A program made the position numbers and the translations under genes. The notes under the pieces were generated by a model. The model saw only the letters and a program-made list of their open reading frames with translations. It did no database searches and had not been told where the DNA came from. From Parapedobacter defluvii (lineage in GTDB: Bacteria; Bacteroidota; Bacteroidia; Sphingobacteriales; Sphingobacteriaceae), in contig NZ_BMIK01000012.1 of assembly GCF_014642075.1 (NCBI RefSeq), positions 62,001 to 126,000 on the forward strand: 64,000 nucleotides of DNA, given 5' to 3'. This document shows, in pieces, positions 1 to 64,000 of the stretch; within the stretch, counting starts at the first letter, position 1, and each line of letters starts with the position of its first letter.

Positions 1-32
1 TCCGGCAGCGACTTTTTGTAAACCAATAGACC

Positions 33-1661
33 ATGGATACGATCAATCATAAAAAGGAAATCTGGCTGGTAGCAAGCGGTGATTTGCGGCTGGCCGCGAA
101 TCAGTTGTGCTGGAAAGCACAGGAGACAATGGAACAACAGTTAACCGCGGCCGTAGAGCGGCAGGGGTGGCGGTTAAGGCGGGCACATGCTTACGATTCC
201 ACGAAACAGCACGGGTTTATCGATTCCCAGCGGATGGGCATTGAAGTATTTAAAAACATTCCACCGGATGCACCGCTGATTGCTGCCGAAAGCGTGTGGC
301 AGTATACACACCATGTACTGGCGGGGCTCACCACACACCGTGGCCCCATCCTCACGGTAGCCAATTGGAGCGGGCAGTGGCCCGGTCTGGTGGGTATGCT
401 CAACCTCAACGGCTCGCTTACCAAAGCCAATGTGGCGTACAGTACGCTTTGGAGCGCGGATTTTACGGACGGTTTTTTCAACAACGGCCTCGCTGAATGG
501 TTGGAGAAAGGCTTTGTTAAGCACGATCTCCGCCATGTGACACCTTTTGATCTGGTAAAAATCCCGACCGCTGATGACGATACCGGGAGATCCTTTGCAC
601 GCAGGCTTCGCCAGGCAAAGGCAATCATGGGCGTCTTTGACGAAGGCTGCATGGGCATGTACAACGCCATTGTTCCCGATGAGCTGCTCCATGCTACCGG
701 CATCTTCAAGGAGCGGCTCAGCCAGTCGGCTTTGTATGCGCGGATGCGTACCGTCAGTGAGGCCGAAGCCGAAGCTGTGCTGCAATGGCTGGTCGATAGG
801 GGAATGACATTCAAGTGGGGCGAAGACGAAGAAACCGAACTCACCCGGAACCAGACCCTCGAACAGTGCAAAATGTACATCGCTGCGGTGCGTATTGCGG
901 CGGAGTTCGGGTGCGATACCATCGGCATCCAATATCAGCAAGGGCTGAAGGATTTGACGGTGGCCAGTGATCTCGTTGAAGGATTGCTCAATAACCGGGA
1001 GCGGCCGCCCGTCTATTTGGAAACCGGGCAGGAACTTTTTGCCGGGGAGGCAATTCCGCATTTCAATGAGGTAGATGAATGTGCGGGCATCGACGCGCTG
1101 GTGACGTACCGGCTGTGGAAAGAACTGGGTATGGACGGTGAAAATACGCTGCACGATATCCGTTGGGGCGAACACTATACCGATGGTGACCTGGACGATT
1201 TTGTATGGGTATTCCTCATCTCCGGTGCGGTGCCCGCGGCCCATTTTGAAGGTGGTTATGCCACGGCAAGCAGTTGGCGTCAGTCGCCGATGTATTTTCG
1301 GTTGGGGGGAGGCACCCTGCGGGGTGTAAGCAAACCCGGACCGATTGTTTGGAGCCGTATCTATGTAAAAAAGGGGCGGCTGCAGGCTGATCTCGGCGTC
1401 GGGCGGGCAGTAAGTCTGCCCGAAGTGGAAACGCAGCGGCGGTGGCAGCTAACCTCACCCGAATGGCCCATCATGCATGCAGTGCTTCATGGAGTCAATC
1501 GCGATCAGCTCATGGCCCGCCATGCCGCTAACCACATCCACGTGGTTTATGCTGCCAACGAGGAAGCTGCGCTCCGGGCATGCCGTATCAAGGCTGCGGC
1601 ACTGGATGAGCTGGGTATTGAAGTACATTTCTGTGGTGACGTAACTAGTTCGGACAAATGA
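33..1661 (+). CDS. L-fucose/D-arabinose isomerase-fold protein
   Basis: A 542-residue soluble protein that reads like the L-fucose/L-arabinose isomerase superfamily, somewhat shorter than E. coli FucI (about 590 residues). The family interconverts an aldose and a ketose with a metal bound by acidic residues; the acidic stretch around residues 335-355 ([16 protein letters not shown]) is a plausible metal region. No signal peptide, so cytoplasmic. The stop overlaps the start of the downstream ribulokinase by 4 nt (ATGA), implying translational coupling and a shared sugar. Since the partner is AraB-like but this is not an AraA, D-arabinose, L-fucose or a related sugar is a reasonable guess for the substrate (inference). 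The 5' end lies close to the window edge, so the promoter is not visible. Confidence 0.8.
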
Positions 1662-3325
1662 GCAAAGCGGGCGAAAATTGGGTAATCGGACTGGATTTCG
1701 GGACGGACTCCGTACGGGCGTTGCTGGTAGATGCCGCCACCGGCGAAGAACGGAAAAGTGCTGTGCGGATCTATCCGCGTTGGAACGACGGCCGTTATTG
1801 CGATAGCTTGCGGTCGCAGTTCCGCCAGCACCCGTTGGACTATATCGAGGCGATGGAAGCCGTTATCCGGGAAGTGCTTTCCGGTATTCCGGATGAGGTG
1901 GTAAACCGTATCCGGGGTTTGTCGGTAGACACGACCGGCTCTACGCCCGTTGCGGTGGATCGCCAGGGTACGCCGCTTGCACTGCATCCCGAATTTGCAG
2001 AAAATCCCAACGCCATGTTCGTACTTTGGAAAGACCACACAGCCATTGCAGAAGCGGAAGAGATCAACCAACTTGCCCACCGGTGGGAAACCGATTATAC
2101 GATGTACTCCGGGGGCAGCTATTCCGCAGAGTGGTTCTGGGCCAAGATGCTGCATATCTTTCGTACAGATCCCCAAGTGGCTCAATACACCTATTCCTGG
2201 ATGGAACATTGCGATTGGATTCCGCACTTGCTCTGTGGCCATGGCGACGTACAGGTCCTGAAGCGTAGCCGCTGTGCGGCAGGCCACAAAGCGATGTGGC
2301 ATGAAACATTCGGAGGACTTCCTTCAGCAGCTTTCCTGACCACGTTGGATCCCCGCCTCAAAGATATCCGTAACCATCTGTACCGGCAGACATACACATC
2401 CGATACAGCCGTAGGCACGATATCGTCCGAGTGGGCCCAGCGTACGGGTTTGCCGTCAAACGTCATCATTGGCGTGGGGGCAATCGACGCGCACATGGGG
2501 GCTGTGGGTGCTGCCATCCGGCCCTATTCGTTGGTGAAGGTTGTCGGCACATCCACCTGCGACATGCTGGTGGCGCCGGTAAGTAAGCACGGCGACCCGT
2601 TGGTAAGCGGAATCTGTGGACAGGTTGACGGTTCCATCGTGCCTGGAATGCTGGGGTTTGAAGCCGGGCAATCCGCTTTTGGCGATCTCTATCAATGGTT
2701 TGCCCGGTTGGTAGCCTTTCCGGTTACCACCTTACTCAGCGACACCGTAAGCCAGCAGGAACAACATACGCTCATCAGCCGTATTCTGACTGCTTTGAAC
2801 CGGGAAGCGGCGGCCCTCCCGGTAACCGATACGGATGAAGTAGCGCTGGATTGGGTCAACGGTCGACGGACGCCGGATGTCAATCCGGCATTGAACGGCT
2901 GGCTGACGGGCATTACCCTGGGTACCGATGCGCCGCGTTTGTTCAAAGCGCTGGTGGAAGCCACAGCGTTCGGCTCGAAAGCCATTGTCGATCGGTTTGA
3001 GGCGGAAAGCATACCCGTACAGGAAATCATTGCCACGGGGGGCATTGCCAAAAAATCAACTTATGTGATGCAGGTATTGGCAGATGTACTCGGCAGACCC
3101 ATTAAAACCGTAAAAACCGAACAATCCTGCGCCCTCGGGGCCGCTATGTATGCGACCGTGGCGGCTGGTATCCATCCCACCATCGCCGCCGCCCAGGAGG
3201 CCATGTCATCGGGATTTGAGCAGGAGTACCAGCCAAATCCCGACCGGGCGCAGGTGTATGCGGCGTTGTATCGACGTTATCAAAGGCTGGGAAGCTTTCA
3301 GGAAAAGTTAACATCCTACAGTTAG
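1658..3325 (+). CDS. araB: Ribulokinase (FGGY family)
   Basis: FGGY-family sugar kinase of 555 residues, normal for AraB. The N-terminal ATP-site strand reads [17 protein letters not shown], and the ribulokinase hallmark [14 protein letters not shown] follows near residues 50-65. [12 protein letters not shown] strand and a C-terminal GGIAKKS segment complete the two-lobe fold. It phosphorylates 2-ketopentoses such as L- or D-ribulose with ATP in the cytosol. It is translationally coupled to the isomerase-fold gene upstream (4-nt overlap). Its last codons overlap the activator-like element that drives the symporter gene downstream. The symbol reflects family resemblance; the true substrate may differ because the neighbouring isomerase is FucI-like rather than AraA. 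Confidence 0.85.
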
Positions 3326-3371
3326 CCGCAAAAATAGTAGAATGAATTATATGCCCGAGCAAGTATATTTG
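3313..3371 (+). promoter_or_regulatory. Promoter with conserved upstream element, site A
   Basis: ATCCTACAGT begins at 3313, inside the end of the kinase gene. The -7 box TATATTTG is at 3364-3371. The distance from the first A of the element to the last G of the box is 59 nt, identical to the sites at 7878, 19333 and 26042. A second TAGA core sits 21 nt after the first TACA core. The box ends only 5 nt before the symporter ATG, so the mRNA is probably leaderless or nearly so. Confidence 0.7.
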
Positions 3372-3376
3372 TTTCC

Positions 3377-4936
3377 ATGAAGAACCTTCCCCTTATTGAC
3401 ATTGCCGTAATTATTGCTTATCTGGTAGCCATGGTGCTCGTTGGCGTGTGGTTTTCCCGGAAAAACAAAAGTGCCGATCAATTTACCAAAGCCTCGGGAA
3501 TGATTCCCGGATGGGCAATCGGCCTCTCCATCTATGCTACCTTCCTGAGCAGCAATACGTTTTTGGGCGTGCCGGGCAAAGCATTCGGTGGCAATTGGAA
3601 TGCGTTTGTATTCAGCATTTCCATGCCGCTGGCTGCGTGGGTAGCGGTAAAATATTTTGTGCCCTTCTATCGGGCTACGGGTGAAGTTTCGGCATATACG
3701 AATCTGGAAAAGCGCTTCGGCCCCTGGGCACGGAGTTATGCAGTGGTCTGTTTCCTGCTGACACAGCTCGCCCGGATGGGGTCGATTTTTTTCGGGATCG
3801 CTCTCAGTCTCCAGGCACTCACAGGGTATTCCATGGAAATGATTATGCTGATCACGGGGATTTGCATCATTATTTACACCGTGATGGGAGGAATTGAAGC
3901 CGTCATCTGGACGGAAGTGGTGCAGGGAGTCATCAAAACACTGGGTGCGGTCCTGATTGTTTACCTAGTGGTTATCAATATGCCCGGAGGTATTTCCAAG
4001 ATTGTCGAAATCGGTCAGGCCGACCATAAATTCAGCCTAGGAACCCTGGCATTGGATTTCACCTCCTCTTCATTTTGGGTCATCCTGCTGTATGGATTCT
4101 TCATCAACCTCAATAACTTCGGCATGGATCAGAATTACGTACAGCGTTATCATACGGCAACATCTGCCAAAGAAGCAGGTAAATCGGTTTGGCTTTGTGT
4201 ATGGATATATGTGCCTGCTTCGCTTTTGTTTTTTATCATCGGCGCCTGTTTGTATGCTTACTATCAGGTAAATCCGGATCTGATCGAACCCGTCAAACTA
4301 CAGGCGGCGGCGGAGCGGCTGGCTGCTTCGGCCTCCCAGATCGAGATTGCGGATCTCGCCGCCACACTGAAGCCCGAAGATTATGGCGACAAGGTGATGC
4401 CGCATTTCATGGTTACCCAAATACCCGTAGGGTTGGTGGGGCTGATTGTTTCGGCCATCCTATCGGCCGCGATGAGTACCATCAGCTCGGGGATGAATGC
4501 GTCGGCCACCGTGTTTTCAGAAGATATTTACAAGCGCTATATCAATCCAAAGCTCGGAAGTCAAGGCCAGCTACGCCTGCTATACATTGCCACCGCCGTG
4601 TTTGGTTTGATGGGCATGGTGACCGGCGTGGCCATGATTGGCATCAGCAGTGTATTGGATGTATGGTGGCAGCTTTCCGGCATCTTTGCCGGAGGTATGC
4701 TCGGTTTATTTCTATTGGGGATTATCAGCAAAAAAGCGGGTAACAACGATGCGATCATCGCGGTGATCGCAGGTGTTTTAGCCATTCTATGGATGACCTT
4801 CTCGTACCTGCTGCCCGAACAGTATGGCTATTTAAAATATCCGCTACATGCGAATATGATTATTGTAGTCGGAACATTGGTGATTTCACTGGTGGGAACA
4901 GGGCTGGCTGCCGTGCGTCGGCAGCCAACCGGGTAA
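3377..4936 (+). CDS. Sodium:solute symporter (SSF/SGLT family)
   Basis: A 519-residue polytopic membrane protein with about 13-14 hydrophobic helices, of the solute:sodium symporter family. The N-terminus (LIDIAVIIAYLVAMVLVGVWFS) and the stretch FLSSNTFLGVPGKAFGGNWN are typical of sugar-transporting SSF members, and VSAILSAAMSTISSGMNASA is the conserved helix-8 sodium-site region. It should import a monosaccharide with Na+ across the inner membrane, supplying the isomerase and kinase just upstream. It has its own promoter carrying the shared upstream element seen across this window. A probable bidirectional terminator follows. Confidence 0.88.
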   Translation: MKNLPLIDIAVIIAYLVAMVLVGVWFSRKNKSADQFTKASGMIPGWAIGLSIYATFLSSNTFLGVPGKAFGGNWNAFVFSISMPLAAWVAVKYFVPFYRATGEVSAYTNLEKRFGPWARSYAVVCFLLTQLARMGSIFFGIALSLQALTGYSMEMIMLITGICIIIYTVMGGIEAVIWTEVVQGVIKTLGAVLIVYLVVINMPGGISKIVEIGQADHKFSLGTLALDFTSSSFWVILLYGFFINLNNFGMDQNYVQRYHTATSAKEAGKSVWLCVWIYVPASLLFFIIGACLYAYYQVNPDLIEPVKLQAAAERLAASASQIEIADLAATLKPEDYGDKVMPHFMVTQIPVGLVGLIVSAILSAAMSTISSGMNASATVFSEDIYKRYINPKLGSQGQLRLLYIATAVFGLMGMVTGVAMIGISSVLDVWWQLSGIFAGGMLGLFLLGIISKKAGNNDAIIAVIAGVLAILWMTFSYLLPEQYGYLKYPLHANMIIVVGTLVISLVGTGLAAVRRQPTG

Positions 4937-4940
4937 TGCC

Positions 4941-4970
4941 CCGGTTCTTGAAACACCGGTTTTACTTTTT
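4941..4970. terminator. Probable bidirectional terminator
   Basis: A short stem (CCGGT at 4941-4945 with ACCGG at 4955-4959, 9-nt loop) lies between two convergent genes and is followed on the plus strand by T-rich sequence. The T run also overlaps the lysine-rich end of the minus-strand gene. The stem is only 5 bp, so support is modest. Confidence 0.4.
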
Positions 4971-5831
4971 CTTTTTTGCCATTTTTTCTTTGAACTCGGT
5001 AATCCTCTTAAGGGTGCGGAGAACATTGTATCCAAACTTATCACATTCTTCTTTGGCAACCGCAAAGTTTGCCGCCTTACCGCGTGCAGCCATGTCTTCG
5101 GTTACATGGAATGCGTCCAGTATAATGGTTGGGAAGAATTGGGGGTTCGTTGACCAGATTTGCTTTCCTACCCAGTTAAACGCAGAATATCGCAGGGAGA
5201 AGACAACGATCACAATGAAACCGGCGGGCAATTGCCGTCGGCATTCCCAGTCTATCTGAATTTGTTTGTCCAGTTTTTCATAGGCAAAGCTTTCATAGTC
5301 GATGACCTGGGCATATTCTTTTTCGAATTGGATGGCAACCAGTCCAATGGTGAAGCTAGGGTCCATACTCAAATCCCCGGGCGGATAAAGAATGTCATCA
5401 GCTAGGTTAAAACGCGGAAGTTTAAACCGGAAAAGTCCATCGGGTTCCACACTCCATGTGGGGCGCACCGCTATCCTGCTTTCAATGGGCGCATCCAGGT
5501 TAAACTGAAATCCTTTCAGGCAACTGAGATCGGTGTCGTGTAGTGTACGCTCACCTACTTCCGTATCCGAGCTGCGTAAACAGGCAGCAATTGCCGCGTT
5601 AAGCCGATTATTCATTTTGCTGTCTGATTCTTCATATACCTTCCGGAATATCTGTCGAATCACTTTACTATGCGCGCTCGCCAATCCGAATTCCAGCGCG
5701 TTCAATTTAGTGGCATAGGTCTGTTTCACACGATCCGGCGCAATTTGCAGAATTTGTTGGTTGCCTAACCTACGATAAACAATGTTGTTGATTTTTCCCT
5801 TGATTTTTCCGTTTCTACCTTGTATCGCCAT
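4962..5831 (-). CDS. Conserved hypothetical protein
   Basis: A 289-residue protein without signal peptide or membrane helix. The basic, glycine-rich N-terminus (MAIQGRNGKIKGKINN) resembles a lineage-specific protein type I associate with Sphingobacteriales, of unknown function. The middle is mixed alpha/beta with several tryptophans and the end is lysine-rich (KEKMAKKKK). It converges on the symporter gene with 25 nt between stops. Around 400 AT-rich bases separate it from the divergently oriented glycosyltransferase gene. I cannot assign a function; nothing in the neighbourhood suggests that it belongs to the sugar pathway. Confidence 0.7.
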   Translation of the reverse strand: MAIQGRNGKIKGKINNIVYRRLGNQQILQIAPDRVKQTYATKLNALEFGLASAHSKVIRQIFRKVYEESDSKMNNRLNAAIAACLRSSDTEVGERTLHDTDLSCLKGFQFNLDAPIESRIAVRPTWSVEPDGLFRFKLPRFNLADDILYPPGDLSMDPSFTIGLVAIQFEKEYAQVIDYESFAYEKLDKQIQIDWECRRQLPAGFIVIVVFSLRYSAFNWVGKQIWSTNPQFFPTIILDAFHVTEDMAARGKAANFAVAKEECDKFGYNVLRTLKRITEFKEKMAKKKK

Positions 5832-6020
5832 ATTAAAAAGTTTTGGTTTTTTGTATTCAGAAGTCTATCTTTGAATGTATCAGCCAACTAAAAAGTACTA
5901 ATCCTATTACTTTATGCGAAGTGGCTACCCCGCTTGTACCAAGTCCGTACTTTCTTCACCATGAACCAATAGAACTACCATGCTGAATCTGCCATGCATC
6001 CACGTTTTTACTGAAAACCC

Positions 6021-6061
6021 TGGACTCACCCTGGACTCACTCTGGACTCAAGGTGGACTCA
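6021..6061. repeat. Four direct repeats of TGGACTCA, 11-bp period
   Basis: TGGACTCA occurs at 6021, 6032, 6043 and 6054, exactly 11 bp apart, with 3-bp variable spacers. The period equals about one helical turn, so all copies face the same side of the DNA. It may be a cluster of protein-binding sites or a slippage-generated repeat. Confidence 0.85.
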
Positions 6062-6159
6062 CTGTGAAGAAAGGGCATAACAAGTTCCCATTTGGTGTAT
6101 AATCAATATGAATTCCATATGTAGTTTATTTAGTTGGCTACCCAAATAGAATCACCCGA

Positions 6160-6191
6160 TTTGAAAAAAGCAAATATCATTGATAACTTTA
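6160..6191 (+). promoter_or_regulatory. Bacteroidota-type promoter for the glycosyltransferase gene
   Basis: A TTTG -33 box at 6160-6163 is followed after 20 nt by TAACTTTA (7 of the 8 positions fit TAnnTTTG) at 6184-6191. Transcription would start near 6198. This lies downstream of the TTG at 6134 and upstream of the ATG at 6230, so it decides the start codon. Confidence 0.6.
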
Positions 6192-6229
6192 CGCACGGTT
6201 TGCATGATCCATCGTTATTCAGTTCATCG

Positions 6230-7876
6230 ATGTTAAGTAAACGTGTTTTCTCACTGTTATGTGTCGCCGGTATCGCGGTGAATGGGATCGGTCTTTTTTC
6301 CGGTGTAATGATGATTGATGGTGCCCTTTATGCACTCATTGCAAAAAACATGGTGCTAAGCGGAAACTATGAATTTCTTACGCTCCATGGTTTCGATTGG
6401 CTGGATAAACCCCATTTTCCTTTTTGGTGTACCGCATTGAGCTACCGTATATTCGGCATCCATGATTTTGCTTATAAGCTGCCCGCATTTATTTTCTGGC
6501 TTATTGGCGCGTTGTATACGTATCTGCTTGCCCGTCGGCTGCACGGCCGGAATGTGGCACGCATTGCTGTACTGGTTTACCTCAGTGCATTGCATCTGCT
6601 GCTGTGTAATTCAGCGGTGAATGCCGAACCGTATCTGACGGGGATGATCGTTGCAGCAATCTATCATTTCTACCGTACATACCGCGAGGGCACATTCAGC
6701 CAGTTGCTGTTTGGTGCGCTGTGGGCAGCTTTGGCGGTGATGACCAAGGGCATTTTCGTGTTGATCATCGTCGGTAGTGGTTTTATTGTGTTATGGTTGG
6801 TCCGGAAAGAATGGCGGCAGTTTCTCAACTACCGGTGGTACGCGGCCGTTGCGTTGGTGCTTGTCTTCATCCTGCCGGAACTGTATTGCCTGTACCGTCA
6901 GTTTGACGCCAGACCGGCGGTAGAAGTGTTCGGCCAGACCCATGTCTCGGGTATCCGCTTCTTTTTTTGGGATAGCCAATTCGGCCGATTTTTTAATTCG
7001 GGACCAATAACCGGTCACGGCGATCCCTTTTTTTACCTGCATACCCTATTGTGGGCTTTCCTTCCGTGGTCGCCACTGCTTCTGTTTGCCGTCTACTTTT
7101 CTTTTGGTAAAAGAAGGGTGGCAATGGGGCATCCGCTGTTGTGGGGAAGTTTCCTGATTACTTTTTTGCTTTTTTCTGCATCGCAGTTTCAGCTGCCGCA
7201 TTATCTCAATGCACTCTTTCCGTTGGTAAGTATCTGGACCGCCCAGCTTCTGGGGAATATGGGAAGATTACCTGCGAACGGCACCATGCACCGCATACAA
7301 TGGTATTCGGGCATGGTAATCGTTATTCTGCTTTGTGCGTTGATCGTCCTGTTTCATGGTAGCGGTTGGTGGGTATTCGGAATCATCACCGTAGGAGTGG
7401 GCTTAGCGGTATTGGTCCTTACCCGGCGCGTTTCACCAAGCAATACCTTTTTGGTGAGCTATGCCATAGGGTTGTTGATCGGGATCTTTTATGGAGGGTA
7501 TCTATATCCGGGGCTGCTCACCTATCAGGGGGGCGACCGGATGGCCCGGTTCATCAATGCGCATATCGCGGAAGAGCATTACCCGGACCGCCTATATGTG
7601 CTGGATCTCGAAATAGAAAATTTTATGCTCGGTTTCCGGTGCGAGGTACCGCTGCAAGCGATCCGCTCCGAAAAACAGTGGGATGCGATAAACGATGGTA
7701 GCTTGCTGGCCATACGCCCAGAGGCATTGGGAGAGATTCCCGATCGCTTTGAGGTGGAGCCGGTGGCTTCCTTTGGAGCCTACCGCATTAGCCGGTTGAC
7801 GTCGAAATTCTTTTACTACCGGACTCGCGACGCACAACTGGGTGAATTCCGTCTGGTCCGGTTGAAAAAGCGCTAA
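6230..7876 (+). CDS. ArnT/PMT-type membrane glycosyltransferase (GT39/GT83-like)
   Basis: A polytopic inner-membrane protein of 548 residues with about a dozen hydrophobic helices in the first two thirds, followed by a soluble C-terminal part. The first periplasmic loop carries the catalytic-type acidic motif of the family (MIDGALYALIAKNM) and WLDKPHFPFW, matching the DExxY/KPP-like pattern of undecaprenyl-phosphate sugar transferases such as ArnT. It would transfer a sugar from a lipid carrier to lipid A or another acceptor on the periplasmic face. An open frame extends upstream to a TTG at 6134, but the promoter lies between that TTG and this ATG, so I chose 6230. No operon partner is evident. 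Confidence 0.8.
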   Translation: MLSKRVFSLLCVAGIAVNGIGLFSGVMMIDGALYALIAKNMVLSGNYEFLTLHGFDWLDKPHFPFWCTALSYRIFGIHDFAYKLPAFIFWLIGALYTYLLARRLHGRNVARIAVLVYLSALHLLLCNSAVNAEPYLTGMIVAAIYHFYRTYREGTFSQLLFGALWAALAVMTKGIFVLIIVGSGFIVLWLVRKEWRQFLNYRWYAAVALVLVFILPELYCLYRQFDARPAVEVFGQTHVSGIRFFFWDSQFGRFFNSGPITGHGDPFFYLHTLLWAFLPWSPLLLFAVYFSFGKRRVAMGHPLLWGSFLITFLLFSASQFQLPHYLNALFPLVSIWTAQLLGNMGRLPANGTMHRIQWYSGMVIVILLCALIVLFHGSGWWVFGIITVGVGLAVLVLTRRVSPSNTFLVSYAIGLLIGIFYGGYLYPGLLTYQGGDRMARFINAHIAEEHYPDRLYVLDLEIENFMLGFRCEVPLQAIRSEKQWDAINDGSLLAIRPEALGEIPDRFEVEPVASFGAYRISRLTSKFFYYRTRDAQLGEFRLVRLKKR

Positions 7877-7877
7877 C

Positions 7878-7936
7878 ATCCTATAATACCCAGCCAATTT
7901 GATACAGAAGCGGCAAGATTTAATGGGATACCTTTG
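7878..7936 (+). promoter_or_regulatory. Promoter with conserved upstream element, site B
   Basis: ATCCTATAAT starts at 7878, 2 nt after the preceding stop. The -7 box TACCTTTG is at 7929-7936, again 59 nt from element start to box end. The proximal copy (GATACAG, then GGCAA) is the clearest second repeat among the group. A TTG start at 7934 would lie inside the -7 box and is therefore excluded. Confidence 0.7.
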
Positions 7937-7996
7937 ACTGTATCAAGGATAAATTTCGGGGTTACCTTCGTAATCAAATGGACAAAAGATCGAAAA

Positions 7997-9286
7997 ATGG
8001 TTAAGTTTATCGTAGGTTGTTTTATTTCAGCCTTTACATGCGTTTATCTACAGGCTTGGGGGCAGGAACTTCCGGATTCGGTACCCCGGCGTATCATTTT
8101 AAATGTGACCGAAAATATGGCTTCTTCGGTTGCAATAAATTGGCAAACCTCCAGTCAGGTCCGGGAAAGTTTTGCAGAAATTGCCTTAGCCGATGCGGAT
8201 CCCCGTTTCGTAGACAAGGCAGTCAGGAAAAAAGCGGAAACCGAATTTGTGCGTCTGGGAGATACCGTTTCGTCCAGTTATCATTCGCTGGTTTTCGATG
8301 ACCTGACGCCCAACACAAAATATGCCTATCGTGTCGGCCAGGGGAATAGCTGGAGTGAATGGTTTCATTTCGTTACGGCCAGTGATAAGGAGACTGATTC
8401 GTTTCAATTTATCTATTTCGGAGATGTACAGGTAAATATCCGGTCGCTGTGGTCGCGTGTCATCCGGGAAGCTTTTGCGAAAGCTCCCAATGCCAGGCTC
8501 CAGCTTTACGCCGGTGATATCATCAACCGGGCAAACCGGGATGAGGAGTGGGCCGACTGGTTCGAAGCAGGCGGATTTATACACAGCATGATACCGGGGC
8601 TTCCTTCACCGGGTAATCATGACCACTTTAACCTACCGAATGGAGAGAGAGCCGCTTCTGTTCTTTGGAGACCGCAGTTTAACCTGCCGTTAAATGGCCC
8701 TGAAGGATTGGAAGAAACCTGTTATTTTGTCGATGTGCAAGGGGTAAGGTTTATTTCGCTTAACTCTGACCAGGCGGAAGAATCGGATCATTACCTGGAA
8801 GCCCAGCGCATATGGCTGGAACGTTTGTTACAGCATAACCCCAACACCTGGACGGTAGTTACCTTCCATCATCCGATTTATTCGCCTAAGGGAACACGGG
8901 ATAACAAGCGGATGCGGGAGACTTTCAAGCCGCTTTTTGATCGATACCACGTAGATTTGGTGCTACAGGGGCACGATCATACCTATGCACGGGGGATGAG
9001 CAAAATCCCGATGGAGGGTAAGGGCAAGGCGTCGGGGACGATGTATGTGGTCTCAGTGAGCGGACCCAAGATGACCGGTAGCCACGTGGAGAAGAAATCC
9101 TGGATGGATCGGTCGGCCATCTATACCCAATTGTTTCAAATCGTCGATGTATCTTCCCAAAAGCTTTCGTTTAAAGCGTACCTTGCAACCGGAGAGCTTT
9201 ATGACGCATTCGATTTGATCAAGCAGGAAGGAAACATAAATAAATTGGTTGAACAGATACCGGCGGGTGTGCCGGAACGCCAGTAA
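7997..9286 (+). CDS. Purple-acid-phosphatase-like metallophosphoesterase, secreted
   Basis: A 429-residue exported protein. A signal peptide (KFIVGCFISAFTCVYLQAWGQ) is followed by a fibronectin-like N-terminal domain (about residues 30-120) and a calcineurin-type metallophosphatase domain. The metal and active-site motifs are visible in order: FGDVQ, AGDIINR, GNHDHF, FHHPIYS and QGHDHTYAR. Such enzymes hydrolyse phosphomonoesters or phosphodiesters in the periplasm. The ATG at 7997 was chosen because the upstream in-frame TTG falls within the promoter. The gene shares the upstream regulatory element with sugar-related genes in this window, so it probably removes phosphate from an imported glycan or a by-product (inference). 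A second, more elaborate relative lies at 27602. Confidence 0.85.
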   Translation: MVKFIVGCFISAFTCVYLQAWGQELPDSVPRRIILNVTENMASSVAINWQTSSQVRESFAEIALADADPRFVDKAVRKKAETEFVRLGDTVSSSYHSLVFDDLTPNTKYAYRVGQGNSWSEWFHFVTASDKETDSFQFIYFGDVQVNIRSLWSRVIREAFAKAPNARLQLYAGDIINRANRDEEWADWFEAGGFIHSMIPGLPSPGNHDHFNLPNGERAASVLWRPQFNLPLNGPEGLEETCYFVDVQGVRFISLNSDQAEESDHYLEAQRIWLERLLQHNPNTWTVVTFHHPIYSPKGTRDNKRMRETFKPLFDRYHVDLVLQGHDHTYARGMSKIPMEGKGKASGTMYVVSVSGPKMTGSHVEKKSWMDRSAIYTQLFQIVDVSSQKLSFKAYLATGELYDAFDLIKQEGNINKLVEQIPAGVPERQ

Positions 9287-9395
9287 TAATTGATAATGAA
9301 CCGTTCCTGTTTAAAATTTCATTTTTATCACACAAGGAATGTAAATTTTAAATAGGATAAGCTCCATCTGACCGATGGAATAAAATTATTTACAG

Positions 9396-11030
9396 ATGAA
9401 AAGAATCGGAATTATTTTAATCGCTACGCTTTTGCTTGGAGCAGCGGGGGCTGTAGCCGAAACAGCTGTGCCAAGACCAAAGATGGTGGTGTGTATGGTG
9501 GTAGACCAAATGCGCTGGGATTACTTATATCGCTTCTACGATCGTTATGGTGAAGGCGGGTTCAAGCGGCTGCTAAATGAGGGGTTCAATTGCGACCAGA
9601 CATTAATCAGCTATGCCCCCACCATCACCGGATGCGGACATGCGTCCATATTTACGGGGGCAACCCCGGCCGTCCATGGAATTGTCGGTAACGACTGGCC
9701 GGATTTTGAAAAAGGCTATTCGGTCAATTGCGTCGGCGACGAGAACGTGTCTCCGGTGGGTACCGAATCAAAATCCGGCAAGGCCTCTCCCCGTAACCTG
9801 CTGACAACGACGGTTGGCGACGAACTGAAGATCGCTACCAATTTCAGGAGTAAAGTAATCGGCATCTCGATCAAAGACCGGGCGGCTATTCTTCCCGCAG
9901 GCCATACCGCCGATGCCGCGTTCTGGTTTGATAAATCCAGCAACAGCTTTATCACCAGCACTTACTATATGAGCGAGTTGCCGGAGTGGGTAAAGTCTTT
10001 CAACAGCCGCGGAGTTGCGCAAAAATACCTTAACCAGGGATGGAAAACCTTGTATCCGATTGATTCGTATACCCAAAGTACACCGGATGATATGCCGTAT
10101 GAATCCCGGTTTGCCAATGAAAAGCGTCCGGTGTTTCCCCACCAGTTAATCGACACCGTGACCGGTTTCGACGTGGGCATCAGCAACACACCGTTTGGAA
10201 ACGGGCTATTGCTTACTTTTGCCAAGGAAGCCATCGATGCCTACCAACTGGGTAGGGGTGGAGATACCGATCTGTTGACGGTTAGCCTGTCATCGCCGGA
10301 CGCCATTGGCCATCGTTTCGGCCCCAATTCAATCGAAATAGAAGACAACTACCTCCGTTTGGATAAGGATCTGGAAGACTTCTTTTCCTACCTGGACAAA
10401 ACAATTGGCAAGGACCAATATCTGTTCTTTATCACGGCTGACCACGGCGCTTCACAGTCGCCCGGCTACCTGGCAGCGAATAAGCTACCCTTCGGTTATA
10501 TGAATGAAAAGTATATGCTGGATTCCATTCAAACCGTTATCCGGTCCGAATATGGAATCGACTCGGTAGTTGTTGCGGCCACAAATCAACAACTCTATTT
10601 AAACAATAAGGCCATCGCCGAGCGGGGTGTTTCCAAAGAGGAAGTTGCCGACCGGATTACGGAGCTGCTGATGGAAAGCCCTGGCATAACGGATGCTTTC
10701 GTAACCAAAAAATTAGGGAGTGCCACGTTGGCGGAGCCGATAAAAACCATGATGATCAATGGCTTTCATTTAAAAAGGGGTGGAGACATCGTATTCAGCG
10801 TGCAGTCGGGTTGGAAATGGGGGTCTATATCCGGTGCCTCCCACAGCCATTGGAATGCCTACGATGCCCATATTCCATTAATCTGGATGGGATGGGGTGT
10901 GCGTCCGGGTAAGACAAACCGGCTTGTTCACAATACAGATATCGCGTCCACCCTCGCCTCGCTGCTCCATATCCAGATGCCCAGCGGCAATGTAGGTAGC
11001 GTTATTTATGAGCTGACAGACTTGGAATAA
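9396..11030 (+). CDS. PafA-type alkaline phosphatase
   Basis: A 544-residue member of the alkaline phosphatase superfamily, of the PafA type first known from flavobacteria. After the signal peptide (about 22 residues) come the metal ligands (VVDQMRWDY), the nucleophile region PTITGCGHAS with Thr78, GND with Asn99, and KDR with Lys160 and Arg162. These line up with the known PafA residues Thr79, Asn100, Lys162 and Arg164, each shifted by one or two. C-terminal metal ligands are in TADHGASQSPG and SHSHWN. It should be a periplasmic phosphate-monoester hydrolase. It lies 109 nt after the metallophosphatase gene, together forming a phosphate-release pair. Confidence 0.9.
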   Translation: MKRIGIILIATLLLGAAGAVAETAVPRPKMVVCMVVDQMRWDYLYRFYDRYGEGGFKRLLNEGFNCDQTLISYAPTITGCGHASIFTGATPAVHGIVGNDWPDFEKGYSVNCVGDENVSPVGTESKSGKASPRNLLTTTVGDELKIATNFRSKVIGISIKDRAAILPAGHTADAAFWFDKSSNSFITSTYYMSELPEWVKSFNSRGVAQKYLNQGWKTLYPIDSYTQSTPDDMPYESRFANEKRPVFPHQLIDTVTGFDVGISNTPFGNGLLLTFAKEAIDAYQLGRGGDTDLLTVSLSSPDAIGHRFGPNSIEIEDNYLRLDKDLEDFFSYLDKTIGKDQYLFFITADHGASQSPGYLAANKLPFGYMNEKYMLDSIQTVIRSEYGIDSVVVAATNQQLYLNNKAIAERGVSKEEVADRITELLMESPGITDAFVTKKLGSATLAEPIKTMMINGFHLKRGGDIVFSVQSGWKWGSISGASHSHWNAYDAHIPLIWMGWGVRPGKTNRLVHNTDIASTLASLLHIQMPSGNVGSVIYELTDLE

Positions 11031-11374
11031 GAAAGCATCTAGAATGATACGCAGTCGGTTATGAATGTTGAAAAATCGACGCTTAGCATTGGGGTCGTTA
11101 GCCCTGGTTTGGTTGTTGCTCTATTTTCTATACCGGAACCGGATTTTTGTAAAAGTGTAGGTTAACGGGACCGGCGGGGTAGACCTGTATGATGAATCGA
11201 GTAGGCAACCGCTTGGAATCATTGGACATCCTCGAAAAGAAGGATTATACCTCAGGTATGACCTTATGCAAATATCCTATAACAACAGGATAAAATGAAA
11301 TAACCTTCCGCTTCTTAAAATATAGAACTTCGGGCTGTTATAAGCTAACTGATTATAAACCCGTAAAAATCAAC
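11031..11374. other. Intergenic region with a broken small reading frame
   Basis: 344 bases without an intact gene of normal size. They hold an interrupted small frame (11065-11298) and a sequence ATCCTATAAC at 11274 that resembles the shared upstream element but has no good -7 box at the usual distance (GAACTTCG at 11325-11332). The promoter of the following eight-gene operon should lie here, but I cannot place it with confidence. Confidence 0.5.
11065..11298 (+). pseudogene. Possible interrupted small membrane-peptide gene
   Basis: An ATG at 11065 opens a 31-codon frame with a basic start and a hydrophobic stretch (LALGSLALVWLLLYFLY), ended by TAG at 11158-11160. The same frame stays open for 45 more codons to a TGA at 11296-11298. 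It may be a small membrane protein, a gene broken by one nonsense mutation, or chance. No homologue is recognised. Confidence 0.25.
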
Positions 11375-13114
11375 ATGGCATTTAATATAAATGGAAGTAA
11401 GGACAAATACGACGTCATTATTGTCGGGTCCGGTGCGGGCGGAGGTATGGCCGGTTACGTGCTGGCACATGCAGGCTTGAGGGTATTGATGCTGGAATCC
11501 GGTCCTTTTTTCGATCCAGCCAAAGATTCGTTACAGATGCGCTGGCCCTGGGAGTCACCGCGCAGAGGCGCATCTACAAACCGTGCCTTTGGAGATTTCG
11601 ATGGTGCTTTTGGGGGATGGGAAATCGACGGCGAGCCTTATACCAATAACGAAGGAAGCGAATTCCGGTGGTTCAGGTCGCGGATGCTGGGGGGCCGGAC
11701 AAACCATTGGGGCCGCATTTCCCTGCGTTTTGGTCCAAAGGATTTTAAAGGGGGAAGCTTTGACGGTGCCACCGACGACTGGCCGATCACGTATGAGGAA
11801 GTCAAGCCTTACTATGACAAAGTTGATGTGTTGATCGGTGTGTATGGCACCAATGAAGGACTGGAAGACGATCCCGACGGTATTTTTCTGAAACCACCCA
11901 AGCCGAGGCTCCACGAAATACTTATTATGGAAGAGGCAAAGAAAAAAGGGATTCCCGTAATTCCGGGCAGGGGCTCGGTACTTACCGAACCGTTGAAAAA
12001 CAACAGTCAACGGGGTGTGTGTTTCAACTGCGGTCAATGCGGCAGGTCCTGTAAGGTGTATGGAGATTTTTCGTCGTCGTCTGCGTTGGTGATCCCTGCC
12101 ATCCGGACCGGCAACCTGGAAGTGCTTCCAAATTCGTTGGTACGCGAAGTGCTGGTAGACGGGGATGGGCTGGCCAAAGGCGTTTCCTACGTAAGCAAAG
12201 AAGATATGCAGGAATATCAGGTTTACGGCGAGCAGGTGATATTGGCCGCCAGTGCCTGCGAATCGGCCCGTATCCTGCTGAATTCGAAATCCAGGCAACA
12301 TCCGCAGGGACTGGCCAACAGCAGTGGGGTGGTGGGCAGATACCTTCACGATTCCACGGGAGTAAGTGTAGCGGCATACCTTCCCCGGTTGAAAGACCGC
12401 AAGCGGTATAACGAAGATGGCGTCGGTAGTTTGCACGTCTATGCACCGTGGTGGCTGGATAATTCGAAGCTGGATTTTCCGAGGGGCTATCACATCGAAT
12501 TCGGCGGAGGGATGAACATGCCTTCTTATGGATACCTCAATGATTTGCCCCGGTTTAATGGGGCGTTGGCCCAGACCAATGGGGAGGTCAAGAAAAGCGG
12601 CGGATATGGTAGGTCCCTGAAAGAAGAATACCGCAGTTATTTCGGGACTAAGGTGGTGCTGGCCGGACGGGGTTTGGCAATTGCGCGAAAGGACAATTAC
12701 TGTGAAATAGATTCCAATACTGTCGATAAATATGGTATCCCGGTATTGAAATTTCACTACAAATGGCACGATGCGGAGATCAAACAGGGCAGGCACATGC
12801 AGGACACTTTCCATGATCTGTTCACCGGAATGGGTGCCGTCATCACCTCACAGTATGTAGGTGCGGACCGGAACTACGGCCTCAAAAAGCCCGGCGAGAT
12901 TATTCATGAGGTGGGTACCGTACGGATGGGAGACGATCCGAAAACATCGGCCCTGAATAAATGGTGCCAGGCCCATGACTGCAAGAACCTGTTTGTCGTA
13001 GACGGGGCTCCTTTTGTGCAGCAGGGCGACAAAAACCCTACGTGGACGATACTGGCGCTGTCCATGCGGACGTCGGAATATATTTTGGAACAACGGAAAA
13101 GACGTAATCTGTAA
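11375..13114 (+). CDS. GMC-family FAD oxidoreductase (gluconate dehydrogenase-like large subunit)
   Basis: A 579-residue GMC oxidoreductase. The FAD-binding motif DVIIVGSGAGGGMAGYVL is at the N-terminus, RMLGGRTNHWG is the second GMC signature, and the C-terminus has the catalytic His (HEVGTVRMG) and Asn (GDKNPTW). It would oxidise a sugar hydroxyl, possibly C3 of a glycoside, passing electrons to an outside acceptor. It has no export signal; the small subunit 5 nt downstream has a Tat signal and may carry it out as a folded complex, as in related gluconate or glucose dehydrogenases. Odd: C216-x2-C219-x2-C222-x3-C226 forms a ferredoxin-like iron-sulfur motif. It is the first gene of the 11375-19331 operon. 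Confidence 0.88.
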   Translation: MAFNINGSKDKYDVIIVGSGAGGGMAGYVLAHAGLRVLMLESGPFFDPAKDSLQMRWPWESPRRGASTNRAFGDFDGAFGGWEIDGEPYTNNEGSEFRWFRSRMLGGRTNHWGRISLRFGPKDFKGGSFDGATDDWPITYEEVKPYYDKVDVLIGVYGTNEGLEDDPDGIFLKPPKPRLHEILIMEEAKKKGIPVIPGRGSVLTEPLKNNSQRGVCFNCGQCGRSCKVYGDFSSSSALVIPAIRTGNLEVLPNSLVREVLVDGDGLAKGVSYVSKEDMQEYQVYGEQVILAASACESARILLNSKSRQHPQGLANSSGVVGRYLHDSTGVSVAAYLPRLKDRKRYNEDGVGSLHVYAPWWLDNSKLDFPRGYHIEFGGGMNMPSYGYLNDLPRFNGALAQTNGEVKKSGGYGRSLKEEYRSYFGTKVVLAGRGLAIARKDNYCEIDSNTVDKYGIPVLKFHYKWHDAEIKQGRHMQDTFHDLFTGMGAVITSQYVGADRNYGLKKPGEIIHEVGTVRMGDDPKTSALNKWCQAHDCKNLFVVDGAPFVQQGDKNPTWTILALSMRTSEYILEQRKRRNL

Positions 13115-13119
13115 TTACG

Positions 13120-13758
13120 ATGAATAAAATGAAGCGAAGAGATGCCCTGAAAGCCATTGGCGTGTCCATGGTGGCAAGCGGGTTTCTTTTTCACCGATGT
13201 GGTAACGAAAAAACAGATCGGGTAATCTCCCGGATCAATCTGGAACTGAAGGAAGGCAGGGAGCTTTGGGAACGGGAGCGGCTTGAAGAACTGAATTCGT
13301 TTACATTCTTTGATCAGCATGAAAAAGAAACGCTTACCGAACTGGTGGATCTGGTCATACCCGCGGATGAAGATTCCCCGGCTGCTTCCGGCGTGGGGGT
13401 GCCCGATTTCATCGAGTTTATCGTAAAAGACCAACCGGAATTGCAGCAGCCGATGCGGGATGGATTGAAGTGGATAGACGATTACTCCCAACAGCAATTC
13501 CGGGGTGCTTTCACGGGGATCACAGCTGATCAGCGGACGCAAGTGCTGGACCGCATTGCCTATCCGGAACCGGAAAGCAGCGAATTGCAATCGGGCATCG
13601 CATTTTTTGCGCTGTTGAGAGAGCTGACAGCTTCGGGATATTTTACGACAAAAGCGGGCATCGAATACCTGGGATACGTGGGTAACCGGCCGAATGTATG
13701 GGAAGGGGTGCCCACGGATGTCCTCCGGCAATATCACCTGACGCATTTAATTACGTAA
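13120..13758 (+). CDS. Gluconate 2-dehydrogenase subunit 3 family protein, Tat signal
   Basis: A 212-residue protein beginning with a twin-arginine motif (KRRDALKAIG) and a hydrophobic stretch, then the family core TLTELVDLVIPADEDSPAASGVGVPDFIE. This family is the small subunit of membrane-bound FAD sugar dehydrogenases and is needed for export and maturation of the large GMC subunit. The gene follows the GMC gene by 5 nt, so the two should form one periplasmic enzyme. No cytochrome subunit is encoded next to them; the nearest c-type cytochrome domains are at 48122 and 52395. Confidence 0.85.
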   Translation: MNKMKRRDALKAIGVSMVASGFLFHRCGNEKTDRVISRINLELKEGRELWERERLEELNSFTFFDQHEKETLTELVDLVIPADEDSPAASGVGVPDFIEFIVKDQPELQQPMRDGLKWIDDYSQQQFRGAFTGITADQRTQVLDRIAYPEPESSELQSGIAFFALLRELTASGYFTTKAGIEYLGYVGNRPNVWEGVPTDVLRQYHLTHLIT

Positions 13759-13776
13759 ACCAAAAAATCCAAAAAT

Positions 13777-15225
13777 ATGAAGCAAGACAGTAAGAAACAG
13801 TCCAGAAGGGATTTCATCAGCACGGCCAGCCTCGCGGTTGCGGGTGTAACCATCGTGCCCCGCCACGTATTGGGCGGCAAAGGATTTATCGCACCCAGCG
13901 ATAAACTGCTGATCGCCGGTGTCGGCGTAGGGGGCAAAGGAAGAAGTGACCTGAAAAACTTTTACGATAGCGGCAAAGCTGAAATTGCCTATTTATGTGA
14001 CGTGGACGACCGGATGGCGAAGGAATCCCGGGAACGGTTCCCCAAAGCGAAGTATTACCACGACTGGAGGGAACTGTTCGATAAGGAATCCAAACATTTC
14101 GATGCAGTGTCTGTGTCTACGCCCGACCATAATCACGCCATCATTGCCATGGGCGCCATGCAACTCGGGAAACACGTATATGTCCAAAAGCCATTGACCC
14201 ATGACATCTATGAGGCACGGAAACTGACCGAAGCGGCAAAAAAATACAAGGTAGTAACCCAGATGGGTAACCAGGGTGCTTCGGGAGACGGGGTCAGGCA
14301 GCTCCGGGAGTGGTTTGATGCGGGTATAATCGGCGATGTACATACGGTCTACACCTGGACAAACCGGCCCGTGTGGCCTCAGGGGATTCCATGGCCTGCC
14401 CAATCACCCACTGTTCCGAAAGAGCTGGACTGGGACCTCTGGCTCGGGACGGCTCCCTACAAAGAATATGTGGACGGGCTCATACCCGGAAGCTGGCGGG
14501 GATGGTGGGATTACGGTACCGGAGCGCTGGGTGATCTGGGCTGCCACCTGCTGGAAGCTCCCTTTTCCGTGCTGGATCTCAAATATCCGATTGACGTGCA
14601 GGCAACTGTTGGCAGCGTTTATACGGCCTTCGGAGAACGGGGTTACTTTAAGGACAGCTGCCCGCCGTCGGGCTACGCGATATTGACTTTTCCCAAAACC
14701 AGCAAAACGCAGGGGGAAATAAAGCTGCATTGGATGGATGGTGGAATCAAGCCGATGCGCCCCGATGAGCTCGAAGCCGAGGAAATCATGGGGGATGGCA
14801 ACAGCGGCATCCTGTTTATCGGTACGAAGGGAAAAATGATGGCCAGTGAATATGCTGCCAATCCGAGGCTGATCCCGGTTTCGAGAACCAAGGAAGTAAC
14901 GGTTCCGCAGCGGTATGAGCGTGTAAAAGACGGTGCGGATGGACACTATGCACAGTGGGTTGAAGGAGCAATCGCCGGCTATGGCAATGCCAAACTAAGT
15001 GCGCCCTTTGAACTATCGGGTCCGCTGACGGAAACGGTGTTGATGGCCAACCTGGCGATACGGGTGGCTGATATCCCCAAACCACGTCCCAGCGGTAAAG
15101 GGTTCATTTACCCGGGAAGCAACAAGCTGATGAAGTGGGACAGCCAGAACATGCGGATTACCAACTACGAGGAGGCCAATCAGTTTGTGAAGCGGGAATA
15201 CAGAAAAGGTTGGGGACAATTATAG
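13777..15225 (+). CDS. Tat-exported Gfo/Idh/MocA oxidoreductase
   Basis: A 482-residue Gfo/Idh/MocA protein with a twin-arginine signal (SRRDFISTASLAVAG). The nucleotide-binding strand is LLIAGVGVGGKGRSD and the usual EKP motif reads QKP (HVYVQKPLTHD), as is common in secreted members of the family. The C-terminal half has the sugar-binding sheet (GSWRGWWDYGTGALGDLGCH). Members of this type oxidise or reduce a sugar hydroxyl with tightly bound NAD(P) and act in the 3-keto-glycoside route in Bacteroides. The position between the GMC pair and the DUF1080 gene (18 nt and about 10 nt gaps) supports that role here. Confidence 0.85.
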   Translation: MKQDSKKQSRRDFISTASLAVAGVTIVPRHVLGGKGFIAPSDKLLIAGVGVGGKGRSDLKNFYDSGKAEIAYLCDVDDRMAKESRERFPKAKYYHDWRELFDKESKHFDAVSVSTPDHNHAIIAMGAMQLGKHVYVQKPLTHDIYEARKLTEAAKKYKVVTQMGNQGASGDGVRQLREWFDAGIIGDVHTVYTWTNRPVWPQGIPWPAQSPTVPKELDWDLWLGTAPYKEYVDGLIPGSWRGWWDYGTGALGDLGCHLLEAPFSVLDLKYPIDVQATVGSVYTAFGERGYFKDSCPPSGYAILTFPKTSKTQGEIKLHWMDGGIKPMRPDELEAEEIMGDGNSGILFIGTKGKMMASEYAANPRLIPVSRTKEVTVPQRYERVKDGADGHYAQWVEGAIAGYGNAKLSAPFELSGPLTETVLMANLAIRVADIPKPRPSGKGFIYPGSNKLMKWDSQNMRITNYEEANQFVKREYRKGWGQL

Positions 15226-15235
15226 CTATAACGTG

Positions 15236-15874
15236 ATGACGTTGAAAATATATTTAATCTGCGGCCTTGCCCTGTGGTTTTCCGGCGTGGCAGCACAAAC
15301 GGGTCGTTGGATGCCACTGTTTGACGGCAAGACATTAAACGGATGGAAAGCAAGCGAAAACGAATCATCCTTCCGTGTCGAAGACGGCTGCATCGTACAG
15401 GAAGGACCGCGGTCTCACCTGTATTATATGGGCGATGTGGGTAGCCATGTGTTCAAGAACTTTGAATTCAAGGCCCAGGTGTACACATTCGAAAATGCCA
15501 ATTCAGGCATTTACTTCCACACCCGTTTCCAGGAAAAAGGGTTTCCCAACTATGGTTACGAGGTACAGGTCAATAATTCGCATCGGGATCCCATCCGTAC
15601 GGGCAGCTTGTACAATGTGGTAGATATTGCGGATAAGTACGCGGTCGATGGGAAATGGTTCGAGCTGTATATCAAAGTGGTGGATAACCACGTTGTTATA
15701 AAAGTGGATGGCACCACCCTGGTGGATTATACCCAGATGGCCGACAAAAGCCGGTTGGTAAGGAAGGAAGATCATTTCGGGCGCTACTTGGATTCCGGAA
15801 CATTCGCCATCCAGGCGCACGATCCGGGTTCAAAAGTAAAGTATAAAGATATTCAGGTAAAAATTTTAGATTAG
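15236..15874 (+). CDS. PF06439 (DUF1080) 3-keto-disaccharide hydrolase-like protein
   Basis: A 212-residue secreted protein with a signal peptide ending near VAAQ and a single jelly-roll domain of the DUF1080 family. Hallmarks are LFDGKTLNGWK, NSGIYFHTRF, NYGYEVQVNN and GTFAIQAHDPGS. The family is now known to include enzymes that cleave 3-keto-glycosides, acting after a dehydrogenase has oxidised C3. A GTG lies 3 nt upstream, but the ATG at 15236 is a natural start. The neighbours, an exported Gfo/Idh enzyme upstream and sugar-processing enzymes downstream, support keto-sugar chemistry in the periplasm. Confidence 0.85.
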   Translation: MTLKIYLICGLALWFSGVAAQTGRWMPLFDGKTLNGWKASENESSFRVEDGCIVQEGPRSHLYYMGDVGSHVFKNFEFKAQVYTFENANSGIYFHTRFQEKGFPNYGYEVQVNNSHRDPIRTGSLYNVVDIADKYAVDGKWFELYIKVVDNHVVIKVDGTTLVDYTQMADKSRLVRKEDHFGRYLDSGTFAIQAHDPGSKVKYKDIQVKILD

Positions 15875-15879
15875 CACGT

Positions 15880-16614
15880 ATGATGAAACCGATTGTTCAG
15901 ATCTCGCTGGATCTTACGGATATTGAAGAAGCGGTGAATACCGCTCATATCGCCTTGCAGGCCGGGGTAGACTGGCTGGAAGTAGGCACCCCGCTCGTGT
16001 TGGCAGAGGGCCTGCACGGGGTGCGCCGGCTGAGAAGCGAATTTCCGGATACACCGTTGGTGGTCGACCTGAAAACCATGGATGGCGGTTACCTGGAAGC
16101 AGAGATGATGGCCAAAGCGGGCGCAACGCACGTTGTGGTCATGGGAAGGGCCCATGCGGAAACCATCAAATGCGTGGTACAGGCCGGGCGAGATTTCGGC
16201 GTGAAGGTGATGGGCGATAACCTCGCCTGCGACTCCATGGTAGACGGCGCCAGGTTTCTGGAAGATCTGGGATGCGATTACGTGATCCACCACATCGGTT
16301 ACGACGAACGGCGGGGACTGGTGGCGCAGGGTTTGGCCTGTCCCAGTCCGCTGGACCAACTTGCCGAAGTGGTGGAAGCGGTACATGTACCCGTTCAGGC
16401 CGTGGGAGGGTTGTCCATTGACCAGGCCATCTCATGCCCTTCTTACGGTGCGCCGTTGGTGGTGCTTGGAGCGCCCCTTACGATTGATGCCGACTCGTTC
16501 AAAACGTCGAGCAGCAACGATCTTCCCGGTGTATTGCGTACCATCTGCAAAAACATCCATTCGCAGTCAATCAACAAGAAATATAAACAACCATGGAGTT
16601 TTTATCAGTCGTAA
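15880..16614 (+). CDS. OMPDC/HUMPS-superfamily decarboxylase or aldolase (hexulose-phosphate-synthase-like)
   Basis: A 244-residue TIM-barrel protein of the orotidine-phosphate decarboxylase suprafamily. The signature D-x-K-x-x-D is present as DLKTMD (Asp63, Lys65, Asp68), with an early aspartate (Asp11) and Glu34 as in hexulose-6-phosphate synthase and 3-keto-L-gulonate-6-phosphate decarboxylase. Those enzymes handle 3-keto sugar phosphates, which fits an operon that makes 3-keto sugars. The C-terminal tail of about 30 residues is basic and looks added. The gene overlaps the next by 22 nt. The exact reaction is not predictable. Confidence 0.75.
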   Translation: MMKPIVQISLDLTDIEEAVNTAHIALQAGVDWLEVGTPLVLAEGLHGVRRLRSEFPDTPLVVDLKTMDGGYLEAEMMAKAGATHVVVMGRAHAETIKCVVQAGRDFGVKVMGDNLACDSMVDGARFLEDLGCDYVIHHIGYDERRGLVAQGLACPSPLDQLAEVVEAVHVPVQAVGGLSIDQAISCPSYGAPLVVLGAPLTIDADSFKTSSSNDLPGVLRTICKNIHSQSINKKYKQPWSFYQS

Positions 16615-17618
16615 ATTTCGATCGCCAAAAGGGTTCGGTGGAGCTCCGGAAGGTGCCCAAACCTTCGCCGAAAAGCGGTGAGGTGATTCTGGAAGTAAAG
16701 AGCGTGGGCGTATGTGGCAGTGATCTGCACCAATGGACGTCCAGTCACAGCTGGGAGGTCAATTACCCGGTTATATTGGGCCATGAATTTGCAGGGGTCA
16801 TCCGCGAAAGCGGCCCGGATGTAAAAAACTGGAAGATCGGCGACCGCGTAGTCAGTGAAACGGCGGCCATCATCAACCCGGATAACCCGTTATCAAAAGT
16901 GGGGCTGTATAACCTTGATCCGTCGCGCAAGGGATTCGGTTACGGCGTCAACGGTGCGATGACCAAATATGTGGCGGTGCCCGCCCGTTGCCTGCATCGC
17001 ATACCGGATACACTGGAGTTCGAGAAAGCTTGCCTGACCGAGCCGTGCAGCGTAGCTTACAATGCGGTGGTGAATAACGCAGATATCAAGCCAGGAGACC
17101 GCGTGCTGGTTATCGGCCCCGGTACCATCGGGATGTTATGCGCGCTGATGGCCCAGTTAAGGGGTGCCGAAGTGGGCATCGTGGGGTTGGAAAGTGACCG
17201 TGTGCGGCTGGACGTTGCAGCGGCCTATGGAATACAACCCCTCACCGGCGATGCAGGTGTCTGGGCAAGGGAGCTGGACGGAATGGGTGCCGATTGTGTG
17301 ATCGATTCCGCAGGAATCAGCCATACGCTCCAAAATGCCATCGACTGGGTTCGGCCCAACGGACAGGTGGTTAAAGTAGGCTGGGGCCCCCAGCCCATCG
17401 GGTTTTCACTGGATCCCATCGTGCAGAAAAACGTACGTATTCAGGGCAGTTTCAGCCACAACTGGCCCGTGTGGGAGAAGGTGATCCGGCTGTTGGCCAC
17501 GGGCCGCCTGGATATAAGCAAAATCGTCGGTGGGATGTGGCCGTTGGAGGAATGGGAAGTGGCGTTCCGCAAGATGAAGGACGGGGAAGTCATAAAAAGT
17601 GTATTGATACCGAAATAA
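16593..17618 (+). CDS. Medium-chain (zinc-type) sugar alcohol/threonine dehydrogenase-like
   Basis: A 341-residue MDR-family dehydrogenase. Catalytic zinc ligands are present (Cys41 in VGVCGSDLHQW, His64 and Glu65 in GHEF, Glu150 in LTEP) and the Rossmann motif is VIGPGTIG. Unusually, the structural-zinc lobe keeps its normal length but all four cysteines are replaced: Asn95, Asn98, Ser101 and Asp109. The enzyme should oxidise a polyol or keto-sugar intermediate with NAD(P) in the cytosol. It overlaps the decarboxylase-like gene by 22 nt, and a short-chain dehydrogenase follows 20 nt later. Confidence 0.85.
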   Translation: MEFLSVVNFDRQKGSVELRKVPKPSPKSGEVILEVKSVGVCGSDLHQWTSSHSWEVNYPVILGHEFAGVIRESGPDVKNWKIGDRVVSETAAIINPDNPLSKVGLYNLDPSRKGFGYGVNGAMTKYVAVPARCLHRIPDTLEFEKACLTEPCSVAYNAVVNNADIKPGDRVLVIGPGTIGMLCALMAQLRGAEVGIVGLESDRVRLDVAAAYGIQPLTGDAGVWARELDGMGADCVIDSAGISHTLQNAIDWVRPNGQVVKVGWGPQPIGFSLDPIVQKNVRIQGSFSHNWPVWEKVIRLLATGRLDISKIVGGMWPLEEWEVAFRKMKDGEVIKSVLIPK

Positions 17619-17638
17619 ACCAATCGGGAGGAACAACC

Positions 17639-18448
17639 ATGCAAAACGATCTATTAAAAGACAAGGTGATCATCGTCACCGGCGCATTTGGAGGAATCGG
17701 ACTCGCAATTGCGAAGGCTTGCCTGAATGCCGGGGCATGGGTGCTGCTGCACGGGCGGAGTGAGCGGAACCGGACCGATGCGCTGGCCTACCTGGACGGC
17801 GGGGAACGGGTTGAACCATTTGTCGGCGACGTAACGCGCGACAACTTTGCACCGGAGCTGGTGGAGGCCACGATACGCCGTTTCGGCAAGATCAATGGCA
17901 TCGTCAACAATGCGGCCTACGTGGTCTCGTCAAATGTGCACGATACGACACTTGCGTTGTTCCGGGAGGTGCTAGAGGTGAATTCGTTGGCACCGTTTTC
18001 CATCATCCAGGCGGCCCTGCCGCATCTGGCGGAAACCAAGGGGGCGGTGGTGAATATCGGCTCGGTCAATGCCTATGCCGGAGAACCGAATTTATTGGCG
18101 TACAGTGTGTCAAAAGGGGCCTTGATGACCCTTACCAGAAACCTGGGAGATACGTTGCACCGGGATTTGGGGATACGGGTAAACCAACTGAATGTGGGAT
18201 GGGTGCTGACCGAAAAAGAACAGGAACGGAAGGTAGGTCACGGATTGCCTCCGGATTGGTATACCCTTATTTCTCCGATGTATGCGCCCGCCCGGAGGTT
18301 ACTGGATCCGATGGAAGTTGCAAACTCCGCGGTATTCTGGCTTTCTGATCTGCTGGGGCCTGTAAGCGGACACGCGATTGAACTTGAACAGCATCCCATC
18401 ATCGGAAGAAATCCCGAAAAAAACGTAGACGCGTTAGACATCGATTGA
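17639..18448 (+). CDS. Short-chain dehydrogenase/reductase
   Basis: A 269-residue classical SDR. The cofactor motif TGAFGGIG is at residues 14-21, NNAA near 90, Ser142 in NIGSVNAY, and the catalytic YxxxK is Tyr155/Lys159. It would interconvert a hydroxyl and a keto group on a sugar or sugar acid. The open frame extends back to 17471 inside the preceding gene, but the ATG at 17639 has a good Shine-Dalgarno-like GGGAGGA a few bases upstream and the SDR fold starts right after it. The downstream isomerase gene begins 1 nt after its stop. The GLPPDWYTLISPMYAPARRL segment is the substrate-loop region. Confidence 0.85.
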   Translation: MQNDLLKDKVIIVTGAFGGIGLAIAKACLNAGAWVLLHGRSERNRTDALAYLDGGERVEPFVGDVTRDNFAPELVEATIRRFGKINGIVNNAAYVVSSNVHDTTLALFREVLEVNSLAPFSIIQAALPHLAETKGAVVNIGSVNAYAGEPNLLAYSVSKGALMTLTRNLGDTLHRDLGIRVNQLNVGWVLTEKEQERKVGHGLPPDWYTLISPMYAPARRLLDPMEVANSAVFWLSDLLGPVSGHAIELEQHPIIGRNPEKNVDALDID

Positions 18449-18449
18449 T

Positions 18450-19331
18450 ATGCCCAAATTAGCTGTATTTCCGAAAGCCTTTATGAAAGCGCTTTGTGTA
18501 ACGGGAGAAATGACGCTTGACGAATGGATTGATCTGGCATCGGCGCTGGAAATTGACGGACTGGAATGGTACGCCGGGTTTCTGGGAATGGAAGACTCCC
18601 GCAACTGGACCCGTTACCGCAGCCGCGTAAGCGACGCCGGACTGGAGATACCGATGATGTGCTGCTCGCCGGATTTTACCCATCCCGATGCTGCATTCAG
18701 GAAGGAACAGATCCGGAAGCAGAAGCAATGGATCGATATGACGCATGCGCTGGGAGGCCGTTATTGCCGTGTGCTGTCCGGCCAGCGGCGGCCCGAGCTT
18801 TCGCTGGACGAAGGCGTAAAACTGGCGGCGGATTCGATCCGGGAGTGCCTTGAATACGCCAAAACACTTGGCATTACCTTAATTCTGGAAAATCATTACA
18901 AAGACGACTTCTGGAAATTCCCGGAGTTCGCGCAGAAAGCGGCCGTATTCTGTCAGCTCGTCGAGGCGATCGATGATCCCTATTTTGGAGTAAACTACGA
19001 TCCCAGTAATAACTTCCTTGCGGGTGAAGACCCGTTGGCACTGCTGGAAAAGGTGAAATACCGAGTCAAGACGATGCATGCCAGCGACCGGTATCTCGTG
19101 GGCGGAACCATTGATGACCTACGGAAGATGGAAGATAACAGCGAGGGGTATGCGTCTGTGCTGAGGCATGGCGAAATCGGCAAAGGACTCAACGATTATG
19201 ATGCTATTTTCACGACGTTGAGGTCCGTTGGTTTCGACAGCTGGATCAGCATCGAAGACGGCGTGGACGGTATGGATCAATTGAAAAGGAGCGTAGATTT
19301 CGTAAACCGGAAAATCGGGCAATACTGGTAA
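18450..19331 (+). CDS. Sugar phosphate isomerase/epimerase-family TIM barrel
   Basis: A 293-residue protein of the xylose-isomerase-like TIM-barrel family (AP-endonuclease 2 fold). Metal-site segments include LILENHYKDD, FGVNYDPSN, TMHASDRYL and WISIEDGVDG. There is no signal peptide, so it acts in the cytosol. Related proteins isomerise or epimerise sugars, dehydrate inosose, or hydrate keto sugars in the 3-keto-glycoside pathway. It is the last gene of the 11375-19331 operon, with 1 nt to the upstream SDR gene, and is followed by a new promoter. Confidence 0.8.
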   Translation: MPKLAVFPKAFMKALCVTGEMTLDEWIDLASALEIDGLEWYAGFLGMEDSRNWTRYRSRVSDAGLEIPMMCCSPDFTHPDAAFRKEQIRKQKQWIDMTHALGGRYCRVLSGQRRPELSLDEGVKLAADSIRECLEYAKTLGITLILENHYKDDFWKFPEFAQKAAVFCQLVEAIDDPYFGVNYDPSNNFLAGEDPLALLEKVKYRVKTMHASDRYLVGGTIDDLRKMEDNSEGYASVLRHGEIGKGLNDYDAIFTTLRSVGFDSWISIEDGVDGMDQLKRSVDFVNRKIGQYW

Positions 19332-19332
19332 C

Positions 19333-19391
19333 ATCCTATAATATCCCGCAAATTTGATATAGAACTGCTGCAGTCGCTTGGGCTATATTTG
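19333..19391 (+). promoter_or_regulatory. Promoter with conserved upstream element, site C
   Basis: ATCCTATAAT starts at 19333, just after the operon's final stop. The -7 box TATATTTG is at 19384-19391; the span is again 59 nt. The proximal core TATA lies 21 nt after the first. The first 20 nt are nearly identical to site B (7878). Confidence 0.7.
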
Positions 19392-19423
19392 TTTATCAAT
19401 TACAATATTACCCAAGTATATCA

Positions 19424-20362
19424 ATGAGCAAAAAAGATAAGGGATACATTCCCGTTATGTTAACCCCCTTTACGGAAAGTGGTGCGGTCGATTTTAGTGG
19501 ATTGACGAAACTTACGGAGCTTTACCTCGGGGCGGGCGCAGCAGGCTTATTTGCCAACTGCCAATCGAGCGAAATGTTTAATTTATCGGAAGAGGAGCAA
19601 TTAGCTGTCACCAAGCAGGTGTTGCAGGTGGCAGACGGCGCAGTGCCGGTAGTTGCTACCGGTACCTTTGGCGGTCCGGTGGAAAAGCAGGCGGATTTCG
19701 TAAAACGGATGTATGAGACAGGAGTGGATGCCGTCATCGTAATTACAAACATGCTGGCAGGGGAATCGGAAAGCGCAGACGTATTTGATGAACGTTTCGG
19801 ACAATTGCTTGACGCCACGCCGGGTATTCCACTGGGATTCTACGAGTGTCCGGAACCCTTTAAACGGGTGCTGACTGCGGAGCAACTGAAGCGCTTTGTC
19901 AGTACAGGACGTGTCATTTATCACAAAGATACCTGTTTGGATATTGAACAAATCAGGGCAAAGCTGGATGCAACAAAGGCCGTATCCAAGTTCGGTTTGT
20001 ATGATGCGTATATGGTTCATGCCGTAGAGTCGTTAAAAGCAGGTTCCGCGGGTCTATCGTGTATCCAGGGCAATTATTATCCGGAATTGGTTGTCTGGCT
20101 GTGTAACCACTTCGATGACGATGAACTGGCAGATCAGGTTGAGCGGGTACGGCAATTTTTTGTCGAACGCATGGATGTGATGCATGCGGTGTACCCGATC
20201 GTAGCCAAATATTTCCTGCAAAAAAGAGGACTGCCCATCTCAACCTTTACACGGAAAAATGCCGGTGTATTTGATGCGTCAGTCAGGGGGCAGATAGACT
20301 CGCTTTATGTGCAATTTCAGCAATTGATGGAGCAGATTGAGCTAAAGCCCTTATTGGCATAA
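19424..20362 (+). CDS. Dihydrodipicolinate synthase/N-acetylneuraminate lyase family aldolase
   Basis: A 312-residue class I aldolase of the DapA/NanA family. The Schiff-base lysine is Lys168 (VIYHKDTC), the proton-relay tyrosine is Tyr140 (LGFYECP), and the substrate carboxylate loop usually written GGTGE is FANCQSSE here, which points away from lysine biosynthesis and towards a sugar-acid-type substrate. The enzyme should cleave or form a 2-keto acid, releasing pyruvate. It opens a second operon with the glycosidase-like and HpcH/HpaI aldolase genes and is preceded by the shared regulatory element. Confidence 0.82.
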   Translation: MSKKDKGYIPVMLTPFTESGAVDFSGLTKLTELYLGAGAAGLFANCQSSEMFNLSEEEQLAVTKQVLQVADGAVPVVATGTFGGPVEKQADFVKRMYETGVDAVIVITNMLAGESESADVFDERFGQLLDATPGIPLGFYECPEPFKRVLTAEQLKRFVSTGRVIYHKDTCLDIEQIRAKLDATKAVSKFGLYDAYMVHAVESLKAGSAGLSCIQGNYYPELVVWLCNHFDDDELADQVERVRQFFVERMDVMHAVYPIVAKYFLQKRGLPISTFTRKNAGVFDASVRGQIDSLYVQFQQLMEQIELKPLLA

Positions 20363-20383
20363 GGGCCCAATAGATTGGTAACG

Positions 20384-22798
20384 ATGAAGTTGGGAAATGC
20401 CATATTTTTCGTCGGACTGTGGATTGCAGTAACCCCTATCGGTTATGCCCAGGGGCGTGGACTTTCGTATATCGACTTGTCAGCGGGCGGTATCTGCAAT
20501 TTCGTTACCGATAAGCAGCAGCTCTTGCGGACGCAATCGGTCTTGCTTGAGGAGATTGCCAAACGGAGCGGCATTGACCTTCCGATGATGTCTTCCGGGG
20601 AACTTGGAAAAAAACCCGGCATTATCTTAACCCTCGAATCGGATACCAAACGCCTACCTCAGGTGGTGCAGGAAGCCGTGGGGGAGATGGAACACATCGG
20701 CGCTGAAGGATACCGGCTGATTGCCCTAAAAAAATACCAGATTGTTGTTGTGATGGGAAAAGATGCAAGGGGCTTGTTATTTGGCGTCGGCAAGTTACTC
20801 AGAAAAGCAACAATAACGCCCGATTCCATGTTGTTTCCGGACCATTTTTCGTTAGCTACGACACCCAAAAATCCCATCCGTGGCCATCAATTGGGTTACC
20901 GCCCCAAAAATAACGCATACGATGCTTTTTCTGTTGCGCAGTTTGACCAGTATATCCGGGAGTTGGCGCTCTTTGGCGTGAATTGTATTGAGCTAGTACC
21001 TCCCCGAACGGACGACGATCCGACGCATCCGATCATGAAGCTGCCACCGGCACAGATGATGGTTGAATTATCAAGGATCTGTGATAGCTATGGGCTGGAT
21101 GTCAGCATGTGGTACCCAAATGTGGGGAAAGATTACGACAGTCCCGCAGGCATCCAGTCGGAGCTGGCCGAGCGGGAAGAAGTATTTGCGGCGTTACCCC
21201 GGCTGGACGCGTTATTTATACCCGGCGGAGATCCGGGCGATCTGGAAGTGGACACGCTTTTCCGATGGGTCGGACAGGTAGCCGAGGTGCTTCGCAACTA
21301 TCATCCGGATAGCAAAATATGGATTTCCCCGCAGGCGTTCAAACAGACCGACCACTGGTTCGACGTATTTTTCGAACAGGCAAACCGCCGCCATGAATGG
21401 TTCGGTGGCGTGGTATTCGGGCCGTGGGTCAGCATGCCGATTGCCGAAATCAGAAACCGTCTTTCCCCGGAAATACCGATCCGGCGGTATCCAGATATCA
21501 CCCACAACATCAGCTGCCAGTATCCGGTTCCGGATTTCGATTTAACATGGGCACTGACACTGGGGCGCGAGAGCATCAACCCCCGCCCGCGGGAATTTAA
21601 ACACATCCATAACTTATTTGAATCATACGCTATTGGGGGCATCACCTATTCCGAAGGAACAAACGATGATGTGAATAAATTCGTTTGGTCCGACCAGGAC
21701 TGGGATTCGTCAACACCGGTGGTAGAGACCCTGCGCGATTACGCCCGGCTGTTTTTAGACCCGCTGCTTGTCGAACCCTTTGTGCTCGCCATCTTCGCAT
21801 TGGAGGATAACCTCCGGGGTTCCCCTTTGACCAACGGCGGCATGATCCGTACACTGGACAAGTGGCGCTACCTGGAACAGCATTCTCCGGCAGGAAAGGC
21901 ATCGAATCCCCGCTTTCAGATGGGGTTGATACGGGCATATTTCGATGCATATACCTACCGGCGGTTGACCTGGGAAACCTACCTGGAACAGCAAGCGTGG
22001 GACGTCTTAAGAGGTGCAGCACCTGAAACGGTGGACAACGCCCTTACGGAAGCCATCGCCTTGCTGAAAAAGGGAGCCTCGCAACCGGTTTGCGCGGATT
22101 GGCGGCAACGGTGCCTGGAGCTGGCGGACTCGCTTTACGAAAGTATCGGTACACAGTTGACGGTGGAACGCCACCACGGCTATGAAGAACGGGGTAACTT
22201 CATCGATCACATTGATATGCCACTGAACGATGCGCCCTGGCTGTTGCCACAGCTGGAAGCGTTGCTGTCCACTCCTTCCGTTGCAGAAAAAGTAAAACAA
22301 TTAGCCGGTATTTTACAGCGGACAGATCCGGGGCCGGGGGGGATATACGACAATTTTTCGGAAGCCGGATCGTGGCAGCGGGTTGAGAAGGGGAAGGGAT
22401 GGTTCGCCGACCCCGGAAATTTACAGTCGGCCAGCCACGGCTTCAACATCAAGGTAAAAGGACCCTCGGAAAGAGCGGCTGAACCCAAAGCATGGATGAA
22501 GCAGGCCACGGTCCTGTACGATCATCCGTTGGTAATCCATTACGGCGAGCTGGATACCCATGCTAATTATTCCGTAAAAATAGCGTATACAGGGCGGTTT
22601 AAATCGAATATATCGCTGCATGCAGACGGACTGCCGGTACACGGATACCAGCCGGTCTCGGGAAGTGAAGTATATGAATTTGACGTGCCGAAGGCCGCAA
22701 CATCGGATGGAAAGGTGACCTTTCAATGGCGGTGCAAACCCGGTGAGCGTGGATTGCAGGTAGCTGAACTATGGTTGACAAGGAAAGAACGTAACTAG
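20384..22798 (+). CDS. Exported glycoside-hydrolase-like protein, family unassigned
   Basis: An 804-residue exported protein. After the signal peptide (to about AQG) comes an alpha/beta domain like the N-terminal domain of alpha-glucuronidases and hexosaminidases (IVVVMGKDARGLLFGVGKLL, about residues 30-155). A TIM-barrel-like region follows (YIRELALFGVNCIELVPPRTDD; LDVSMWYPN; LFIPGGDPGD; GGVVFGPW), then helical and beta-rich C-terminal domains. I cannot place it in a named GH family. Candidate acidic residues are in PPRTDDDP and PGGDPGDLE. An in-frame TTG lies 9 nt upstream, but ATG 20384 starts a better signal peptide. It sits between two aldolase genes. Confidence 0.65.
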   Translation: MKLGNAIFFVGLWIAVTPIGYAQGRGLSYIDLSAGGICNFVTDKQQLLRTQSVLLEEIAKRSGIDLPMMSSGELGKKPGIILTLESDTKRLPQVVQEAVGEMEHIGAEGYRLIALKKYQIVVVMGKDARGLLFGVGKLLRKATITPDSMLFPDHFSLATTPKNPIRGHQLGYRPKNNAYDAFSVAQFDQYIRELALFGVNCIELVPPRTDDDPTHPIMKLPPAQMMVELSRICDSYGLDVSMWYPNVGKDYDSPAGIQSELAEREEVFAALPRLDALFIPGGDPGDLEVDTLFRWVGQVAEVLRNYHPDSKIWISPQAFKQTDHWFDVFFEQANRRHEWFGGVVFGPWVSMPIAEIRNRLSPEIPIRRYPDITHNISCQYPVPDFDLTWALTLGRESINPRPREFKHIHNLFESYAIGGITYSEGTNDDVNKFVWSDQDWDSSTPVVETLRDYARLFLDPLLVEPFVLAIFALEDNLRGSPLTNGGMIRTLDKWRYLEQHSPAGKASNPRFQMGLIRAYFDAYTYRRLTWETYLEQQAWDVLRGAAPETVDNALTEAIALLKKGASQPVCADWRQRCLELADSLYESIGTQLTVERHHGYEERGNFIDHIDMPLNDAPWLLPQLEALLSTPSVAEKVKQLAGILQRTDPGPGGIYDNFSEAGSWQRVEKGKGWFADPGNLQSASHGFNIKVKGPSERAAEPKAWMKQATVLYDHPLVIHYGELDTHANYSVKIAYTGRFKSNISLHADGLPVHGYQPVSGSEVYEFDVPKAATSDGKVTFQWRCKPGERGLQVAELWLTRKERN

Positions 22799-22804
22799 TC
22801 GGTT

Positions 22805-23626
22805 ATGGATACAAATGGATTTTATCAAAAAATCAAGAACGGAACTCCGGTATACGGAACCTGTGTAACGGTAAATAGCCCCCAATGGCCGGCCCTGGTG
22901 AATAAGGCGGGGCTTGATTTTGTGTTTCTGGATACGGAACATGTCCCCTTAGACCGGTCTCAATTGGCGTATTTATGCCACGGTTACCGGGCGCAGGGTA
23001 TTGCACCGATTGTGAGGGTTGGCACTGCTGACGACACGCTGGTCTGTCAGGCCGTGGATGCGGGTGCACAGGGAGTTGTTGCCCCGTATCTGGAAACCGA
23101 ACAACAAATTGAATCGTTGGTTTATGCATTAAAATACCGACCATTGAAGGGTGCCCTGATGGAACAATATAGGGCGAAGCCAGAAACCGTGCCCGATACG
23201 CTTCAAACGTATCTGGCAGGGTATAACAGCGGCAACATAGCGATCGCCAATATAGAGAGTGTGCCTGCCTTGAGCAACCTGGATAGCCTGCTGGCTGTCA
23301 GGGGATTGGATGCGGTATTCATTGGCCCGCATGACCTTTCGATCAGCATGGGATTACCGGAGGAATACGACCATCCCGAGTTTGAGAAGGCTGTTTCCCA
23401 TATTATCAAGTCGTGCAGGTCCACCGGTATAGCGGTAGGTATCCATTTTTCGATGGAACCGGACAGGCAGGTGAAATGGGCACAGCACGGTGCAAATATC
23501 ATTGTGCACAGTTCTGACATAGCGCTGTTCGGTCAGCGGTTGGCATCCGATATGAAATACATCAAAAATCTATTGGGTCATACGCATCATTCCGGTGAAC
23601 CGGATACGATGGCAACAGTTATCTGA
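22805..23626 (+). CDS. HpcH/HpaI-family class II aldolase
   Basis: A 273-residue TIM-barrel aldolase of the HpcH/HpaI (2-keto-3-deoxy-sugar acid) family. Landmarks are DFVFLDTEHVPLD, VRVGTADD, the metal-binding DAGAQGVVAPYLET, IANIES, and GPHDLSISMG. It would split a 2-keto-3-deoxy acid to pyruvate and an aldehyde with a divalent metal in the cytosol. The spacing of 6 nt from the glycosidase-like gene makes it part of the 19424 operon. Two different pyruvate aldolases in one operon suggest that a sugar acid is an end-stage intermediate. Confidence 0.82.
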   Translation: MDTNGFYQKIKNGTPVYGTCVTVNSPQWPALVNKAGLDFVFLDTEHVPLDRSQLAYLCHGYRAQGIAPIVRVGTADDTLVCQAVDAGAQGVVAPYLETEQQIESLVYALKYRPLKGALMEQYRAKPETVPDTLQTYLAGYNSGNIAIANIESVPALSNLDSLLAVRGLDAVFIGPHDLSISMGLPEEYDHPEFEKAVSHIIKSCRSTGIAVGIHFSMEPDRQVKWAQHGANIIVHSSDIALFGQRLASDMKYIKNLLGHTHHSGEPDTMATVI

Positions 23627-23657
23627 TAAATTCCGGTCATCGTCCGAAATCATTTGA

Positions 23658-23665
23658 TATTTTTG
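23658..23665 (+). promoter_or_regulatory. Possible -7 box upstream of the first BNR gene
   Basis: TATTTTTG, a full TAnnTTTG match, lies 10 nt before the ATG at 23676. No convincing TTTG -33 box lies 19-21 nt upstream, and the shared upstream element is not at the standard distance. Confidence 0.35.
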
Positions 23666-23675
23666 GGCAGAACCA

Positions 23676-24881
23676 ATGAACAAGATTATGAAAAGGCTTT
23701 TGTTACTACTAGGAATAAATTTTGGATGGATCATTCCGTCGGTTTCGCAGGACATGGGTTCAGGCGGAGTCCCCGGCACCGTCATTGCCCATCAACCCGC
23801 CTCCACGCAGCAATATATCGGCTCGCCCAGCATTGCCATTTTACCGAACGGGGATTATGTTGCATCCCATGATCTTTTTGGACCGGAGAGTTCGGAATTT
23901 GTGCAGGCCGTGACGCGCGTTTACCGTTCGGCAGACAAGGGAAAGACATGGAAACAGGTCAGCGAAATCCAGGGAGCATTTTGGTCCAGCTTGTTTGTGA
24001 ACCGCGGTACGCTGTATCTGCTCGGACCCGACCGTCATCACGGGACGGTCCTGATCCGTCGGTCGGACGATGGGGGAGCTACCTGGACCCGTCCAACCGG
24101 GACGGAGGATGGGCTGTTGCTGAAAGGCATGTTTCACTGTGCTCCGGTACCGGTGATTGAACACAACGGCCGCCTATGGCGCGGAATGGAGACCGCTTAC
24201 GGTCCGATTCAGGAATGGGGCAAGCGGTACGGTGCCATGATGATGTCGGCGCCGGTTGATGCCGATCTGTTAAAAGCCAGCAGTTGGACCACCAGCAATC
24301 CGTTGCTTTACGATTCAACCTACCTAAATGGAAACTTTACAGGTTGGCTGGAAGGGAATGCCGTTGTGGCACCGGATGGAGGTATAGTGGATATTCTTCG
24401 GGTGGACGACCGTACAACGCACGAGGAGAAAGCGGCAATGGTCAGGATCAGTGCCGACGGAAAGGTCGCTTCGTTTGATCCGGAGACCGGATTTATACCT
24501 TTCCCGGGGGGGAGTAAAAAATTTGCGATCCGTTTTGACGAAAAGTCCGGCCGTTATTGGACGTTGAGCAATAGCATTCCCGAGGCATTCCGGAAACAAT
24601 ATCCCGGGAGAAACGCCGCAAGCTTCCGGAATACGCTTGCGCTCATGAGTTCGGACGATCTGCTCAATTGGCAAGTCCACGAGATTATCCTCCAGCATCC
24701 CGATGTGATCAATCATGGCTTTCAGTATGTCGACTGGCTTATCGAAGGTGAAGACCTGATCGTAGCCAGCCGGACGGCGTACGACGACGGGAAGGAGTTG
24801 GCAAACAACAACCACGATGCAAACTTCCTGACATTTCACCGCATTGAGGGCTTCCGGAAAAAAGCAAAGCAAACATTGTAA
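23676..24881 (+). CDS. Exported BNR/sialidase-fold protein 1
   Basis: A 401-residue exported protein with a signal peptide (MKRLLLLLGINFGWIIPSVSQ) and two Asp-box motifs (SADKGKTW, SDDGGATW), the mark of a six-bladed sialidase-type propeller. The FRIP arginine motif of true sialidases is absent, so sialic-acid hydrolysis should not be assumed; this fold also holds rhamnosidase- and lyase-type enzymes and inactive binders. A second ATG 12 nt in (23688) is an alternative start that fits a possible -7 box at 23658-23665. A second BNR protein follows after 20 nt. Confidence 0.72.
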   Translation: MNKIMKRLLLLLGINFGWIIPSVSQDMGSGGVPGTVIAHQPASTQQYIGSPSIAILPNGDYVASHDLFGPESSEFVQAVTRVYRSADKGKTWKQVSEIQGAFWSSLFVNRGTLYLLGPDRHHGTVLIRRSDDGGATWTRPTGTEDGLLLKGMFHCAPVPVIEHNGRLWRGMETAYGPIQEWGKRYGAMMMSAPVDADLLKASSWTTSNPLLYDSTYLNGNFTGWLEGNAVVAPDGGIVDILRVDDRTTHEEKAAMVRISADGKVASFDPETGFIPFPGGSKKFAIRFDEKSGRYWTLSNSIPEAFRKQYPGRNAASFRNTLALMSSDDLLNWQVHEIILQHPDVINHGFQYVDWLIEGEDLIVASRTAYDDGKELANNNHDANFLTFHRIEGFRKKAKQTL

Positions 24882-24901
24882 ACACAAACAAAAACATAGA
24901 C

Positions 24902-26029
24902 ATGAAGAAGCAAGCAAGGATCTTTTTACCCGCTCTCGTCCTCTTTTGCCTGAAATGTTCCCCGCCCAACAATGTCGCCGGGAACTTTAAACTGCCGCCC
25001 AAAGCGGATACCACGGATGCCGCTTACGTGAGCGGCGAACTCCTTTATCCCCTGGATAACAAGCCTACGCCCGAGTGCCATGCATCTACGCTAGTCGAAA
25101 CGCCCGATGGATTGGTTGCGGCTTTTTTTGCAGGCACCTACGAAAGCCATCCCGATGTGGGGATTTGGGTGTCCCATCGGGTGGACGGCAAGTGGTCCTG
25201 GCCCAAAGAGGTGGCAGATGGTGTGCAGAACGATACACTTCGCTACCCCTGTTGGAATCCGGTACTGTTTCAGCCGAAAGGCGGAGACCTTATGCTGTTT
25301 TATAAAGTAGGGCCCAGTCCGCAAACCTGGTGGGGCATGGTTATAACATCGAAAGATAATGGAAATACCTGGTCGGAACCCCGGAAATTGGGTGAAGATG
25401 CGAAAATAGGTCATTTACTCGGGCCCATCAAAAATAAACCCATTCAGTTGGCAGATGGAACGATTATCAACCCGACAAGTATCGAATACCCGAAGGAGGA
25501 CGGTGAGGACCAGGATTGGCGTGTTTACTTTGAAATCAGCAGGGATCTGGGGCAAACGTGGGAAGTGGTTGGCCCGATTAACGACGGTGTGGAGTTTGAC
25601 GCCATCCAACCCAGTATTCTGACCTATCCGGATGGTAAATTGCAAGTAATCTGCCGCAGCCGCCAGGATGTGCTGGTGCAAAGCTGGTCAGAAGACCAGG
25701 GGCGGACGTGGAGTAAAATGACGGCTACGGCTTTGCCGAATCCAAATTCGGGAACCGATGCGGTGACCTTACGCGATGGCAGGCAGTTGCTGGTATACAA
25801 TCATTCCACAAGGCAGGGAGAAGAACCCAAGGGACGGAATATGCTGAACGTAGCGTTGTCAGACGATGGAAATACGTGGACGCCGGTCATGACGCTGGAA
25901 AACGAGCCCATTGAAGACGGTTATGCTTATCCCGCCGTTATCCAGTCGGCCGACGGTAAAGTGCACATCACCTATACGTACGACCGCAGGTCTGTAAAGC
26001 ATGTTGTGCTGGATCCGGAGCGATTGTAA
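24902..26029 (+). CDS. Exported BNR/sialidase-fold protein 2
   Basis: A 375-residue exported protein, likely a lipoprotein (hydrophobic start ending in a cysteine, FCLKC, though the lipobox is not perfect). It has four Asp-box-like turns (SKDNGNTW, SRDLGQTW, SEDQGRTW, SDDGNTW), so a full sialidase-type propeller of the BNR_2 group. The conserved start of the fold reads ECHASTLVETPDGLVAAFFAG, and there is no FRIP motif. Substrate unknown. It is cotranscribed with the previous BNR gene. Confidence 0.75.
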   Translation: MKKQARIFLPALVLFCLKCSPPNNVAGNFKLPPKADTTDAAYVSGELLYPLDNKPTPECHASTLVETPDGLVAAFFAGTYESHPDVGIWVSHRVDGKWSWPKEVADGVQNDTLRYPCWNPVLFQPKGGDLMLFYKVGPSPQTWWGMVITSKDNGNTWSEPRKLGEDAKIGHLLGPIKNKPIQLADGTIINPTSIEYPKEDGEDQDWRVYFEISRDLGQTWEVVGPINDGVEFDAIQPSILTYPDGKLQVICRSRQDVLVQSWSEDQGRTWSKMTATALPNPNSGTDAVTLRDGRQLLVYNHSTRQGEEPKGRNMLNVALSDDGNTWTPVMTLENEPIEDGYAYPAVIQSADGKVHITYTYDRRSVKHVVLDPERL

Positions 26030-26041
26030 TCCGAAGATAAG

Positions 26042-26100
26042 ATGCTATAATCTCTCGGCAACTTTTTACATAATAGCAGGCAAATTCTCGGGTATTTTTG
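26042..26100 (+). promoter_or_regulatory. Promoter with conserved upstream element, site D
   Basis: ATGCTATAAT starts at 26042, followed by CGGCAA. The -7 box TATTTTTG is at 26093-26100, span 59 nt. A proximal TACA core sits 21 nt after the first. The box ends 18 nt before the ATG of the PqaA-like gene. Confidence 0.7.
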
Positions 26101-26118
26101 AAATAAAATCGATTATTT

Positions 26119-27540
26119 ATGCAGTGTATCCATATGACACTTCTCCGAAACAAGACGTTAACACGTACGATCGGAAAAATTTTTTTGGCATTTTTCCTGA
26201 TCTGCACTGTTGCGGGAGAAGGTTTTTGCCAGCAAGGCGCAATCACACCCCGGACGGCCCTCCGCAGTTACCTGAACAACGGCGATCAGGCGTACGCATG
26301 GGAGATCCGGGATAGCCTGGTATACGATAAAGGGACCATTTTCCAGGTGCTGCTTACCTCGCAGCGCTGGCGGGAGCATACCTGGCGGCATCAACTGAAT
26401 GTCATCGTTCCCAACGAAATTGCATACGACGGTGGTTTGCTTTTCGTCAGCAGTGGCCGTATGCAGAAAGAAGATCCAACGATGCCCCAATGGAACGACT
26501 TAGCGAAGGATGGATTGATACAGGACGTTGCGCGGATTGCCGAGGAAAATAAAGCCGTGGCGGCGGTCCTCCGGCAGGTGCCCAATCAGCCGCTGTATGG
26601 GGGCCTGGTAGAAGACGAGTTGATTTCGTATACGCTCCATCAGTTTCAAAAAGATGGAGACTTTTCCTGGCCATTGTTGTTTCCGATGGTTAAAAGCGCG
26701 ATCCGGGGCATGGACGCGGTGCAGGAAATTGCCGCAAGCCGTTCCGCAAAACCGGTGGAGCGGTTTGTGGTTTCCGGCCTGTCCAAACGAGGCTGGACAA
26801 CCTGGCTGACCGCCTCGCAAGACAACCGGGTGGAAGCGTTGGCCCCGATGGTGATCGATATCCTCAATATGCCGGTTAACCTCAATTACCAGGTTGAGGT
26901 ATGGCACGAATACAGTCCGCAGATACAGGACTATGTGGCGCTTGGCCTGGTGCAGGACATCGGGAGCGACCGTGGCCGCACATTGGCACAGATGATCGAT
27001 CCGTATTCCTACAAGGAACAGCTTAACAAACCCAAGATGTTATTTATGGGTACCAATGATCAGTATTGGGTCATTGATGCGGTGAAGCACTACATCGACA
27101 GCGTGCCCGGCCCTTACTACATTCACTATGTGCCTAACGAAGGGCATGACCTGGGGGATAAACAGCAGGCGTTTCAGGCGCTGTCATCCTTCTGGGGATT
27201 TACCCTGCAGCATAAGCCTTACCCGGTTACCGATTACAAAACATCGGTGGGAAAGGATGCGCTGGAATTGAAAATACGGGCAACGAAACCGAAATTGGAG
27301 GGAGCGGTTATCTGGAGTGCGGTGTCGGACGATCAGGACTTCCGGGATGAGACCTGGGTGAGTCGTGAACTGCCCGTGGTACACAAGCGGAAATTCAAGG
27401 TGAAGGAAACGTTGCCCACTTCGGGTTACAAAGCCTTCTACGTAGACCTGAAATACCGCAACACAAATGGAGAGCTATATACCCAGAGTACGCGGGTCTT
27501 TGTGTCAGACAGTCATTCGTTTTTGATCGGTGGTCGGTGA
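26119..27540 (+). CDS. PqaA-family exported alpha/beta hydrolase (PhoPQ-activated type), copy 1
   Basis: A 473-residue exported protein of the PhoPQ-activated pathogenicity-related (PqaA) family. It contains an alpha/beta-hydrolase core with the nucleophile-like turn GLSKRGWTTWLTAS, an aspartate in MGTNDQYWV and a histidine in PNEGHDLG. Its biochemical role is not established. The fifteen residues after the first ATG are unusual for a signal peptide; the ATG at 26134 is an alternative start. The stop codon lies inside a 7-bp repeat array that encodes the last residues. A paralogue at 41226 is clearly similar throughout. A metallophosphatase lipoprotein follows. Confidence 0.8.
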   Translation: MQCIHMTLLRNKTLTRTIGKIFLAFFLICTVAGEGFCQQGAITPRTALRSYLNNGDQAYAWEIRDSLVYDKGTIFQVLLTSQRWREHTWRHQLNVIVPNEIAYDGGLLFVSSGRMQKEDPTMPQWNDLAKDGLIQDVARIAEENKAVAAVLRQVPNQPLYGGLVEDELISYTLHQFQKDGDFSWPLLFPMVKSAIRGMDAVQEIAASRSAKPVERFVVSGLSKRGWTTWLTASQDNRVEALAPMVIDILNMPVNLNYQVEVWHEYSPQIQDYVALGLVQDIGSDRGRTLAQMIDPYSYKEQLNKPKMLFMGTNDQYWVIDAVKHYIDSVPGPYYIHYVPNEGHDLGDKQQAFQALSSFWGFTLQHKPYPVTDYKTSVGKDALELKIRATKPKLEGAVIWSAVSDDQDFRDETWVSRELPVVHKRKFKVKETLPTSGYKAFYVDLKYRNTNGELYTQSTRVFVSDSHSFLIGGR

Positions 27541-27598
27541 TGGGTGATCGGTGATGGGGGGTCTGTGGTCCGTGGTCGGCAGTGAGTGATCGGTGTTC
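27529..27598. repeat. Array of ten degenerate 7-bp repeats, unit GGTGATC
   Basis: From 27529 the sequence parses into ten 7-base units close to GGTGATC (for example GGTGGTC, GGTGATG, GGTGATC, AGTGATC, GGTGTTC). The array covers the end and stop codon of the PqaA-like gene and reaches the start of the next gene. The same unit appears at 60725-60766. Confidence 0.8.
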
Positions 27599-27601
27599 AG
27601 T

Positions 27602-29401
27602 ATGATGAATTTGGACAGTATAAAACGGAAAGCGGAACAAGTAGTTGGATGCTTCGTATGGGGCATCCTCCTTGTGGCTGGCTGTGCGCCGGAGCAACGA
27701 CTGGAAGAACTCACCGTGAAACGTGTGATGGATAGCTTGGTGACGCGTATTTATGCGCAATGGGATACCCGGCTGATCAATGGCTTGGATGAAAATCTGG
27801 TGTTGAAATTCGTGAGTCCCGAAGAACAGACCGCGCTTGCTGAAAACTACTGGCGGTTCGGGGTAGACGTTCCGGTGGTTGTATCCCTCATGCGCGACAG
27901 TGCACAGGCTTCGGTGCCTTTCTGGCTGGTGGCGTCTGGTTTCGAAAAGACGGCCTACACCGTCCGGAATGAATTGTACACCTATGAGGTATGGCAGAAA
28001 AGTTTTCCGGCGGGTGAGGTAGGGCTTGGAATCAACGGATTCGACAAGCACCGCCCGGTTTATTTTGTTTCGGTAGCTCCGCAGCATCCGGGAGAAAAAG
28101 TCAACATTACCCCAATCCTGCCTGAAAAACAGGCCATCACCGTGCTGGACACGGGTGCGTTTGTCTATCACGATTGGGATGAACTGATGCTTACTGACGT
28201 GCCCCGGCCGCTGAGAGGGCAGCAACTGTTGCCCACCATACGGGGGCGTGCCCGTGAAGCGCATGTCATCGGTGCGTTCCGGAGGACGGCGTTTCCATCC
28301 GCGGGAATACCCGATCAAGTGGTGCTCACCCTGCCCGAAAATACAGCGCGCGGCATGGTGGTCCAATGGCGGTGCGCACCGGATGTAAAGCGGGGATGGA
28401 TTAAGTACTGGAAATCTGGAACGGACGATACCATGCGGGTTGATGTAGCTGGCACGTTGCTGGAGGACCGGTTGTTACGCAATGACCGGTATATAAGCCG
28501 GTTCCGCGTACAACTTGATTCCCTGCAGCCCGGTGCGGCTTATGAATATCGGATCGGACAGGGTGATATCGCCGGGGAGACTGGGGTGTTTGCTATGCCG
28601 GATGCCACCGATACATTTGCCTTCACATGGTTTGGCGACATCCATAATGACCCCGCATGGGGGAAACTTGCGCAACGTGCTGCCGCCGACCATCCCCAAA
28701 CGAACTTTTACCTCGCTGTGGGCGACCTTGTCAACACCGGTTTACACCGCGATGATTGGGATGCGCTGTTTGCCTATTCGGGGGGGATTTTCCGAGAGAA
28801 GCCACTGATGGCAGTACCCGGCAATCACGACAGCCAGGATGGACTGGGCGCAGGAATGTTCCGCGACCTGCTGTCCTACCCGGCAAACGGACCCGATGGA
28901 CAACCGCCGGGTTTCACGTATGCATTCCGGTATAAGCATGCACTGTTTTTGATGTTAGACGTCGTCAGCTTTTCCGCGCAGCAGCAGGCCGCTTGGATTG
29001 AATCCCAGTTATCGGACACGGACGCGGTTTGGAAATTTGTCGTTTTTCATTTCCCGCCTTACACCCTGGAAGAACCGTATCCAGATATTGTAAAAAACTG
29101 GGTGCCTTTGTTTGATAAGTATGGGGTGGATCTGGTAATGAACGGGCATTTCCATTATTACCTGCGTACCCAGCCGATGAAGGATAGTCAGCCTGTAAAA
29201 GCGGAAGAAGGCGGCACAAGGTACGTGATGTCCGTCAGCACACGGGGTAAAAATGCTGATTCGGTGTCAGAGCCCTATGCAGCTAACGTATTGAAAGAAG
29301 GATATCTTTATCAGTATGTCCAGCTGGACGGCAGACGGTTGACATTTACCTGCGTTGATGCCGAAGGAAAGATCCGAGATCGTTTTGAACTCGCTAAATA
29401 A
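27602..29401 (+). CDS. Metallophosphoesterase lipoprotein with long N-terminal domain
   Basis: A 599-residue lipoprotein; the lipobox LLVAGC is textbook. Residues up to about 230 form a domain I do not recognise. A purple-acid-phosphatase-type fibronectin domain follows (ENTARGMVVQWRCAPD), then a calcineurin-type phosphatase domain with FGDIHND, VGDLVN, GNHDSQD, FHFPPYT and NGHFHYY. It is likely to be on the cell surface or in the periplasm. An upstream GTG lies within the 7-bp repeats; ATG at 27602 (or 27605) is preferred. It is the larger relative of the enzyme at 7997 and belongs to the run of exported genes 26119-32868. Confidence 0.8.
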   Translation: MMNLDSIKRKAEQVVGCFVWGILLVAGCAPEQRLEELTVKRVMDSLVTRIYAQWDTRLINGLDENLVLKFVSPEEQTALAENYWRFGVDVPVVVSLMRDSAQASVPFWLVASGFEKTAYTVRNELYTYEVWQKSFPAGEVGLGINGFDKHRPVYFVSVAPQHPGEKVNITPILPEKQAITVLDTGAFVYHDWDELMLTDVPRPLRGQQLLPTIRGRAREAHVIGAFRRTAFPSAGIPDQVVLTLPENTARGMVVQWRCAPDVKRGWIKYWKSGTDDTMRVDVAGTLLEDRLLRNDRYISRFRVQLDSLQPGAAYEYRIGQGDIAGETGVFAMPDATDTFAFTWFGDIHNDPAWGKLAQRAAADHPQTNFYLAVGDLVNTGLHRDDWDALFAYSGGIFREKPLMAVPGNHDSQDGLGAGMFRDLLSYPANGPDGQPPGFTYAFRYKHALFLMLDVVSFSAQQQAAWIESQLSDTDAVWKFVVFHFPPYTLEEPYPDIVKNWVPLFDKYGVDLVMNGHFHYYLRTQPMKDSQPVKAEEGGTRYVMSVSTRGKNADSVSEPYAANVLKEGYLYQYVQLDGRRLTFTCVDAEGKIRDRFELAK

Positions 29402-29436
29402 TAGCCGATAACCTTAAGATAATCATAAATTTAATC

Positions 29437-30603
29437 ATGAAAAAGCGATTGTTGACCTCTGTTTTTTTACTCTCGTTACTTGCCGTCAAATCAGCGGCAG
29501 CCCGGCAACCCGAGGTTGTAGATTCGGTACTTGTCTTCCCGTTGCAGGAACAGCATGTGCACGGCAGCAGTGTGGTGGAACTGCCCGGCGGGGATTTTCT
29601 GCTGGCCTGGTTTCAGGGAAGCGGGGAGCGGACGGCGGACGACGTACGGATTATGGGTGCACGTTTGAAAAAAGGAGATAAGAAATGGAGTGCCCCCTTT
29701 GAACTGGCGGATACCCCGGATCTGCCGGACTGTAATCCGGTCTTGTTTATGGCCGAGGGTAAGCTCTTTCTGGTGTGGATAGCCGTTTTGGCCAACCAGT
29801 GGGAAAACTCGATCCTGCGGGTGCGGTCAACCCAGGCATTTGGTGGAAGCGGTGCCCCCGAATGGCAATGGCAGGATAATATCCTGCTGAAACCCGACGA
29901 ACGTTTTGTGGACGAGGTGGCTGCCAGGTTCCGTGAATTGCCGCCCCAGCATCACGGCTGGTCGGCATATGCTCCGAGATATGACGAGCTGACGATGGAA
30001 GCAACCAAAGACCCGGGGAAACGGAGCATCGGGTGGATGACACGGATCAAACCCCTTGTGTCGGGGAAACGGATTCTGTTGCCGCTCTATTCGGACGGAT
30101 TCAATTTTTCGCTGCTGGCGATCTCGGAAGATGGCGGCCGTTCCTGGAAGCCCAGCCTGCCCATTGTGGGGCGCGGGCCCATCCAACCGGCACTGGCAAA
30201 GCGTGCCGATGGTACCTTGGTAGCTTACATGCGGGATAGCGGCGATGCACCAACGCGTGTCCAGGTCAGTGAGTCGAATGACGGAGGCTGGAGCTGGTCG
30301 GCGGCACGTAAGACGGATATTCCAAACGGTGCAAGTGTGGATGTATTGGTACTTGATGACGGCCGTTGGGTCATGCTGGGTAACGATGTAGACGACGGGC
30401 GCTACCGGTTGAACCTTTATTTTTCCGACGACGAGGGGGAGACCTGGCCCGTGAAGTTACCGATCGAATACGATGCGTCGAAACAAGGACGCTATTCCTA
30501 TCCGTCGCTGATACAGGGAAGCGATGGATGGCTCCATATCAGTTATTCTTATCACCTCCGCGGTGAAGAAAAGGCCATTAAATATGTTACTGTTAAACCG
30601 TAA
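29437..30603 (+). CDS. Exported BNR/sialidase-fold protein 3
   Basis: A 388-residue exported protein with a signal peptide to about AAARQ. Asp boxes SEDGGRSW, SNDGGWSW and SDDEGETW define a sialidase-type propeller, starting at HVHGSSVVELPGGDFLLAWFQGS. It lacks a FRIP motif. It differs clearly from the BNR proteins at 23676 and 24902, so it likely acts on another linkage. It lies 35 nt after the metallophosphatase gene and 21 nt before the propeller/toroid gene. Confidence 0.75.
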   Translation: MKKRLLTSVFLLSLLAVKSAAARQPEVVDSVLVFPLQEQHVHGSSVVELPGGDFLLAWFQGSGERTADDVRIMGARLKKGDKKWSAPFELADTPDLPDCNPVLFMAEGKLFLVWIAVLANQWENSILRVRSTQAFGGSGAPEWQWQDNILLKPDERFVDEVAARFRELPPQHHGWSAYAPRYDELTMEATKDPGKRSIGWMTRIKPLVSGKRILLPLYSDGFNFSLLAISEDGGRSWKPSLPIVGRGPIQPALAKRADGTLVAYMRDSGDAPTRVQVSESNDGGWSWSAARKTDIPNGASVDVLVLDDGRWVMLGNDVDDGRYRLNLYFSDDEGETWPVKLPIEYDASKQGRYSYPSLIQGSDGWLHISYSYHLRGEEKAIKYVTVKP

Positions 30604-30624
30604 ATCCCATCCAAACGAATTGTT

Positions 30625-32868
30625 ATGAAGCTAAATTTATCAGGTATTCTTTCCTTCGCGTTGCTGGCCGGTACCTGTGGCAATCCTGCACCCACCGCTG
30701 TTGTTTCCTATGCGGATACAGCGTTTACCCAAGATTATAGCGTGAAGTATGTTGCAGATGAAGGCCAACAGGCGGAATTCCGCCGGGTGTATGTTAACCG
30801 GGACGGAAAAGTGCAGGTGTTGGCAGCAGATGGACTGAAACATCCTTCCAATGGACATTTTTTGTATCCGGGACATGTCACGGAAGACCGTTCCTATCGG
30901 TTTATGTCGGCCAAACAACTGGTCGATATGGCACTGTGTAGGGGTGAGCTGGTATACTTGGACAGCCGTGTAATTTTCAGCAATGCATGGTCGGGAAGGT
31001 TGTATATCGAGCATCAGTTGGCGAGCCCCACGGCATTTGCCGCCAACGACAGCCTGGAATTTTTAGTGACGGACGGAGAACAGGTACACTTCCTGGCGGA
31101 TCATGCAGTGAAGTGGAAAGGGCAGGTACCGGGAGGCAAGGTGCTGCAATTGATCGGCCATCCAACCGATCACAGCCAGTTCTTTCTGGTAACGCCCGAG
31201 AGCCTATACCGGTTCTCTGCAGCAACCAACCAATTGGAAAAAATACACGACGGAAGCGGGTTTACATCCGCCGATGTGGACGCGCGGAACAACCAATTGA
31301 TCGTAGGCACATCCGATGGGTATTTCAGGTACAGCCTGAAAGATGGACAGGTAACCGGAGCGTTGCAAAATAAGCTGCCTTGGCCCCACATTGGCCTAGT
31401 AAAGGTAATCGGCGAAAAATACTGGTTTGGCACGGACCGGGGTGCTTTTGCGGTGCGGCAGGATGGGAAAATAGATTACTACGCCGGCAAGCGTTGGCTA
31501 CCTGACGATCAGGTGACCGATATCGCCAGCGGTGCCGGTCAATCGGTTCTTCTACTGACGAAGGGCGGACTGGCCAATATCCATTTCAAACAGATGACGC
31601 TGCTGGACAAAGCGATGTATTACGAACAGCAGGTAAGGGAGCGGCATATCCGCAACGGATTTAACGCGACGCTCACCGGTATGAAAGCGGGCGATTTAAG
31701 CACAGGCTACATGGGCGACTCGGACAACGATGGTTTATGGACCTCGCTGTACCTGGCGGCACAGGCCTTCCGCTATGCAACCACCGGTGAACAACAGGCC
31801 CTGGACAACTGCATGGAGTCATTGGATGCCATGGCCCGCCTGTATGATATCAATCCCGTGCCGGGATTTCCGGCGCGTTCTTTTGAACGCCGTGGCAAGG
31901 GCGACACCCGCACCGTGCTTTCCGACCCCGAACGCTGGCAATTGGCAGACCACCCCGATTGGTACTGGAAAGCAACCACCAGCAGCGACGAAGTTATCGG
32001 GCATGTCTTTGCGTTCGGGGTGATCGCGGAATTAGTAGATCATAACGACACCCGCGAAAAAGCGATCCGACTGATTGATACGCTGATGGGACATATCGTG
32101 AAAAACGACTATTATCTTGTAGATTATGACGGGCAGCCTACGACATGGGGCAGGTGGAATCCCGAATATGTAAATGGATTCCCAACCAATGTCGGCGACC
32201 GGAAGCTGAACTCTTCCAACATCATCGCGATGTTACAGACCGCTTACCATTTTACAGGTAAGTCCATTTACAAAGAAAAGGCGTTCGACCTGATGGATAA
32301 CCACGGGTACCTTGAAAACCTGCTGCGCCCCATGGCTGAGATCGGGGAAGCTCCTGAAGATGCCGATGATTGGAGCCGGATGCTTTCGGGTGCCTGGAAC
32401 CATTCAGACGATGAAATGTACTTCGCGGGCTATTGGGGTCTGTATCGCTATGCGTTCAACGACACATTGAAAGCGAAATACAAAGAAGCGATACGGGATC
32501 ACTGGGAGGCAGAAAGACCGGAAAAAGAAGGGGCATGGAACATTTTTACGGCAATAACCGGAACAGCAGATTTTGATCGCGATGAAGCGATCTGGTATTT
32601 ACAGGAATATCCGCTGGATCTTATCCAATGGACGATGCAGAACAGTCACCGCCGGGATATTGTGCTGCTGCCACCGAATTTCCGGACCCAAACAACCGAA
32701 GAGGTGCTGCCACCGGATGAATTGAAAATATCCCGCCATAATAGCAACCGGTTTATACTGGATGGTGGCGACGATGGAGTGGCTGAAAACAGCGCCGGAG
32801 ACATCTGGCTCTTTCCCTATTGGATGGGCCGGTACCTGGGAGTGATTGATGCTCCGGCCAATCCGTGA
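30625..32868 (+). CDS. Exported propeller plus alpha/alpha-toroid protein
   Basis: A 747-residue exported protein, perhaps a lipoprotein (LLAGTC, imperfect lipobox). Residues about 30-335 read as beta-propeller blades of the regulator-propeller type (NQLIVGTSDGYFRYSLKDG; YWFGTDRGAFAVRQDG). Residues about 360-690 are helical, with repeats resembling an alpha/alpha-toroid as in unsaturated glucuronyl hydrolases or beta-L-arabinofuranosidases (DSDNDGLWTSLYLAAQAF, KATTSSDEVIGHVFAFG, RLIDTLMGHIV). The combination suggests a surface or periplasmic glycan-active enzyme, but no catalytic residues can be named with certainty. It ends the run of exported genes from 26119. Confidence 0.6.
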   Translation: MKLNLSGILSFALLAGTCGNPAPTAVVSYADTAFTQDYSVKYVADEGQQAEFRRVYVNRDGKVQVLAADGLKHPSNGHFLYPGHVTEDRSYRFMSAKQLVDMALCRGELVYLDSRVIFSNAWSGRLYIEHQLASPTAFAANDSLEFLVTDGEQVHFLADHAVKWKGQVPGGKVLQLIGHPTDHSQFFLVTPESLYRFSAATNQLEKIHDGSGFTSADVDARNNQLIVGTSDGYFRYSLKDGQVTGALQNKLPWPHIGLVKVIGEKYWFGTDRGAFAVRQDGKIDYYAGKRWLPDDQVTDIASGAGQSVLLLTKGGLANIHFKQMTLLDKAMYYEQQVRERHIRNGFNATLTGMKAGDLSTGYMGDSDNDGLWTSLYLAAQAFRYATTGEQQALDNCMESLDAMARLYDINPVPGFPARSFERRGKGDTRTVLSDPERWQLADHPDWYWKATTSSDEVIGHVFAFGVIAELVDHNDTREKAIRLIDTLMGHIVKNDYYLVDYDGQPTTWGRWNPEYVNGFPTNVGDRKLNSSNIIAMLQTAYHFTGKSIYKEKAFDLMDNHGYLENLLRPMAEIGEAPEDADDWSRMLSGAWNHSDDEMYFAGYWGLYRYAFNDTLKAKYKEAIRDHWEAERPEKEGAWNIFTAITGTADFDRDEAIWYLQEYPLDLIQWTMQNSHRRDIVLLPPNFRTQTTEEVLPPDELKISRHNSNRFILDGGDDGVAENSAGDIWLFPYWMGRYLGVIDAPANP

Positions 32869-32882
32869 GCGTCCGATGGGCC

Positions 32883-32927
32883 AATCACATAATTCATGAT
32901 TTATTGACGTAGCAATTATGTGTGATT
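32883..32927. repeat. Inverted repeat after the toroid gene
   Basis: CACATAATT (32886-32894) pairs with AATTATGTG (32914-32922), 9 bp perfect, loop 19 nt; the outer AATC/GATT pairs extend it with a 2-nt bulge. It lies just beyond the stop at 32868. It has no T run, so it is either a weak terminator or a binding site. Confidence 0.5.
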
Positions 32928-32972
32928 AACATGAATTACATCTTGAAAATCAATAGGTTGTTGGTGTATAAT

Positions 32973-33039
32973 ATGCTAAAATTCGCTATGCAAATGATAA
33001 TATCCTACAAAGAAGGCACGGGGTGATTGACTACTTTTG
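32973..33039 (+). promoter_or_regulatory. Promoter with conserved element, second geometry, site E
   Basis: ATGCTAAAAT starts at 32973 and ATCCTACAAA with GGCA at 33002. The -7 box TACTTTTG is at 33032-33039. Distances to the box end are 67 and 38 nt, exactly as at site F (42593). The proximal element lies in the same place as the proximal repeat of the 59-nt sites. Confidence 0.7.
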
Positions 33040-33092
33040 AGGAGAAGCGTTCATAACCATACACTAACCAACTCAATACCAAAAACAGAAAA

Positions 33093-34178
33093 ATGGCACA
33101 CAGACTAGCAAGTAAGCGTTTACGATCACTGGATGCCTTCCGTGGATTTACCGTGGCCGCGATGATCATCGTGAATACGCCGGGTTCGGAAGAGCATGCC
33201 TTTGCTCCGTTGCTGCACGCTTCCTGGAATGGCCTCACACCTACCGACTGCATTTTCCCGTTCTTTATCTTTATCGTGGGCATCTCCATCACCTTGTCAT
33301 ACGGTAAGCTGTTAGCGACCGGCCGGACAAAGCGTGAGCTGATCGGGAAAACATTGAAACGGGCTGCATTGATCTTTCTGATCGGCGTTTTGCTGGGCTT
33401 ATTCCCTGATTTTGATTTTACGGAAATACGCTGGCCGGGGGTATTGCAGCGCATTGCACTTGTATTCCTGGCGTGTGCACTGCTGTTTCTCTATACCGGT
33501 TGGAGGCAGCAGGCCGTGATCGGTGCCGTCGTGCTGCTCGCATATTGGGTAGCGTTGCTGTTTGTACCGGTTCCGGGTGTGGGTACGGGCGTGATGGAAC
33601 CGGGCCGGAACCTGGTCGCGTGGATAGACAGCCTGCTCATTCCCGGTAGCATGTGGCAGGGAACGTGGGACCCTGAGGGGATTCTTAGTACATTCCCATC
33701 GGTGGTCACGGGAATCTCGGGGATGCTCGTTGGCAAGCTGTTGTCGGTAGCTAGCATGCCGCACGAACGGAAAGTGTCATGGCTTTACCTAGGTGGGCTA
33801 TTGGCCTTCCTGCTGGGGTCCATGTGGGGATGGGTTTTTCCCCTCAACAAGAACCTGTGGACAAGCTCCTACGTGTTGTATACTTCGGGCCTTGCTGCGA
33901 TGATATTCGCTTCGCTTTTCTTTGTTATTGAGGTAATGGGACGGCAAAAGTGGGCAAAAATCGGGGTCGTATTCGGCTCTAACGCCATTACTGCCTATGT
34001 CATAGGTGGCATCTTGCCGGCCCTGCTGGCAGGGTTGAACACATGGTACGTAAGCCATTTCATCGAAGGTGGAAATTGGCCCCAAGTGGCATCGTTATTC
34101 TGGGCCGTAGGAATATGTGCACTGTGCTATGTGTTCGTATATCTGTTGTATCGGCAGAAAATTTTTATCAAGATTTAA
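33093..34178 (+). CDS. HGSNAT/NagX-like membrane acyltransferase (DUF5009 type)
   Basis: A 361-residue polytopic membrane protein with about 10-11 helices. The N-terminus SLDAFRGFTVAAMIIVNTPG and TPTDCIFPFFIFIVGISITLS are the hallmark of the heparan-alpha-glucosaminide N-acetyltransferase-like (NagX) family, which moves acetyl groups across a membrane to a glucosamine-type acceptor in the human enzyme; bacterial members are uncharacterised but sit next to glycan genes. It begins the operon leading to SusCD pair 1. It starts about 50 nt downstream of the promoter with the shared element. Confidence 0.8.
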   Translation: MAHRLASKRLRSLDAFRGFTVAAMIIVNTPGSEEHAFAPLLHASWNGLTPTDCIFPFFIFIVGISITLSYGKLLATGRTKRELIGKTLKRAALIFLIGVLLGLFPDFDFTEIRWPGVLQRIALVFLACALLFLYTGWRQQAVIGAVVLLAYWVALLFVPVPGVGTGVMEPGRNLVAWIDSLLIPGSMWQGTWDPEGILSTFPSVVTGISGMLVGKLLSVASMPHERKVSWLYLGGLLAFLLGSMWGWVFPLNKNLWTSSYVLYTSGLAAMIFASLFFVIEVMGRQKWAKIGVVFGSNAITAYVIGGILPALLAGLNTWYVSHFIEGGNWPQVASLFWAVGICALCYVFVYLLYRQKIFIKI

Positions 34179-34264
34179 AATTAGGTTAACGCTGAAGAAA
34201 GTACTTTGCACCGGTAGCGAACAAACGGGGATGAATAAGATAAACACAATTAAAAGCCACATAA

Positions 34265-34822
34265 ATGAAGTCGATTTTTACGTTCAAAAGAGTGGGCACA
34301 AGCCTGTTGTTCTTGTGTTCCCTAGTTTTCTTCGGGTCGTGCTCCAAAAAGGAGGCACCCGAAACCGATTATGCCGCGATTAAGAAAGTCTGGTTGACCG
34401 GAAGTTGGAAGCAGCAGGACATTACGTTGGGTGTATCCACCTCGGTAAACTTGCCTGATGGGACAAAATTACCATTGATTGCGGGTAGCAGTATGATCAG
34501 CGATCCCACGATCAACGCCCTGTTAAGCGCTTTATTGGGAGAAAATCGTTTTTTAGCGACCGTAAACAACAGTTTCACGTTCGGGGCCGATGGTACATAC
34601 AGCATTGATGGAGCGACGGATCTCATTATGCCGCAAGCCGAAAAAGCAGGGAAATGGGAACTGGAGGTATATGGAGCAGTTATCGCTTTATACTCATCTG
34701 CAGATGTCAGGGCACCCTATTGGGTCAATTCAATGAACGAAAAGGAAATGAGTGTCGGGTTGATCGTTAAATTTCCCGGATTAGGGGACGTACCGCTCAA
34801 CTTGTTGCTTGAAAAACAGTAG
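34265..34822 (+). CDS. Small lipoprotein, hypothetical
   Basis: A 185-residue predicted outer lipoprotein (lipobox FFGSCSKKE, with acidic residues soon after). The body reads like a lipocalin-style beta-sandwich: WLTGSWKQQDITL at the start and FTFGADGTYSID in the middle, a layout common in Bacteroidota lipoproteins that accompany SusCD genes. It has no assigned function. It lies between the acyltransferase and susC1, 20 nt before the latter, so it may be an accessory of the uptake complex. Confidence 0.7.
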   Translation: MKSIFTFKRVGTSLLFLCSLVFFGSCSKKEAPETDYAAIKKVWLTGSWKQQDITLGVSTSVNLPDGTKLPLIAGSSMISDPTINALLSALLGENRFLATVNNSFTFGADGTYSIDGATDLIMPQAEKAGKWELEVYGAVIALYSSADVRAPYWVNSMNEKEMSVGLIVKFPGLGDVPLNLLLEKQ

Positions 34823-34842
34823 CAGTTAAAAAACTAGACAAT

Positions 34843-37800
34843 ATGAAAAGATATTACTACTTATTTAGTGTCATTGTGCTCTTGCTTTTTGGCTTGGATG
34901 CGGGAATGGCGGCACAACAGACGGTCTTAGTAAGAGGTAGCGTCCATGACGACAGTGGGCCCATTCAGGGAGTTACCGTGGCCGAAAAAGGGACGGACCG
35001 TGTTACGGTTACTGCTGCCGATGGAACATTCGAGATCCAGGTGGCGACCAGACAGAGCGTGCTGCGGTTTTCTGCGGTAGGCTATGAGTCCACTGAGGTC
35101 ATTGTTGGGGAACAAACCAGTCTCCGGGTCACATTGGCGCCCAGCTCGCACCAATTGGATGACGTTGTGGTGACGGCGTTGGGGATCAGCCGGGAAAAGA
35201 AGGCGTTGGGCTATTCCATTGAAGAAGTTTCGGGAAAGGAGATGGTACGGGTGCCACAGGAAAATATATTAACAGCGATGGCAGGTAAAGTTGCCGGCGT
35301 GGCCATTAACCAAACAAGCGGAGCAGGATCTTCTGTGAGTATGGTAATTCGCGGAGCTACTTCATTGAACAATGATAATCAACCGCTAATTGTGGTGGAT
35401 GGTACTCCTTTAAATAATACCATTAATAATGTTTCCCAGGTCAATGGCGTGGATAATCGGGTGGATTACGGTAATTCCATCTCCAGCATTAACCCCGACG
35501 ATATCGAGAATATTTCGATTTTGAAGGGGCCCAGCGCTGCGGCATTATATGGTTCCAGGGCGGGCAACGGTGTCATACTCATTACCACTAAAAGCGGTAG
35601 ACAAGCCCAGAAACTAACGATAAATGCCTATACCAACACGGTATTTGATCAACCATATCGTTTTCTAAAAGTGCAATCAAAGTTTGGCAGCGGGCAAATA
35701 TCCGCTATTCCTGTTTCGGTAAGCGGTAACCTGCTTACAAACCCCTTCGGTGCTTTGGTACAGGATTGGGTGAACGGCTATTATGGTGCTGAACTGGATA
35801 AAGGATATGAAGAAGTGCAATGGAATAGCCCGGTGGACGAGAACGGAAAACAGATAAAAACTCCGTTGATTTCGCACCCTGATAACGTCAAAAACTTTGT
35901 ACAAACAGGCATTACCAGCATTAACGGGTTATCTGTAGCCAATAATAATAACCTGGTAAGTTACCGGCTTTCTTACTCTAATATGCAAAACCGGGGTATT
36001 GTACCCAACTCCGACCTGTTCCGGAATACCTTTAACCTTGCAGCCGACGTCAGAGCCAGTAAAAATTTTAAAATAAGCACCAACCTGGACCTGAGCCGTA
36101 ATAATTCCAACAACCGCCCTGCCGGAGAAAGGGGAGCTAACCCACTGCAATGGGCTTACTCTGTTACACCCAGTACCGATATCAGGGATATGAAAGATTA
36201 CTGGATGCCGGGACAAGAAGGATACCTGCAAAGATCCCAGGATGCGGCGCGGCTGGCAGCAAGCGGCAAACCGCCTACCTTTAATAACCCGTATTTCTTA
36301 GCCTATGAAATCAATAACGGCTTTATACGGGATCGGGTGTTTGGAAATATCAGGGCCGATTGGCAGATATCGAGCGCCTTCTCTTTTATGGCCAGGTATT
36401 CGTTAGATAATTTGGCTGAAGAGCGCGAAACCAAATTAGGCAGAAGTTATTCAGAGGATCCTTACGGCGGGTATGGATTAATGAACCTTAAAAACTTTGA
36501 AAATAACGCCGACTTTTTGCTGACCTACAAAAAGGAGTTGAGAGACTTTAATTTATCGGTATCCGGTGGAGGCAACCATCGCTATCAGACCGGGAGCAAC
36601 GCAAATGCTTCTTCCATCAATGGGCTTATTACGCCGGGGGTTTATACGCTTTCCAATATTGCAATGGGTAATCTTGTGTCGTCAAGTTCCAGATTTGAAA
36701 AAGCCGTTAACAGTGTATATGGCTTATTGAACCTGAGTTACAAGGACTACCTGTTTTTGGATGTATCCGGCCGTAATGACTGGTCCAGTACGCTTCCTGA
36801 CGCTGCCGGCTATTTTTATCCTTCCGCTTCTTTGAGCGTGCTGTTAAATGAAATACTGGGAATGTCATCCGACGTAAACCTGTTTAAGTTAAGAGGCGGT
36901 GTGGCTCAGGTAGGTAACGATACGGAGCCCTATAAATTAATGGCGATGTTGGAAAATGCAGGCACATTTGCGGGAGTACCCCAGCTTGCTACCTCAGCGA
37001 TACTGCAAAATGCCCAGCTAAAGCCTGAGATTGCGAGCTCGTACGAAGGGGGAATAGACCTGGCGATGTTTGGTGGGCGACTGCGCTTTGCGGGGACGTA
37101 CTATATGGTCGAAAATAAGAACCAGATTTTAAGTACCGAAACGCCCCCTTCATCGGGTGTCATTCGGAAAAATATTAACGCCGGCCTGTTAAGAAGCAAG
37201 GGTGTCGAAATGACTTTTGGCATCACACCCATTGAAAACAGAAACCTGCGATGGGATGTTAACGTGAATTTTACCAGGAACCGGACAAGGTTGATCGAAC
37301 TATCTGATGACCTTCCTTATTTCACGTCGTGGAATGAAGCAAAAGGCGGCGCCTGGACGTATGTAGGTGACGAAATGGGAGACATCTATGATGCTCAGAT
37401 CGTAACGGTAACCGATAAAAACAGCAAATATTATGGTTATCCCATATTGGACAACACCGGGAAATGGCAGAGCATCGATGCCGTAAATACGAAAAATAAG
37501 GTAGGAAACTATAATCCGCGTTTTGTTTTGGGGGCACAAACATCGCTTACTTATAAAGGCTTTAGTTTGAGCATGACATTTGACTGGCGCAATGGTGGTG
37601 ATTTTATATCGCAAACGTACCGGTATATGGAAGAGGGAGGCCTTTCGCAACTGGCGTACGATAGACTGATCAACCCGGGTGTCCTTCAGGGGAAAGAATT
37701 AAGAGATTACCTGGTATCCAATCAGGATAGGCTGATTATATCGGACGGACGTACCATGCCAATAGTTGGTGGACCTACTCCGGAATATAACAGTTTTCCC

Positions 37801-38253
37801 TTTGTTTACGGACCTTATACCGTGCCGTATGGTGGTGTGTTCATTCCAGGGGTATATCTTGATGAGCAGGGTCAATACGTAGAGAACCTGGGAGAAAATA
37901 TCGGAAAAGAAGGAGGCACCAAAACACTCCCCCTTGCTGGCGCAACGCCCTGGTCTTTTACCCGTACGGCTACATTCGATGCATCCTACCTGAAATTAAG
38001 GGAGATTTCGTTGGGCTTTAGCCTGCCGCAGAAAGTTGTACAACGAGTAAAGGCGCAGGATGTGAACATTTCTGTTTTCAGCAGAAATATCATGTTGTGG
38101 ACAGCAGCTAAAATAAACATTGACCCCGAAAATGCGTTTCAGCCCAGGGTAGGTGATACGCGGGGTGGTATGCAGTTCGCCCAAGGTATTGAACGATATA
38201 ACGTAAATCCCTGGGTAATTCCGGTTGGTTTTAAAGTTAGTGTAACTTTCTAA
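34843..38253 (+). CDS. SusC/RagA-family TonB-dependent transporter 1
   Basis: An 1136-residue outer-membrane importer. After the signal peptide (to about MAAQQ) come a carboxypeptidase-regulatory-like domain (to about residue 108), a plug (DDVVVTALGISREKKALG; ISILKGPSAAALYGSRAGNG) and a 22-strand barrel ending in VGFKVSVTF with the terminal aromatic residue. It takes up oligosaccharides with the SusD lipoprotein 10 nt downstream, driven by TonB. There is no STN domain, so it is not a sigma-regulating transducer. The gene and its partner look more AT-rich than the SusCD pair at 42900, hinting at different origins. Confidence 0.92.
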   Translation: MKRYYYLFSVIVLLLFGLDAGMAAQQTVLVRGSVHDDSGPIQGVTVAEKGTDRVTVTAADGTFEIQVATRQSVLRFSAVGYESTEVIVGEQTSLRVTLAPSSHQLDDVVVTALGISREKKALGYSIEEVSGKEMVRVPQENILTAMAGKVAGVAINQTSGAGSSVSMVIRGATSLNNDNQPLIVVDGTPLNNTINNVSQVNGVDNRVDYGNSISSINPDDIENISILKGPSAAALYGSRAGNGVILITTKSGRQAQKLTINAYTNTVFDQPYRFLKVQSKFGSGQISAIPVSVSGNLLTNPFGALVQDWVNGYYGAELDKGYEEVQWNSPVDENGKQIKTPLISHPDNVKNFVQTGITSINGLSVANNNNLVSYRLSYSNMQNRGIVPNSDLFRNTFNLAADVRASKNFKISTNLDLSRNNSNNRPAGERGANPLQWAYSVTPSTDIRDMKDYWMPGQEGYLQRSQDAARLAASGKPPTFNNPYFLAYEINNGFIRDRVFGNIRADWQISSAFSFMARYSLDNLAEERETKLGRSYSEDPYGGYGLMNLKNFENNADFLLTYKKELRDFNLSVSGGGNHRYQTGSNANASSINGLITPGVYTLSNIAMGNLVSSSSRFEKAVNSVYGLLNLSYKDYLFLDVSGRNDWSSTLPDAAGYFYPSASLSVLLNEILGMSSDVNLFKLRGGVAQVGNDTEPYKLMAMLENAGTFAGVPQLATSAILQNAQLKPEIASSYEGGIDLAMFGGRLRFAGTYYMVENKNQILSTETPPSSGVIRKNINAGLLRSKGVEMTFGITPIENRNLRWDVNVNFTRNRTRLIELSDDLPYFTSWNEAKGGAWTYVGDEMGDIYDAQIVTVTDKNSKYYGYPILDNTGKWQSIDAVNTKNKVGNYNPRFVLGAQTSLTYKGFSLSMTFDWRNGGDFISQTYRYMEEGGLSQLAYDRLINPGVLQGKELRDYLVSNQDRLIISDGRTMPIVGGPTPEYNSFPFVYGPYTVPYGGVFIPGVYLDEQGQYVENLGENIGKEGGTKTLPLAGATPWSFTRTATFDASYLKLREISLGFSLPQKVVQRVKAQDVNISVFSRNIMLWTAAKINIDPENAFQPRVGDTRGGMQFAQGIERYNVNPWVIPVGFKVSVTF

Positions 38254-38263
38254 ATAGTAAACT

Positions 38264-39895
38264 ATGCTACGCAATAAGATAACAAAAATAGTCTGCGCTA
38301 TTGTTTTAGCAGTCTCATTTTTAGGTTGTAAAAAATACCTAATGGATCTGAATATTGATCCAAACGGCATTCAACCCGAAACGGCGAATCCCAACCTGGT
38401 GTTAACAAAAGTACTTTCCTCAACAGGGATGGCCTTTACCAACCTGGGCTATCAGGATGTTGCCGGGGTCATGCAGCATACGCAGAAAGACGGCTGGGCC
38501 GACGGGCATAATAATTACGACTGGGGACAGAGCAATGACTGGTCGATTTATTACGATATTTTAAGAAACAATAAGTTTGTATACGAGCGAGCGGAACAAC
38601 TGGGGTATGATTTACAAAAAGGTGTATCCCTAGTTATGAAAAGCATGGTATTCGGACTTATCACCGATTTATTCGGCGATGCACCTTATACCGCTGCACT
38701 CAATGCGGATGAGGGGGGCGATGAAAATATGTTCCCTGTTTTTGATAAACAACGAGATATTTACCTCGGTATACTGGCCGACCTGGAAACGGCTAATACC
38801 CTGTTATCGAAAAACAAAAACGAATACAACAGCACGATTGAAGCAGCTGATATTTATTACCAGGGCGACCCGGTTAAGTGGCGCAAACTGGCCAATTCCC
38901 TGCGTTTAAGATACCTGATGCGGCTTTCCGTGAAAGAGCCTGCCATTGCAAAGGCCGGTATTGAGGAAATTGCCGGGGACCCTACCAACAACCCGATTAT
39001 CACAACGGCAGCAGATGATGCCAATATGCCTTCGTGGACACCCGTGTATGATGTGAGTGAAAGTGAATACAGGAGAATAAAAATGTGTCAAACGCTTGTA
39101 GAGGCCATGCGGGCCGGTAACGATCCCCGCCTGGGCGTATGGGCTAAAAGAGTGGAGATACCTATTGTGATGGATGAAACCCTTCCTGATGGTACCGACA
39201 AGATTGAAGACGGCAAGCGGTACATTTCCCCGGATATTTTATCAAAGAAAGGACTTACAACAGCTGATATTAGCCTCAATCCCGACTATGTTGGTATTCC
39301 GCCGTCTTATACTGCCCCCGCGGCATACAATCTAAGCCCGGATGTGAATCAGGCTGCATTTAATCCACATGTATCTTGGTTGAGCGATATGTACAGAACA
39401 TTTAATAGTCCACTGCTGAAATCAAGACTTTTGTCGGGTTCGGAAGTAAATTTCATATTAGCTGAGGCGGCGTGGCTGGGCTGGTCTTTGCCTGAAACTG
39501 CTGAAACCTATTATAACAATGCCATAAAAGCATCGCTTGAAACATGGGGAGTAGGCGATGCATATGCCGACTTCATAGCCCAACCCGGTGTTGCATATGA
39601 TGGCACTCAAAAGCAAATCATTGTCCAAAAATGGATCGCCAGCTGGCAGGCGGCTACAGAATCGTGGGCAGATTATAAAAGAACCGGCTTTCCCGAATTG
39701 CATACCGGCCCCATGGCCATAAAAGCTGCGGTGCCGGTTCGCTTTTATTATATGCTGAGTGAACGGAATTTGAATAAAACGAATGTCGAAGCCGCCATGG
39801 AGAATCTGGAAGAAACCCCCTATTCTCAATCAGAAGGGGCGAACAGCGCCTGGTCAAAACCCTGGGTTATTCAGGGAACCGGAAAACCGTGGTAG
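38264..39895 (+). CDS. SusD/RagB-family glycan-binding lipoprotein 1
   Basis: A 543-residue surface lipoprotein (lipobox SFLGC) of the SusD-like group with DPN near the start (LNIDPNGIQPETANPN). Helical TPR-type repeats carry the fold and the protein ends with SKPWVIQGTGKPW, the same ending as the second SusD. It caps the SusC1 barrel and binds the oligosaccharide. It lies 10 nt after susC1 and 38 nt before the ceramidase-like gene. Confidence 0.9.
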   Translation: MLRNKITKIVCAIVLAVSFLGCKKYLMDLNIDPNGIQPETANPNLVLTKVLSSTGMAFTNLGYQDVAGVMQHTQKDGWADGHNNYDWGQSNDWSIYYDILRNNKFVYERAEQLGYDLQKGVSLVMKSMVFGLITDLFGDAPYTAALNADEGGDENMFPVFDKQRDIYLGILADLETANTLLSKNKNEYNSTIEAADIYYQGDPVKWRKLANSLRLRYLMRLSVKEPAIAKAGIEEIAGDPTNNPIITTAADDANMPSWTPVYDVSESEYRRIKMCQTLVEAMRAGNDPRLGVWAKRVEIPIVMDETLPDGTDKIEDGKRYISPDILSKKGLTTADISLNPDYVGIPPSYTAPAAYNLSPDVNQAAFNPHVSWLSDMYRTFNSPLLKSRLLSGSEVNFILAEAAWLGWSLPETAETYYNNAIKASLETWGVGDAYADFIAQPGVAYDGTQKQIIVQKWIASWQAATESWADYKRTGFPELHTGPMAIKAAVPVRFYYMLSERNLNKTNVEAAMENLEETPYSQSEGANSAWSKPWVIQGTGKPW

Positions 39896-39933
39896 GGGAA
39901 AGGTGTGAGGTATCAGGTAAAATCATTTGAAAG

Positions 39934-41184
39934 ATGTATATAAGAGTAATCATTTTTTTTCTCTGTATAGTCAGTTTCATCCCTCATACCTATGCCCAAA
40001 CCTTGAAAGCCGGGGCGGCGGTGAGGGTCATTACCCCCGATCCGCTGTTGCCTGTTTCGGGAGGTGTAGGCATACCACGGCCGGCCAACACACAGCGGGG
40101 GGATTTATTTGTACGTGCGCTGGTCATTGAATCTGGGGATACACGTGTCGCTTTTGTCAGCATTGACAATTTGGGATGGCCTGCTGTCCTGGGCGATAGC
40201 GCCCGCGCATTGATTACCGGGATTCCTCCGGAAAACATCCTCATCGGGGCAACGCATACGCACAGCGCTCCCGACGCTTACGGGTTTCCCGACGAGCATG
40301 GGGTACATTATGCCGATTTGGATTACCTCCGCTTTTGTGTGCGGCAAATGGCCGAGGCGGTCAATGAAGCTGTTAATAAACTGGAGCCCGCTTCGTTGAA
40401 AGTCGCTTTGGGAGAAGCGAATGGACGCATCGCCTTCAACTACTATGCGGAAGAGCTTTATGATCCGCGATGCGGCGTTATACAGGCTGTTTCCCAGAAC
40501 GGTAAGGTCATTGCAACCCTGGTTAATTATGCCATCCACCCCGAGGTGCTTGGCTCCAAGCGGGGCGTGCTGAGTCCCGATCTCTGCGGGCCGCTATACG
40601 AACGTATCGAAGAACGGGTAGGAGGGGTAGCCCTGTTTATGAACGGAGCGCAGGGAGGCATGGTTACGGCAGACAACCGGCAGGCGAAGTCGGATGAACT
40701 CCCCGATCAATGGGCCGAATGTGTCCGGATCGGAACGTTGCTTGCCGATGAAGCCATCCGGCTGATCCAGGGTGGACAGGTATTGACCGACCCGGAGCTG
40801 TTGTGTGTGTCGAAGCAGATTAACTTCCCGGTGGAATCCCCCATCATGCAATACATCCTGGAGCATTCGCCTTTGGGCTACCTTTCACACACGCCAAACG
40901 AAATTACAACCCGCATCAATGCGGTGAAGATTGGCCCTGCGACGATATTGACTATTCCGGGCGAAGCATTACCCAATATCGGGTATTACCTGAAGCGGAA
41001 AATGAAGTCAGACTATCCGTTCCTGTTCGGGCTAACCAACGATGCGTTCGGTTATATCCTCATGAAAGTGGATTTTGATAGTTTTAAGCGCTACGCTTAC
41101 ATCTCGCGCACCAGCCTGGGGGAGATGACCGGCGAAATCTATCTAGACAAAGCGTTGGCCCTGGTGGACGAGCTTGATCGTTAA
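39934..41184 (+). CDS. Neutral/alkaline ceramidase-like hydrolase (PF04734 type), exported
   Basis: A 416-residue exported protein with a signal peptide ending near TYAQ. The start KAGAAVRVITPDPLLPVSGG and the zinc-site motif GATHTHSAPDAYG resemble the neutral ceramidase family, which is metal dependent. The serine motif NxGDVSPN of true ceramidases is not seen; the corresponding stretch reads FMNGAQGGMVTADN, so the activity is probably not on ceramide. Nearby glycan genes suggest amide or ester removal from a sugar derivative (inference). It sits in the SusCD1 operon. Confidence 0.72.
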   Translation: MYIRVIIFFLCIVSFIPHTYAQTLKAGAAVRVITPDPLLPVSGGVGIPRPANTQRGDLFVRALVIESGDTRVAFVSIDNLGWPAVLGDSARALITGIPPENILIGATHTHSAPDAYGFPDEHGVHYADLDYLRFCVRQMAEAVNEAVNKLEPASLKVALGEANGRIAFNYYAEELYDPRCGVIQAVSQNGKVIATLVNYAIHPEVLGSKRGVLSPDLCGPLYERIEERVGGVALFMNGAQGGMVTADNRQAKSDELPDQWAECVRIGTLLADEAIRLIQGGQVLTDPELLCVSKQINFPVESPIMQYILEHSPLGYLSHTPNEITTRINAVKIGPATILTIPGEALPNIGYYLKRKMKSDYPFLFGLTNDAFGYILMKVDFDSFKRYAYISRTSLGEMTGEIYLDKALALVDELDR

Positions 41185-41225
41185 CGATATTGAAATTAAT
41201 TAACTAGTTGCAGAATAGAAGAAAA

Positions 41226-42590
41226 ATGAAAAGAGTCTTGTTGAGTTTATTGTGGATAGAGGGGCTGTCTATCGGTTTGAGTTATGGGCAGGCTGCATTG
41301 GTAGAGGTTTCTCCCAAAAATGCCTTGTACCATTACCTGGAGTCGGAAGACGCTTCTTACACCTGGGAGTTGAAAGACGTTATCAAGGAGGGCCCCATTG
41401 TGGCTTACGACGTATTACTGACCTCACAAACCTGGCAGGGGCATGTGTGGAAACATCAGTTGACCCTGATCGTGCCTAAGAAGGTTAAACGTAAAACCGC
41501 GTTACTTTTCATTGATGGAGGCAGTGTCAACAACGAGGGCGAACCCAATTGGCGGGATCCCCGGAAGAACGATGTTGCATTAGCGCTGGCAGGTATTGCA
41601 TTGGAAAACAAAGCAATTACAGCGGTATTGAAACAGGTACCTATGCAACCGCTATATGGAGGCAAGCGGGAAGATGCTTTGATTTCCATGACCTTACACA
41701 ATTACCAACAGGATAACGACCCCACCTGGCCCCTGTTGTTTCCGATGGCCAAAAGTGCCATCCGGGCGATGGACGCCATACAGGAATTGACGGCGAAGCA
41801 GCTGAACAAACAGGTTGAAGATTTCGTGATTTCCGGTGCTTCGAAGCGGGGTTGGACCACTTGGCTGACGGGTGCCTCTAAAGATAGCCGTGTGAAAGCC
41901 ATCGCACCGATTGTGATTGATATCCTCAACATGCCGGCCAACCTGAATTACCAGTTGGAAGCTTATGCAGAGTACAGCGAAGAGATAAAAGATTATACCG
42001 ATCTGGGTATTCCCCAAGCGATGAATTCAGAGAAGGGGCGTAACATTGTCACCATGATCGATCCGTATTCCTATCGGTCTGTACTCACTATGCCCAAGAT
42101 GATTTTTATCGGAACCAACGATCCCTACTGGGTGGTTGACGGTGTTAAACACTATTTCGATAGCATCCCGGGCCAAAACTTCCTGCACTATGTACCCAAT
42201 GCGGGGCATAACCTCGGTGGGGGGAAACAAGCGTTTAAGGCACTGGGTGCATTTTTTGGATTCACTGCTAAAGAGGAGCCTTATCCGGTTACCCAATGGA
42301 AAACAACCGTAAACGGACAGCAGGTATCTCTGGATATCAACGTCACACCGAAGCGTCTGAAAGGCGTGAAGCTATGGCGTGCCTATTCGAAGGATCGTGA
42401 TTTCCGGGATGAAACCTGGGCTTCGACCGACCTTGAGCTGCCCCGTACGGCATCCGTTTCGGCAACCATCCCGTTGCCCGCCGATGGTTATCAGGCATTT
42501 TATGTCGATTTGATCTACAAAGGTCCCAATGGAAAAGAATACAGCCAAAGCACACGGGTATTTGTGACAAGCGATAAGGAAATATTATAA
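41226..42590 (+). CDS. PqaA-family exported alpha/beta hydrolase, copy 2
   Basis: A 454-residue paralogue of the protein at 26119, with identical landmarks: GASKRGWTTWLTGAS, VIDILNMP, IGTNDPYWV and PNAGHNLGGG, and the C-terminal RDFRDETW motif. The signal peptide is KRVLLSLLWIEGLSIGLSYGQ. An upstream TTG lies 18 nt before, but ATG 41226 starts the signal peptide. Both copies sit in regions controlled by the same type of promoter element, so they probably act on related substrates. This copy is the last gene before the promoter of susC2. Confidence 0.8.
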   Translation: MKRVLLSLLWIEGLSIGLSYGQAALVEVSPKNALYHYLESEDASYTWELKDVIKEGPIVAYDVLLTSQTWQGHVWKHQLTLIVPKKVKRKTALLFIDGGSVNNEGEPNWRDPRKNDVALALAGIALENKAITAVLKQVPMQPLYGGKREDALISMTLHNYQQDNDPTWPLLFPMAKSAIRAMDAIQELTAKQLNKQVEDFVISGASKRGWTTWLTGASKDSRVKAIAPIVIDILNMPANLNYQLEAYAEYSEEIKDYTDLGIPQAMNSEKGRNIVTMIDPYSYRSVLTMPKMIFIGTNDPYWVVDGVKHYFDSIPGQNFLHYVPNAGHNLGGGKQAFKALGAFFGFTAKEEPYPVTQWKTTVNGQQVSLDINVTPKRLKGVKLWRAYSKDRDFRDETWASTDLELPRTASVSATIPLPADGYQAFYVDLIYKGPNGKEYSQSTRVFVTSDKEIL

Positions 42591-42899
42591 CCATGCTAAG
42601 ATGTTCCATGCAAAAGGCAATATCCTATAAATAAATCGGCACGTTTTAGCTTATTTTTGGGTAGTTGTTCGGATGGTCTTTCTGGGGAAAAGGAGAGAAT
42701 ACGCTAACCGATTATTACCGAACGACAAATATAGTTTATTAATCTATAAATGCTGGCTGCGGGGATGTAAATGTAAATGCCCCACGCTAAAAGCAGAGAT
42801 AAATCGCGGTGCAAACGCGGGTTGACACTTGACGCTTAAGCAAGCGGTGTGGCTCCTTTGTTAGCTACCATAACGGCATTGTCTTATAAATAACTGAAT
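42591..42899. other. Intergenic region: promoter F and long susC2 leader
   Basis: The region contains the shared-element promoter (42593-42659) and then about 240 nt of untranslated sequence before susC2. It has several possible small stems, such as GGGG (42757 region) with CCCC after an ATGTAAATGTAAATG stretch and the palindrome GCTTAAGC. I see no open frame of worth; very short ATG-initiated frames end at once. Confidence 0.55.
42593..42659 (+). promoter_or_regulatory. Promoter with conserved element, second geometry, site F
   Basis: ATGCTAAGAT starts at 42593 and ATCCTATAAA at 42622, followed by CGGCA. The -7 box TATTTTTG is at 42652-42659, giving spans of 67 and 38 nt, identical to site E. 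Transcription would begin about 240 nt ahead of susC2. Confidence 0.7.
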
Positions 42900-45800
42900 A
42901 TGAAACAACGTTTTACACTAAAAATGAAACAGGTATTCCTGCTGTGCGGTTTATCTGCCCTGGGGTTGACGCAAAGTCCTGTGGTTGCGCAACAACAAAG
43001 TAGGTCTGTATCGGGGGTTGTCCGGTCAAGTACGGATTCGGCCCCCCTGGAGGGCGTAGGAGTGGCCATTAAAGGTTCGGAAACCAGGGCCGCCACAGAT
43101 GCCAATGGCAAATACACGATCCGTGTTACGGGAGACCAACCGGTGCTGGTGTTCAGGTCTGTCGGCTACGAGCCCCAGGAAATCGCGGTGAATAATAAGC
43201 AGGTGATCGATGTATCGTTAGTGCCTACGGAGGAGCAGCTTGATGAAGTTGTGGTAACGGCGCTCGGTATTGAACGGGAAAAGAAGTCGTTGGGATACAG
43301 TGTGGGTACGGTGGCTGGGGAGGATCTTGTAAGGGTTCCACAGACAAATGTGGTTAATGCACTTTCCGGCCGGGTTCCGGGGGTGACCATTAACCAGACC
43401 GGCGGGCCGGGGTCAACCGTGAGTATGGTGATCCGCGGGCAGACATCGTTGAGTACGGATAACCAACCGCTGTTTGTCATAGACGGTATTCCCATGCAGA
43501 ATAAGCTAAACAACGCTGCGGGAGGGAAGCGGGGCGACCGTAACGACGTGGATTACGGCAACGTGATTTCCGACATCAACCCGGAGAACATTGAAAGCAT
43601 TTCCATCCTGAAGGGCCCCAGTGCAGCAGCGCTGTATGGTTCACGTGCAGGAAACGGGGTTGTATTGATTACTACCAAGTCGGGAAGAGGAGACCAGGGT
43701 TTGGGGATTACTTTTTCGAGCAGTAATGTATTCGAAGTACCTTACCGTTACGTTGATTTTCATTATAAATACGCGAATGGAGACCGGCCTGATCATTATA
43801 ACGAAGGTTCCGCATACTGGGGTGGGCTGCCATTGGATCAGGGAAATAAAGCACCTCATTTCATGAGCCCGCTTGATGAGAACGGGAATAAAATTCCCAT
43901 TGAATTGAAGTCTTATCCGGATAATGCGAAGAATTTTCTGGAGACCGGCATAACCTCGGTGAACAACCTGACGGTTGCCGGCTCAAGGGGTTTTGGCACT
44001 TACCGGGTATCCTATGACATGATGCGGCACAATGGGATGATTCCCAATTCGGATTTAAAACGGGATGCGATCTCATCCGTTGCTGAATTTAATGTAGGGC
44101 AGACGATCAAGTTGCGGACGAACCTGAACTTCCTGCGGTCGAGTTCACCCAATAGACCCGCTACGGGGCGGGGTGCGAATCCGTTATATGCATTGTACAA
44201 CTGGTCGGCAGTCGACGTCCGCGATATGCGGGAGATCTGGTTGCCTGGGCAGGAACAAATTGCGCAGCGGCGCCCCGGAACGGGCGAAGACAATCCATAC
44301 TTTCTCGCGTATGAATTAACCAATGCGTTTACAAGGGATCATGCGTATGGCAATGTGGAAGCCGAATGGACCCCGTTGCAAAATCTGGTGCTATTGGGAC
44401 GTGTAGCACACGATGTGTTCAATGAGAATCAGGAAACGAAAGTGCCGTGGAGTTATTCGCGTGCCAGTAAAGGCGGATATTACCTGGATGATTTTGTGAA
44501 CCAGGAGACGAATATGGAATTCCGGGCATCGTACCGCCTATTCCCGGGTGATTTTGACATCAGTCTGACTGCGGGGACTTCAGGTATGCACCAACAGGGC
44601 AAAAGCCAGTATATGGGCGGTACCGAGCTGACAATACCGGGTCTGTACCGGATCAGCAACATACCGACGGGTAACCGACAGACCACAAACAATACCTATG
44701 AGAAGCGAATCTATAGCGTATTCGGGTTGGCGTCCATCGGTTTTGACGATAAGCTTTACCTGGATGTGACCGCGCGGAATGATTGGTCGAGCACATTGCC
44801 CGCTAACGACCGTTCGTATTTCTATCCGTCGGCATCGTTAAGCTGGCTGGTGAACAATACGGTTAAGTTGCCGACGGCATTTTCTTTGTTCAAGCTACGC
44901 GGGGGCGTAGCACAGGTGGGGAATGACACCGGTCCCTATCAGCTGTATAATGCACTCGGTACCGGCAACTGGGGAGATCTGATTACCATAAATATCGATC
45001 AGAATTTGCGGAATCCGATCTTGAAGCCTGAGATAGCCACTTCGTATGAGGGAGGGATCGATCTGAATCTGTTTAAGAACCGGTTACGGTTCGAGGGAAC
45101 GTATTTCTATGTGGAGAATAAGAACCAGATCCTGAACGTGAATGTTTCACCTTCATCCGGGTATGTGACGGCAAAGACAAATGCAGGATTGCTTTCGAGC
45201 CGGGGCTTGGAGCTCATGTTGTCCGGAACACCGATCGCGGACCGAAACGGATGGAATCTTGATGTAAGCCTGAACTGGTCTCGCACCCGCGCCCGGTTGG
45301 ATCGGCTTTCCGGTGACCTAAAATACCATGAGTTTTGGAAGGATAACGAAGGCGGTGCTTACACCTGGGTAGGCGAAGACATCGGCAACCTTTACAGCCG
45401 GGGTTATATGCAAGTGACCGATCCCAATAGCAAGTATTACCGTTGGCCGATTCTTGACCAATCCGACGGACAATGGATCTATAACAACGGGGTCGAGAAC
45501 ATGGAAAAAGTGGGTAATTGGAATCCCGACTTTCTGATGGGAGGACAGATTGCACTCCGTTATAAGCGTTTCTCGCTGACTACCAGCTTTGACTGGCGGA
45601 AAGGTGGGCAGTTTATGTCCTGGACCTACCGCTACGGCGGATCCGACTGGAAGGACGCCAACCAGGAGAAAAAGCTGATACCGGGTAGTCTTTACGAACC
45701 CGAAGAATTGGCGGCTATGTTGAAATCGAATCCTGAAAAATACATCATCCCGCAAAATGGAAATTTCCCGCGCGTAGGCGGACATACTGCGGAAACCGGA

Positions 45801-46205
45801 GGATACCCCTTTGAGGGGTTGAATGACGGCGGATTTGTGCCCGGTGTTTTTGACAACGGCGATGGAACCTATACGGAAGTGCTGGGAGGACCGGGTACAC
45901 CAATTCTGACCCAGATCACCGATATCTATGCCTGGGGTTTCAACAAACAGGTTACATTTGACGCGGATTTTCTGAAAATACGCGAAATTTCGCTGGGATA
46001 TTCGCTGCCCAATTTTGGGAAATTCAGAAACATGCATGTCTCTGTTTATACACAGAATATCATGCTGTGGACGAAAGCCAATATCGGCGTCGATCCTGAG
46101 CGGGCGTTTCGAGTCAATGAAACGGGATTCCGCCAAGGCATTGAATGGAATAACATTTTGCCGTATACGTCTCCCATCGGATTTAAAGTCAGTATAAGCC
46201 TTTAA
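42900..46205 (+). CDS. SusC/RagA-family TonB-dependent transporter 2
   Basis: A 1101-residue outer-membrane importer with the same domain order as the one at 34843: signal peptide to about VVAQQQ, carboxypeptidase-like domain, plug (DEVVVTALGIEREKKSLG; ISILKGPSAAALYGSRAGNG) and barrel ending SPIGFKVSISL. It probably serves a related oligosaccharide. The gene has its own element-bearing promoter and a long leader. Its SusD partner starts 22 nt downstream. Confidence 0.92.
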   Translation: MKQRFTLKMKQVFLLCGLSALGLTQSPVVAQQQSRSVSGVVRSSTDSAPLEGVGVAIKGSETRAATDANGKYTIRVTGDQPVLVFRSVGYEPQEIAVNNKQVIDVSLVPTEEQLDEVVVTALGIEREKKSLGYSVGTVAGEDLVRVPQTNVVNALSGRVPGVTINQTGGPGSTVSMVIRGQTSLSTDNQPLFVIDGIPMQNKLNNAAGGKRGDRNDVDYGNVISDINPENIESISILKGPSAAALYGSRAGNGVVLITTKSGRGDQGLGITFSSSNVFEVPYRYVDFHYKYANGDRPDHYNEGSAYWGGLPLDQGNKAPHFMSPLDENGNKIPIELKSYPDNAKNFLETGITSVNNLTVAGSRGFGTYRVSYDMMRHNGMIPNSDLKRDAISSVAEFNVGQTIKLRTNLNFLRSSSPNRPATGRGANPLYALYNWSAVDVRDMREIWLPGQEQIAQRRPGTGEDNPYFLAYELTNAFTRDHAYGNVEAEWTPLQNLVLLGRVAHDVFNENQETKVPWSYSRASKGGYYLDDFVNQETNMEFRASYRLFPGDFDISLTAGTSGMHQQGKSQYMGGTELTIPGLYRISNIPTGNRQTTNNTYEKRIYSVFGLASIGFDDKLYLDVTARNDWSSTLPANDRSYFYPSASLSWLVNNTVKLPTAFSLFKLRGGVAQVGNDTGPYQLYNALGTGNWGDLITINIDQNLRNPILKPEIATSYEGGIDLNLFKNRLRFEGTYFYVENKNQILNVNVSPSSGYVTAKTNAGLLSSRGLELMLSGTPIADRNGWNLDVSLNWSRTRARLDRLSGDLKYHEFWKDNEGGAYTWVGEDIGNLYSRGYMQVTDPNSKYYRWPILDQSDGQWIYNNGVENMEKVGNWNPDFLMGGQIALRYKRFSLTTSFDWRKGGQFMSWTYRYGGSDWKDANQEKKLIPGSLYEPEELAAMLKSNPEKYIIPQNGNFPRVGGHTAETGGYPFEGLNDGGFVPGVFDNGDGTYTEVLGGPGTPILTQITDIYAWGFNKQVTFDADFLKIREISLGYSLPNFGKFRNMHVSVYTQNIMLWTKANIGVDPERAFRVNETGFRQGIEWNNILPYTSPIGFKVSISL

Positions 46206-46227
46206 TCACAGCTAATAACACAAGGCC

Positions 46228-47928
46228 ATGAAGGTAATGAAAACTCTATATAAACTAGCGATCGTAAGTGTCTTATTTTGTGCGATATCGTGCAGCGATA
46301 AGCTCACGGAAGCGAACATCGATCCAAACGTTGTGGATCCGGCTACCGGGAATCCCAACATGATTATGCCGACCGTCCTGGCGACGGCCGCTACGGATTA
46401 CCTCCTTAAGGGATGGAACGAGCCAGCGGGTATCGTGCAACATATCCAGCACGACAGTTGGAACTCGGGAATAAATCACTATGACTGGACGCCTCAGGAT
46501 TGGACAAATTATTACGGTATGTTGCGGAACAACAACTACCTGCTGACCAGTCCCAACGCGTATCCCTTCCACGAAGGGGTTGCCCTCACGATGAAGGCAT
46601 TCATTTTCGGGATGATTACGGATTTGTGGGGCGATGCGCCGTACACCGATGCGTTGAAAGGGGATGAAGGACTTTTTGAACCCGTTTTTGATACGCAGGA
46701 AACCATTTATCGGGGGATTTTAGCCGATTTGCAGGCTGCTTCCGATATATTTGCAACCGGAGATAATTCCGGCTACCTGGCTGGGTATGACGTGTATTAT
46801 GGCGGGGATCCCGCAAAGTGGCAACGTTTTGCCAACAGCCTCATCCTCCGCTATGCGATGCGGATTTCCGAAAAGTTGCCCGATGTGGCAAAAGCTGAGA
46901 TTGAACGCGTAGCGGCTTCGGGAATTTACATCAAGACACCGGCAGACGATGCGGTGATTACCTACGTGGGTACACAAACGAGCAATGCGTGGCCGATTGA
47001 GGCTCCCTGGACCGGCGATAGTCCCTTCAGCAATTTTCGCAGGAGAAAACCGGGTCAAAAACTAATCGATCAACTGTTGTCTACACAAGACCCCCGTTTG
47101 GCTGTTTGGTGGAGCCCGGTTCAGGTACAATGGGTGGCCGACCCAACGTTGGGCCGGTATATGGATGACGCCATTTATCGGAATGATGAGCGACTCAGTG
47201 TGGTTACATTGCCCGATGCAGAATTCGAACAGGCAATTGCCGCCGGTAATAAATTCACACGGCGGTTTAACCCTAACCTGAAAGGTGCAAACGATCCCGA
47301 GCTGAATACCGATCTTTATGTGGGATTACCGGCAGGATTAGTATCGCCGGATAGTTATAACGGCAATCCGGACGCTGGCCAAGACAAACCGAACCAGCAT
47401 GTATCCTTGATGTCCCATTTGTATCGGAACCACTCAGATCCCGAACTGATGAAATCCAGGATCATATCGTCGGCCGAAGTGAGTTTTATCCTTGCAGAAG
47501 CTGCTTTGAAGGGATGGTCCGTCAATGGGAGTGCGGAGTCCCATTACCTGGATGGCATCCGGAATTCATTGATTACCTGGAAGCAGGAAGGTGCATATGC
47601 GGATTTTGTGACCAGGGAAGGAGTTGCGTTTAACAGCGCCACGGCGTTGCAGCAAATCATCACGCAAAAGTGGATAGCCAGCTGGACAGGTGCGGTGGAA
47701 GCTTGGATGGATTTCAGAAGGACCGGATGGCCGGATCTCAAGCCGGGTCCCGCCTCTGCACAGCCTGTCTTGCCCGTGCGGTTCATCTATGGATCGGCAG
47801 AGCAGTTGGCCAATTCGGCCAATATCGCGGAAGCCATAAAGCGTCTGGAACAAAATCAATACAGTAATCAGCCCAATAGCCAGTGGTCTAAACCCTGGAT
47901 TATACAAGGAACAGGCAAACCGTGGTAA
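46228..47928 (+). CDS. SusD/RagB-family glycan-binding lipoprotein 2
   Basis: A 566-residue surface lipoprotein (lipobox CAISC) similar to the SusD at 38264, with ANIDPNVVDPATGNPN near the start and SKPWIIQGTGKPW at the end. It binds oligosaccharides for SusC2. Its last codon (TGG) and stop (TAA) form the loop of a perfect 11-bp hairpin, and a strong terminator lies about 40 nt further on, so the operon ends here. Confidence 0.9.
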   Translation: MKVMKTLYKLAIVSVLFCAISCSDKLTEANIDPNVVDPATGNPNMIMPTVLATAATDYLLKGWNEPAGIVQHIQHDSWNSGINHYDWTPQDWTNYYGMLRNNNYLLTSPNAYPFHEGVALTMKAFIFGMITDLWGDAPYTDALKGDEGLFEPVFDTQETIYRGILADLQAASDIFATGDNSGYLAGYDVYYGGDPAKWQRFANSLILRYAMRISEKLPDVAKAEIERVAASGIYIKTPADDAVITYVGTQTSNAWPIEAPWTGDSPFSNFRRRKPGQKLIDQLLSTQDPRLAVWWSPVQVQWVADPTLGRYMDDAIYRNDERLSVVTLPDAEFEQAIAAGNKFTRRFNPNLKGANDPELNTDLYVGLPAGLVSPDSYNGNPDAGQDKPNQHVSLMSHLYRNHSDPELMKSRIISSAEVSFILAEAALKGWSVNGSAESHYLDGIRNSLITWKQEGAYADFVTREGVAFNSATALQQIITQKWIASWTGAVEAWMDFRRTGWPDLKPGPASAQPVLPVRFIYGSAEQLANSANIAEAIKRLEQNQYSNQPNSQWSKPWIIQGTGKPW

Positions 47929-47939
47929 CGGTTTGCCTG
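47912..47939. repeat. Perfect 11-bp inverted repeat over the susD2 stop codon
   Basis: CAGGCAAACCG (47912-47922) and CGGTTTGCCTG (47929-47939) are exact complements; the 6-nt loop is TGGTAA, the last sense codon and stop. No T run follows. It may protect the mRNA 3' end, affect termination or be a protein site. Confidence 0.85.
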
Positions 47940-47970
47940 AAACTTGAAACCCACAAAGGTAGTTGTATAA

Positions 47971-47996
47971 GTTGGATTGCAAAATCCAACTTTTTT
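47971..47996 (+). terminator. Intrinsic terminator after the SusCD2 operon
   Basis: GTTGGATT (47971-47978) pairs with AATCCAAC (47983-47990) around a GCAA tetraloop, followed by TTTTTT at 47991-47996. The T run overlaps the -33 box of the next promoter. Confidence 0.88.
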
Positions 47997-48024
47997 GCGT
48001 TTATGGCTGATCTTATTATCTTTA
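47994..48024 (+). promoter_or_regulatory. Bacteroidota-type promoter for the PSD1 operon
   Basis: TTTG at 47994-47997, a 19-nt spacer, then TATCTTTA at 48017-48024 (one mismatch to TAnnTTTG). It lacks the shared upstream element. The leader to the ATG at 48122 is about 90 nt. Confidence 0.55.
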
Positions 48025-48121
48025 CGCTTCGCAATTTGTACTAGCTATTGGCAGGATTAAACAATGAAGTGCCTCCGATGGTTAATACCTGTGAAAATGG
48101 CGCTAACGAACTAAACAGCCT

Positions 48122-50881
48122 ATGTGGTATAGATCAAAGCTTTTTGTCGTTTCGATTATCGGGGTAGCCATTGTATGGGGGATCTTCAGCCTATCGCCGG
48201 AAGACGAGGTTGATTTCAGTACAGAGATTAAGCCCATTATCAATAAACACTGCATCTCCTGCCACGGTGGCGTAAAGAAAAACGGCGGATTCAGCCTGCT
48301 TTTTGAAGAGGAAGCGTTTGCCGAAACCAAATCGGGTAAGCCCGCGATCGTTCCGGGGGATGCTGAACACAGCGAGCTTATTCGCCGGTTAACCGCGGAA
48401 GATCCTGAAGAACGGATGCCCTACGATGCGCCCCCGCTTAGCAAAGCCGAAATCAAACTGCTTACCAAATGGGTGAACCAGGGTGCAAAGTGGGGAGAGC
48501 ATTGGGCATATTCACTTCCCAAAGAGGTAAAGGTACCCCGTACCGGCTTTGCGTTGGCGGCTTTTTGGAATCTTTGGGACAGCCCGTCGTTGCATAGCGA
48601 TATTGATTATTTTATCAAAGCCAAGCACAAAGAGCAGGGGCTGGCATTTTCGCCGGAGGCAGATCGGGCTACGTTGCTCCGCAGGCTGTTTTTGGATCTG
48701 GTCGGTCTGCCGCCTTCGCCCGAACAGGTGGAGTCGTTTGTGAACGATAAGCGACCGGACGCTTATGACCGGCGTGTCGATAGTTTACTGGCTTCGCCCC
48801 ATTTCGGCGAACGCTGGGCTTCCTGGTGGCTTGATATGGCGCGTTATGCCGATACCAAGGGGTATGAGAAAGACCCGTCCCGCGAAATATGGGCCTATCG
48901 CGATTGGGTTATCAAGGCGTTTAACAGCGATATGCCTTTCACCCAATTCACGATTGAACAATTGGCTGGCGACCTGCTTCCCAATGCTTCAAAGGATCAG
49001 CTCATTGCCACTGCTTTCCACCGCAACACCATGACAAACGATGAAGGCGGTACCGAAGACGAGGAGTTCCGCGTTGCAGCGGTTATCGACCGTGTCAATA
49101 CCACATACCAAACCTGGCTGTCGACCACCTTTGAATGCGTGCAATGCCACAGCCACACCTACGATCCCATCAAGTTTGAAGAATATTATAAGTCGTTGGC
49201 TTTCTTTAACAACACACGCGACGAAGATACGCCCGCAGATTATCCGACCCTCCGTTTTTTTAACGGGGAAGACAGTCTGCAGATTGAACGAGTTAAACAA
49301 TGGGTGGGCAGATACGCAGATGCCGAGCGGGTGACTGCCACAGATCGGTTCCTGTATACCCTCGAACCCAAAATCCACGCTCACTCGTGCGACCAATTGA
49401 TCAACGGAGCGTTGGTCGATACCAAATGGCTCGGAATCCGGAATGGGGGGAGCGCACGGATACCTGCCGTTACGGTAGGCGATAACGATGTGTTTTATAT
49501 GAATTACAACTCGGGCACACCGGGAGGCGAAATGGAAATGCGGTTGGGGACACTCAGTGGTCCGCTATTGGCGAGGGCGAAGCTGAAACCCACCCAAGGT
49601 ACGGAAACCGTTGCGATTCCGACAACAACCCCGAAAGGTAAGCACGATATCTACCTGATATTTAAGAACGCTTCGCTGCCACCGGGGCAAGCGGTTTGCC
49701 TTGCGGAATGGATGACTTTTCGCCAGCCGTTACCCGGTACCCATCAGGAGGGCTACGCTGAATTGGATGAATCTTTCCTGCAACTGATCAACCGCAGAAC
49801 ACCCTCCGTGCCGATACTCGTTGAGAATCCACCCGAAATGGCCCGTGAGACCCCCATCTTTGAACGCGGCAATTGGTTGGTTCACGGGCCGGTGGTCGAG
49901 CCGGATGTGCCCAAGTCGCTCAATGACTTTCCCGATGGTGCGCCACGCAACCGCCTGGGATTTGCCCAATGGCTCGTCAGTGAGGAGAATCCACTTACCG
50001 CACGCACCTTAGTCAACCGGGTTTGGGCACAGCTATTCGGACAGGGAATCGTTGAGCCACTGGGCGACATGGGTACGCAGAGCGATCCGCCTACCCATCC
50101 CGAATTGCTGGACTGGCTCGCACTGCAATTCATGCATGAAATGGATTGGAGCGTAAAAAGTCTACTTAAAGAGCTCGTTACATCCACCACTTACCGGCAG
50201 TCATCGGTAATGACCAAGGAAACCGCTGAAAAAGATCCTTCCAATAAGTACTATGCCCGTGGCCCCCGGTTCCGGCTTTCCGCCGAACAGATACGCGACC
50301 AGGCGCTTGCGGTAAGCGGTCTGCTGAGTACGAAGATGTATGGACCCAGTGTCATGCCCCACCAACCCGAAGGGGTATGGATGAGTGTATACAGCGGCGA
50401 ACGTTGGGAAACCAGCCCGGGAGAGGACAGATATCGGAGAGGGGTGTACACCTTTATCAAGCGGACGAGTCCTTACCCGTCCTACATAACGTTCGATGCC
50501 TCCAGCCGGGAAGTATGTTTGATAGACCGGATAACAACCAATACGCCCCTGCAGGCACTTACTACGCTAAATGATCCGGTCTATATGGAAGCCGCCGTTC
50601 ACCTGGCCAAGCGTATGGTCGAGACCGGGGCAGGGGATGTTGCCGAATCCATCCGGTCGGGATACCGCGCGGTTATGCAACGGCCACTTTCCCGGGATAA
50701 GCTCCCAGCGTTTGAAAAACTTTACCAAGAGGCATATCGTCACTACCGGGAAAAACCGGCAGAGGCGGGTAAGTTGATCGGGGGGGCATCCGGTACGGCA
50801 GAAACGGATGCCTGTACAGCGGCGTATACGATGGTGGCCAATGCCCTCCTTAATCTCGATGAATTCCTCACAAAATCATAA
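48122..50881 (+). CDS. PSCyt/DUF1549/PSD1 (DUF1553) cytochrome-c domain protein
   Basis: A 919-residue protein with one N-terminal membrane helix (VVSIIGVAIVWGIFSL). It holds a c-type heme motif CISCH (Cys44-His48), a DUF1549 domain with a second CxxCH (Cys339-His343, CVQCHSHTYDP) and a C-terminal PSD1/DUF1553 domain (NRLGFAQWLVSEENPLTARTLVNRVW). The architecture is typical of Planctomycetes, where it occurs beside glycan and sulfatase genes; its reaction is unknown. It likely acts on the outer side of the inner membrane. The DUF1501 gene starts 3 nt after its stop and a further cytochrome gene follows. Confidence 0.88.
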   Translation: MWYRSKLFVVSIIGVAIVWGIFSLSPEDEVDFSTEIKPIINKHCISCHGGVKKNGGFSLLFEEEAFAETKSGKPAIVPGDAEHSELIRRLTAEDPEERMPYDAPPLSKAEIKLLTKWVNQGAKWGEHWAYSLPKEVKVPRTGFALAAFWNLWDSPSLHSDIDYFIKAKHKEQGLAFSPEADRATLLRRLFLDLVGLPPSPEQVESFVNDKRPDAYDRRVDSLLASPHFGERWASWWLDMARYADTKGYEKDPSREIWAYRDWVIKAFNSDMPFTQFTIEQLAGDLLPNASKDQLIATAFHRNTMTNDEGGTEDEEFRVAAVIDRVNTTYQTWLSTTFECVQCHSHTYDPIKFEEYYKSLAFFNNTRDEDTPADYPTLRFFNGEDSLQIERVKQWVGRYADAERVTATDRFLYTLEPKIHAHSCDQLINGALVDTKWLGIRNGGSARIPAVTVGDNDVFYMNYNSGTPGGEMEMRLGTLSGPLLARAKLKPTQGTETVAIPTTTPKGKHDIYLIFKNASLPPGQAVCLAEWMTFRQPLPGTHQEGYAELDESFLQLINRRTPSVPILVENPPEMARETPIFERGNWLVHGPVVEPDVPKSLNDFPDGAPRNRLGFAQWLVSEENPLTARTLVNRVWAQLFGQGIVEPLGDMGTQSDPPTHPELLDWLALQFMHEMDWSVKSLLKELVTSTTYRQSSVMTKETAEKDPSNKYYARGPRFRLSAEQIRDQALAVSGLLSTKMYGPSVMPHQPEGVWMSVYSGERWETSPGEDRYRRGVYTFIKRTSPYPSYITFDASSREVCLIDRITTNTPLQALTTLNDPVYMEAAVHLAKRMVETGAGDVAESIRSGYRAVMQRPLSRDKLPAFEKLYQEAYRHYREKPAEAGKLIGGASGTAETDACTAAYTMVANALLNLDEFLTKS

Positions 50882-50884
50882 CCC

Positions 50885-52345
50885 ATGGATAAATTACTGA
50901 AAGAAGCACAAGAAGCCGAATTAAGAGCCATCACCCGGCGCCATTTCCTGATGGAATGCGTGGCAGGCGTGGGCGGCCTGGCTTTGGGATCCATGTTGGG
51001 GGGATGCATGGGGGCGCGTTCTAGTAGCGGTTCACTCGCTTCCCGGCTTCCCCATTTTCCCGGACGCGCGAAAAGTGTCATTTACCTGCATATGGCCGGT
51101 GCGCCGTCGCAGTTGGAGTTATTTGATTACAAACCGGAATTGCAGAAGCTCCACAATCAGTTATGTCCGCAGTCGTTGCTCGAAGGCAAAAAGTTTGCGT
51201 TCATCCGCGGCACCCCCAAAATGTTGGGGCCGCAAGCAACCTTCCGCCAGCATGGCGATAGTGGTGCGTGGATATCCGATCTCCTTCCGCATTTTTCAAC
51301 GGTGGCAGATGAGGTAAGTTTCCTGAAGGCGGTGCATACCGATCAGTTTAATCATGGGCCCGCCCAACTTTTCATGCACACCGGGCACGCCCGTTTGGGA
51401 AGACCCAGTATTGGATCATGGGTAACCTACGGACTTGGTACGGAGAACAGTAACCTTCCGGGTTTTGTGGTGTTGACCTCCGGTGGCAAAACCCCCGATG
51501 CGGGAAAGAGTGTATGGGGCAGCGGCTTTCTTCCATCGGTATATCAAGGGGTACAATGCCGGTCGCACGGCGATCCGGTGCTGTATATCAGTGATCCCGA
51601 GGGGATGGACCGGGATATGAAGCGGAAGGCAATTGACGCCATCGGCGCGGTGAACAGGGAGGAGTATGCGACCTATAAAGACCCGGAAATCCTGACCCGT
51701 ATCGCCCAATACGAAATGGCTTATAAAATGCAGGTAGCCGTACCGGAGGTAATGAACATCAACAACGAGCCCGAATACATCCACGAATTGTATGGCACGC
51801 AACCAGGCAAGGAGTCCTTTGCAAATAATTGCCTTTTGGCACGCAAGCTGGTGGAACAGGGTGTACGCTTCGTACAGCTGTTTGATTGGGGATGGGATAG
51901 CCACGGAACGGGCGCAGATACCGCACTCGATCTAGGTTTCCGGAATAAATGCCGTGAAATCGACCGGCCTATGACAGCTTTGTTGCTGGACCTGAAACAA
52001 AGAGGTCTTCTGGATGAAACGTTGGTGGTATGGGGTGGAGAATTCGGCCGGACCCCGATGCAGGAAAACAGGGACAACAAGGACATGCCCTTTGCCGGCC
52101 GTGACCATCATCCCGATGCATATACGATATGGATGGCCGGGGGTGGCGTGAAACAAGGAGTCTCCTGGGGGGAGACTGACGAAATCGGCTTTTCTGCGGT
52201 TAACGGCAGTACCTCTGTTCATGACGTCCATGCCACGATGCTTCACCTGCTGGGCTTCGACCACGAGAAGTTTACCTATGAATTCCAGGGGCGTCCCTTC
52301 CGGCTCACCGATGTGGAAGGGAACGTCATCCGGGCACTTGTTTGA
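50885..52345 (+). CDS. DUF1501 protein, Tat lipoprotein
   Basis: A 486-residue protein with a twin-arginine motif (ITRRHFLMEC) and a lipobox-like LGGC soon after, so probably exported folded and lipid anchored. The body is the DUF1501 domain, which has an alkaline-phosphatase/sulfatase-like fold: SVIYLHMAGAPSQLELFDYKP, TDQFNHGPAQLFMHTG, VVWGGEFGRTP and AGRDHHPDAY. DUF1501 genes commonly accompany PSD1-type genes, as here (3-nt gap). Its reaction is not known. Confidence 0.88.
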   Translation: MDKLLKEAQEAELRAITRRHFLMECVAGVGGLALGSMLGGCMGARSSSGSLASRLPHFPGRAKSVIYLHMAGAPSQLELFDYKPELQKLHNQLCPQSLLEGKKFAFIRGTPKMLGPQATFRQHGDSGAWISDLLPHFSTVADEVSFLKAVHTDQFNHGPAQLFMHTGHARLGRPSIGSWVTYGLGTENSNLPGFVVLTSGGKTPDAGKSVWGSGFLPSVYQGVQCRSHGDPVLYISDPEGMDRDMKRKAIDAIGAVNREEYATYKDPEILTRIAQYEMAYKMQVAVPEVMNINNEPEYIHELYGTQPGKESFANNCLLARKLVEQGVRFVQLFDWGWDSHGTGADTALDLGFRNKCREIDRPMTALLLDLKQRGLLDETLVVWGGEFGRTPMQENRDNKDMPFAGRDHHPDAYTIWMAGGGVKQGVSWGETDEIGFSAVNGSTSVHDVHATMLHLLGFDHEKFTYEFQGRPFRLTDVEGNVIRALV

Positions 52346-52394
52346 TTTTAATAGCTGATTCTACGAACCTTTTGAAAACCTGCTACGGAAGTTA

Positions 52395-53831
52395 ATGGAA
52401 AATAACGGTGACTTACTCCTTTTCCTTGGGAGGTGGCATCCTTTGCTGGTACACCTTCCCATTGGCATGTTAATCATGGCCTTTGTCCTGGCGTTGCTCA
52501 GCCGGAAGAAAGCCTATTCGTCTTTGGCTCCCGCGGTATCGATTACCCTTCTTTTTGGCGCCACCGCTGCCGTGGTAGCAAGTGTTACAGGGTATCTGCT
52601 GTCCCTCAGCGGTGGCTACGATGTGCGTACACTTTCGCTCCACCAGTGGGTAGGCATCAGTACAGCCTTGGTGAGCGTGTTGTGCTGGCTGCTGTACCGT
52701 AAACCGGTTGATATGAGGGATGTGTTTTATCGGATCAGAAAAGGGCGTTTCGCAGTGCTTGGCCTTATGCTTGCATTGCTTGGTATTGCCGGGCATTTTG
52801 GGGGTACGCTTACACACGGAGATGGATATTTGACGGAAGCCCTGCCCGCTCCGATGCGGAAACTGATAGGTTGGCAGCCCGAGGTGGTAACCATCGAAAA
52901 TGTGCAGGAGGCGGCCGTTTATACAGCTATCATCCAACCCATCTTCCGGCAACGCTGTCAAAGCTGCCACGGCACGAAAAAACAGGAGGGCGAATTGGCG
53001 TTGCATACCTTCGAAGCATTAATCAAAGGCGGGGAAAGCGGGCAAGCCATCGTTGCTGGGGATACGCTGGGAAGTGAGCTGTACCGGCGTTTGACACTGC
53101 CCGAGGGCGATGAAGACCGGATGCCGCCCAAAGGGCGTACACCGATCAGTGATCACCAGATCCGGTTGATTGCCTGGTGGATTGATGCCGGTGCACCTAA
53201 CGATAAACTGGTGAAGGAAATGGCTCAGCCTGAAGAAATTCAACCCATATTGCTGGGGTTGGAGGGGGGTGATACAAAAACAGCCCTGGGTAAGGAGCCT
53301 GTACTAACTTATGAGGATATTCCGCCCGTTAAGCAGGAGGCCGTTGACAAGCTGTTGGCCAAGGGAATGACGGTTGTGCCTGTTGCGGAAAATAAAAATC
53401 AGGTCATCGTCAGTGCCATCAACTACCCTGCATTCAGCGATGGCGATGCCGAGCTATTGCTTGAACTGGGTGCTAATATCGCGCAGCTTAAGCTGGGTGG
53501 AACACAGATTACGGATGCTGCATTGAAACATTTCGGAAAGCTGACCGGATTGCGGCAGCTCCATCTGGAAAATACGGCGATAACCGATGAAGGTATCGCC
53601 TACCTGAAAGACTGCGGGCAGTTGTGGTACCTCAATCTGGTTCATACCGGTGTAACGGATAAAGGCATTCAGGTGCTGAATCAAATTCCAGGCTTGCGCA
53701 CCTTGTATCTGTATGAGACGGCGGTGACCCCCAACGGTATTGCTGCACTCGTCCAAGCTGCTCCGGAATTGAAGATTGACACGGGCAACTACCAATTGCC
53801 GGCATTGCCTTCCGATACTGTGGTGTATTAA
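52395..53831 (+). CDS. Membrane c-type cytochrome with leucine-rich repeats
   Basis: A 478-residue protein. The N-terminal part has four hydrophobic helices (DUF2231-like; HPLLVHLPIGMLIMAF, then three more to about residue 145). A cytochrome-c-like domain has heme motif CQSCH (Cys188-His192) and ends with RMPPKGRTP. The C-terminal third consists of leucine-rich repeats (QLKLGGTQITDAALKHFG; LRQLHLENTAITDEGIAYL). It is the third gene of the PSD1 module and may pass electrons from its partners to the respiratory chain (inference). The LRR part may bind a partner. Confidence 0.82.
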   Translation: MENNGDLLLFLGRWHPLLVHLPIGMLIMAFVLALLSRKKAYSSLAPAVSITLLFGATAAVVASVTGYLLSLSGGYDVRTLSLHQWVGISTALVSVLCWLLYRKPVDMRDVFYRIRKGRFAVLGLMLALLGIAGHFGGTLTHGDGYLTEALPAPMRKLIGWQPEVVTIENVQEAAVYTAIIQPIFRQRCQSCHGTKKQEGELALHTFEALIKGGESGQAIVAGDTLGSELYRRLTLPEGDEDRMPPKGRTPISDHQIRLIAWWIDAGAPNDKLVKEMAQPEEIQPILLGLEGGDTKTALGKEPVLTYEDIPPVKQEAVDKLLAKGMTVVPVAENKNQVIVSAINYPAFSDGDAELLLELGANIAQLKLGGTQITDAALKHFGKLTGLRQLHLENTAITDEGIAYLKDCGQLWYLNLVHTGVTDKGIQVLNQIPGLRTLYLYETAVTPNGIAALVQAAPELKIDTGNYQLPALPSDTVVY

Positions 53832-53832
53832 T

Positions 53833-53863
53833 TTTGAGGTTACGGTCGATCTTGCTACCTTTA
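53833..53863 (+). promoter_or_regulatory. Bacteroidota-type promoter for the esterase gene
   Basis: TTTG at 53833-53836, a 19-nt spacer, then TACCTTTA at 53856-53863. One mismatch to TAnnTTTG. The ATG is 37 nt further on. No shared upstream element. Confidence 0.6.
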
Positions 53864-53900
53864 TCCGTATAATTGTTACTCATTATAGGCCTTATAAACA

Positions 53901-55208
53901 ATGAATAGACGATCTTTTATCCGTTCCTCCATTGCGCTCTACGGTGCGTTGGTTTTTGCATTGACCTCCTTTGGGCAATCCCGTCCACCGCATCCCATTC
54001 AGGTGCTGGTATCACCGGATAAGCCGGATTGGACCTACCATACAGGTGAAGAAGCTACGTTTACGATACGGATTTTGAAGCACCAGGTCCCAATGGAAGA
54101 TGTGGAGGTAACGTATGCAGTAGGACCGGAGAAAATGAAGCCCGTTAATCAGGGAACGTTGAAGTTAAAAGGAGGCGTTGCAACGGTAAAAGGCAAATTA
54201 ACCGATCCCGGTTTTTTGCGGTGTGAAGCGCTGATTACGGTAGATGGTGCGGATTACCGGGGCCTCGCCACGGCTGGATATGCGCCGGAAAGCATCCAGC
54301 CCACACAAATCCTGCCAGACGATTTCTGGGAATTCTGGGATAACGCCAAGGCGGAAGCTGCAAAAGTTCCGTTGGATGCCAAACTGACGTTAGTTGCAGA
54401 TCGCTGCACCGAAAAAGCCGATGTCTATCAGGTGGATATTCAGAATTACCAAACGGGAAGCCGGATCTATGGCATTTTAGCCAAGCCCAAAACACCGGGT
54501 AAGTATCCCGCTGTGCTGCAGGTACCGGGTGCCGGCATCCGCCCTTATTACGGGATTGTGGATTTGGCAGAACGGGGTATAATTACGCTACAGATCGGTA
54601 TCCACGGTATTCCGGTAATTTATGAAACGGGATTGTACAACAATCTTGCTGCGGGAGCGCTGAAGAACTATCAATTTTTCAACTTGGATGACCGGGACCA
54701 ATATTATTACAAGCGGGTTTACCTGGGGTGCGTGCGTGCGATCGATTACCTGTTCTCTCTGCCCGAATTTGACGGTTCCAACCTTGCCGTGTGGGGCGGA
54801 AGCCAGGGAGGTGCGCTATCCATCGTCACGGCAGCGTTAGATAACCGGGTAACACATTTGGTGTCCTTATATCCCGCGTTATGCGACCTGACGGGCTATC
54901 TGCACGGGCGGGCCGGGGGATGGCCGCATATGTTCAACGACGCCAACGCTCCTTTTATGGCCAAGGAAGAAAAAATCAAGGTATCGGCTTATTATGACGT
55001 GGTGAATTTTGCACGTTCTGTTAAGGTACCGGGGTTTTATACCTGGGGGTACAACGATGAAACGTGCCCACCCACCTCGTTTTATTCAGCCTATAATCAG
55101 ATACAGGCATCCAAGGAATTATACCTAATGCCAGAGACGGGGCACTGGACGTTTCCCGAGCAACAGACGAAGGTACAGGAGTGGCTGCTGAAGCAGCTAT
55201 TGAAATGA
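53901..55208 (+). CDS. Acetyl-xylan-esterase-family (AXE1) exported hydrolase
   Basis: A 435-residue exported protein whose start MNRRSFIRSS resembles a twin-arginine signal. An immunoglobulin-like domain (about residues 30-130) is followed by an AXE1/cephalosporin-deacetylase-type alpha/beta hydrolase: nucleophile Ser301 in WGGSQGGALS, Asp in YNDETCPP and His in PETGHWTFP. It likely removes acetyl or similar esters from sugars. It has an ordinary promoter and is 7 nt from the FMN-protein gene downstream. Confidence 0.82.
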   Translation: MNRRSFIRSSIALYGALVFALTSFGQSRPPHPIQVLVSPDKPDWTYHTGEEATFTIRILKHQVPMEDVEVTYAVGPEKMKPVNQGTLKLKGGVATVKGKLTDPGFLRCEALITVDGADYRGLATAGYAPESIQPTQILPDDFWEFWDNAKAEAAKVPLDAKLTLVADRCTEKADVYQVDIQNYQTGSRIYGILAKPKTPGKYPAVLQVPGAGIRPYYGIVDLAERGIITLQIGIHGIPVIYETGLYNNLAAGALKNYQFFNLDDRDQYYYKRVYLGCVRAIDYLFSLPEFDGSNLAVWGGSQGGALSIVTAALDNRVTHLVSLYPALCDLTGYLHGRAGGWPHMFNDANAPFMAKEEKIKVSAYYDVVNFARSVKVPGFYTWGYNDETCPPTSFYSAYNQIQASKELYLMPETGHWTFPEQQTKVQEWLLKQLLK

Positions 55209-55215
55209 GAATGAC

Positions 55216-56859
55216 ATGCGAAAAAAATTCAGTTACGGAGCATGCCTTTTGGTGGCATGCATCGTATTAGTAAGTGTTTGGTGGCCGCCTATTCTTTGGG
55301 GTTTCGTGGTTGTCGGTCCACTTATCTTTTTGGGTATATTGGACATGATCCAGACCAAACAAGCGATCCGGCGTAATTTTCCGTTGTTTGGCCGGTTGAG
55401 ATACCTATTTGAAAGCATACGTCCCGAAATCCAGCAGTATTTTGTAGAGAGTGATACCACGGGCAGGCCTTTTAGCCGAATTTACCGGAGTGTGGTGTAT
55501 CAGCGTGCTAAAAAGGAGATGGATACAACGCCGTTCGGTACGCAGATGAATGTATACGAAGACAATTACGAGTGGATGAGCCACAGCATCAATGCACTTG
55601 ATTTTTTTAAAATCAACGACCATCCCCGGGTAACGGTGGGCGGACCCTATTGTCTTCAGCCCTATTCGAGCAGTGTATTCAATATTTCCGCGATGAGCTA
55701 TGGTTCGTTGAGCAAGAATGCGGTTATGGCCTTGAACGAAGGAGCCAAAATCGGCGGCTTTTATCACAATACGGGAGAAGGTGGACTTACCGACTATCAC
55801 TTGGAAGGCGGGGGTGATGTGGTTTGGCAGATCGGGACGGGGTACTTCGGATGCCGGCATCCCGATGGCAACTTCAATCCGGAAGCATTTGCCCAGAAAG
55901 CGCAGCATCCCCAAGTCAAGATGGTAGAGATCAAGATATCCCAGGGAGCGAAACCCGGCCATGGGGGTATTCTACCTGCGGCCAAAGTCACCGAAGAAAT
56001 TGCCCGTATCCGGTTGGTGGAAATGGGTAAGGATGTAGACTCACCGCCGTATCACCGGGCTTTTTCCACACCGTTGGGGTTGTTGGATTTTGTGAAACAA
56101 CTTCGGGATCTTTCCGGTGGGAAGCCCGTCGGGTTCAAGCTTTGCATCGGGCACCGCAGTGAGTTCGTAGCTATCTGCAAGGCCATGATACAAACGGGTA
56201 TTTATCCCGATTTTATTACGGTGGATGGAGGAGAAGGGGGGACCGGCGCTGCGCCCCTGGAATTTTCCAACTCGGTGGGAATGCCGTTGCGGGATGCACT
56301 GGCATTCGTATACGATTGCCTGACCGGATTTGATCTCAAACAGCACATAAAAATCATTGCGTCGGGTAAAATTGCTACGGGGTTCGACCTGGTGAAAAAT
56401 TTTGCGCTGGGCGCGGATATCTGCAACAGTGCGCGTGGCATGATGATGGCACTTGGGTGCATCCAGGCACTGGAATGTAACGCAAATACCTGCCCTACTG
56501 GCGTGGCCACCCAGGATCCGAACTTGGTGAAAGGACTGGTAGTAGCCGATAAGCGGGTGCGGGTTGCCAACTTCCATCATGAGACCGTTAAAAGTGCGGG
56601 GGAGCTGATGGGAGCAGCAGGTATTAAACATCCGGATAATATCCACCGGGTATATATCCATCGGCGGATCTCACCGAACCGGGTGGAGACCTACCTGGAT
56701 AGTTATCCCTATATTCCTGCCGGCAGTCTGTTGCAAAAGCCTTATCCCAAAGCATTCGACATGCTGATGAAAATCAGCAGTGCCGAATCCTTTGAACCTA
56801 ATTTTGAGGAAGTTGATTTCGTAGAATACGCATGGGCAAAGAAGCCAATGACGGGGTAG
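55216..56859 (+). CDS. FMN-binding glutamate-synthase-family protein with membrane anchor
   Basis: A 547-residue protein with two N-terminal membrane helices, then the FMN/TIM-barrel domain of glutamate synthase (GltB central part): FNISAMSYGSLSKNAVMAL, GEGGLTDYHLEGGGD, VDGGEGGTGAAP. The 3Fe-4S cysteine loop is visible as ALECNANTCPTGVATQDP. The amidotransferase domain is missing, so it is not complete glutamate synthase; stand-alone proteins of this type are widespread and poorly understood. It ends 1 nt before the stop of the convergent M28 peptidase gene. Confidence 0.85.
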   Translation: MRKKFSYGACLLVACIVLVSVWWPPILWGFVVVGPLIFLGILDMIQTKQAIRRNFPLFGRLRYLFESIRPEIQQYFVESDTTGRPFSRIYRSVVYQRAKKEMDTTPFGTQMNVYEDNYEWMSHSINALDFFKINDHPRVTVGGPYCLQPYSSSVFNISAMSYGSLSKNAVMALNEGAKIGGFYHNTGEGGLTDYHLEGGGDVVWQIGTGYFGCRHPDGNFNPEAFAQKAQHPQVKMVEIKISQGAKPGHGGILPAAKVTEEIARIRLVEMGKDVDSPPYHRAFSTPLGLLDFVKQLRDLSGGKPVGFKLCIGHRSEFVAICKAMIQTGIYPDFITVDGGEGGTGAAPLEFSNSVGMPLRDALAFVYDCLTGFDLKQHIKIIASGKIATGFDLVKNFALGADICNSARGMMMALGCIQALECNANTCPTGVATQDPNLVKGLVVADKRVRVANFHHETVKSAGELMGAAGIKHPDNIHRVYIHRRISPNRVETYLDSYPYIPAGSLLQKPYPKAFDMLMKISSAESFEPNFEEVDFVEYAWAKKPMTG

Positions 56860-56860
56860 C

Positions 56861-58438
56861 TCAGTATCCCACTCCGGTACGCCTCGGTTGCCGGATCACC
56901 GGCCACTGTCCCGGCTGTCCGTCCCTGCCTAACGGCATTACCCGTTTTTCGCGGTTAACCAATTCAGCCTCTTCGCTGGCTTTGTAGGCGAGCGTAGCGA
57001 TGAGGATCACGTTATCGCGCAGATCGTCGAAGATCAGCTTGTCATAGGTATCTAAATTGGTATGCCAGGTAATGGTGCCATATCCCCACGAAAGCGAGCT
57101 CATTGAGAATGCCGGTATGCCGGCAGCGGTAAACGAAGCGTGGTCAGACCCGCCCGTACTGGGCGAACCGGGATAATCGGTTTTAATATCCGCTGTGATG
57201 TTGCGGGGTGCGGCGGCGAGCCACCGGCCCATGAAATCATAGGCATGCAGGAATCCCGATCCGTCGATGTTAGCCACCCGTCCCGTACCGTTGTCCTGGT
57301 TGAATACCGCCTGGGTTTTTTCGACAATATCCGGATGATCCAAGACAAATGCACGCGAACCGTTCAGTCCCTGCTCTTCGCTGCCCCAATGGCCGATCAG
57401 GATGGTTCGCCTAGGATTGGGGTAAACTTTTTTCAGGATGCGTGCGATCTCCATCATGGTAATCGTACCTGTACCGTTATCGGTGGCACCGGAGCCTCCT
57501 TCCCAGGAATCGAAATGGGCCGAGAGAATCACGTATTCATCCGGTTTTTCAGTTCCTTTGATTTCGGCGATGGTATTAAAGGTAGGTACGGTACCCAGAT
57601 CTTTGGAGTCGGTTTCGACCTGAATACGGGGCTTGTGGCCGTTTTCGGCCAGCCGGTATAGGATTCCATAGTCTTCCAGTGAAATGTCAAGTGAAGGTAC
57701 GATGGTGGTGCGTGCCCCGAAAATCTTATTCGAACCGAATTCGCGCGACCAGTAGCACTGTAGGATCCCGGCCGCACCTGCTTCTTCCAATATACGGGGC
57801 AGCGAATTGCTGGAAATCCCCATGGCCTGTATTTTTCGGTTCCAAGCTTCGGTCAGTGAATCACGTTCTTTCTTCATCCGTTCTACGGATTCGGGGCGGC
57901 CAAACTCTTCCCAGTTGTGATCGGGCCTGCCGGTGGGCTGAGGCATGGATACCAACACATACTTTCCTTTGACCGTAGGCAGCCAGGCTTGGAAAGCCTG
58001 TGAATTTTTTACATCGGGTAAGGTGATGACCTCACCTTCTATGGCTTTCCCTCCGGTGGTGGGACTCCACGCCAGCTGAGTGCCCGCCAGGGTTTTTACA
58101 CGGGGGTATGTCATGTCGATGTGGGAGATACCGCGGTCCCATCCGCGCCATTCACCAAATTCCTCATACCGGGCCTCGATGCCCCAATCTTTATATTTGG
58201 CCACAGCCCAATCGTGGGCATGTTTCATCTGTGGCGTGCCTACTAAGCGGGGCCCCACTACGTCCAACAACTCATGGGCCAGCTGTTTTAACTGAGAGTT
58301 TTGGTATGCTTCATCCACGATCTGTTGCACAACCGGATCCAACTGCTGTTCAGATGGCGGCGCCCATTGTGCCTGTACGGCAGAAGGAAGCAGTCCAACT
58401 GCTAGGAGAAAAAAGGTTGCTGTTGCTGTGTACTTCAT
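56861..58438 (-). CDS. M28-family exported metallopeptidase
   Basis: A 525-residue exported aminopeptidase-like protein. After the signal peptide (KYTATATFFLLAVGLLPSAVQAQ) comes a PA-type insert domain and the M28 zinc peptidase core: HFDSWEGGSGATDNGTG, GSEEQGLNGSRAF, and STGGSDHASFTAAGIPA. It would cleave small peptides outside the inner membrane. An in-frame ATG nine codons upstream (58465) is possible, but the start at 58438 gives a normal signal peptide. It is transcribed away from lysS and converges on the FMN-protein gene with a single base between stops. Confidence 0.85.
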   Translation of the reverse strand: MKYTATATFFLLAVGLLPSAVQAQWAPPSEQQLDPVVQQIVDEAYQNSQLKQLAHELLDVVGPRLVGTPQMKHAHDWAVAKYKDWGIEARYEEFGEWRGWDRGISHIDMTYPRVKTLAGTQLAWSPTTGGKAIEGEVITLPDVKNSQAFQAWLPTVKGKYVLVSMPQPTGRPDHNWEEFGRPESVERMKKERDSLTEAWNRKIQAMGISSNSLPRILEEAGAAGILQCYWSREFGSNKIFGARTTIVPSLDISLEDYGILYRLAENGHKPRIQVETDSKDLGTVPTFNTIAEIKGTEKPDEYVILSAHFDSWEGGSGATDNGTGTITMMEIARILKKVYPNPRRTILIGHWGSEEQGLNGSRAFVLDHPDIVEKTQAVFNQDNGTGRVANIDGSGFLHAYDFMGRWLAAAPRNITADIKTDYPGSPSTGGSDHASFTAAGIPAFSMSSLSWGYGTITWHTNLDTYDKLIFDDLRDNVILIATLAYKASEEAELVNREKRVMPLGRDGQPGQWPVIRQPRRTGVGY

Positions 58439-58482
58439 ACCACAAAGAAACAATTTATTCTGCATATAACATCGATTTTAGC

Positions 58483-58490
58483 TATGTTTG
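58483..58490 (+). promoter_or_regulatory. -7 box of the lysS promoter
   Basis: TATGTTTG, a full TAnnTTTG match, ends 18 nt before the lysS ATG at 58509. The in-frame TTG at 58488 lies inside this box and is thereby excluded as start. No clear TTTG -33 box. Confidence 0.5.
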
Positions 58491-58508
58491 CCGCGTAATT
58501 TATACCGG

Positions 58509-60227
58509 ATGAACACCGTATTATCTGAACAGGAGTTGCAACGCAGGGATGCGTTGACTAAGTTGGAAGCACTGGGGATCAATCCCTACCCGGCCGAGGC
58601 TTTCGAAATCAATGCCACAGCCAAAGATATTTTAGCGAATTACGAGCGCGACAAGCTCAATTATAAGACCATCAGCATCGCTGGCAGGATGATGAGCCGG
58701 CGGGTGATGGGCAACGCCTCTTTCATCGAGCTGCAGGATGCTACCGGACGCATCCAGGCATATGTGAAGCGCGACGACCTTTGTCCGGACGAAGACAAAA
58801 CACTTTATAATACAGTCTTCAAAAAATTGCTGGATATCGGTGATTTTCTCGGTATCAAGGGATTTGTATTTACCACCAATACGGGGGAAATCTCCATCCA
58901 TGTTCAGGAGCTTATTCTGCTGGCTAAGTCCTTGAAGCCTTTGCCGGTGGTGAAGTCTGCCGATGGCAAGACGTTTGATGCCGTGACCGATCCGGAATTC
59001 CGGTACCGCCAGCGTTATGTGGATCTGGTGGTCAATCCGCAGGTGCGTGAGACCTTTGTAAAGGTATCCAAGCTGAAAACTGCGATCCGCGACTTTCTGA
59101 ATGAGCGCGGTGCCCTGGAAGTGGATACGCCGGTATTGCAGAGCATTCCCGGAGGTGCCGCTGCGCGCCCCTTTATTACCCATCACAATGCACTTGATAT
59201 CCCCTTATACCTACGCATTGCTAACGAGCTTTACCTCAAACGGCTTATTGTAGGAGGGTACGATTGGGTATACGAATTCAGCCGCAATTTCCGCAATGAG
59301 GGTATGGACCGTACCCACAACCCGGAGTTTACCGTATTGGAGTTTTACGTTGCCTACAAAGATTACCTCTGGATGATGGAAATCACCGAGAAACTTTTTG
59401 AGCAGGTGGCGATTGCCACCAACGGAACGACTTCCCTGCAGGTGGGCGACAAAACGATCAATTTCGCGGCTCCGTATCCGCGTGTAAGTATCTACGATGC
59501 CATTAAGGAACACACCGGCTTTACGGTTGACGGACTGGGCGAAGCGGGGCTGCGTGACGTATGCAAGCAATTGGGTATTCCCACTGACGAAAGCATGGGC
59601 AAGGGCAAGTTGATTGATGAAATTTTTGGTGAGCAATGTGAGCACCATTATATACAACCCACCTTCATCATCGATTATCCGGTTGAGATGAGTCCGCTTA
59701 CAAAAAAACACCGCAACAAATCCGGTTTGGTGGAGCGGTTTGAGCTGATGGTTAACGGCAAGGAGCTGGCCAATGCGTATAGTGAATTGAATGATCCCAT
59801 CGATCAGCGGGCTCGCTTTGAAGAACAGCTCAAGCTGATGGAACGGGGTGATGATGAGGCGATGTTCATTGATCATGACTTCCTGCGGGCATTGGAATAT
59901 GGCATGCCTCCCACCGCTGGTATCGGCATTGGTATCGATCGGCTGGCGATGTTGATGACCAATCAGCAGAGCATACAGGATGTACTTTTCTTCCCGCAGA
60001 TGCGCCCGGAAAAGGTGGTGAAACAGGCGAGCACGGCGGACTATACCGCGCAGGGAGTGCCGGAAGCATGGGTACCCGTCTTGCAGAAGATGGGACTTAC
60101 GACGGTAGATGCATTGAAGGCGGCCAATCCGAATAAGGTTTTCAACGATCTTGGCGGCTTGCGCAAGAAAATGAAGCTGGAAATCCCTATGCCGGCGAAG
60201 GATGAAGTGCTGAAGTGGTTTGAGTAG
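58509..60227 (+). CDS. lysS: Lysine--tRNA ligase
   Basis: A 572-residue class II lysyl-tRNA synthetase. The N-terminal OB-fold anticodon domain (SIAGRMMSRRVMGNASF) is followed by the catalytic core with class II motifs: motif 2 FRNEGMDRTHNPEFT and motif 3 GIGIGIDRLAMLMT. The core ends at FFPQMRPE, where E. coli LysS nearly ends; here a further tail of about 70 residues follows, with a helix-hairpin-helix-like part (WVPVLQKMGLTTVDALKAAN). Housekeeping, cytosolic. A 7-bp repeat array begins right after the stop. Confidence 0.97.
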   Translation: MNTVLSEQELQRRDALTKLEALGINPYPAEAFEINATAKDILANYERDKLNYKTISIAGRMMSRRVMGNASFIELQDATGRIQAYVKRDDLCPDEDKTLYNTVFKKLLDIGDFLGIKGFVFTTNTGEISIHVQELILLAKSLKPLPVVKSADGKTFDAVTDPEFRYRQRYVDLVVNPQVRETFVKVSKLKTAIRDFLNERGALEVDTPVLQSIPGGAAARPFITHHNALDIPLYLRIANELYLKRLIVGGYDWVYEFSRNFRNEGMDRTHNPEFTVLEFYVAYKDYLWMMEITEKLFEQVAIATNGTTSLQVGDKTINFAAPYPRVSIYDAIKEHTGFTVDGLGEAGLRDVCKQLGIPTDESMGKGKLIDEIFGEQCEHHYIQPTFIIDYPVEMSPLTKKHRNKSGLVERFELMVNGKELANAYSELNDPIDQRARFEEQLKLMERGDDEAMFIDHDFLRALEYGMPPTAGIGIGIDRLAMLMTNQQSIQDVLFFPQMRPEKVVKQASTADYTAQGVPEAWVPVLQKMGLTTVDALKAANPNKVFNDLGGLRKKMKLEIPMPAKDEVLKWFE

Positions 60228-60304
60228 GTAGTTGATAGTTGATAATTGATAGTGGACAATTGATAGTGTATAATTATCCATTATCCATTATCCATTATCA
60301 ATTT
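60228..60304. repeat. Array of about eleven 7-bp repeats between lysS and sufE
   Basis: The sequence after the lysS stop parses into 7-base units: six like ATAGTTG, then ATAATTA and TCCATTA three times plus TCAATTT. The first and second halves are partly complementary and may pair. The array reaches the end of the convergent sufE gene. Confidence 0.8.
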
Positions 60305-60720
60305 CTTGTAGCGTTCAGCGCCGCTGCATATAATTTCATCTGCTTTACCATCGATACCAAGCCATTGGCTCGGGTTGGTGAAAGGTGTTCCTTCAAGCCG
60401 ATTTGGTCGATAAAATAAAGTTCGCTGGTCGCGATTTCCGCGGGTGTATGATTGGATAATACCTTGATCATCAATCCCACCAAACCTTTGGTGATGATAG
60501 CGTCGCTATCGGCCGTAAAAATTACCCTGCCATTTTGATAATCCGCGTGTAACCATACTTTCGACTGGCACCCCTTAATCAGGTATTCGTCTTTTTTATA
60601 CCGGTCATCAATCAGCGGCAGTTCTTTGCCTAATTGGATGAGGTATTCGTATTTGGCCATCCAATCTTCAAAGAATGCAAAATCATCTATTAATTCGTCT
60701 TGTATTTCGTTTATGGTCAT
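60298..60720 (-). CDS. sufE: SufE sulfur-acceptor protein
   Basis: A 140-residue cytosolic protein, the typical SufE size. The sulfur-carrying cysteine is Cys51 in LIKGCQSKVWLHAD. SufE takes persulfide sulfur from SufS during iron-sulfur cluster assembly. It lies downstream of sufS on the same strand, separated by a region with 7-bp repeats and a hairpin. The rest of the suf genes (sufBCD) are not in the window. Confidence 0.95.
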   Translation of the reverse strand: MTINEIQDELIDDFAFFEDWMAKYEYLIQLGKELPLIDDRYKKDEYLIKGCQSKVWLHADYQNGRVIFTADSDAIITKGLVGLMIKVLSNHTPAEIATSELYFIDQIGLKEHLSPTRANGLVSMVKQMKLYAAALNATRN

Positions 60721-60724
60721 TTTT

Positions 60725-60766
60725 TGTGTTCAGTGATCGGTGTTCAGTGATCGGTGATCGGTGGAG
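60725..60766. repeat. Array of six 7-bp repeats, unit (A/G)GTGATC
   Basis: Units TGTGTTC, AGTGATC, GGTGTTC, AGTGATC, GGTGATC, GGTGGAG lie directly upstream of sufE. The unit matches the array at 27529-27598. A GC-rich imperfect hairpin (GGAG-CCGG with CCGG-A-CTCC, to 60799) abuts it. Confidence 0.75.
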
Positions 60767-60804
60767 CCGGACTTTCCGGCTTTCGGTCTTCCGGACTCCT
60801 TTAC

Positions 60805-62046
60805 TTAAACAAGCATTGAAGCCGCCCGGCGGACTGCGGCTACCAAGGTGTCCATTTCTTCACGGGTATTATACAGGGCGATGGACGCCCGCACCGTGCC
60901 GGGAATATTAAATCGATCCATGAGCGGTTGCGTACAATGGTGGCCCGTACGTACGGCAATACCCAGTTTATCCAGGATTACACCTACATCGTACGGATGG
61001 GCGCCATCCAGCAGGAATGAGATCACGCTTGATTTTTCTTTGGCCGTACCTACAATGCGTAGGCCGGGTATTTCAAGTAGCTCGTGCGTAGCATATTCTA
61101 GGAGGCCATGTTCATACGAGGCGATGTTGTCCAGTCCCAATTCGGTGAGGTAGTCAATGGCATGTGCCAGGCAGATGCCTGCCTCAATATTAGGGGTACC
61201 CGCTTCAAATTTGAATGGCAACTCGTTGTATGTTGTTTTGGCAAAGGTCACCTCCTTGATCATTTCGCCTCCGCTTTGGTAGGGGGGGATGGCATTGAGC
61301 CATTTTTCTTTTCCGTAGAGCACGCCTATGCCGGTGGGGCCGTACATTTTGTGCCCCGAAAACGCGAGAAAATCCACATCCAATGCCTGTACATCGATCG
61401 GTAAATGCTGGACGGCCTGTGCGGCATCTAACAATACCGGCGCGCCTACGGCGTGTGCCAATGCGATGATTTCCTTCACAGGGTTGACCGTTCCAAGCGC
61501 ATTGGATACATACGTAATGGCAACCATTTTGGTGCGTTCGTTCAGCAATGAGCGGTATGCGTCCATATCCAATTCCCCGGCATCATTAATCGGAACAACA
61601 TGTAAAATAGCCCCGCGTTCTTCACAAAGGATCTGCCAGGGAACAATGTTGGAGTGGTGTTCCATGGCAGAGATAATTAGCTCATCTCCCGTATTGACAA
61701 AGGCCTTACCGTAGCAACTTGCCACCAGGTTGATGCTTTCTGTGGTTCCCCGGGTGAAAATTAGCTCGTGCTCATGGGCGGCATTGAGAAAAGGCTGCAG
61801 CTTCCGCCGTGTCACCTCAAAAGCGTCCGTAGCCAGTTGACTCAGGTGATGTACCCCCCGGTGTACGTTGCTGTTTAATTGCGTATAATAATTTACGATT
61901 GCATCAATCACCTGGCGGGGCTTTTGCGTAGTAGCCCCGTTATCAAGATATACCAACGGCTTTCCGTTGACGGTACGGGTAAGAATCGGGAAATCTTCCC
62001 GTACGCTGCTGACGTCAAACCATTCCAATATTGCTGTCCGTTCCAT
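60805..62046 (-). CDS. sufS: Cysteine desulfurase SufS
   Basis: A 413-residue PLP enzyme of the SufS group. The PLP lysine is Lys233 (AFSGHKMYGPTG) and the catalytic cysteine is Cys371 (RTGHHCTQPLMDRF); AMEHHSN is the aromatic-stacking histidine region. It takes sulfur from cysteine for iron-sulfur cluster assembly with SufE. An ATG three codons upstream lies against the -7 box, so the start at 62046 was chosen. The promoter box sits just 6 nt upstream, suggesting a leaderless or nearly leaderless mRNA. Confidence 0.96.
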   Translation of the reverse strand: MERTAILEWFDVSSVREDFPILTRTVNGKPLVYLDNGATTQKPRQVIDAIVNYYTQLNSNVHRGVHHLSQLATDAFEVTRRKLQPFLNAAHEHELIFTRGTTESINLVASCYGKAFVNTGDELIISAMEHHSNIVPWQILCEERGAILHVVPINDAGELDMDAYRSLLNERTKMVAITYVSNALGTVNPVKEIIALAHAVGAPVLLDAAQAVQHLPIDVQALDVDFLAFSGHKMYGPTGIGVLYGKEKWLNAIPPYQSGGEMIKEVTFAKTTYNELPFKFEAGTPNIEAGICLAHAIDYLTELGLDNIASYEHGLLEYATHELLEIPGLRIVGTAKEKSSVISFLLDGAHPYDVGVILDKLGIAVRTGHHCTQPLMDRFNIPGTVRASIALYNTREEMDTLVAAVRRAASMLV

Positions 62047-62052
62047 AGTACA

Positions 62053-62060
62053 CAAAGGTA
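62053..62060 (-). promoter_or_regulatory. -7 box of the sufS promoter
   Basis: On the minus strand this reads TACCTTTG, a perfect TAnnTTTG, ending 6 nt before the sufS ATG. No clear TTTG -33 box is present. Confidence 0.45.
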
Positions 62061-62137
62061 CGAGTAATTTTTATTATGACCACTATTTCGGTGCGGTACA
62101 GCGGACGATGGGTAAGCTCTTTTACAGCATATGGTGC

Positions 62138-62575
62138 TTACGAAAATACAATGTGGAGTATTTCTCCATAAATCACCGTGCCGTCGGTTAAAACCGCGTA
62201 TGCCCGGTAATTTGCATCGTTGAAATAAGAGAATGGAAACGTCACCTGACTGGATAAGACCGTGCCGGCTTTTCCGGGTTTATCGGTGAACGGAATGAGA
62301 ATGGCATCCTTGCCACCAACGGTGGGCGTTGTCCCCGACTTTTCACTGATCCAGGGGATGAAGATAATACCATATTCTTTGACACTGCTTATCTTTTCGA
62401 ATTTCAGGCGAAAGGTATATTCCATGCCATATACTGCAGTGGTGGTTCTGTATTCCACTTCCAATGTGGTCACTTCATTGGCTCCGGCCGGCTGCGTGTC
62501 ATCGGCATCTTTCTTACAGGAAGTCAGAGACATCAATGTCGTTAAAAAGAAGGCAGACAAAAAAATCGTTTTCAT
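62138..62575 (-). CDS. Small lipoprotein, hypothetical
   Basis: A 145-residue predicted lipoprotein (lipobox SLTSC followed by KKDADD, as in Bacteroidota surface lipoproteins). The rest reads as a single beta-sandwich (TTLEVEYRTTTAVYGMEYTF; GIIFIPWISEKSG). No family recognised. It lies between sufS and the receptor gene that starts at 62772 on the other strand. Function unknown. Confidence 0.65.
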   Translation of the reverse strand: MKTIFLSAFFLTTLMSLTSCKKDADDTQPAGANEVTTLEVEYRTTTAVYGMEYTFRLKFEKISSVKEYGIIFIPWISEKSGTTPTVGGKDAILIPFTDKPGKAGTVLSSQVTFPFSYFNDANYRAYAVLTDGTVIYGEILHIVFS

Positions 62576-62771
62576 AAAATCGTGTTTACTAGTGAATACT
62601 TGGTTTATATCGCCTGAAGCGGTAAAAGGTCATCAACCGCTGTTAAAAAATATTGCTTAACAGTAATTTTACATAACGAACCCGTGACATGGCTGACTAA
62701 ACGGCTTATTTCGATAATGGCGGTCTGATATTTGTGCGCTTCAGCACAGATACTAAAATGACATTTTATTA

Positions 62772-64000
62772 ATGAAATACCTATTTTATGCGGTACTGCC
62801 GTTTCTTTGCATTCAATCTGTCTGGGGCCAGCAATACCACATCCAAGGGCGGGTATACGCCGCCAGCGACAGCATCCCTTTTCCGAATGTGACCGTCTCG
62901 CTATTCGCTAAACCGGATTCGTCGCCGGTAGGGGAAACCATAAGCCACGCGGATGGTACCTTTGAACTGAAAGATATCCATGCGGGCGATTACCTGCTTC
63001 GGATTCAATACCTGGGCTATGAAAATACCGATCAGCCCGTGAAAGTGACCGGTAATACGGATGTAGGTTCTCTGTACCTCCATGAGGGAGCCCGGTTATT
63101 GGATGAGATAACGATTTTAGGTCGCCCCCCTGTAGGCAAACAACGCGGGGATACCATTCAATTCAATGCCGCGGCATTCCAGACCATGAAGGATGCCACG
63201 GCGCAAAGCCTGATTGAAAAGATGCCCGGTATGGGCAGTGAGGATGGCTCCTTGCAGGCACAGGGTGAAAATGTGACACAGATTTTGGTGGATGGCAAAC
63301 CCTTTTTCGGTACGGATGTCAAAGCGGCCCTGCAAAATCTGCCCGCGGAAATTATACAAAGTATCGAGGTCTATGACAAACTCAGTGACAAAGCGGAACT
63401 GAGTGGATTTGACGACGGTGAACGCCAGAAAACTATCAATATCGTCACCAAACCCAACAGCCGGCGGGGGCTCTTCGGCAAATCTTCTGCCGGATATGGC
63501 AACGATAACCGTTACCTGGCGGGTGCGAGTGTCAATGCGTTTAATGAGCACCAACGGCTTACGATAACCGGGTTGACGAACAACATCAATGCGGTCGACT
63601 ATTCGGCAGATCCGAACAGCCAGGGTGAGGTGCGCCCGCAAAACGGCATTATCAATACAAACCGCATCGGATTAAATTATACGGATACGTGGGGGGAAAA
63701 GATGGAAATCAATGCCAGCTATCTTTTCAACCATCGAAAGAACGTCGGCGAGGCTTCACTTTTTCGGGAATATGTGCTCCCGGATGACGACGGACAATAT
63801 TATACCGAGTCGAGCACGAATTCCCGTAGGAACATGGATCACCGATTTAACATGCGTTTTGAATACCAGATCGATAGCAACAACCGTATCTTATTCCGGC
63901 CGGATTTTTCAGCGGAATCCGATAAAGAAAACAGCTTCTTTTCGGGGAATACCGTTGCAGACTCGGGGCCAATGAATCAAACCCAAAACAGCAGGCAGGC
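62772..64000 (+). CDS. Outer-membrane beta-barrel/TonB-receptor-like protein, cut by window end
   Basis: The frame opens with ATG at 62772 and stays open to the last base (409 codons seen). A signal peptide (to about SVWGQQ) and a carboxypeptidase-regulatory-like domain (about residues 20-115) are followed by a plug-like region: MPGMGSEDGSLQAQGENV, QILVDGKPFFGTDVKAAL, then EIIQSIEVYDKLSDKAE. The barrel then begins (GLFGKSSAGYGNDNRYLAG). This layout matches the OMP_b-brl_3 group of outer-membrane receptors, distinct from SusC. Cargo is unknown. The 3' end is missing. Confidence 0.85.
   Translation, partial: MKYLFYAVLPFLCIQSVWGQQYHIQGRVYAASDSIPFPNVTVSLFAKPDSSPVGETISHADGTFELKDIHAGDYLLRIQYLGYENTDQPVKVTGNTDVGSLYLHEGARLLDEITILGRPPVGKQRGDTIQFNAAAFQTMKDATAQSLIEKMPGMGSEDGSLQAQGENVTQILVDGKPFFGTDVKAALQNLPAEIIQSIEVYDKLSDKAELSGFDDGERQKTINIVTKPNSRRGLFGKSSAGYGNDNRYLAGASVNAFNEHQRLTITGLTNNINAVDYSADPNSQGEVRPQNGIINTNRIGLNYTDTWGEKMEINASYLFNHRKNVGEASLFREYVLPDDDGQYYTESSTNSRRNMDHRFNMRFEYQIDSNNRILFRPDFSAESDKENSFFSGNTVADSGPMNQTQNSRQ

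Follow-up and report, generated by a model that had tools for sequence, protein, structure and literature searches.

Between two aldolase genes of Parapedobacter defluvii lies a gene for an 804-aa protein that an initial annotation had described as an exported glycosidase-like protein without clear family, and the question raised by this locus is which reaction the protein catalyzes and how the adjacent aldolases are related to it. The window analyzed was a 64,000-nt stretch of contig NZ_BMIK01000012.1 (assembly GCF_014642075.1; positions 62,001–126,000, forward strand); the coordinates below refer to this window, and the features of the focal locus located by them lie on its forward strand. 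With a probability of about 0.35, the protein is an exported, inverting glycoside hydrolase (GH) of an uncharacterized family that releases an acidic, exo-linked sugar in a pathway coupled to an aldolase, with ulosonic acid glycosides as the leading substrate class.

The gene, its flanking genes and its family

The coding sequence P0001 (20384–22798) starts with an ATG at 20384, comprises 804 codons and ends with a TAG at 22796–22798; a TTG at 20375 is an alternative in-frame start. It is present as a single copy in its own genome. A gene for a DHDPS-family aldolase or dehydratase, whose nearest solved structure is YagE, precedes it (19424–20362), and a gene for an HpcH/HpaI pyruvate-type aldolase follows it (22805–23626), so the annotated position between two aldolases was correct. 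As the intergenic gaps are only 21 and 6 bp, respectively, the three genes are very probably cotranscribed. Sugar-acid type catabolic genes occupy 15880–19331, namely those for HUMPS (from 15880), Zn-ADH (16593), SDR (~17633) and an AP_endonuc_2 epimerase/isomerase (18450); the same set recurs in loci L026 and L057, where it follows the focal and HpcH genes. Genes for a 3-keto-type hydrolase (DUF1080) and a Gfo/Idh protein are also found upstream in the window. Among the genes of the window covered by Pfam scans, none was recognized as GH143-like.

Scanning of genome contigs gave 89 pattern matches, 84 of which encode a relative of the focal protein, and the best 80 of these 84 were kept as loci. 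Because the frame is preserved almost end to end in most of the 80 fetched loci, the ORF is not a chance frame. The hosts include Spirosoma, Dyadobacter, Larkinella, Runella, Chitinophagaceae, Prolixibacteraceae, Flavobacteriaceae, Paenibacillus and others, and the nearest named relative is that of Parapedobacter indicus (84% identity). The distribution is patchy, with the family present in 3 of the 100 genomes of the relatives search, own genome counted. When 395 genomes of the phylum were searched, 56 matched, three of them with full-length-type matches above 800 bits and the remaining 53 with weak matches of at most 48 bits that were nearly all limited to the N-domain; thus, a sharp gap separates the focal family from everything else in those genomes. 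More distant, plasmid-borne relatives (32–34% identity), all annotated as hypothetical proteins, occur in Granulicella, Asticcacaulis and Sphingomonas (Acidobacteriota and Alphaproteobacteria). Among the papers listed by searches of open-licence PMC text, none was recognized as a description of the family. These results indicate that the protein belongs to a discrete, uncharacterized family.

Fold, kinship and candidate active site

An AlphaFold2 model was built from an alignment of 47 rows, selected from 97 listed rows of family ORFs that include fragments, and reached a pLDDT of 91.7 and a pTM of 0.91. The N-terminus resembles a Sec signal peptide (approximately residues 1–22, 20384–20449, assigned by eye; pLDDT below 50 for residues 1–25), and export is probable. 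There follow in the model an N-terminal GH67N/GH20b-like domain (approximately residues 28–160, 20465–20863), a (β/α)8 barrel (residues 160–462, 20861–21769) with eight strands between residues 165 and 422, a helical bundle (approximately residues 463–645, 21770–22318) and a C-terminal β domain (approximately residues 650–804, 22331–22795). Residues 160–462 also folded by themselves, with a pLDDT of 85.2. The TIM-barrel core proposed by the initial annotation is borne out by the eight strands of the model. The hexosaminidase/glucuronidase-type N-domain that it proposed is present as well, with matches that are sub-threshold in Pfam: GH67N (PF03648) scored 19.4 bits (cut-off 24.3) and GH20b 15.5 bits (cut-off 26.1) in the focal protein, and at E ≤ 1 they were found in 46/47 and 35/47 members. 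Profile–profile comparison of this domain gave probabilities of 96–97% (GH67, 96.9%; GH115, 96.5%; GH20, 95.8%), and 89.8% for DUF4838, which we take to be GH163.

At the sequence level, no Pfam or NCBIfam model exceeded its cut-off for the focal protein, comparison with PDB sequences found no characterized GH family, and the family profile gave only weak N-domain matches against the PDB. The GH20 catalytic domain PF00728 was absent from the focal protein (hmmscan, E ≤ 10) and was not one of the 25 families listed across the 47 members (E ≤ 1). PF07555 of GH84 was likewise absent at these thresholds, while this model does detect the GH84 gene of locus L162; a run of PF07555 on 60 relatives gave no match, yet its controls gave none either. 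The focal protein matched neither PF07488 of GH67 by hmmscan nor PF15979 of GH115, the latter being missing from the 47 members as well. DUF4838 (PF16126) matched 3 of the 47 members weakly (best E 0.023), its profile comparison gave no match beyond the N-domain, and the GH138 enzyme BP0997 (6hzf) was not among the matches of the family profile against all PDB chains at E ≤ 10.

The structure comparison supported the annotated glycosidase-type fold. In a Foldseek search of the PDB with the whole chain, the top match among those listed was the GH115 α-glucuronidase BtGH115A (5by3; E 9.3e-18), below which GH84, GH138 (6hzf, of RG-II; rank 4, E 8.5e-16), GH67 and GH20 were listed. By VIA-align, again among the matches listed, GH115 (Z 21.0, 617 residues aligned, rmsd 16.2) and GH84 (Z 20.9, 485 residues, rmsd 5.7) were tied for the whole chain. 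For the barrel alone, GH84 CpOGA (Z 19.8, rmsd 3.4, 262/303 residues aligned) was tied with GH67 (AguA, Z 19.3, rmsd 3.9, 272 residues) and GH20 (Z 18.9, rmsd 3.5, 263 residues). However, barrel-only profiles gave probabilities below 1% for GH84, represented by one sequence that aligned out of register, and for GH67 (0.5%), GH115 (0.6%) and GH20, represented by 15 sequences each. Taken with the N-domain matches, this means that the family is part of a common fold superfamily with GH84, GH67, GH115 and GH20 but has no recognizable barrel sequence kinship with them.

Individual comparisons specify this relationship. The GH84 enzymes (CpOGA/NagJ, BtGH84) have the same arrangement of N-domain, barrel and helical bundle, whereas the focal protein is only ~10% identical to them and carries an additional C-terminal β domain. 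Matches of the GH115 enzymes BtGH115A and BoAgu115A extend into this C-terminal domain, although with whole-chain rmsd values of 7–18. The catalytic carboxylates of GH67 in the barrel are E285, D364 and E392; a whole-chain alignment with the GH67 profile placed a Pro opposite the first of them, and the residue equivalences from this alignment were discarded since the barrel-only alignment was insignificant, at probabilities below 1%. Kinship to GH163/DUF4838 was seen as N-domain likeness. The GH156 sialidase EnvSia156 is an inverting (β/α)8-barrel hydrolase of a 2-keto-3-deoxy acid that uses His and Asp in catalysis, while an Arg/Arg/Asn clamp binds the carboxylate (PMC6811678); it is a precedent for ulosonic acid hydrolysis with inversion on such a barrel. 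The focal family likewise contains fixed Arg, His, Asp and Asn residues, a resemblance that is conceptual only, and GH156 appeared neither in the sequence matches of the family profile nor in the fold matches listed. Set apart by the Pfam, NCBIfam and PDB comparisons, the focal family is a solid lead toward a new GH family in a known fold superfamily, and the initial annotation's suggestion of such a family stands within those libraries.

The candidate active site was delineated from conservation in the 47 aligned members and strand position in the model. Residues fixed in 47/47 near the C-terminal strand ends include Asp283 (strand 4), Ser315 (strand 5), Arg367, Asp371, Thr373 and His374 (strand 7), and Tyr422, Ser423, Asp428, Asp429, Asn431 and Lys432 (strand 8). 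Asp283 (codon 21230–21232), a candidate catalytic acid, stands in a PGGDPG motif at the tip of strand 4 and is followed by the invariant Pro284; Asp371–His374 (21494–21505; YPDITH, after strand 7) contain candidate base/acid residues; and Glu424–Asp429 (21653–21670; YSEGxxDDxNK) follow strand 8, residue 424 being Glu in 44/47 and Asp in 3/47. All three plasmid-borne relatives keep Asp283, Pro284, Asp371, His374, Arg395, Glu424, Asp428, Asp429 and Asn431, while Arg367 is replaced by Glu, Leu or Ile, Thr373 by Ala and, in one of them, Lys432 by Gln.

At the tip of strand 4, GH20 carries an Asp-Glu and GH84 an Asp-Asp acid pair, the latter seen in the VALDDI stretch of the L162 GH84 gene. The PGGD of the focal protein resembles the GGDE motif of GH20; the family, however, has GGDP, and a single Asp followed by Pro replaces the acid pair of either family in 47/47 members and 3/3 plasmid relatives, in line with the initial annotation, which had found none of the catalytic signatures of GH20, GH67, GH84 or GH115. 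Provided that the strand assignment is right, this invariant Pro in the second position excludes a mechanism of the GH20/GH84 type with the usual acid. An inverting enzyme would be the better fit for acids placed separately on strands 4, 7 and 8. Because the conserved acids differ from those of its fold relatives GH20 and GH84, this fold may have another way of hydrolyzing glycosides.

Conserved genomic partners

Neighboring genes were clustered in 81 loci, omitting L001, L002, L003 and L005 (own genome or duplicates) and dropping ORFs shorter than 420 bases or mostly overlapped by longer ORFs. An HpcH/HpaI gene of a single blast cluster lies inside the fetched flanks of 49/81 loci, in two phyla, comprising Bacillota, Flavobacteriaceae, Chitinophagaceae, Sphingobacteriaceae and Spirosomataceae; it is absent from the other 32, some of which are on short contigs. 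The distance was measured in 48 loci, and in 30 of them the gene lies on the same strand within 250 bp (24 downstream and 6 upstream of the focal gene). It precedes the focal gene in loci L068, L070 and L074 of Paenibacillus and in L044 and L065 of Flavobacteriaceae, and it follows the focal gene in most other Bacteroidota, while in most Larkinella it is 1–6 kb away on the opposite strand. Linkage preserved in spite of such rearrangement speaks for a common pathway, with the caveat that related genomes do not count as independent cases.

The linkage was also compared with its background. Mapped on the tree, the linkage label requires 16 changes (at least 14 forced by starred branches), a number as low as which was obtained in 0/500 shuffles, near-copies contributing to this result. 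Twelve strong HpcH matches (E < 1e-20) were found in 31 genomes, two of them being the focal-linked genes themselves, and from this baseline and a flank of ~20 kb the arithmetic expectation of an HpcH gene near the focal gene by chance is well under 1%. His48, Arg73, Glu153 and Asp179 of the aldolase, which we take to be catalytic, are kept in at least 95% of the 49 sequences and correspond in the alignment to positions conserved in YfaU and related proteins. The three plasmid relatives, in which Arg367 is missing as well, have no annotated aldolase nearby.

A GH143-like gene occurs in 13/81 loci, in 12 of them on the same strand within 250 bp (eight upstream and four downstream). PF24067 scored more than 340 bits in each of three members scanned, and the copy of locus L017 matched residues 20–600 of BT_1020 with E 9e-139. 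The GH143 founder of B. thetaiotaomicron is a two-center enzyme that frees arabinofuranose and Dha from RG-II (PMC6811678), and its arabinofuranosidase glutamate is placed at position 694 (PMC7263609); as this residue is outside the matched region, the L017 copy matches the other half. Dha and Kdo are the acidic sugars of the disaccharide side chains of RG-II (PMC12282258). The GH143-like and aldolase genes co-occur in only 7 of the 13 loci, all Larkinella, and in the others (L041, L058, L062, L063, L064, L069) no HpcH gene is within reach. RG-II as the substrate, a reading prompted by these neighbors, is neither asserted nor dismissed: no further RG-II-specific enzyme was recognized among the Pfam-annotated neighbors, which are a part of all neighbors, and a Pfam model may be missing for several RG-II families.

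GH20 homologues are the other frequent partner, present in 37/85 loci; of 35 genes measured, 34 lie upstream in the opposite orientation and one is directly adjacent to the focal gene on its strand. In Cytophagales, an HGSNAT-like gene lies ahead of the focal gene and is faced by a divergent group of genes for GH20, a ROK kinase, an MFS transporter and a LacI/AraC-type regulator, and in the Prolixibacteraceae locus L078 the GH20 gene is immediately upstream. DUF4838 genes follow the focal gene in nine loci. Together, the conserved aldolase, GH143-like and GH20 partners suggest processing of side chains or terminal sugars. The initial annotation had considered the protein a possible key depolymerizing enzyme; nothing indicates endo action or a polymer substrate, and this proposal was not sustained.

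The plasmid relatives have other surroundings. That of Asticcacaulis lies in a cluster with GH2, GH3, β-galactosidase, GH125, GH92, fucosidase and GH84 (PF07555, 341 bits) genes, which resembles plant N-glycan loci (reviewed in PMC10154615), and that of Granulicella is flanked by a fucosidase and a GH20-domain protein. When the Asticcacaulis genes were searched for in the 85 loci (phmmer, E ≤ 1e-15), GH2, GH35, GH125, GH29 and GH84 had no homologue, and GH3 and GH92 had one in a single locus each. Since these genes are nearly absent from the main loci, the substrate may differ between subfamilies, which agrees with the loss of Arg367 in the plasmid relatives, and an N-glycan reading for the whole family was demoted to a rival.

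Proposed reaction and rival readings

A role in carbohydrate degradation is indicated by the fold, the probable export and the operon context of this family, for which no assigned function was found. In the preferred reading, an exo-linked acidic sugar would be hydrolyzed by single displacement with inversion, in which the general acid would be Asp283, the water would be activated by Asp371 or by an acid of strand 8, and the sugar carboxylate would be held by conserved arginines, for instance Arg367 and Arg395. The released sugar, or its oxidized and dehydrated form, would be a 2-keto-3-deoxy acid, which the neighboring aldolase could split into pyruvate and an aldehyde. The two steps together would constitute a short pathway. 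As leading substrate class, 3-deoxy-2-ulosonic acid glycosides of the Dha or Kdo type fit the aldolase and GH143-like partners best, better than the uronic-acid or amino-sugar classes do.

An amino-sugar glycosidase resembling N-acetylhexosaminidases and acting on N-glycans or chitobiose-type glycans is a somewhat less probable alternative. Asp283 would then orient the 2-acetamido group as in GH20 and GH84, and the proton would come from another residue. The closeness of the barrel to GH84, GH67 and GH20, the GH20 homologues in 37/85 loci, the ROK kinase, MFS transporter and HGSNAT-like genes of Cytophagales, and the Asticcacaulis and Granulicella surroundings would suit such an enzyme; nevertheless, the Pro after Asp in 47/47 means that the paired acid is missing, the Asticcacaulis cluster genes are nearly without homologues in the 85 loci, and the aldolase linkage would be left unexplained. 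A slightly lower chance is given to an α-uronidase (glucuronidase or galacturonidase) like those of GH67, GH115 or GH138, with shifted catalytic carboxylates. GH115 as the best whole-chain fold match, with GH138 and GH67 close among the matches listed, points in this direction, as do the N-domain profile matches to GH67 and GH115; the relatives of the window's HpcH aldolase, moreover, include 2-keto-3-deoxyglucarate aldolases, which would fit hexuronate oxidation. Against it, the barrel-only profile probabilities are below 1% for both GH67 and GH115, and no dedicated hexuronate pathway was recognized among the annotated window neighbors.

Least probable is a non-hydrolase on the same barrel, that is, a lyase, a transglycosidase or a non-catalytic binding protein, as no member found has known activity and the DUF1080 and Gfo/Idh genes are upstream in the window; the dense array of invariant acidic, Arg and His residues close to the catalytic face, the probable export and the fact that the top fold matches listed are hydrolases speak against it.

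For the reading as a glycosidase of ulosonic acids, the aldolase partner is a direct handle on the product of the enzyme, and a Dha or Kdo product would shed light on the use of these sugars by environmental bacteria. That the family as a whole consists of barrel-type Dha/Kdo glycosidases operon-coupled to a dedicated pyruvate aldolase, and thereby forms a new GH family with a complete, undescribed route from plant or bacterial glycans to pyruvate in Bacteroidota and Paenibacillus, is an unlikely, wider proposition. A lipid or inositol-glycan reading was dropped, its signals, namely phosphodiesterases, acid phosphatases, a sub-threshold ceramidase match (39934–41184) and resemblances to inositol-type dehydrogenases, being too diffuse.

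Partners of the focal family

The 49 HpcH/HpaI aldolases that form one cluster beside the focal glycosidase-like genes (for example at 12416–13240 of L006, one of the loci fetched for relatives of the focal gene) carried a histidine in the GP-H-D motif, vs. alanine or serine in the solved relatives compared, and an asparagine rather than glutamine immediately before the Ile-Glu pair. Judged from sequence, the substrate of these aldolases may be distinct from that of their relatives.

A 747-aa protein encoded at 30625–32868 in the window matched nothing in Pfam or PDB, and in more than one lineage a homologue precedes the focal gene (loci L013, L058, L062, L063, L064, and L069), with a DUF3748 gene sitting between the two in five of these six loci.

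In Paenibacillus cremeus, three diverged copies of the focal family were arranged in tandem behind an HpcH gene (L068, 9794–17326). The focal frame was in pieces at L018, L080, and L003/L005, suggesting decay or sequencing error.

Probable carbohydrate-related and planctomycete-type gene sets of the window

Consecutive genes at 11375–15874 encode a GMC oxidoreductase, a gluconate-2-dehydrogenase subunit 3, a Gfo/Idh protein, and a DUF1080 3-keto-disaccharide hydrolase, and probably constitute a module for 3-keto glycoside cleavage. The top NCBIfam model for the Gfo/Idh protein was the BT_2158 glycoside 3-dehydrogenase, at 481.7 bits vs. a cut-off of 750. Two SusC/SusD-type pairs lie downstream (34843–39895 and 42900–47928), pointing to a probable polysaccharide utilisation locus in this region. 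PSCyt1/PSCyt2/PSD1 and DUF1501 genes at 48122–53831 are of planctomycete type and reside in a Bacteroidota cluster.

Phosphoesterase- and ceramidase-like genes

A single cluster holds many genes that resemble phosphoesterases (of the purple acid phosphatase and type I phosphodiesterase kinds) or are PhoPQ-related (7934–9286, 9396–11030, 26119–27540, 27593–29401, and 41208–42590), and homologues of the PhoPQ-related gene were present in ten focal loci. Neutral-ceramidase-like proteins were encoded at 39934–41184 in the window (26.7 bits, under the cut-off) and at 20011–21435 of locus L050 (64.4 bits, over the cut-off).
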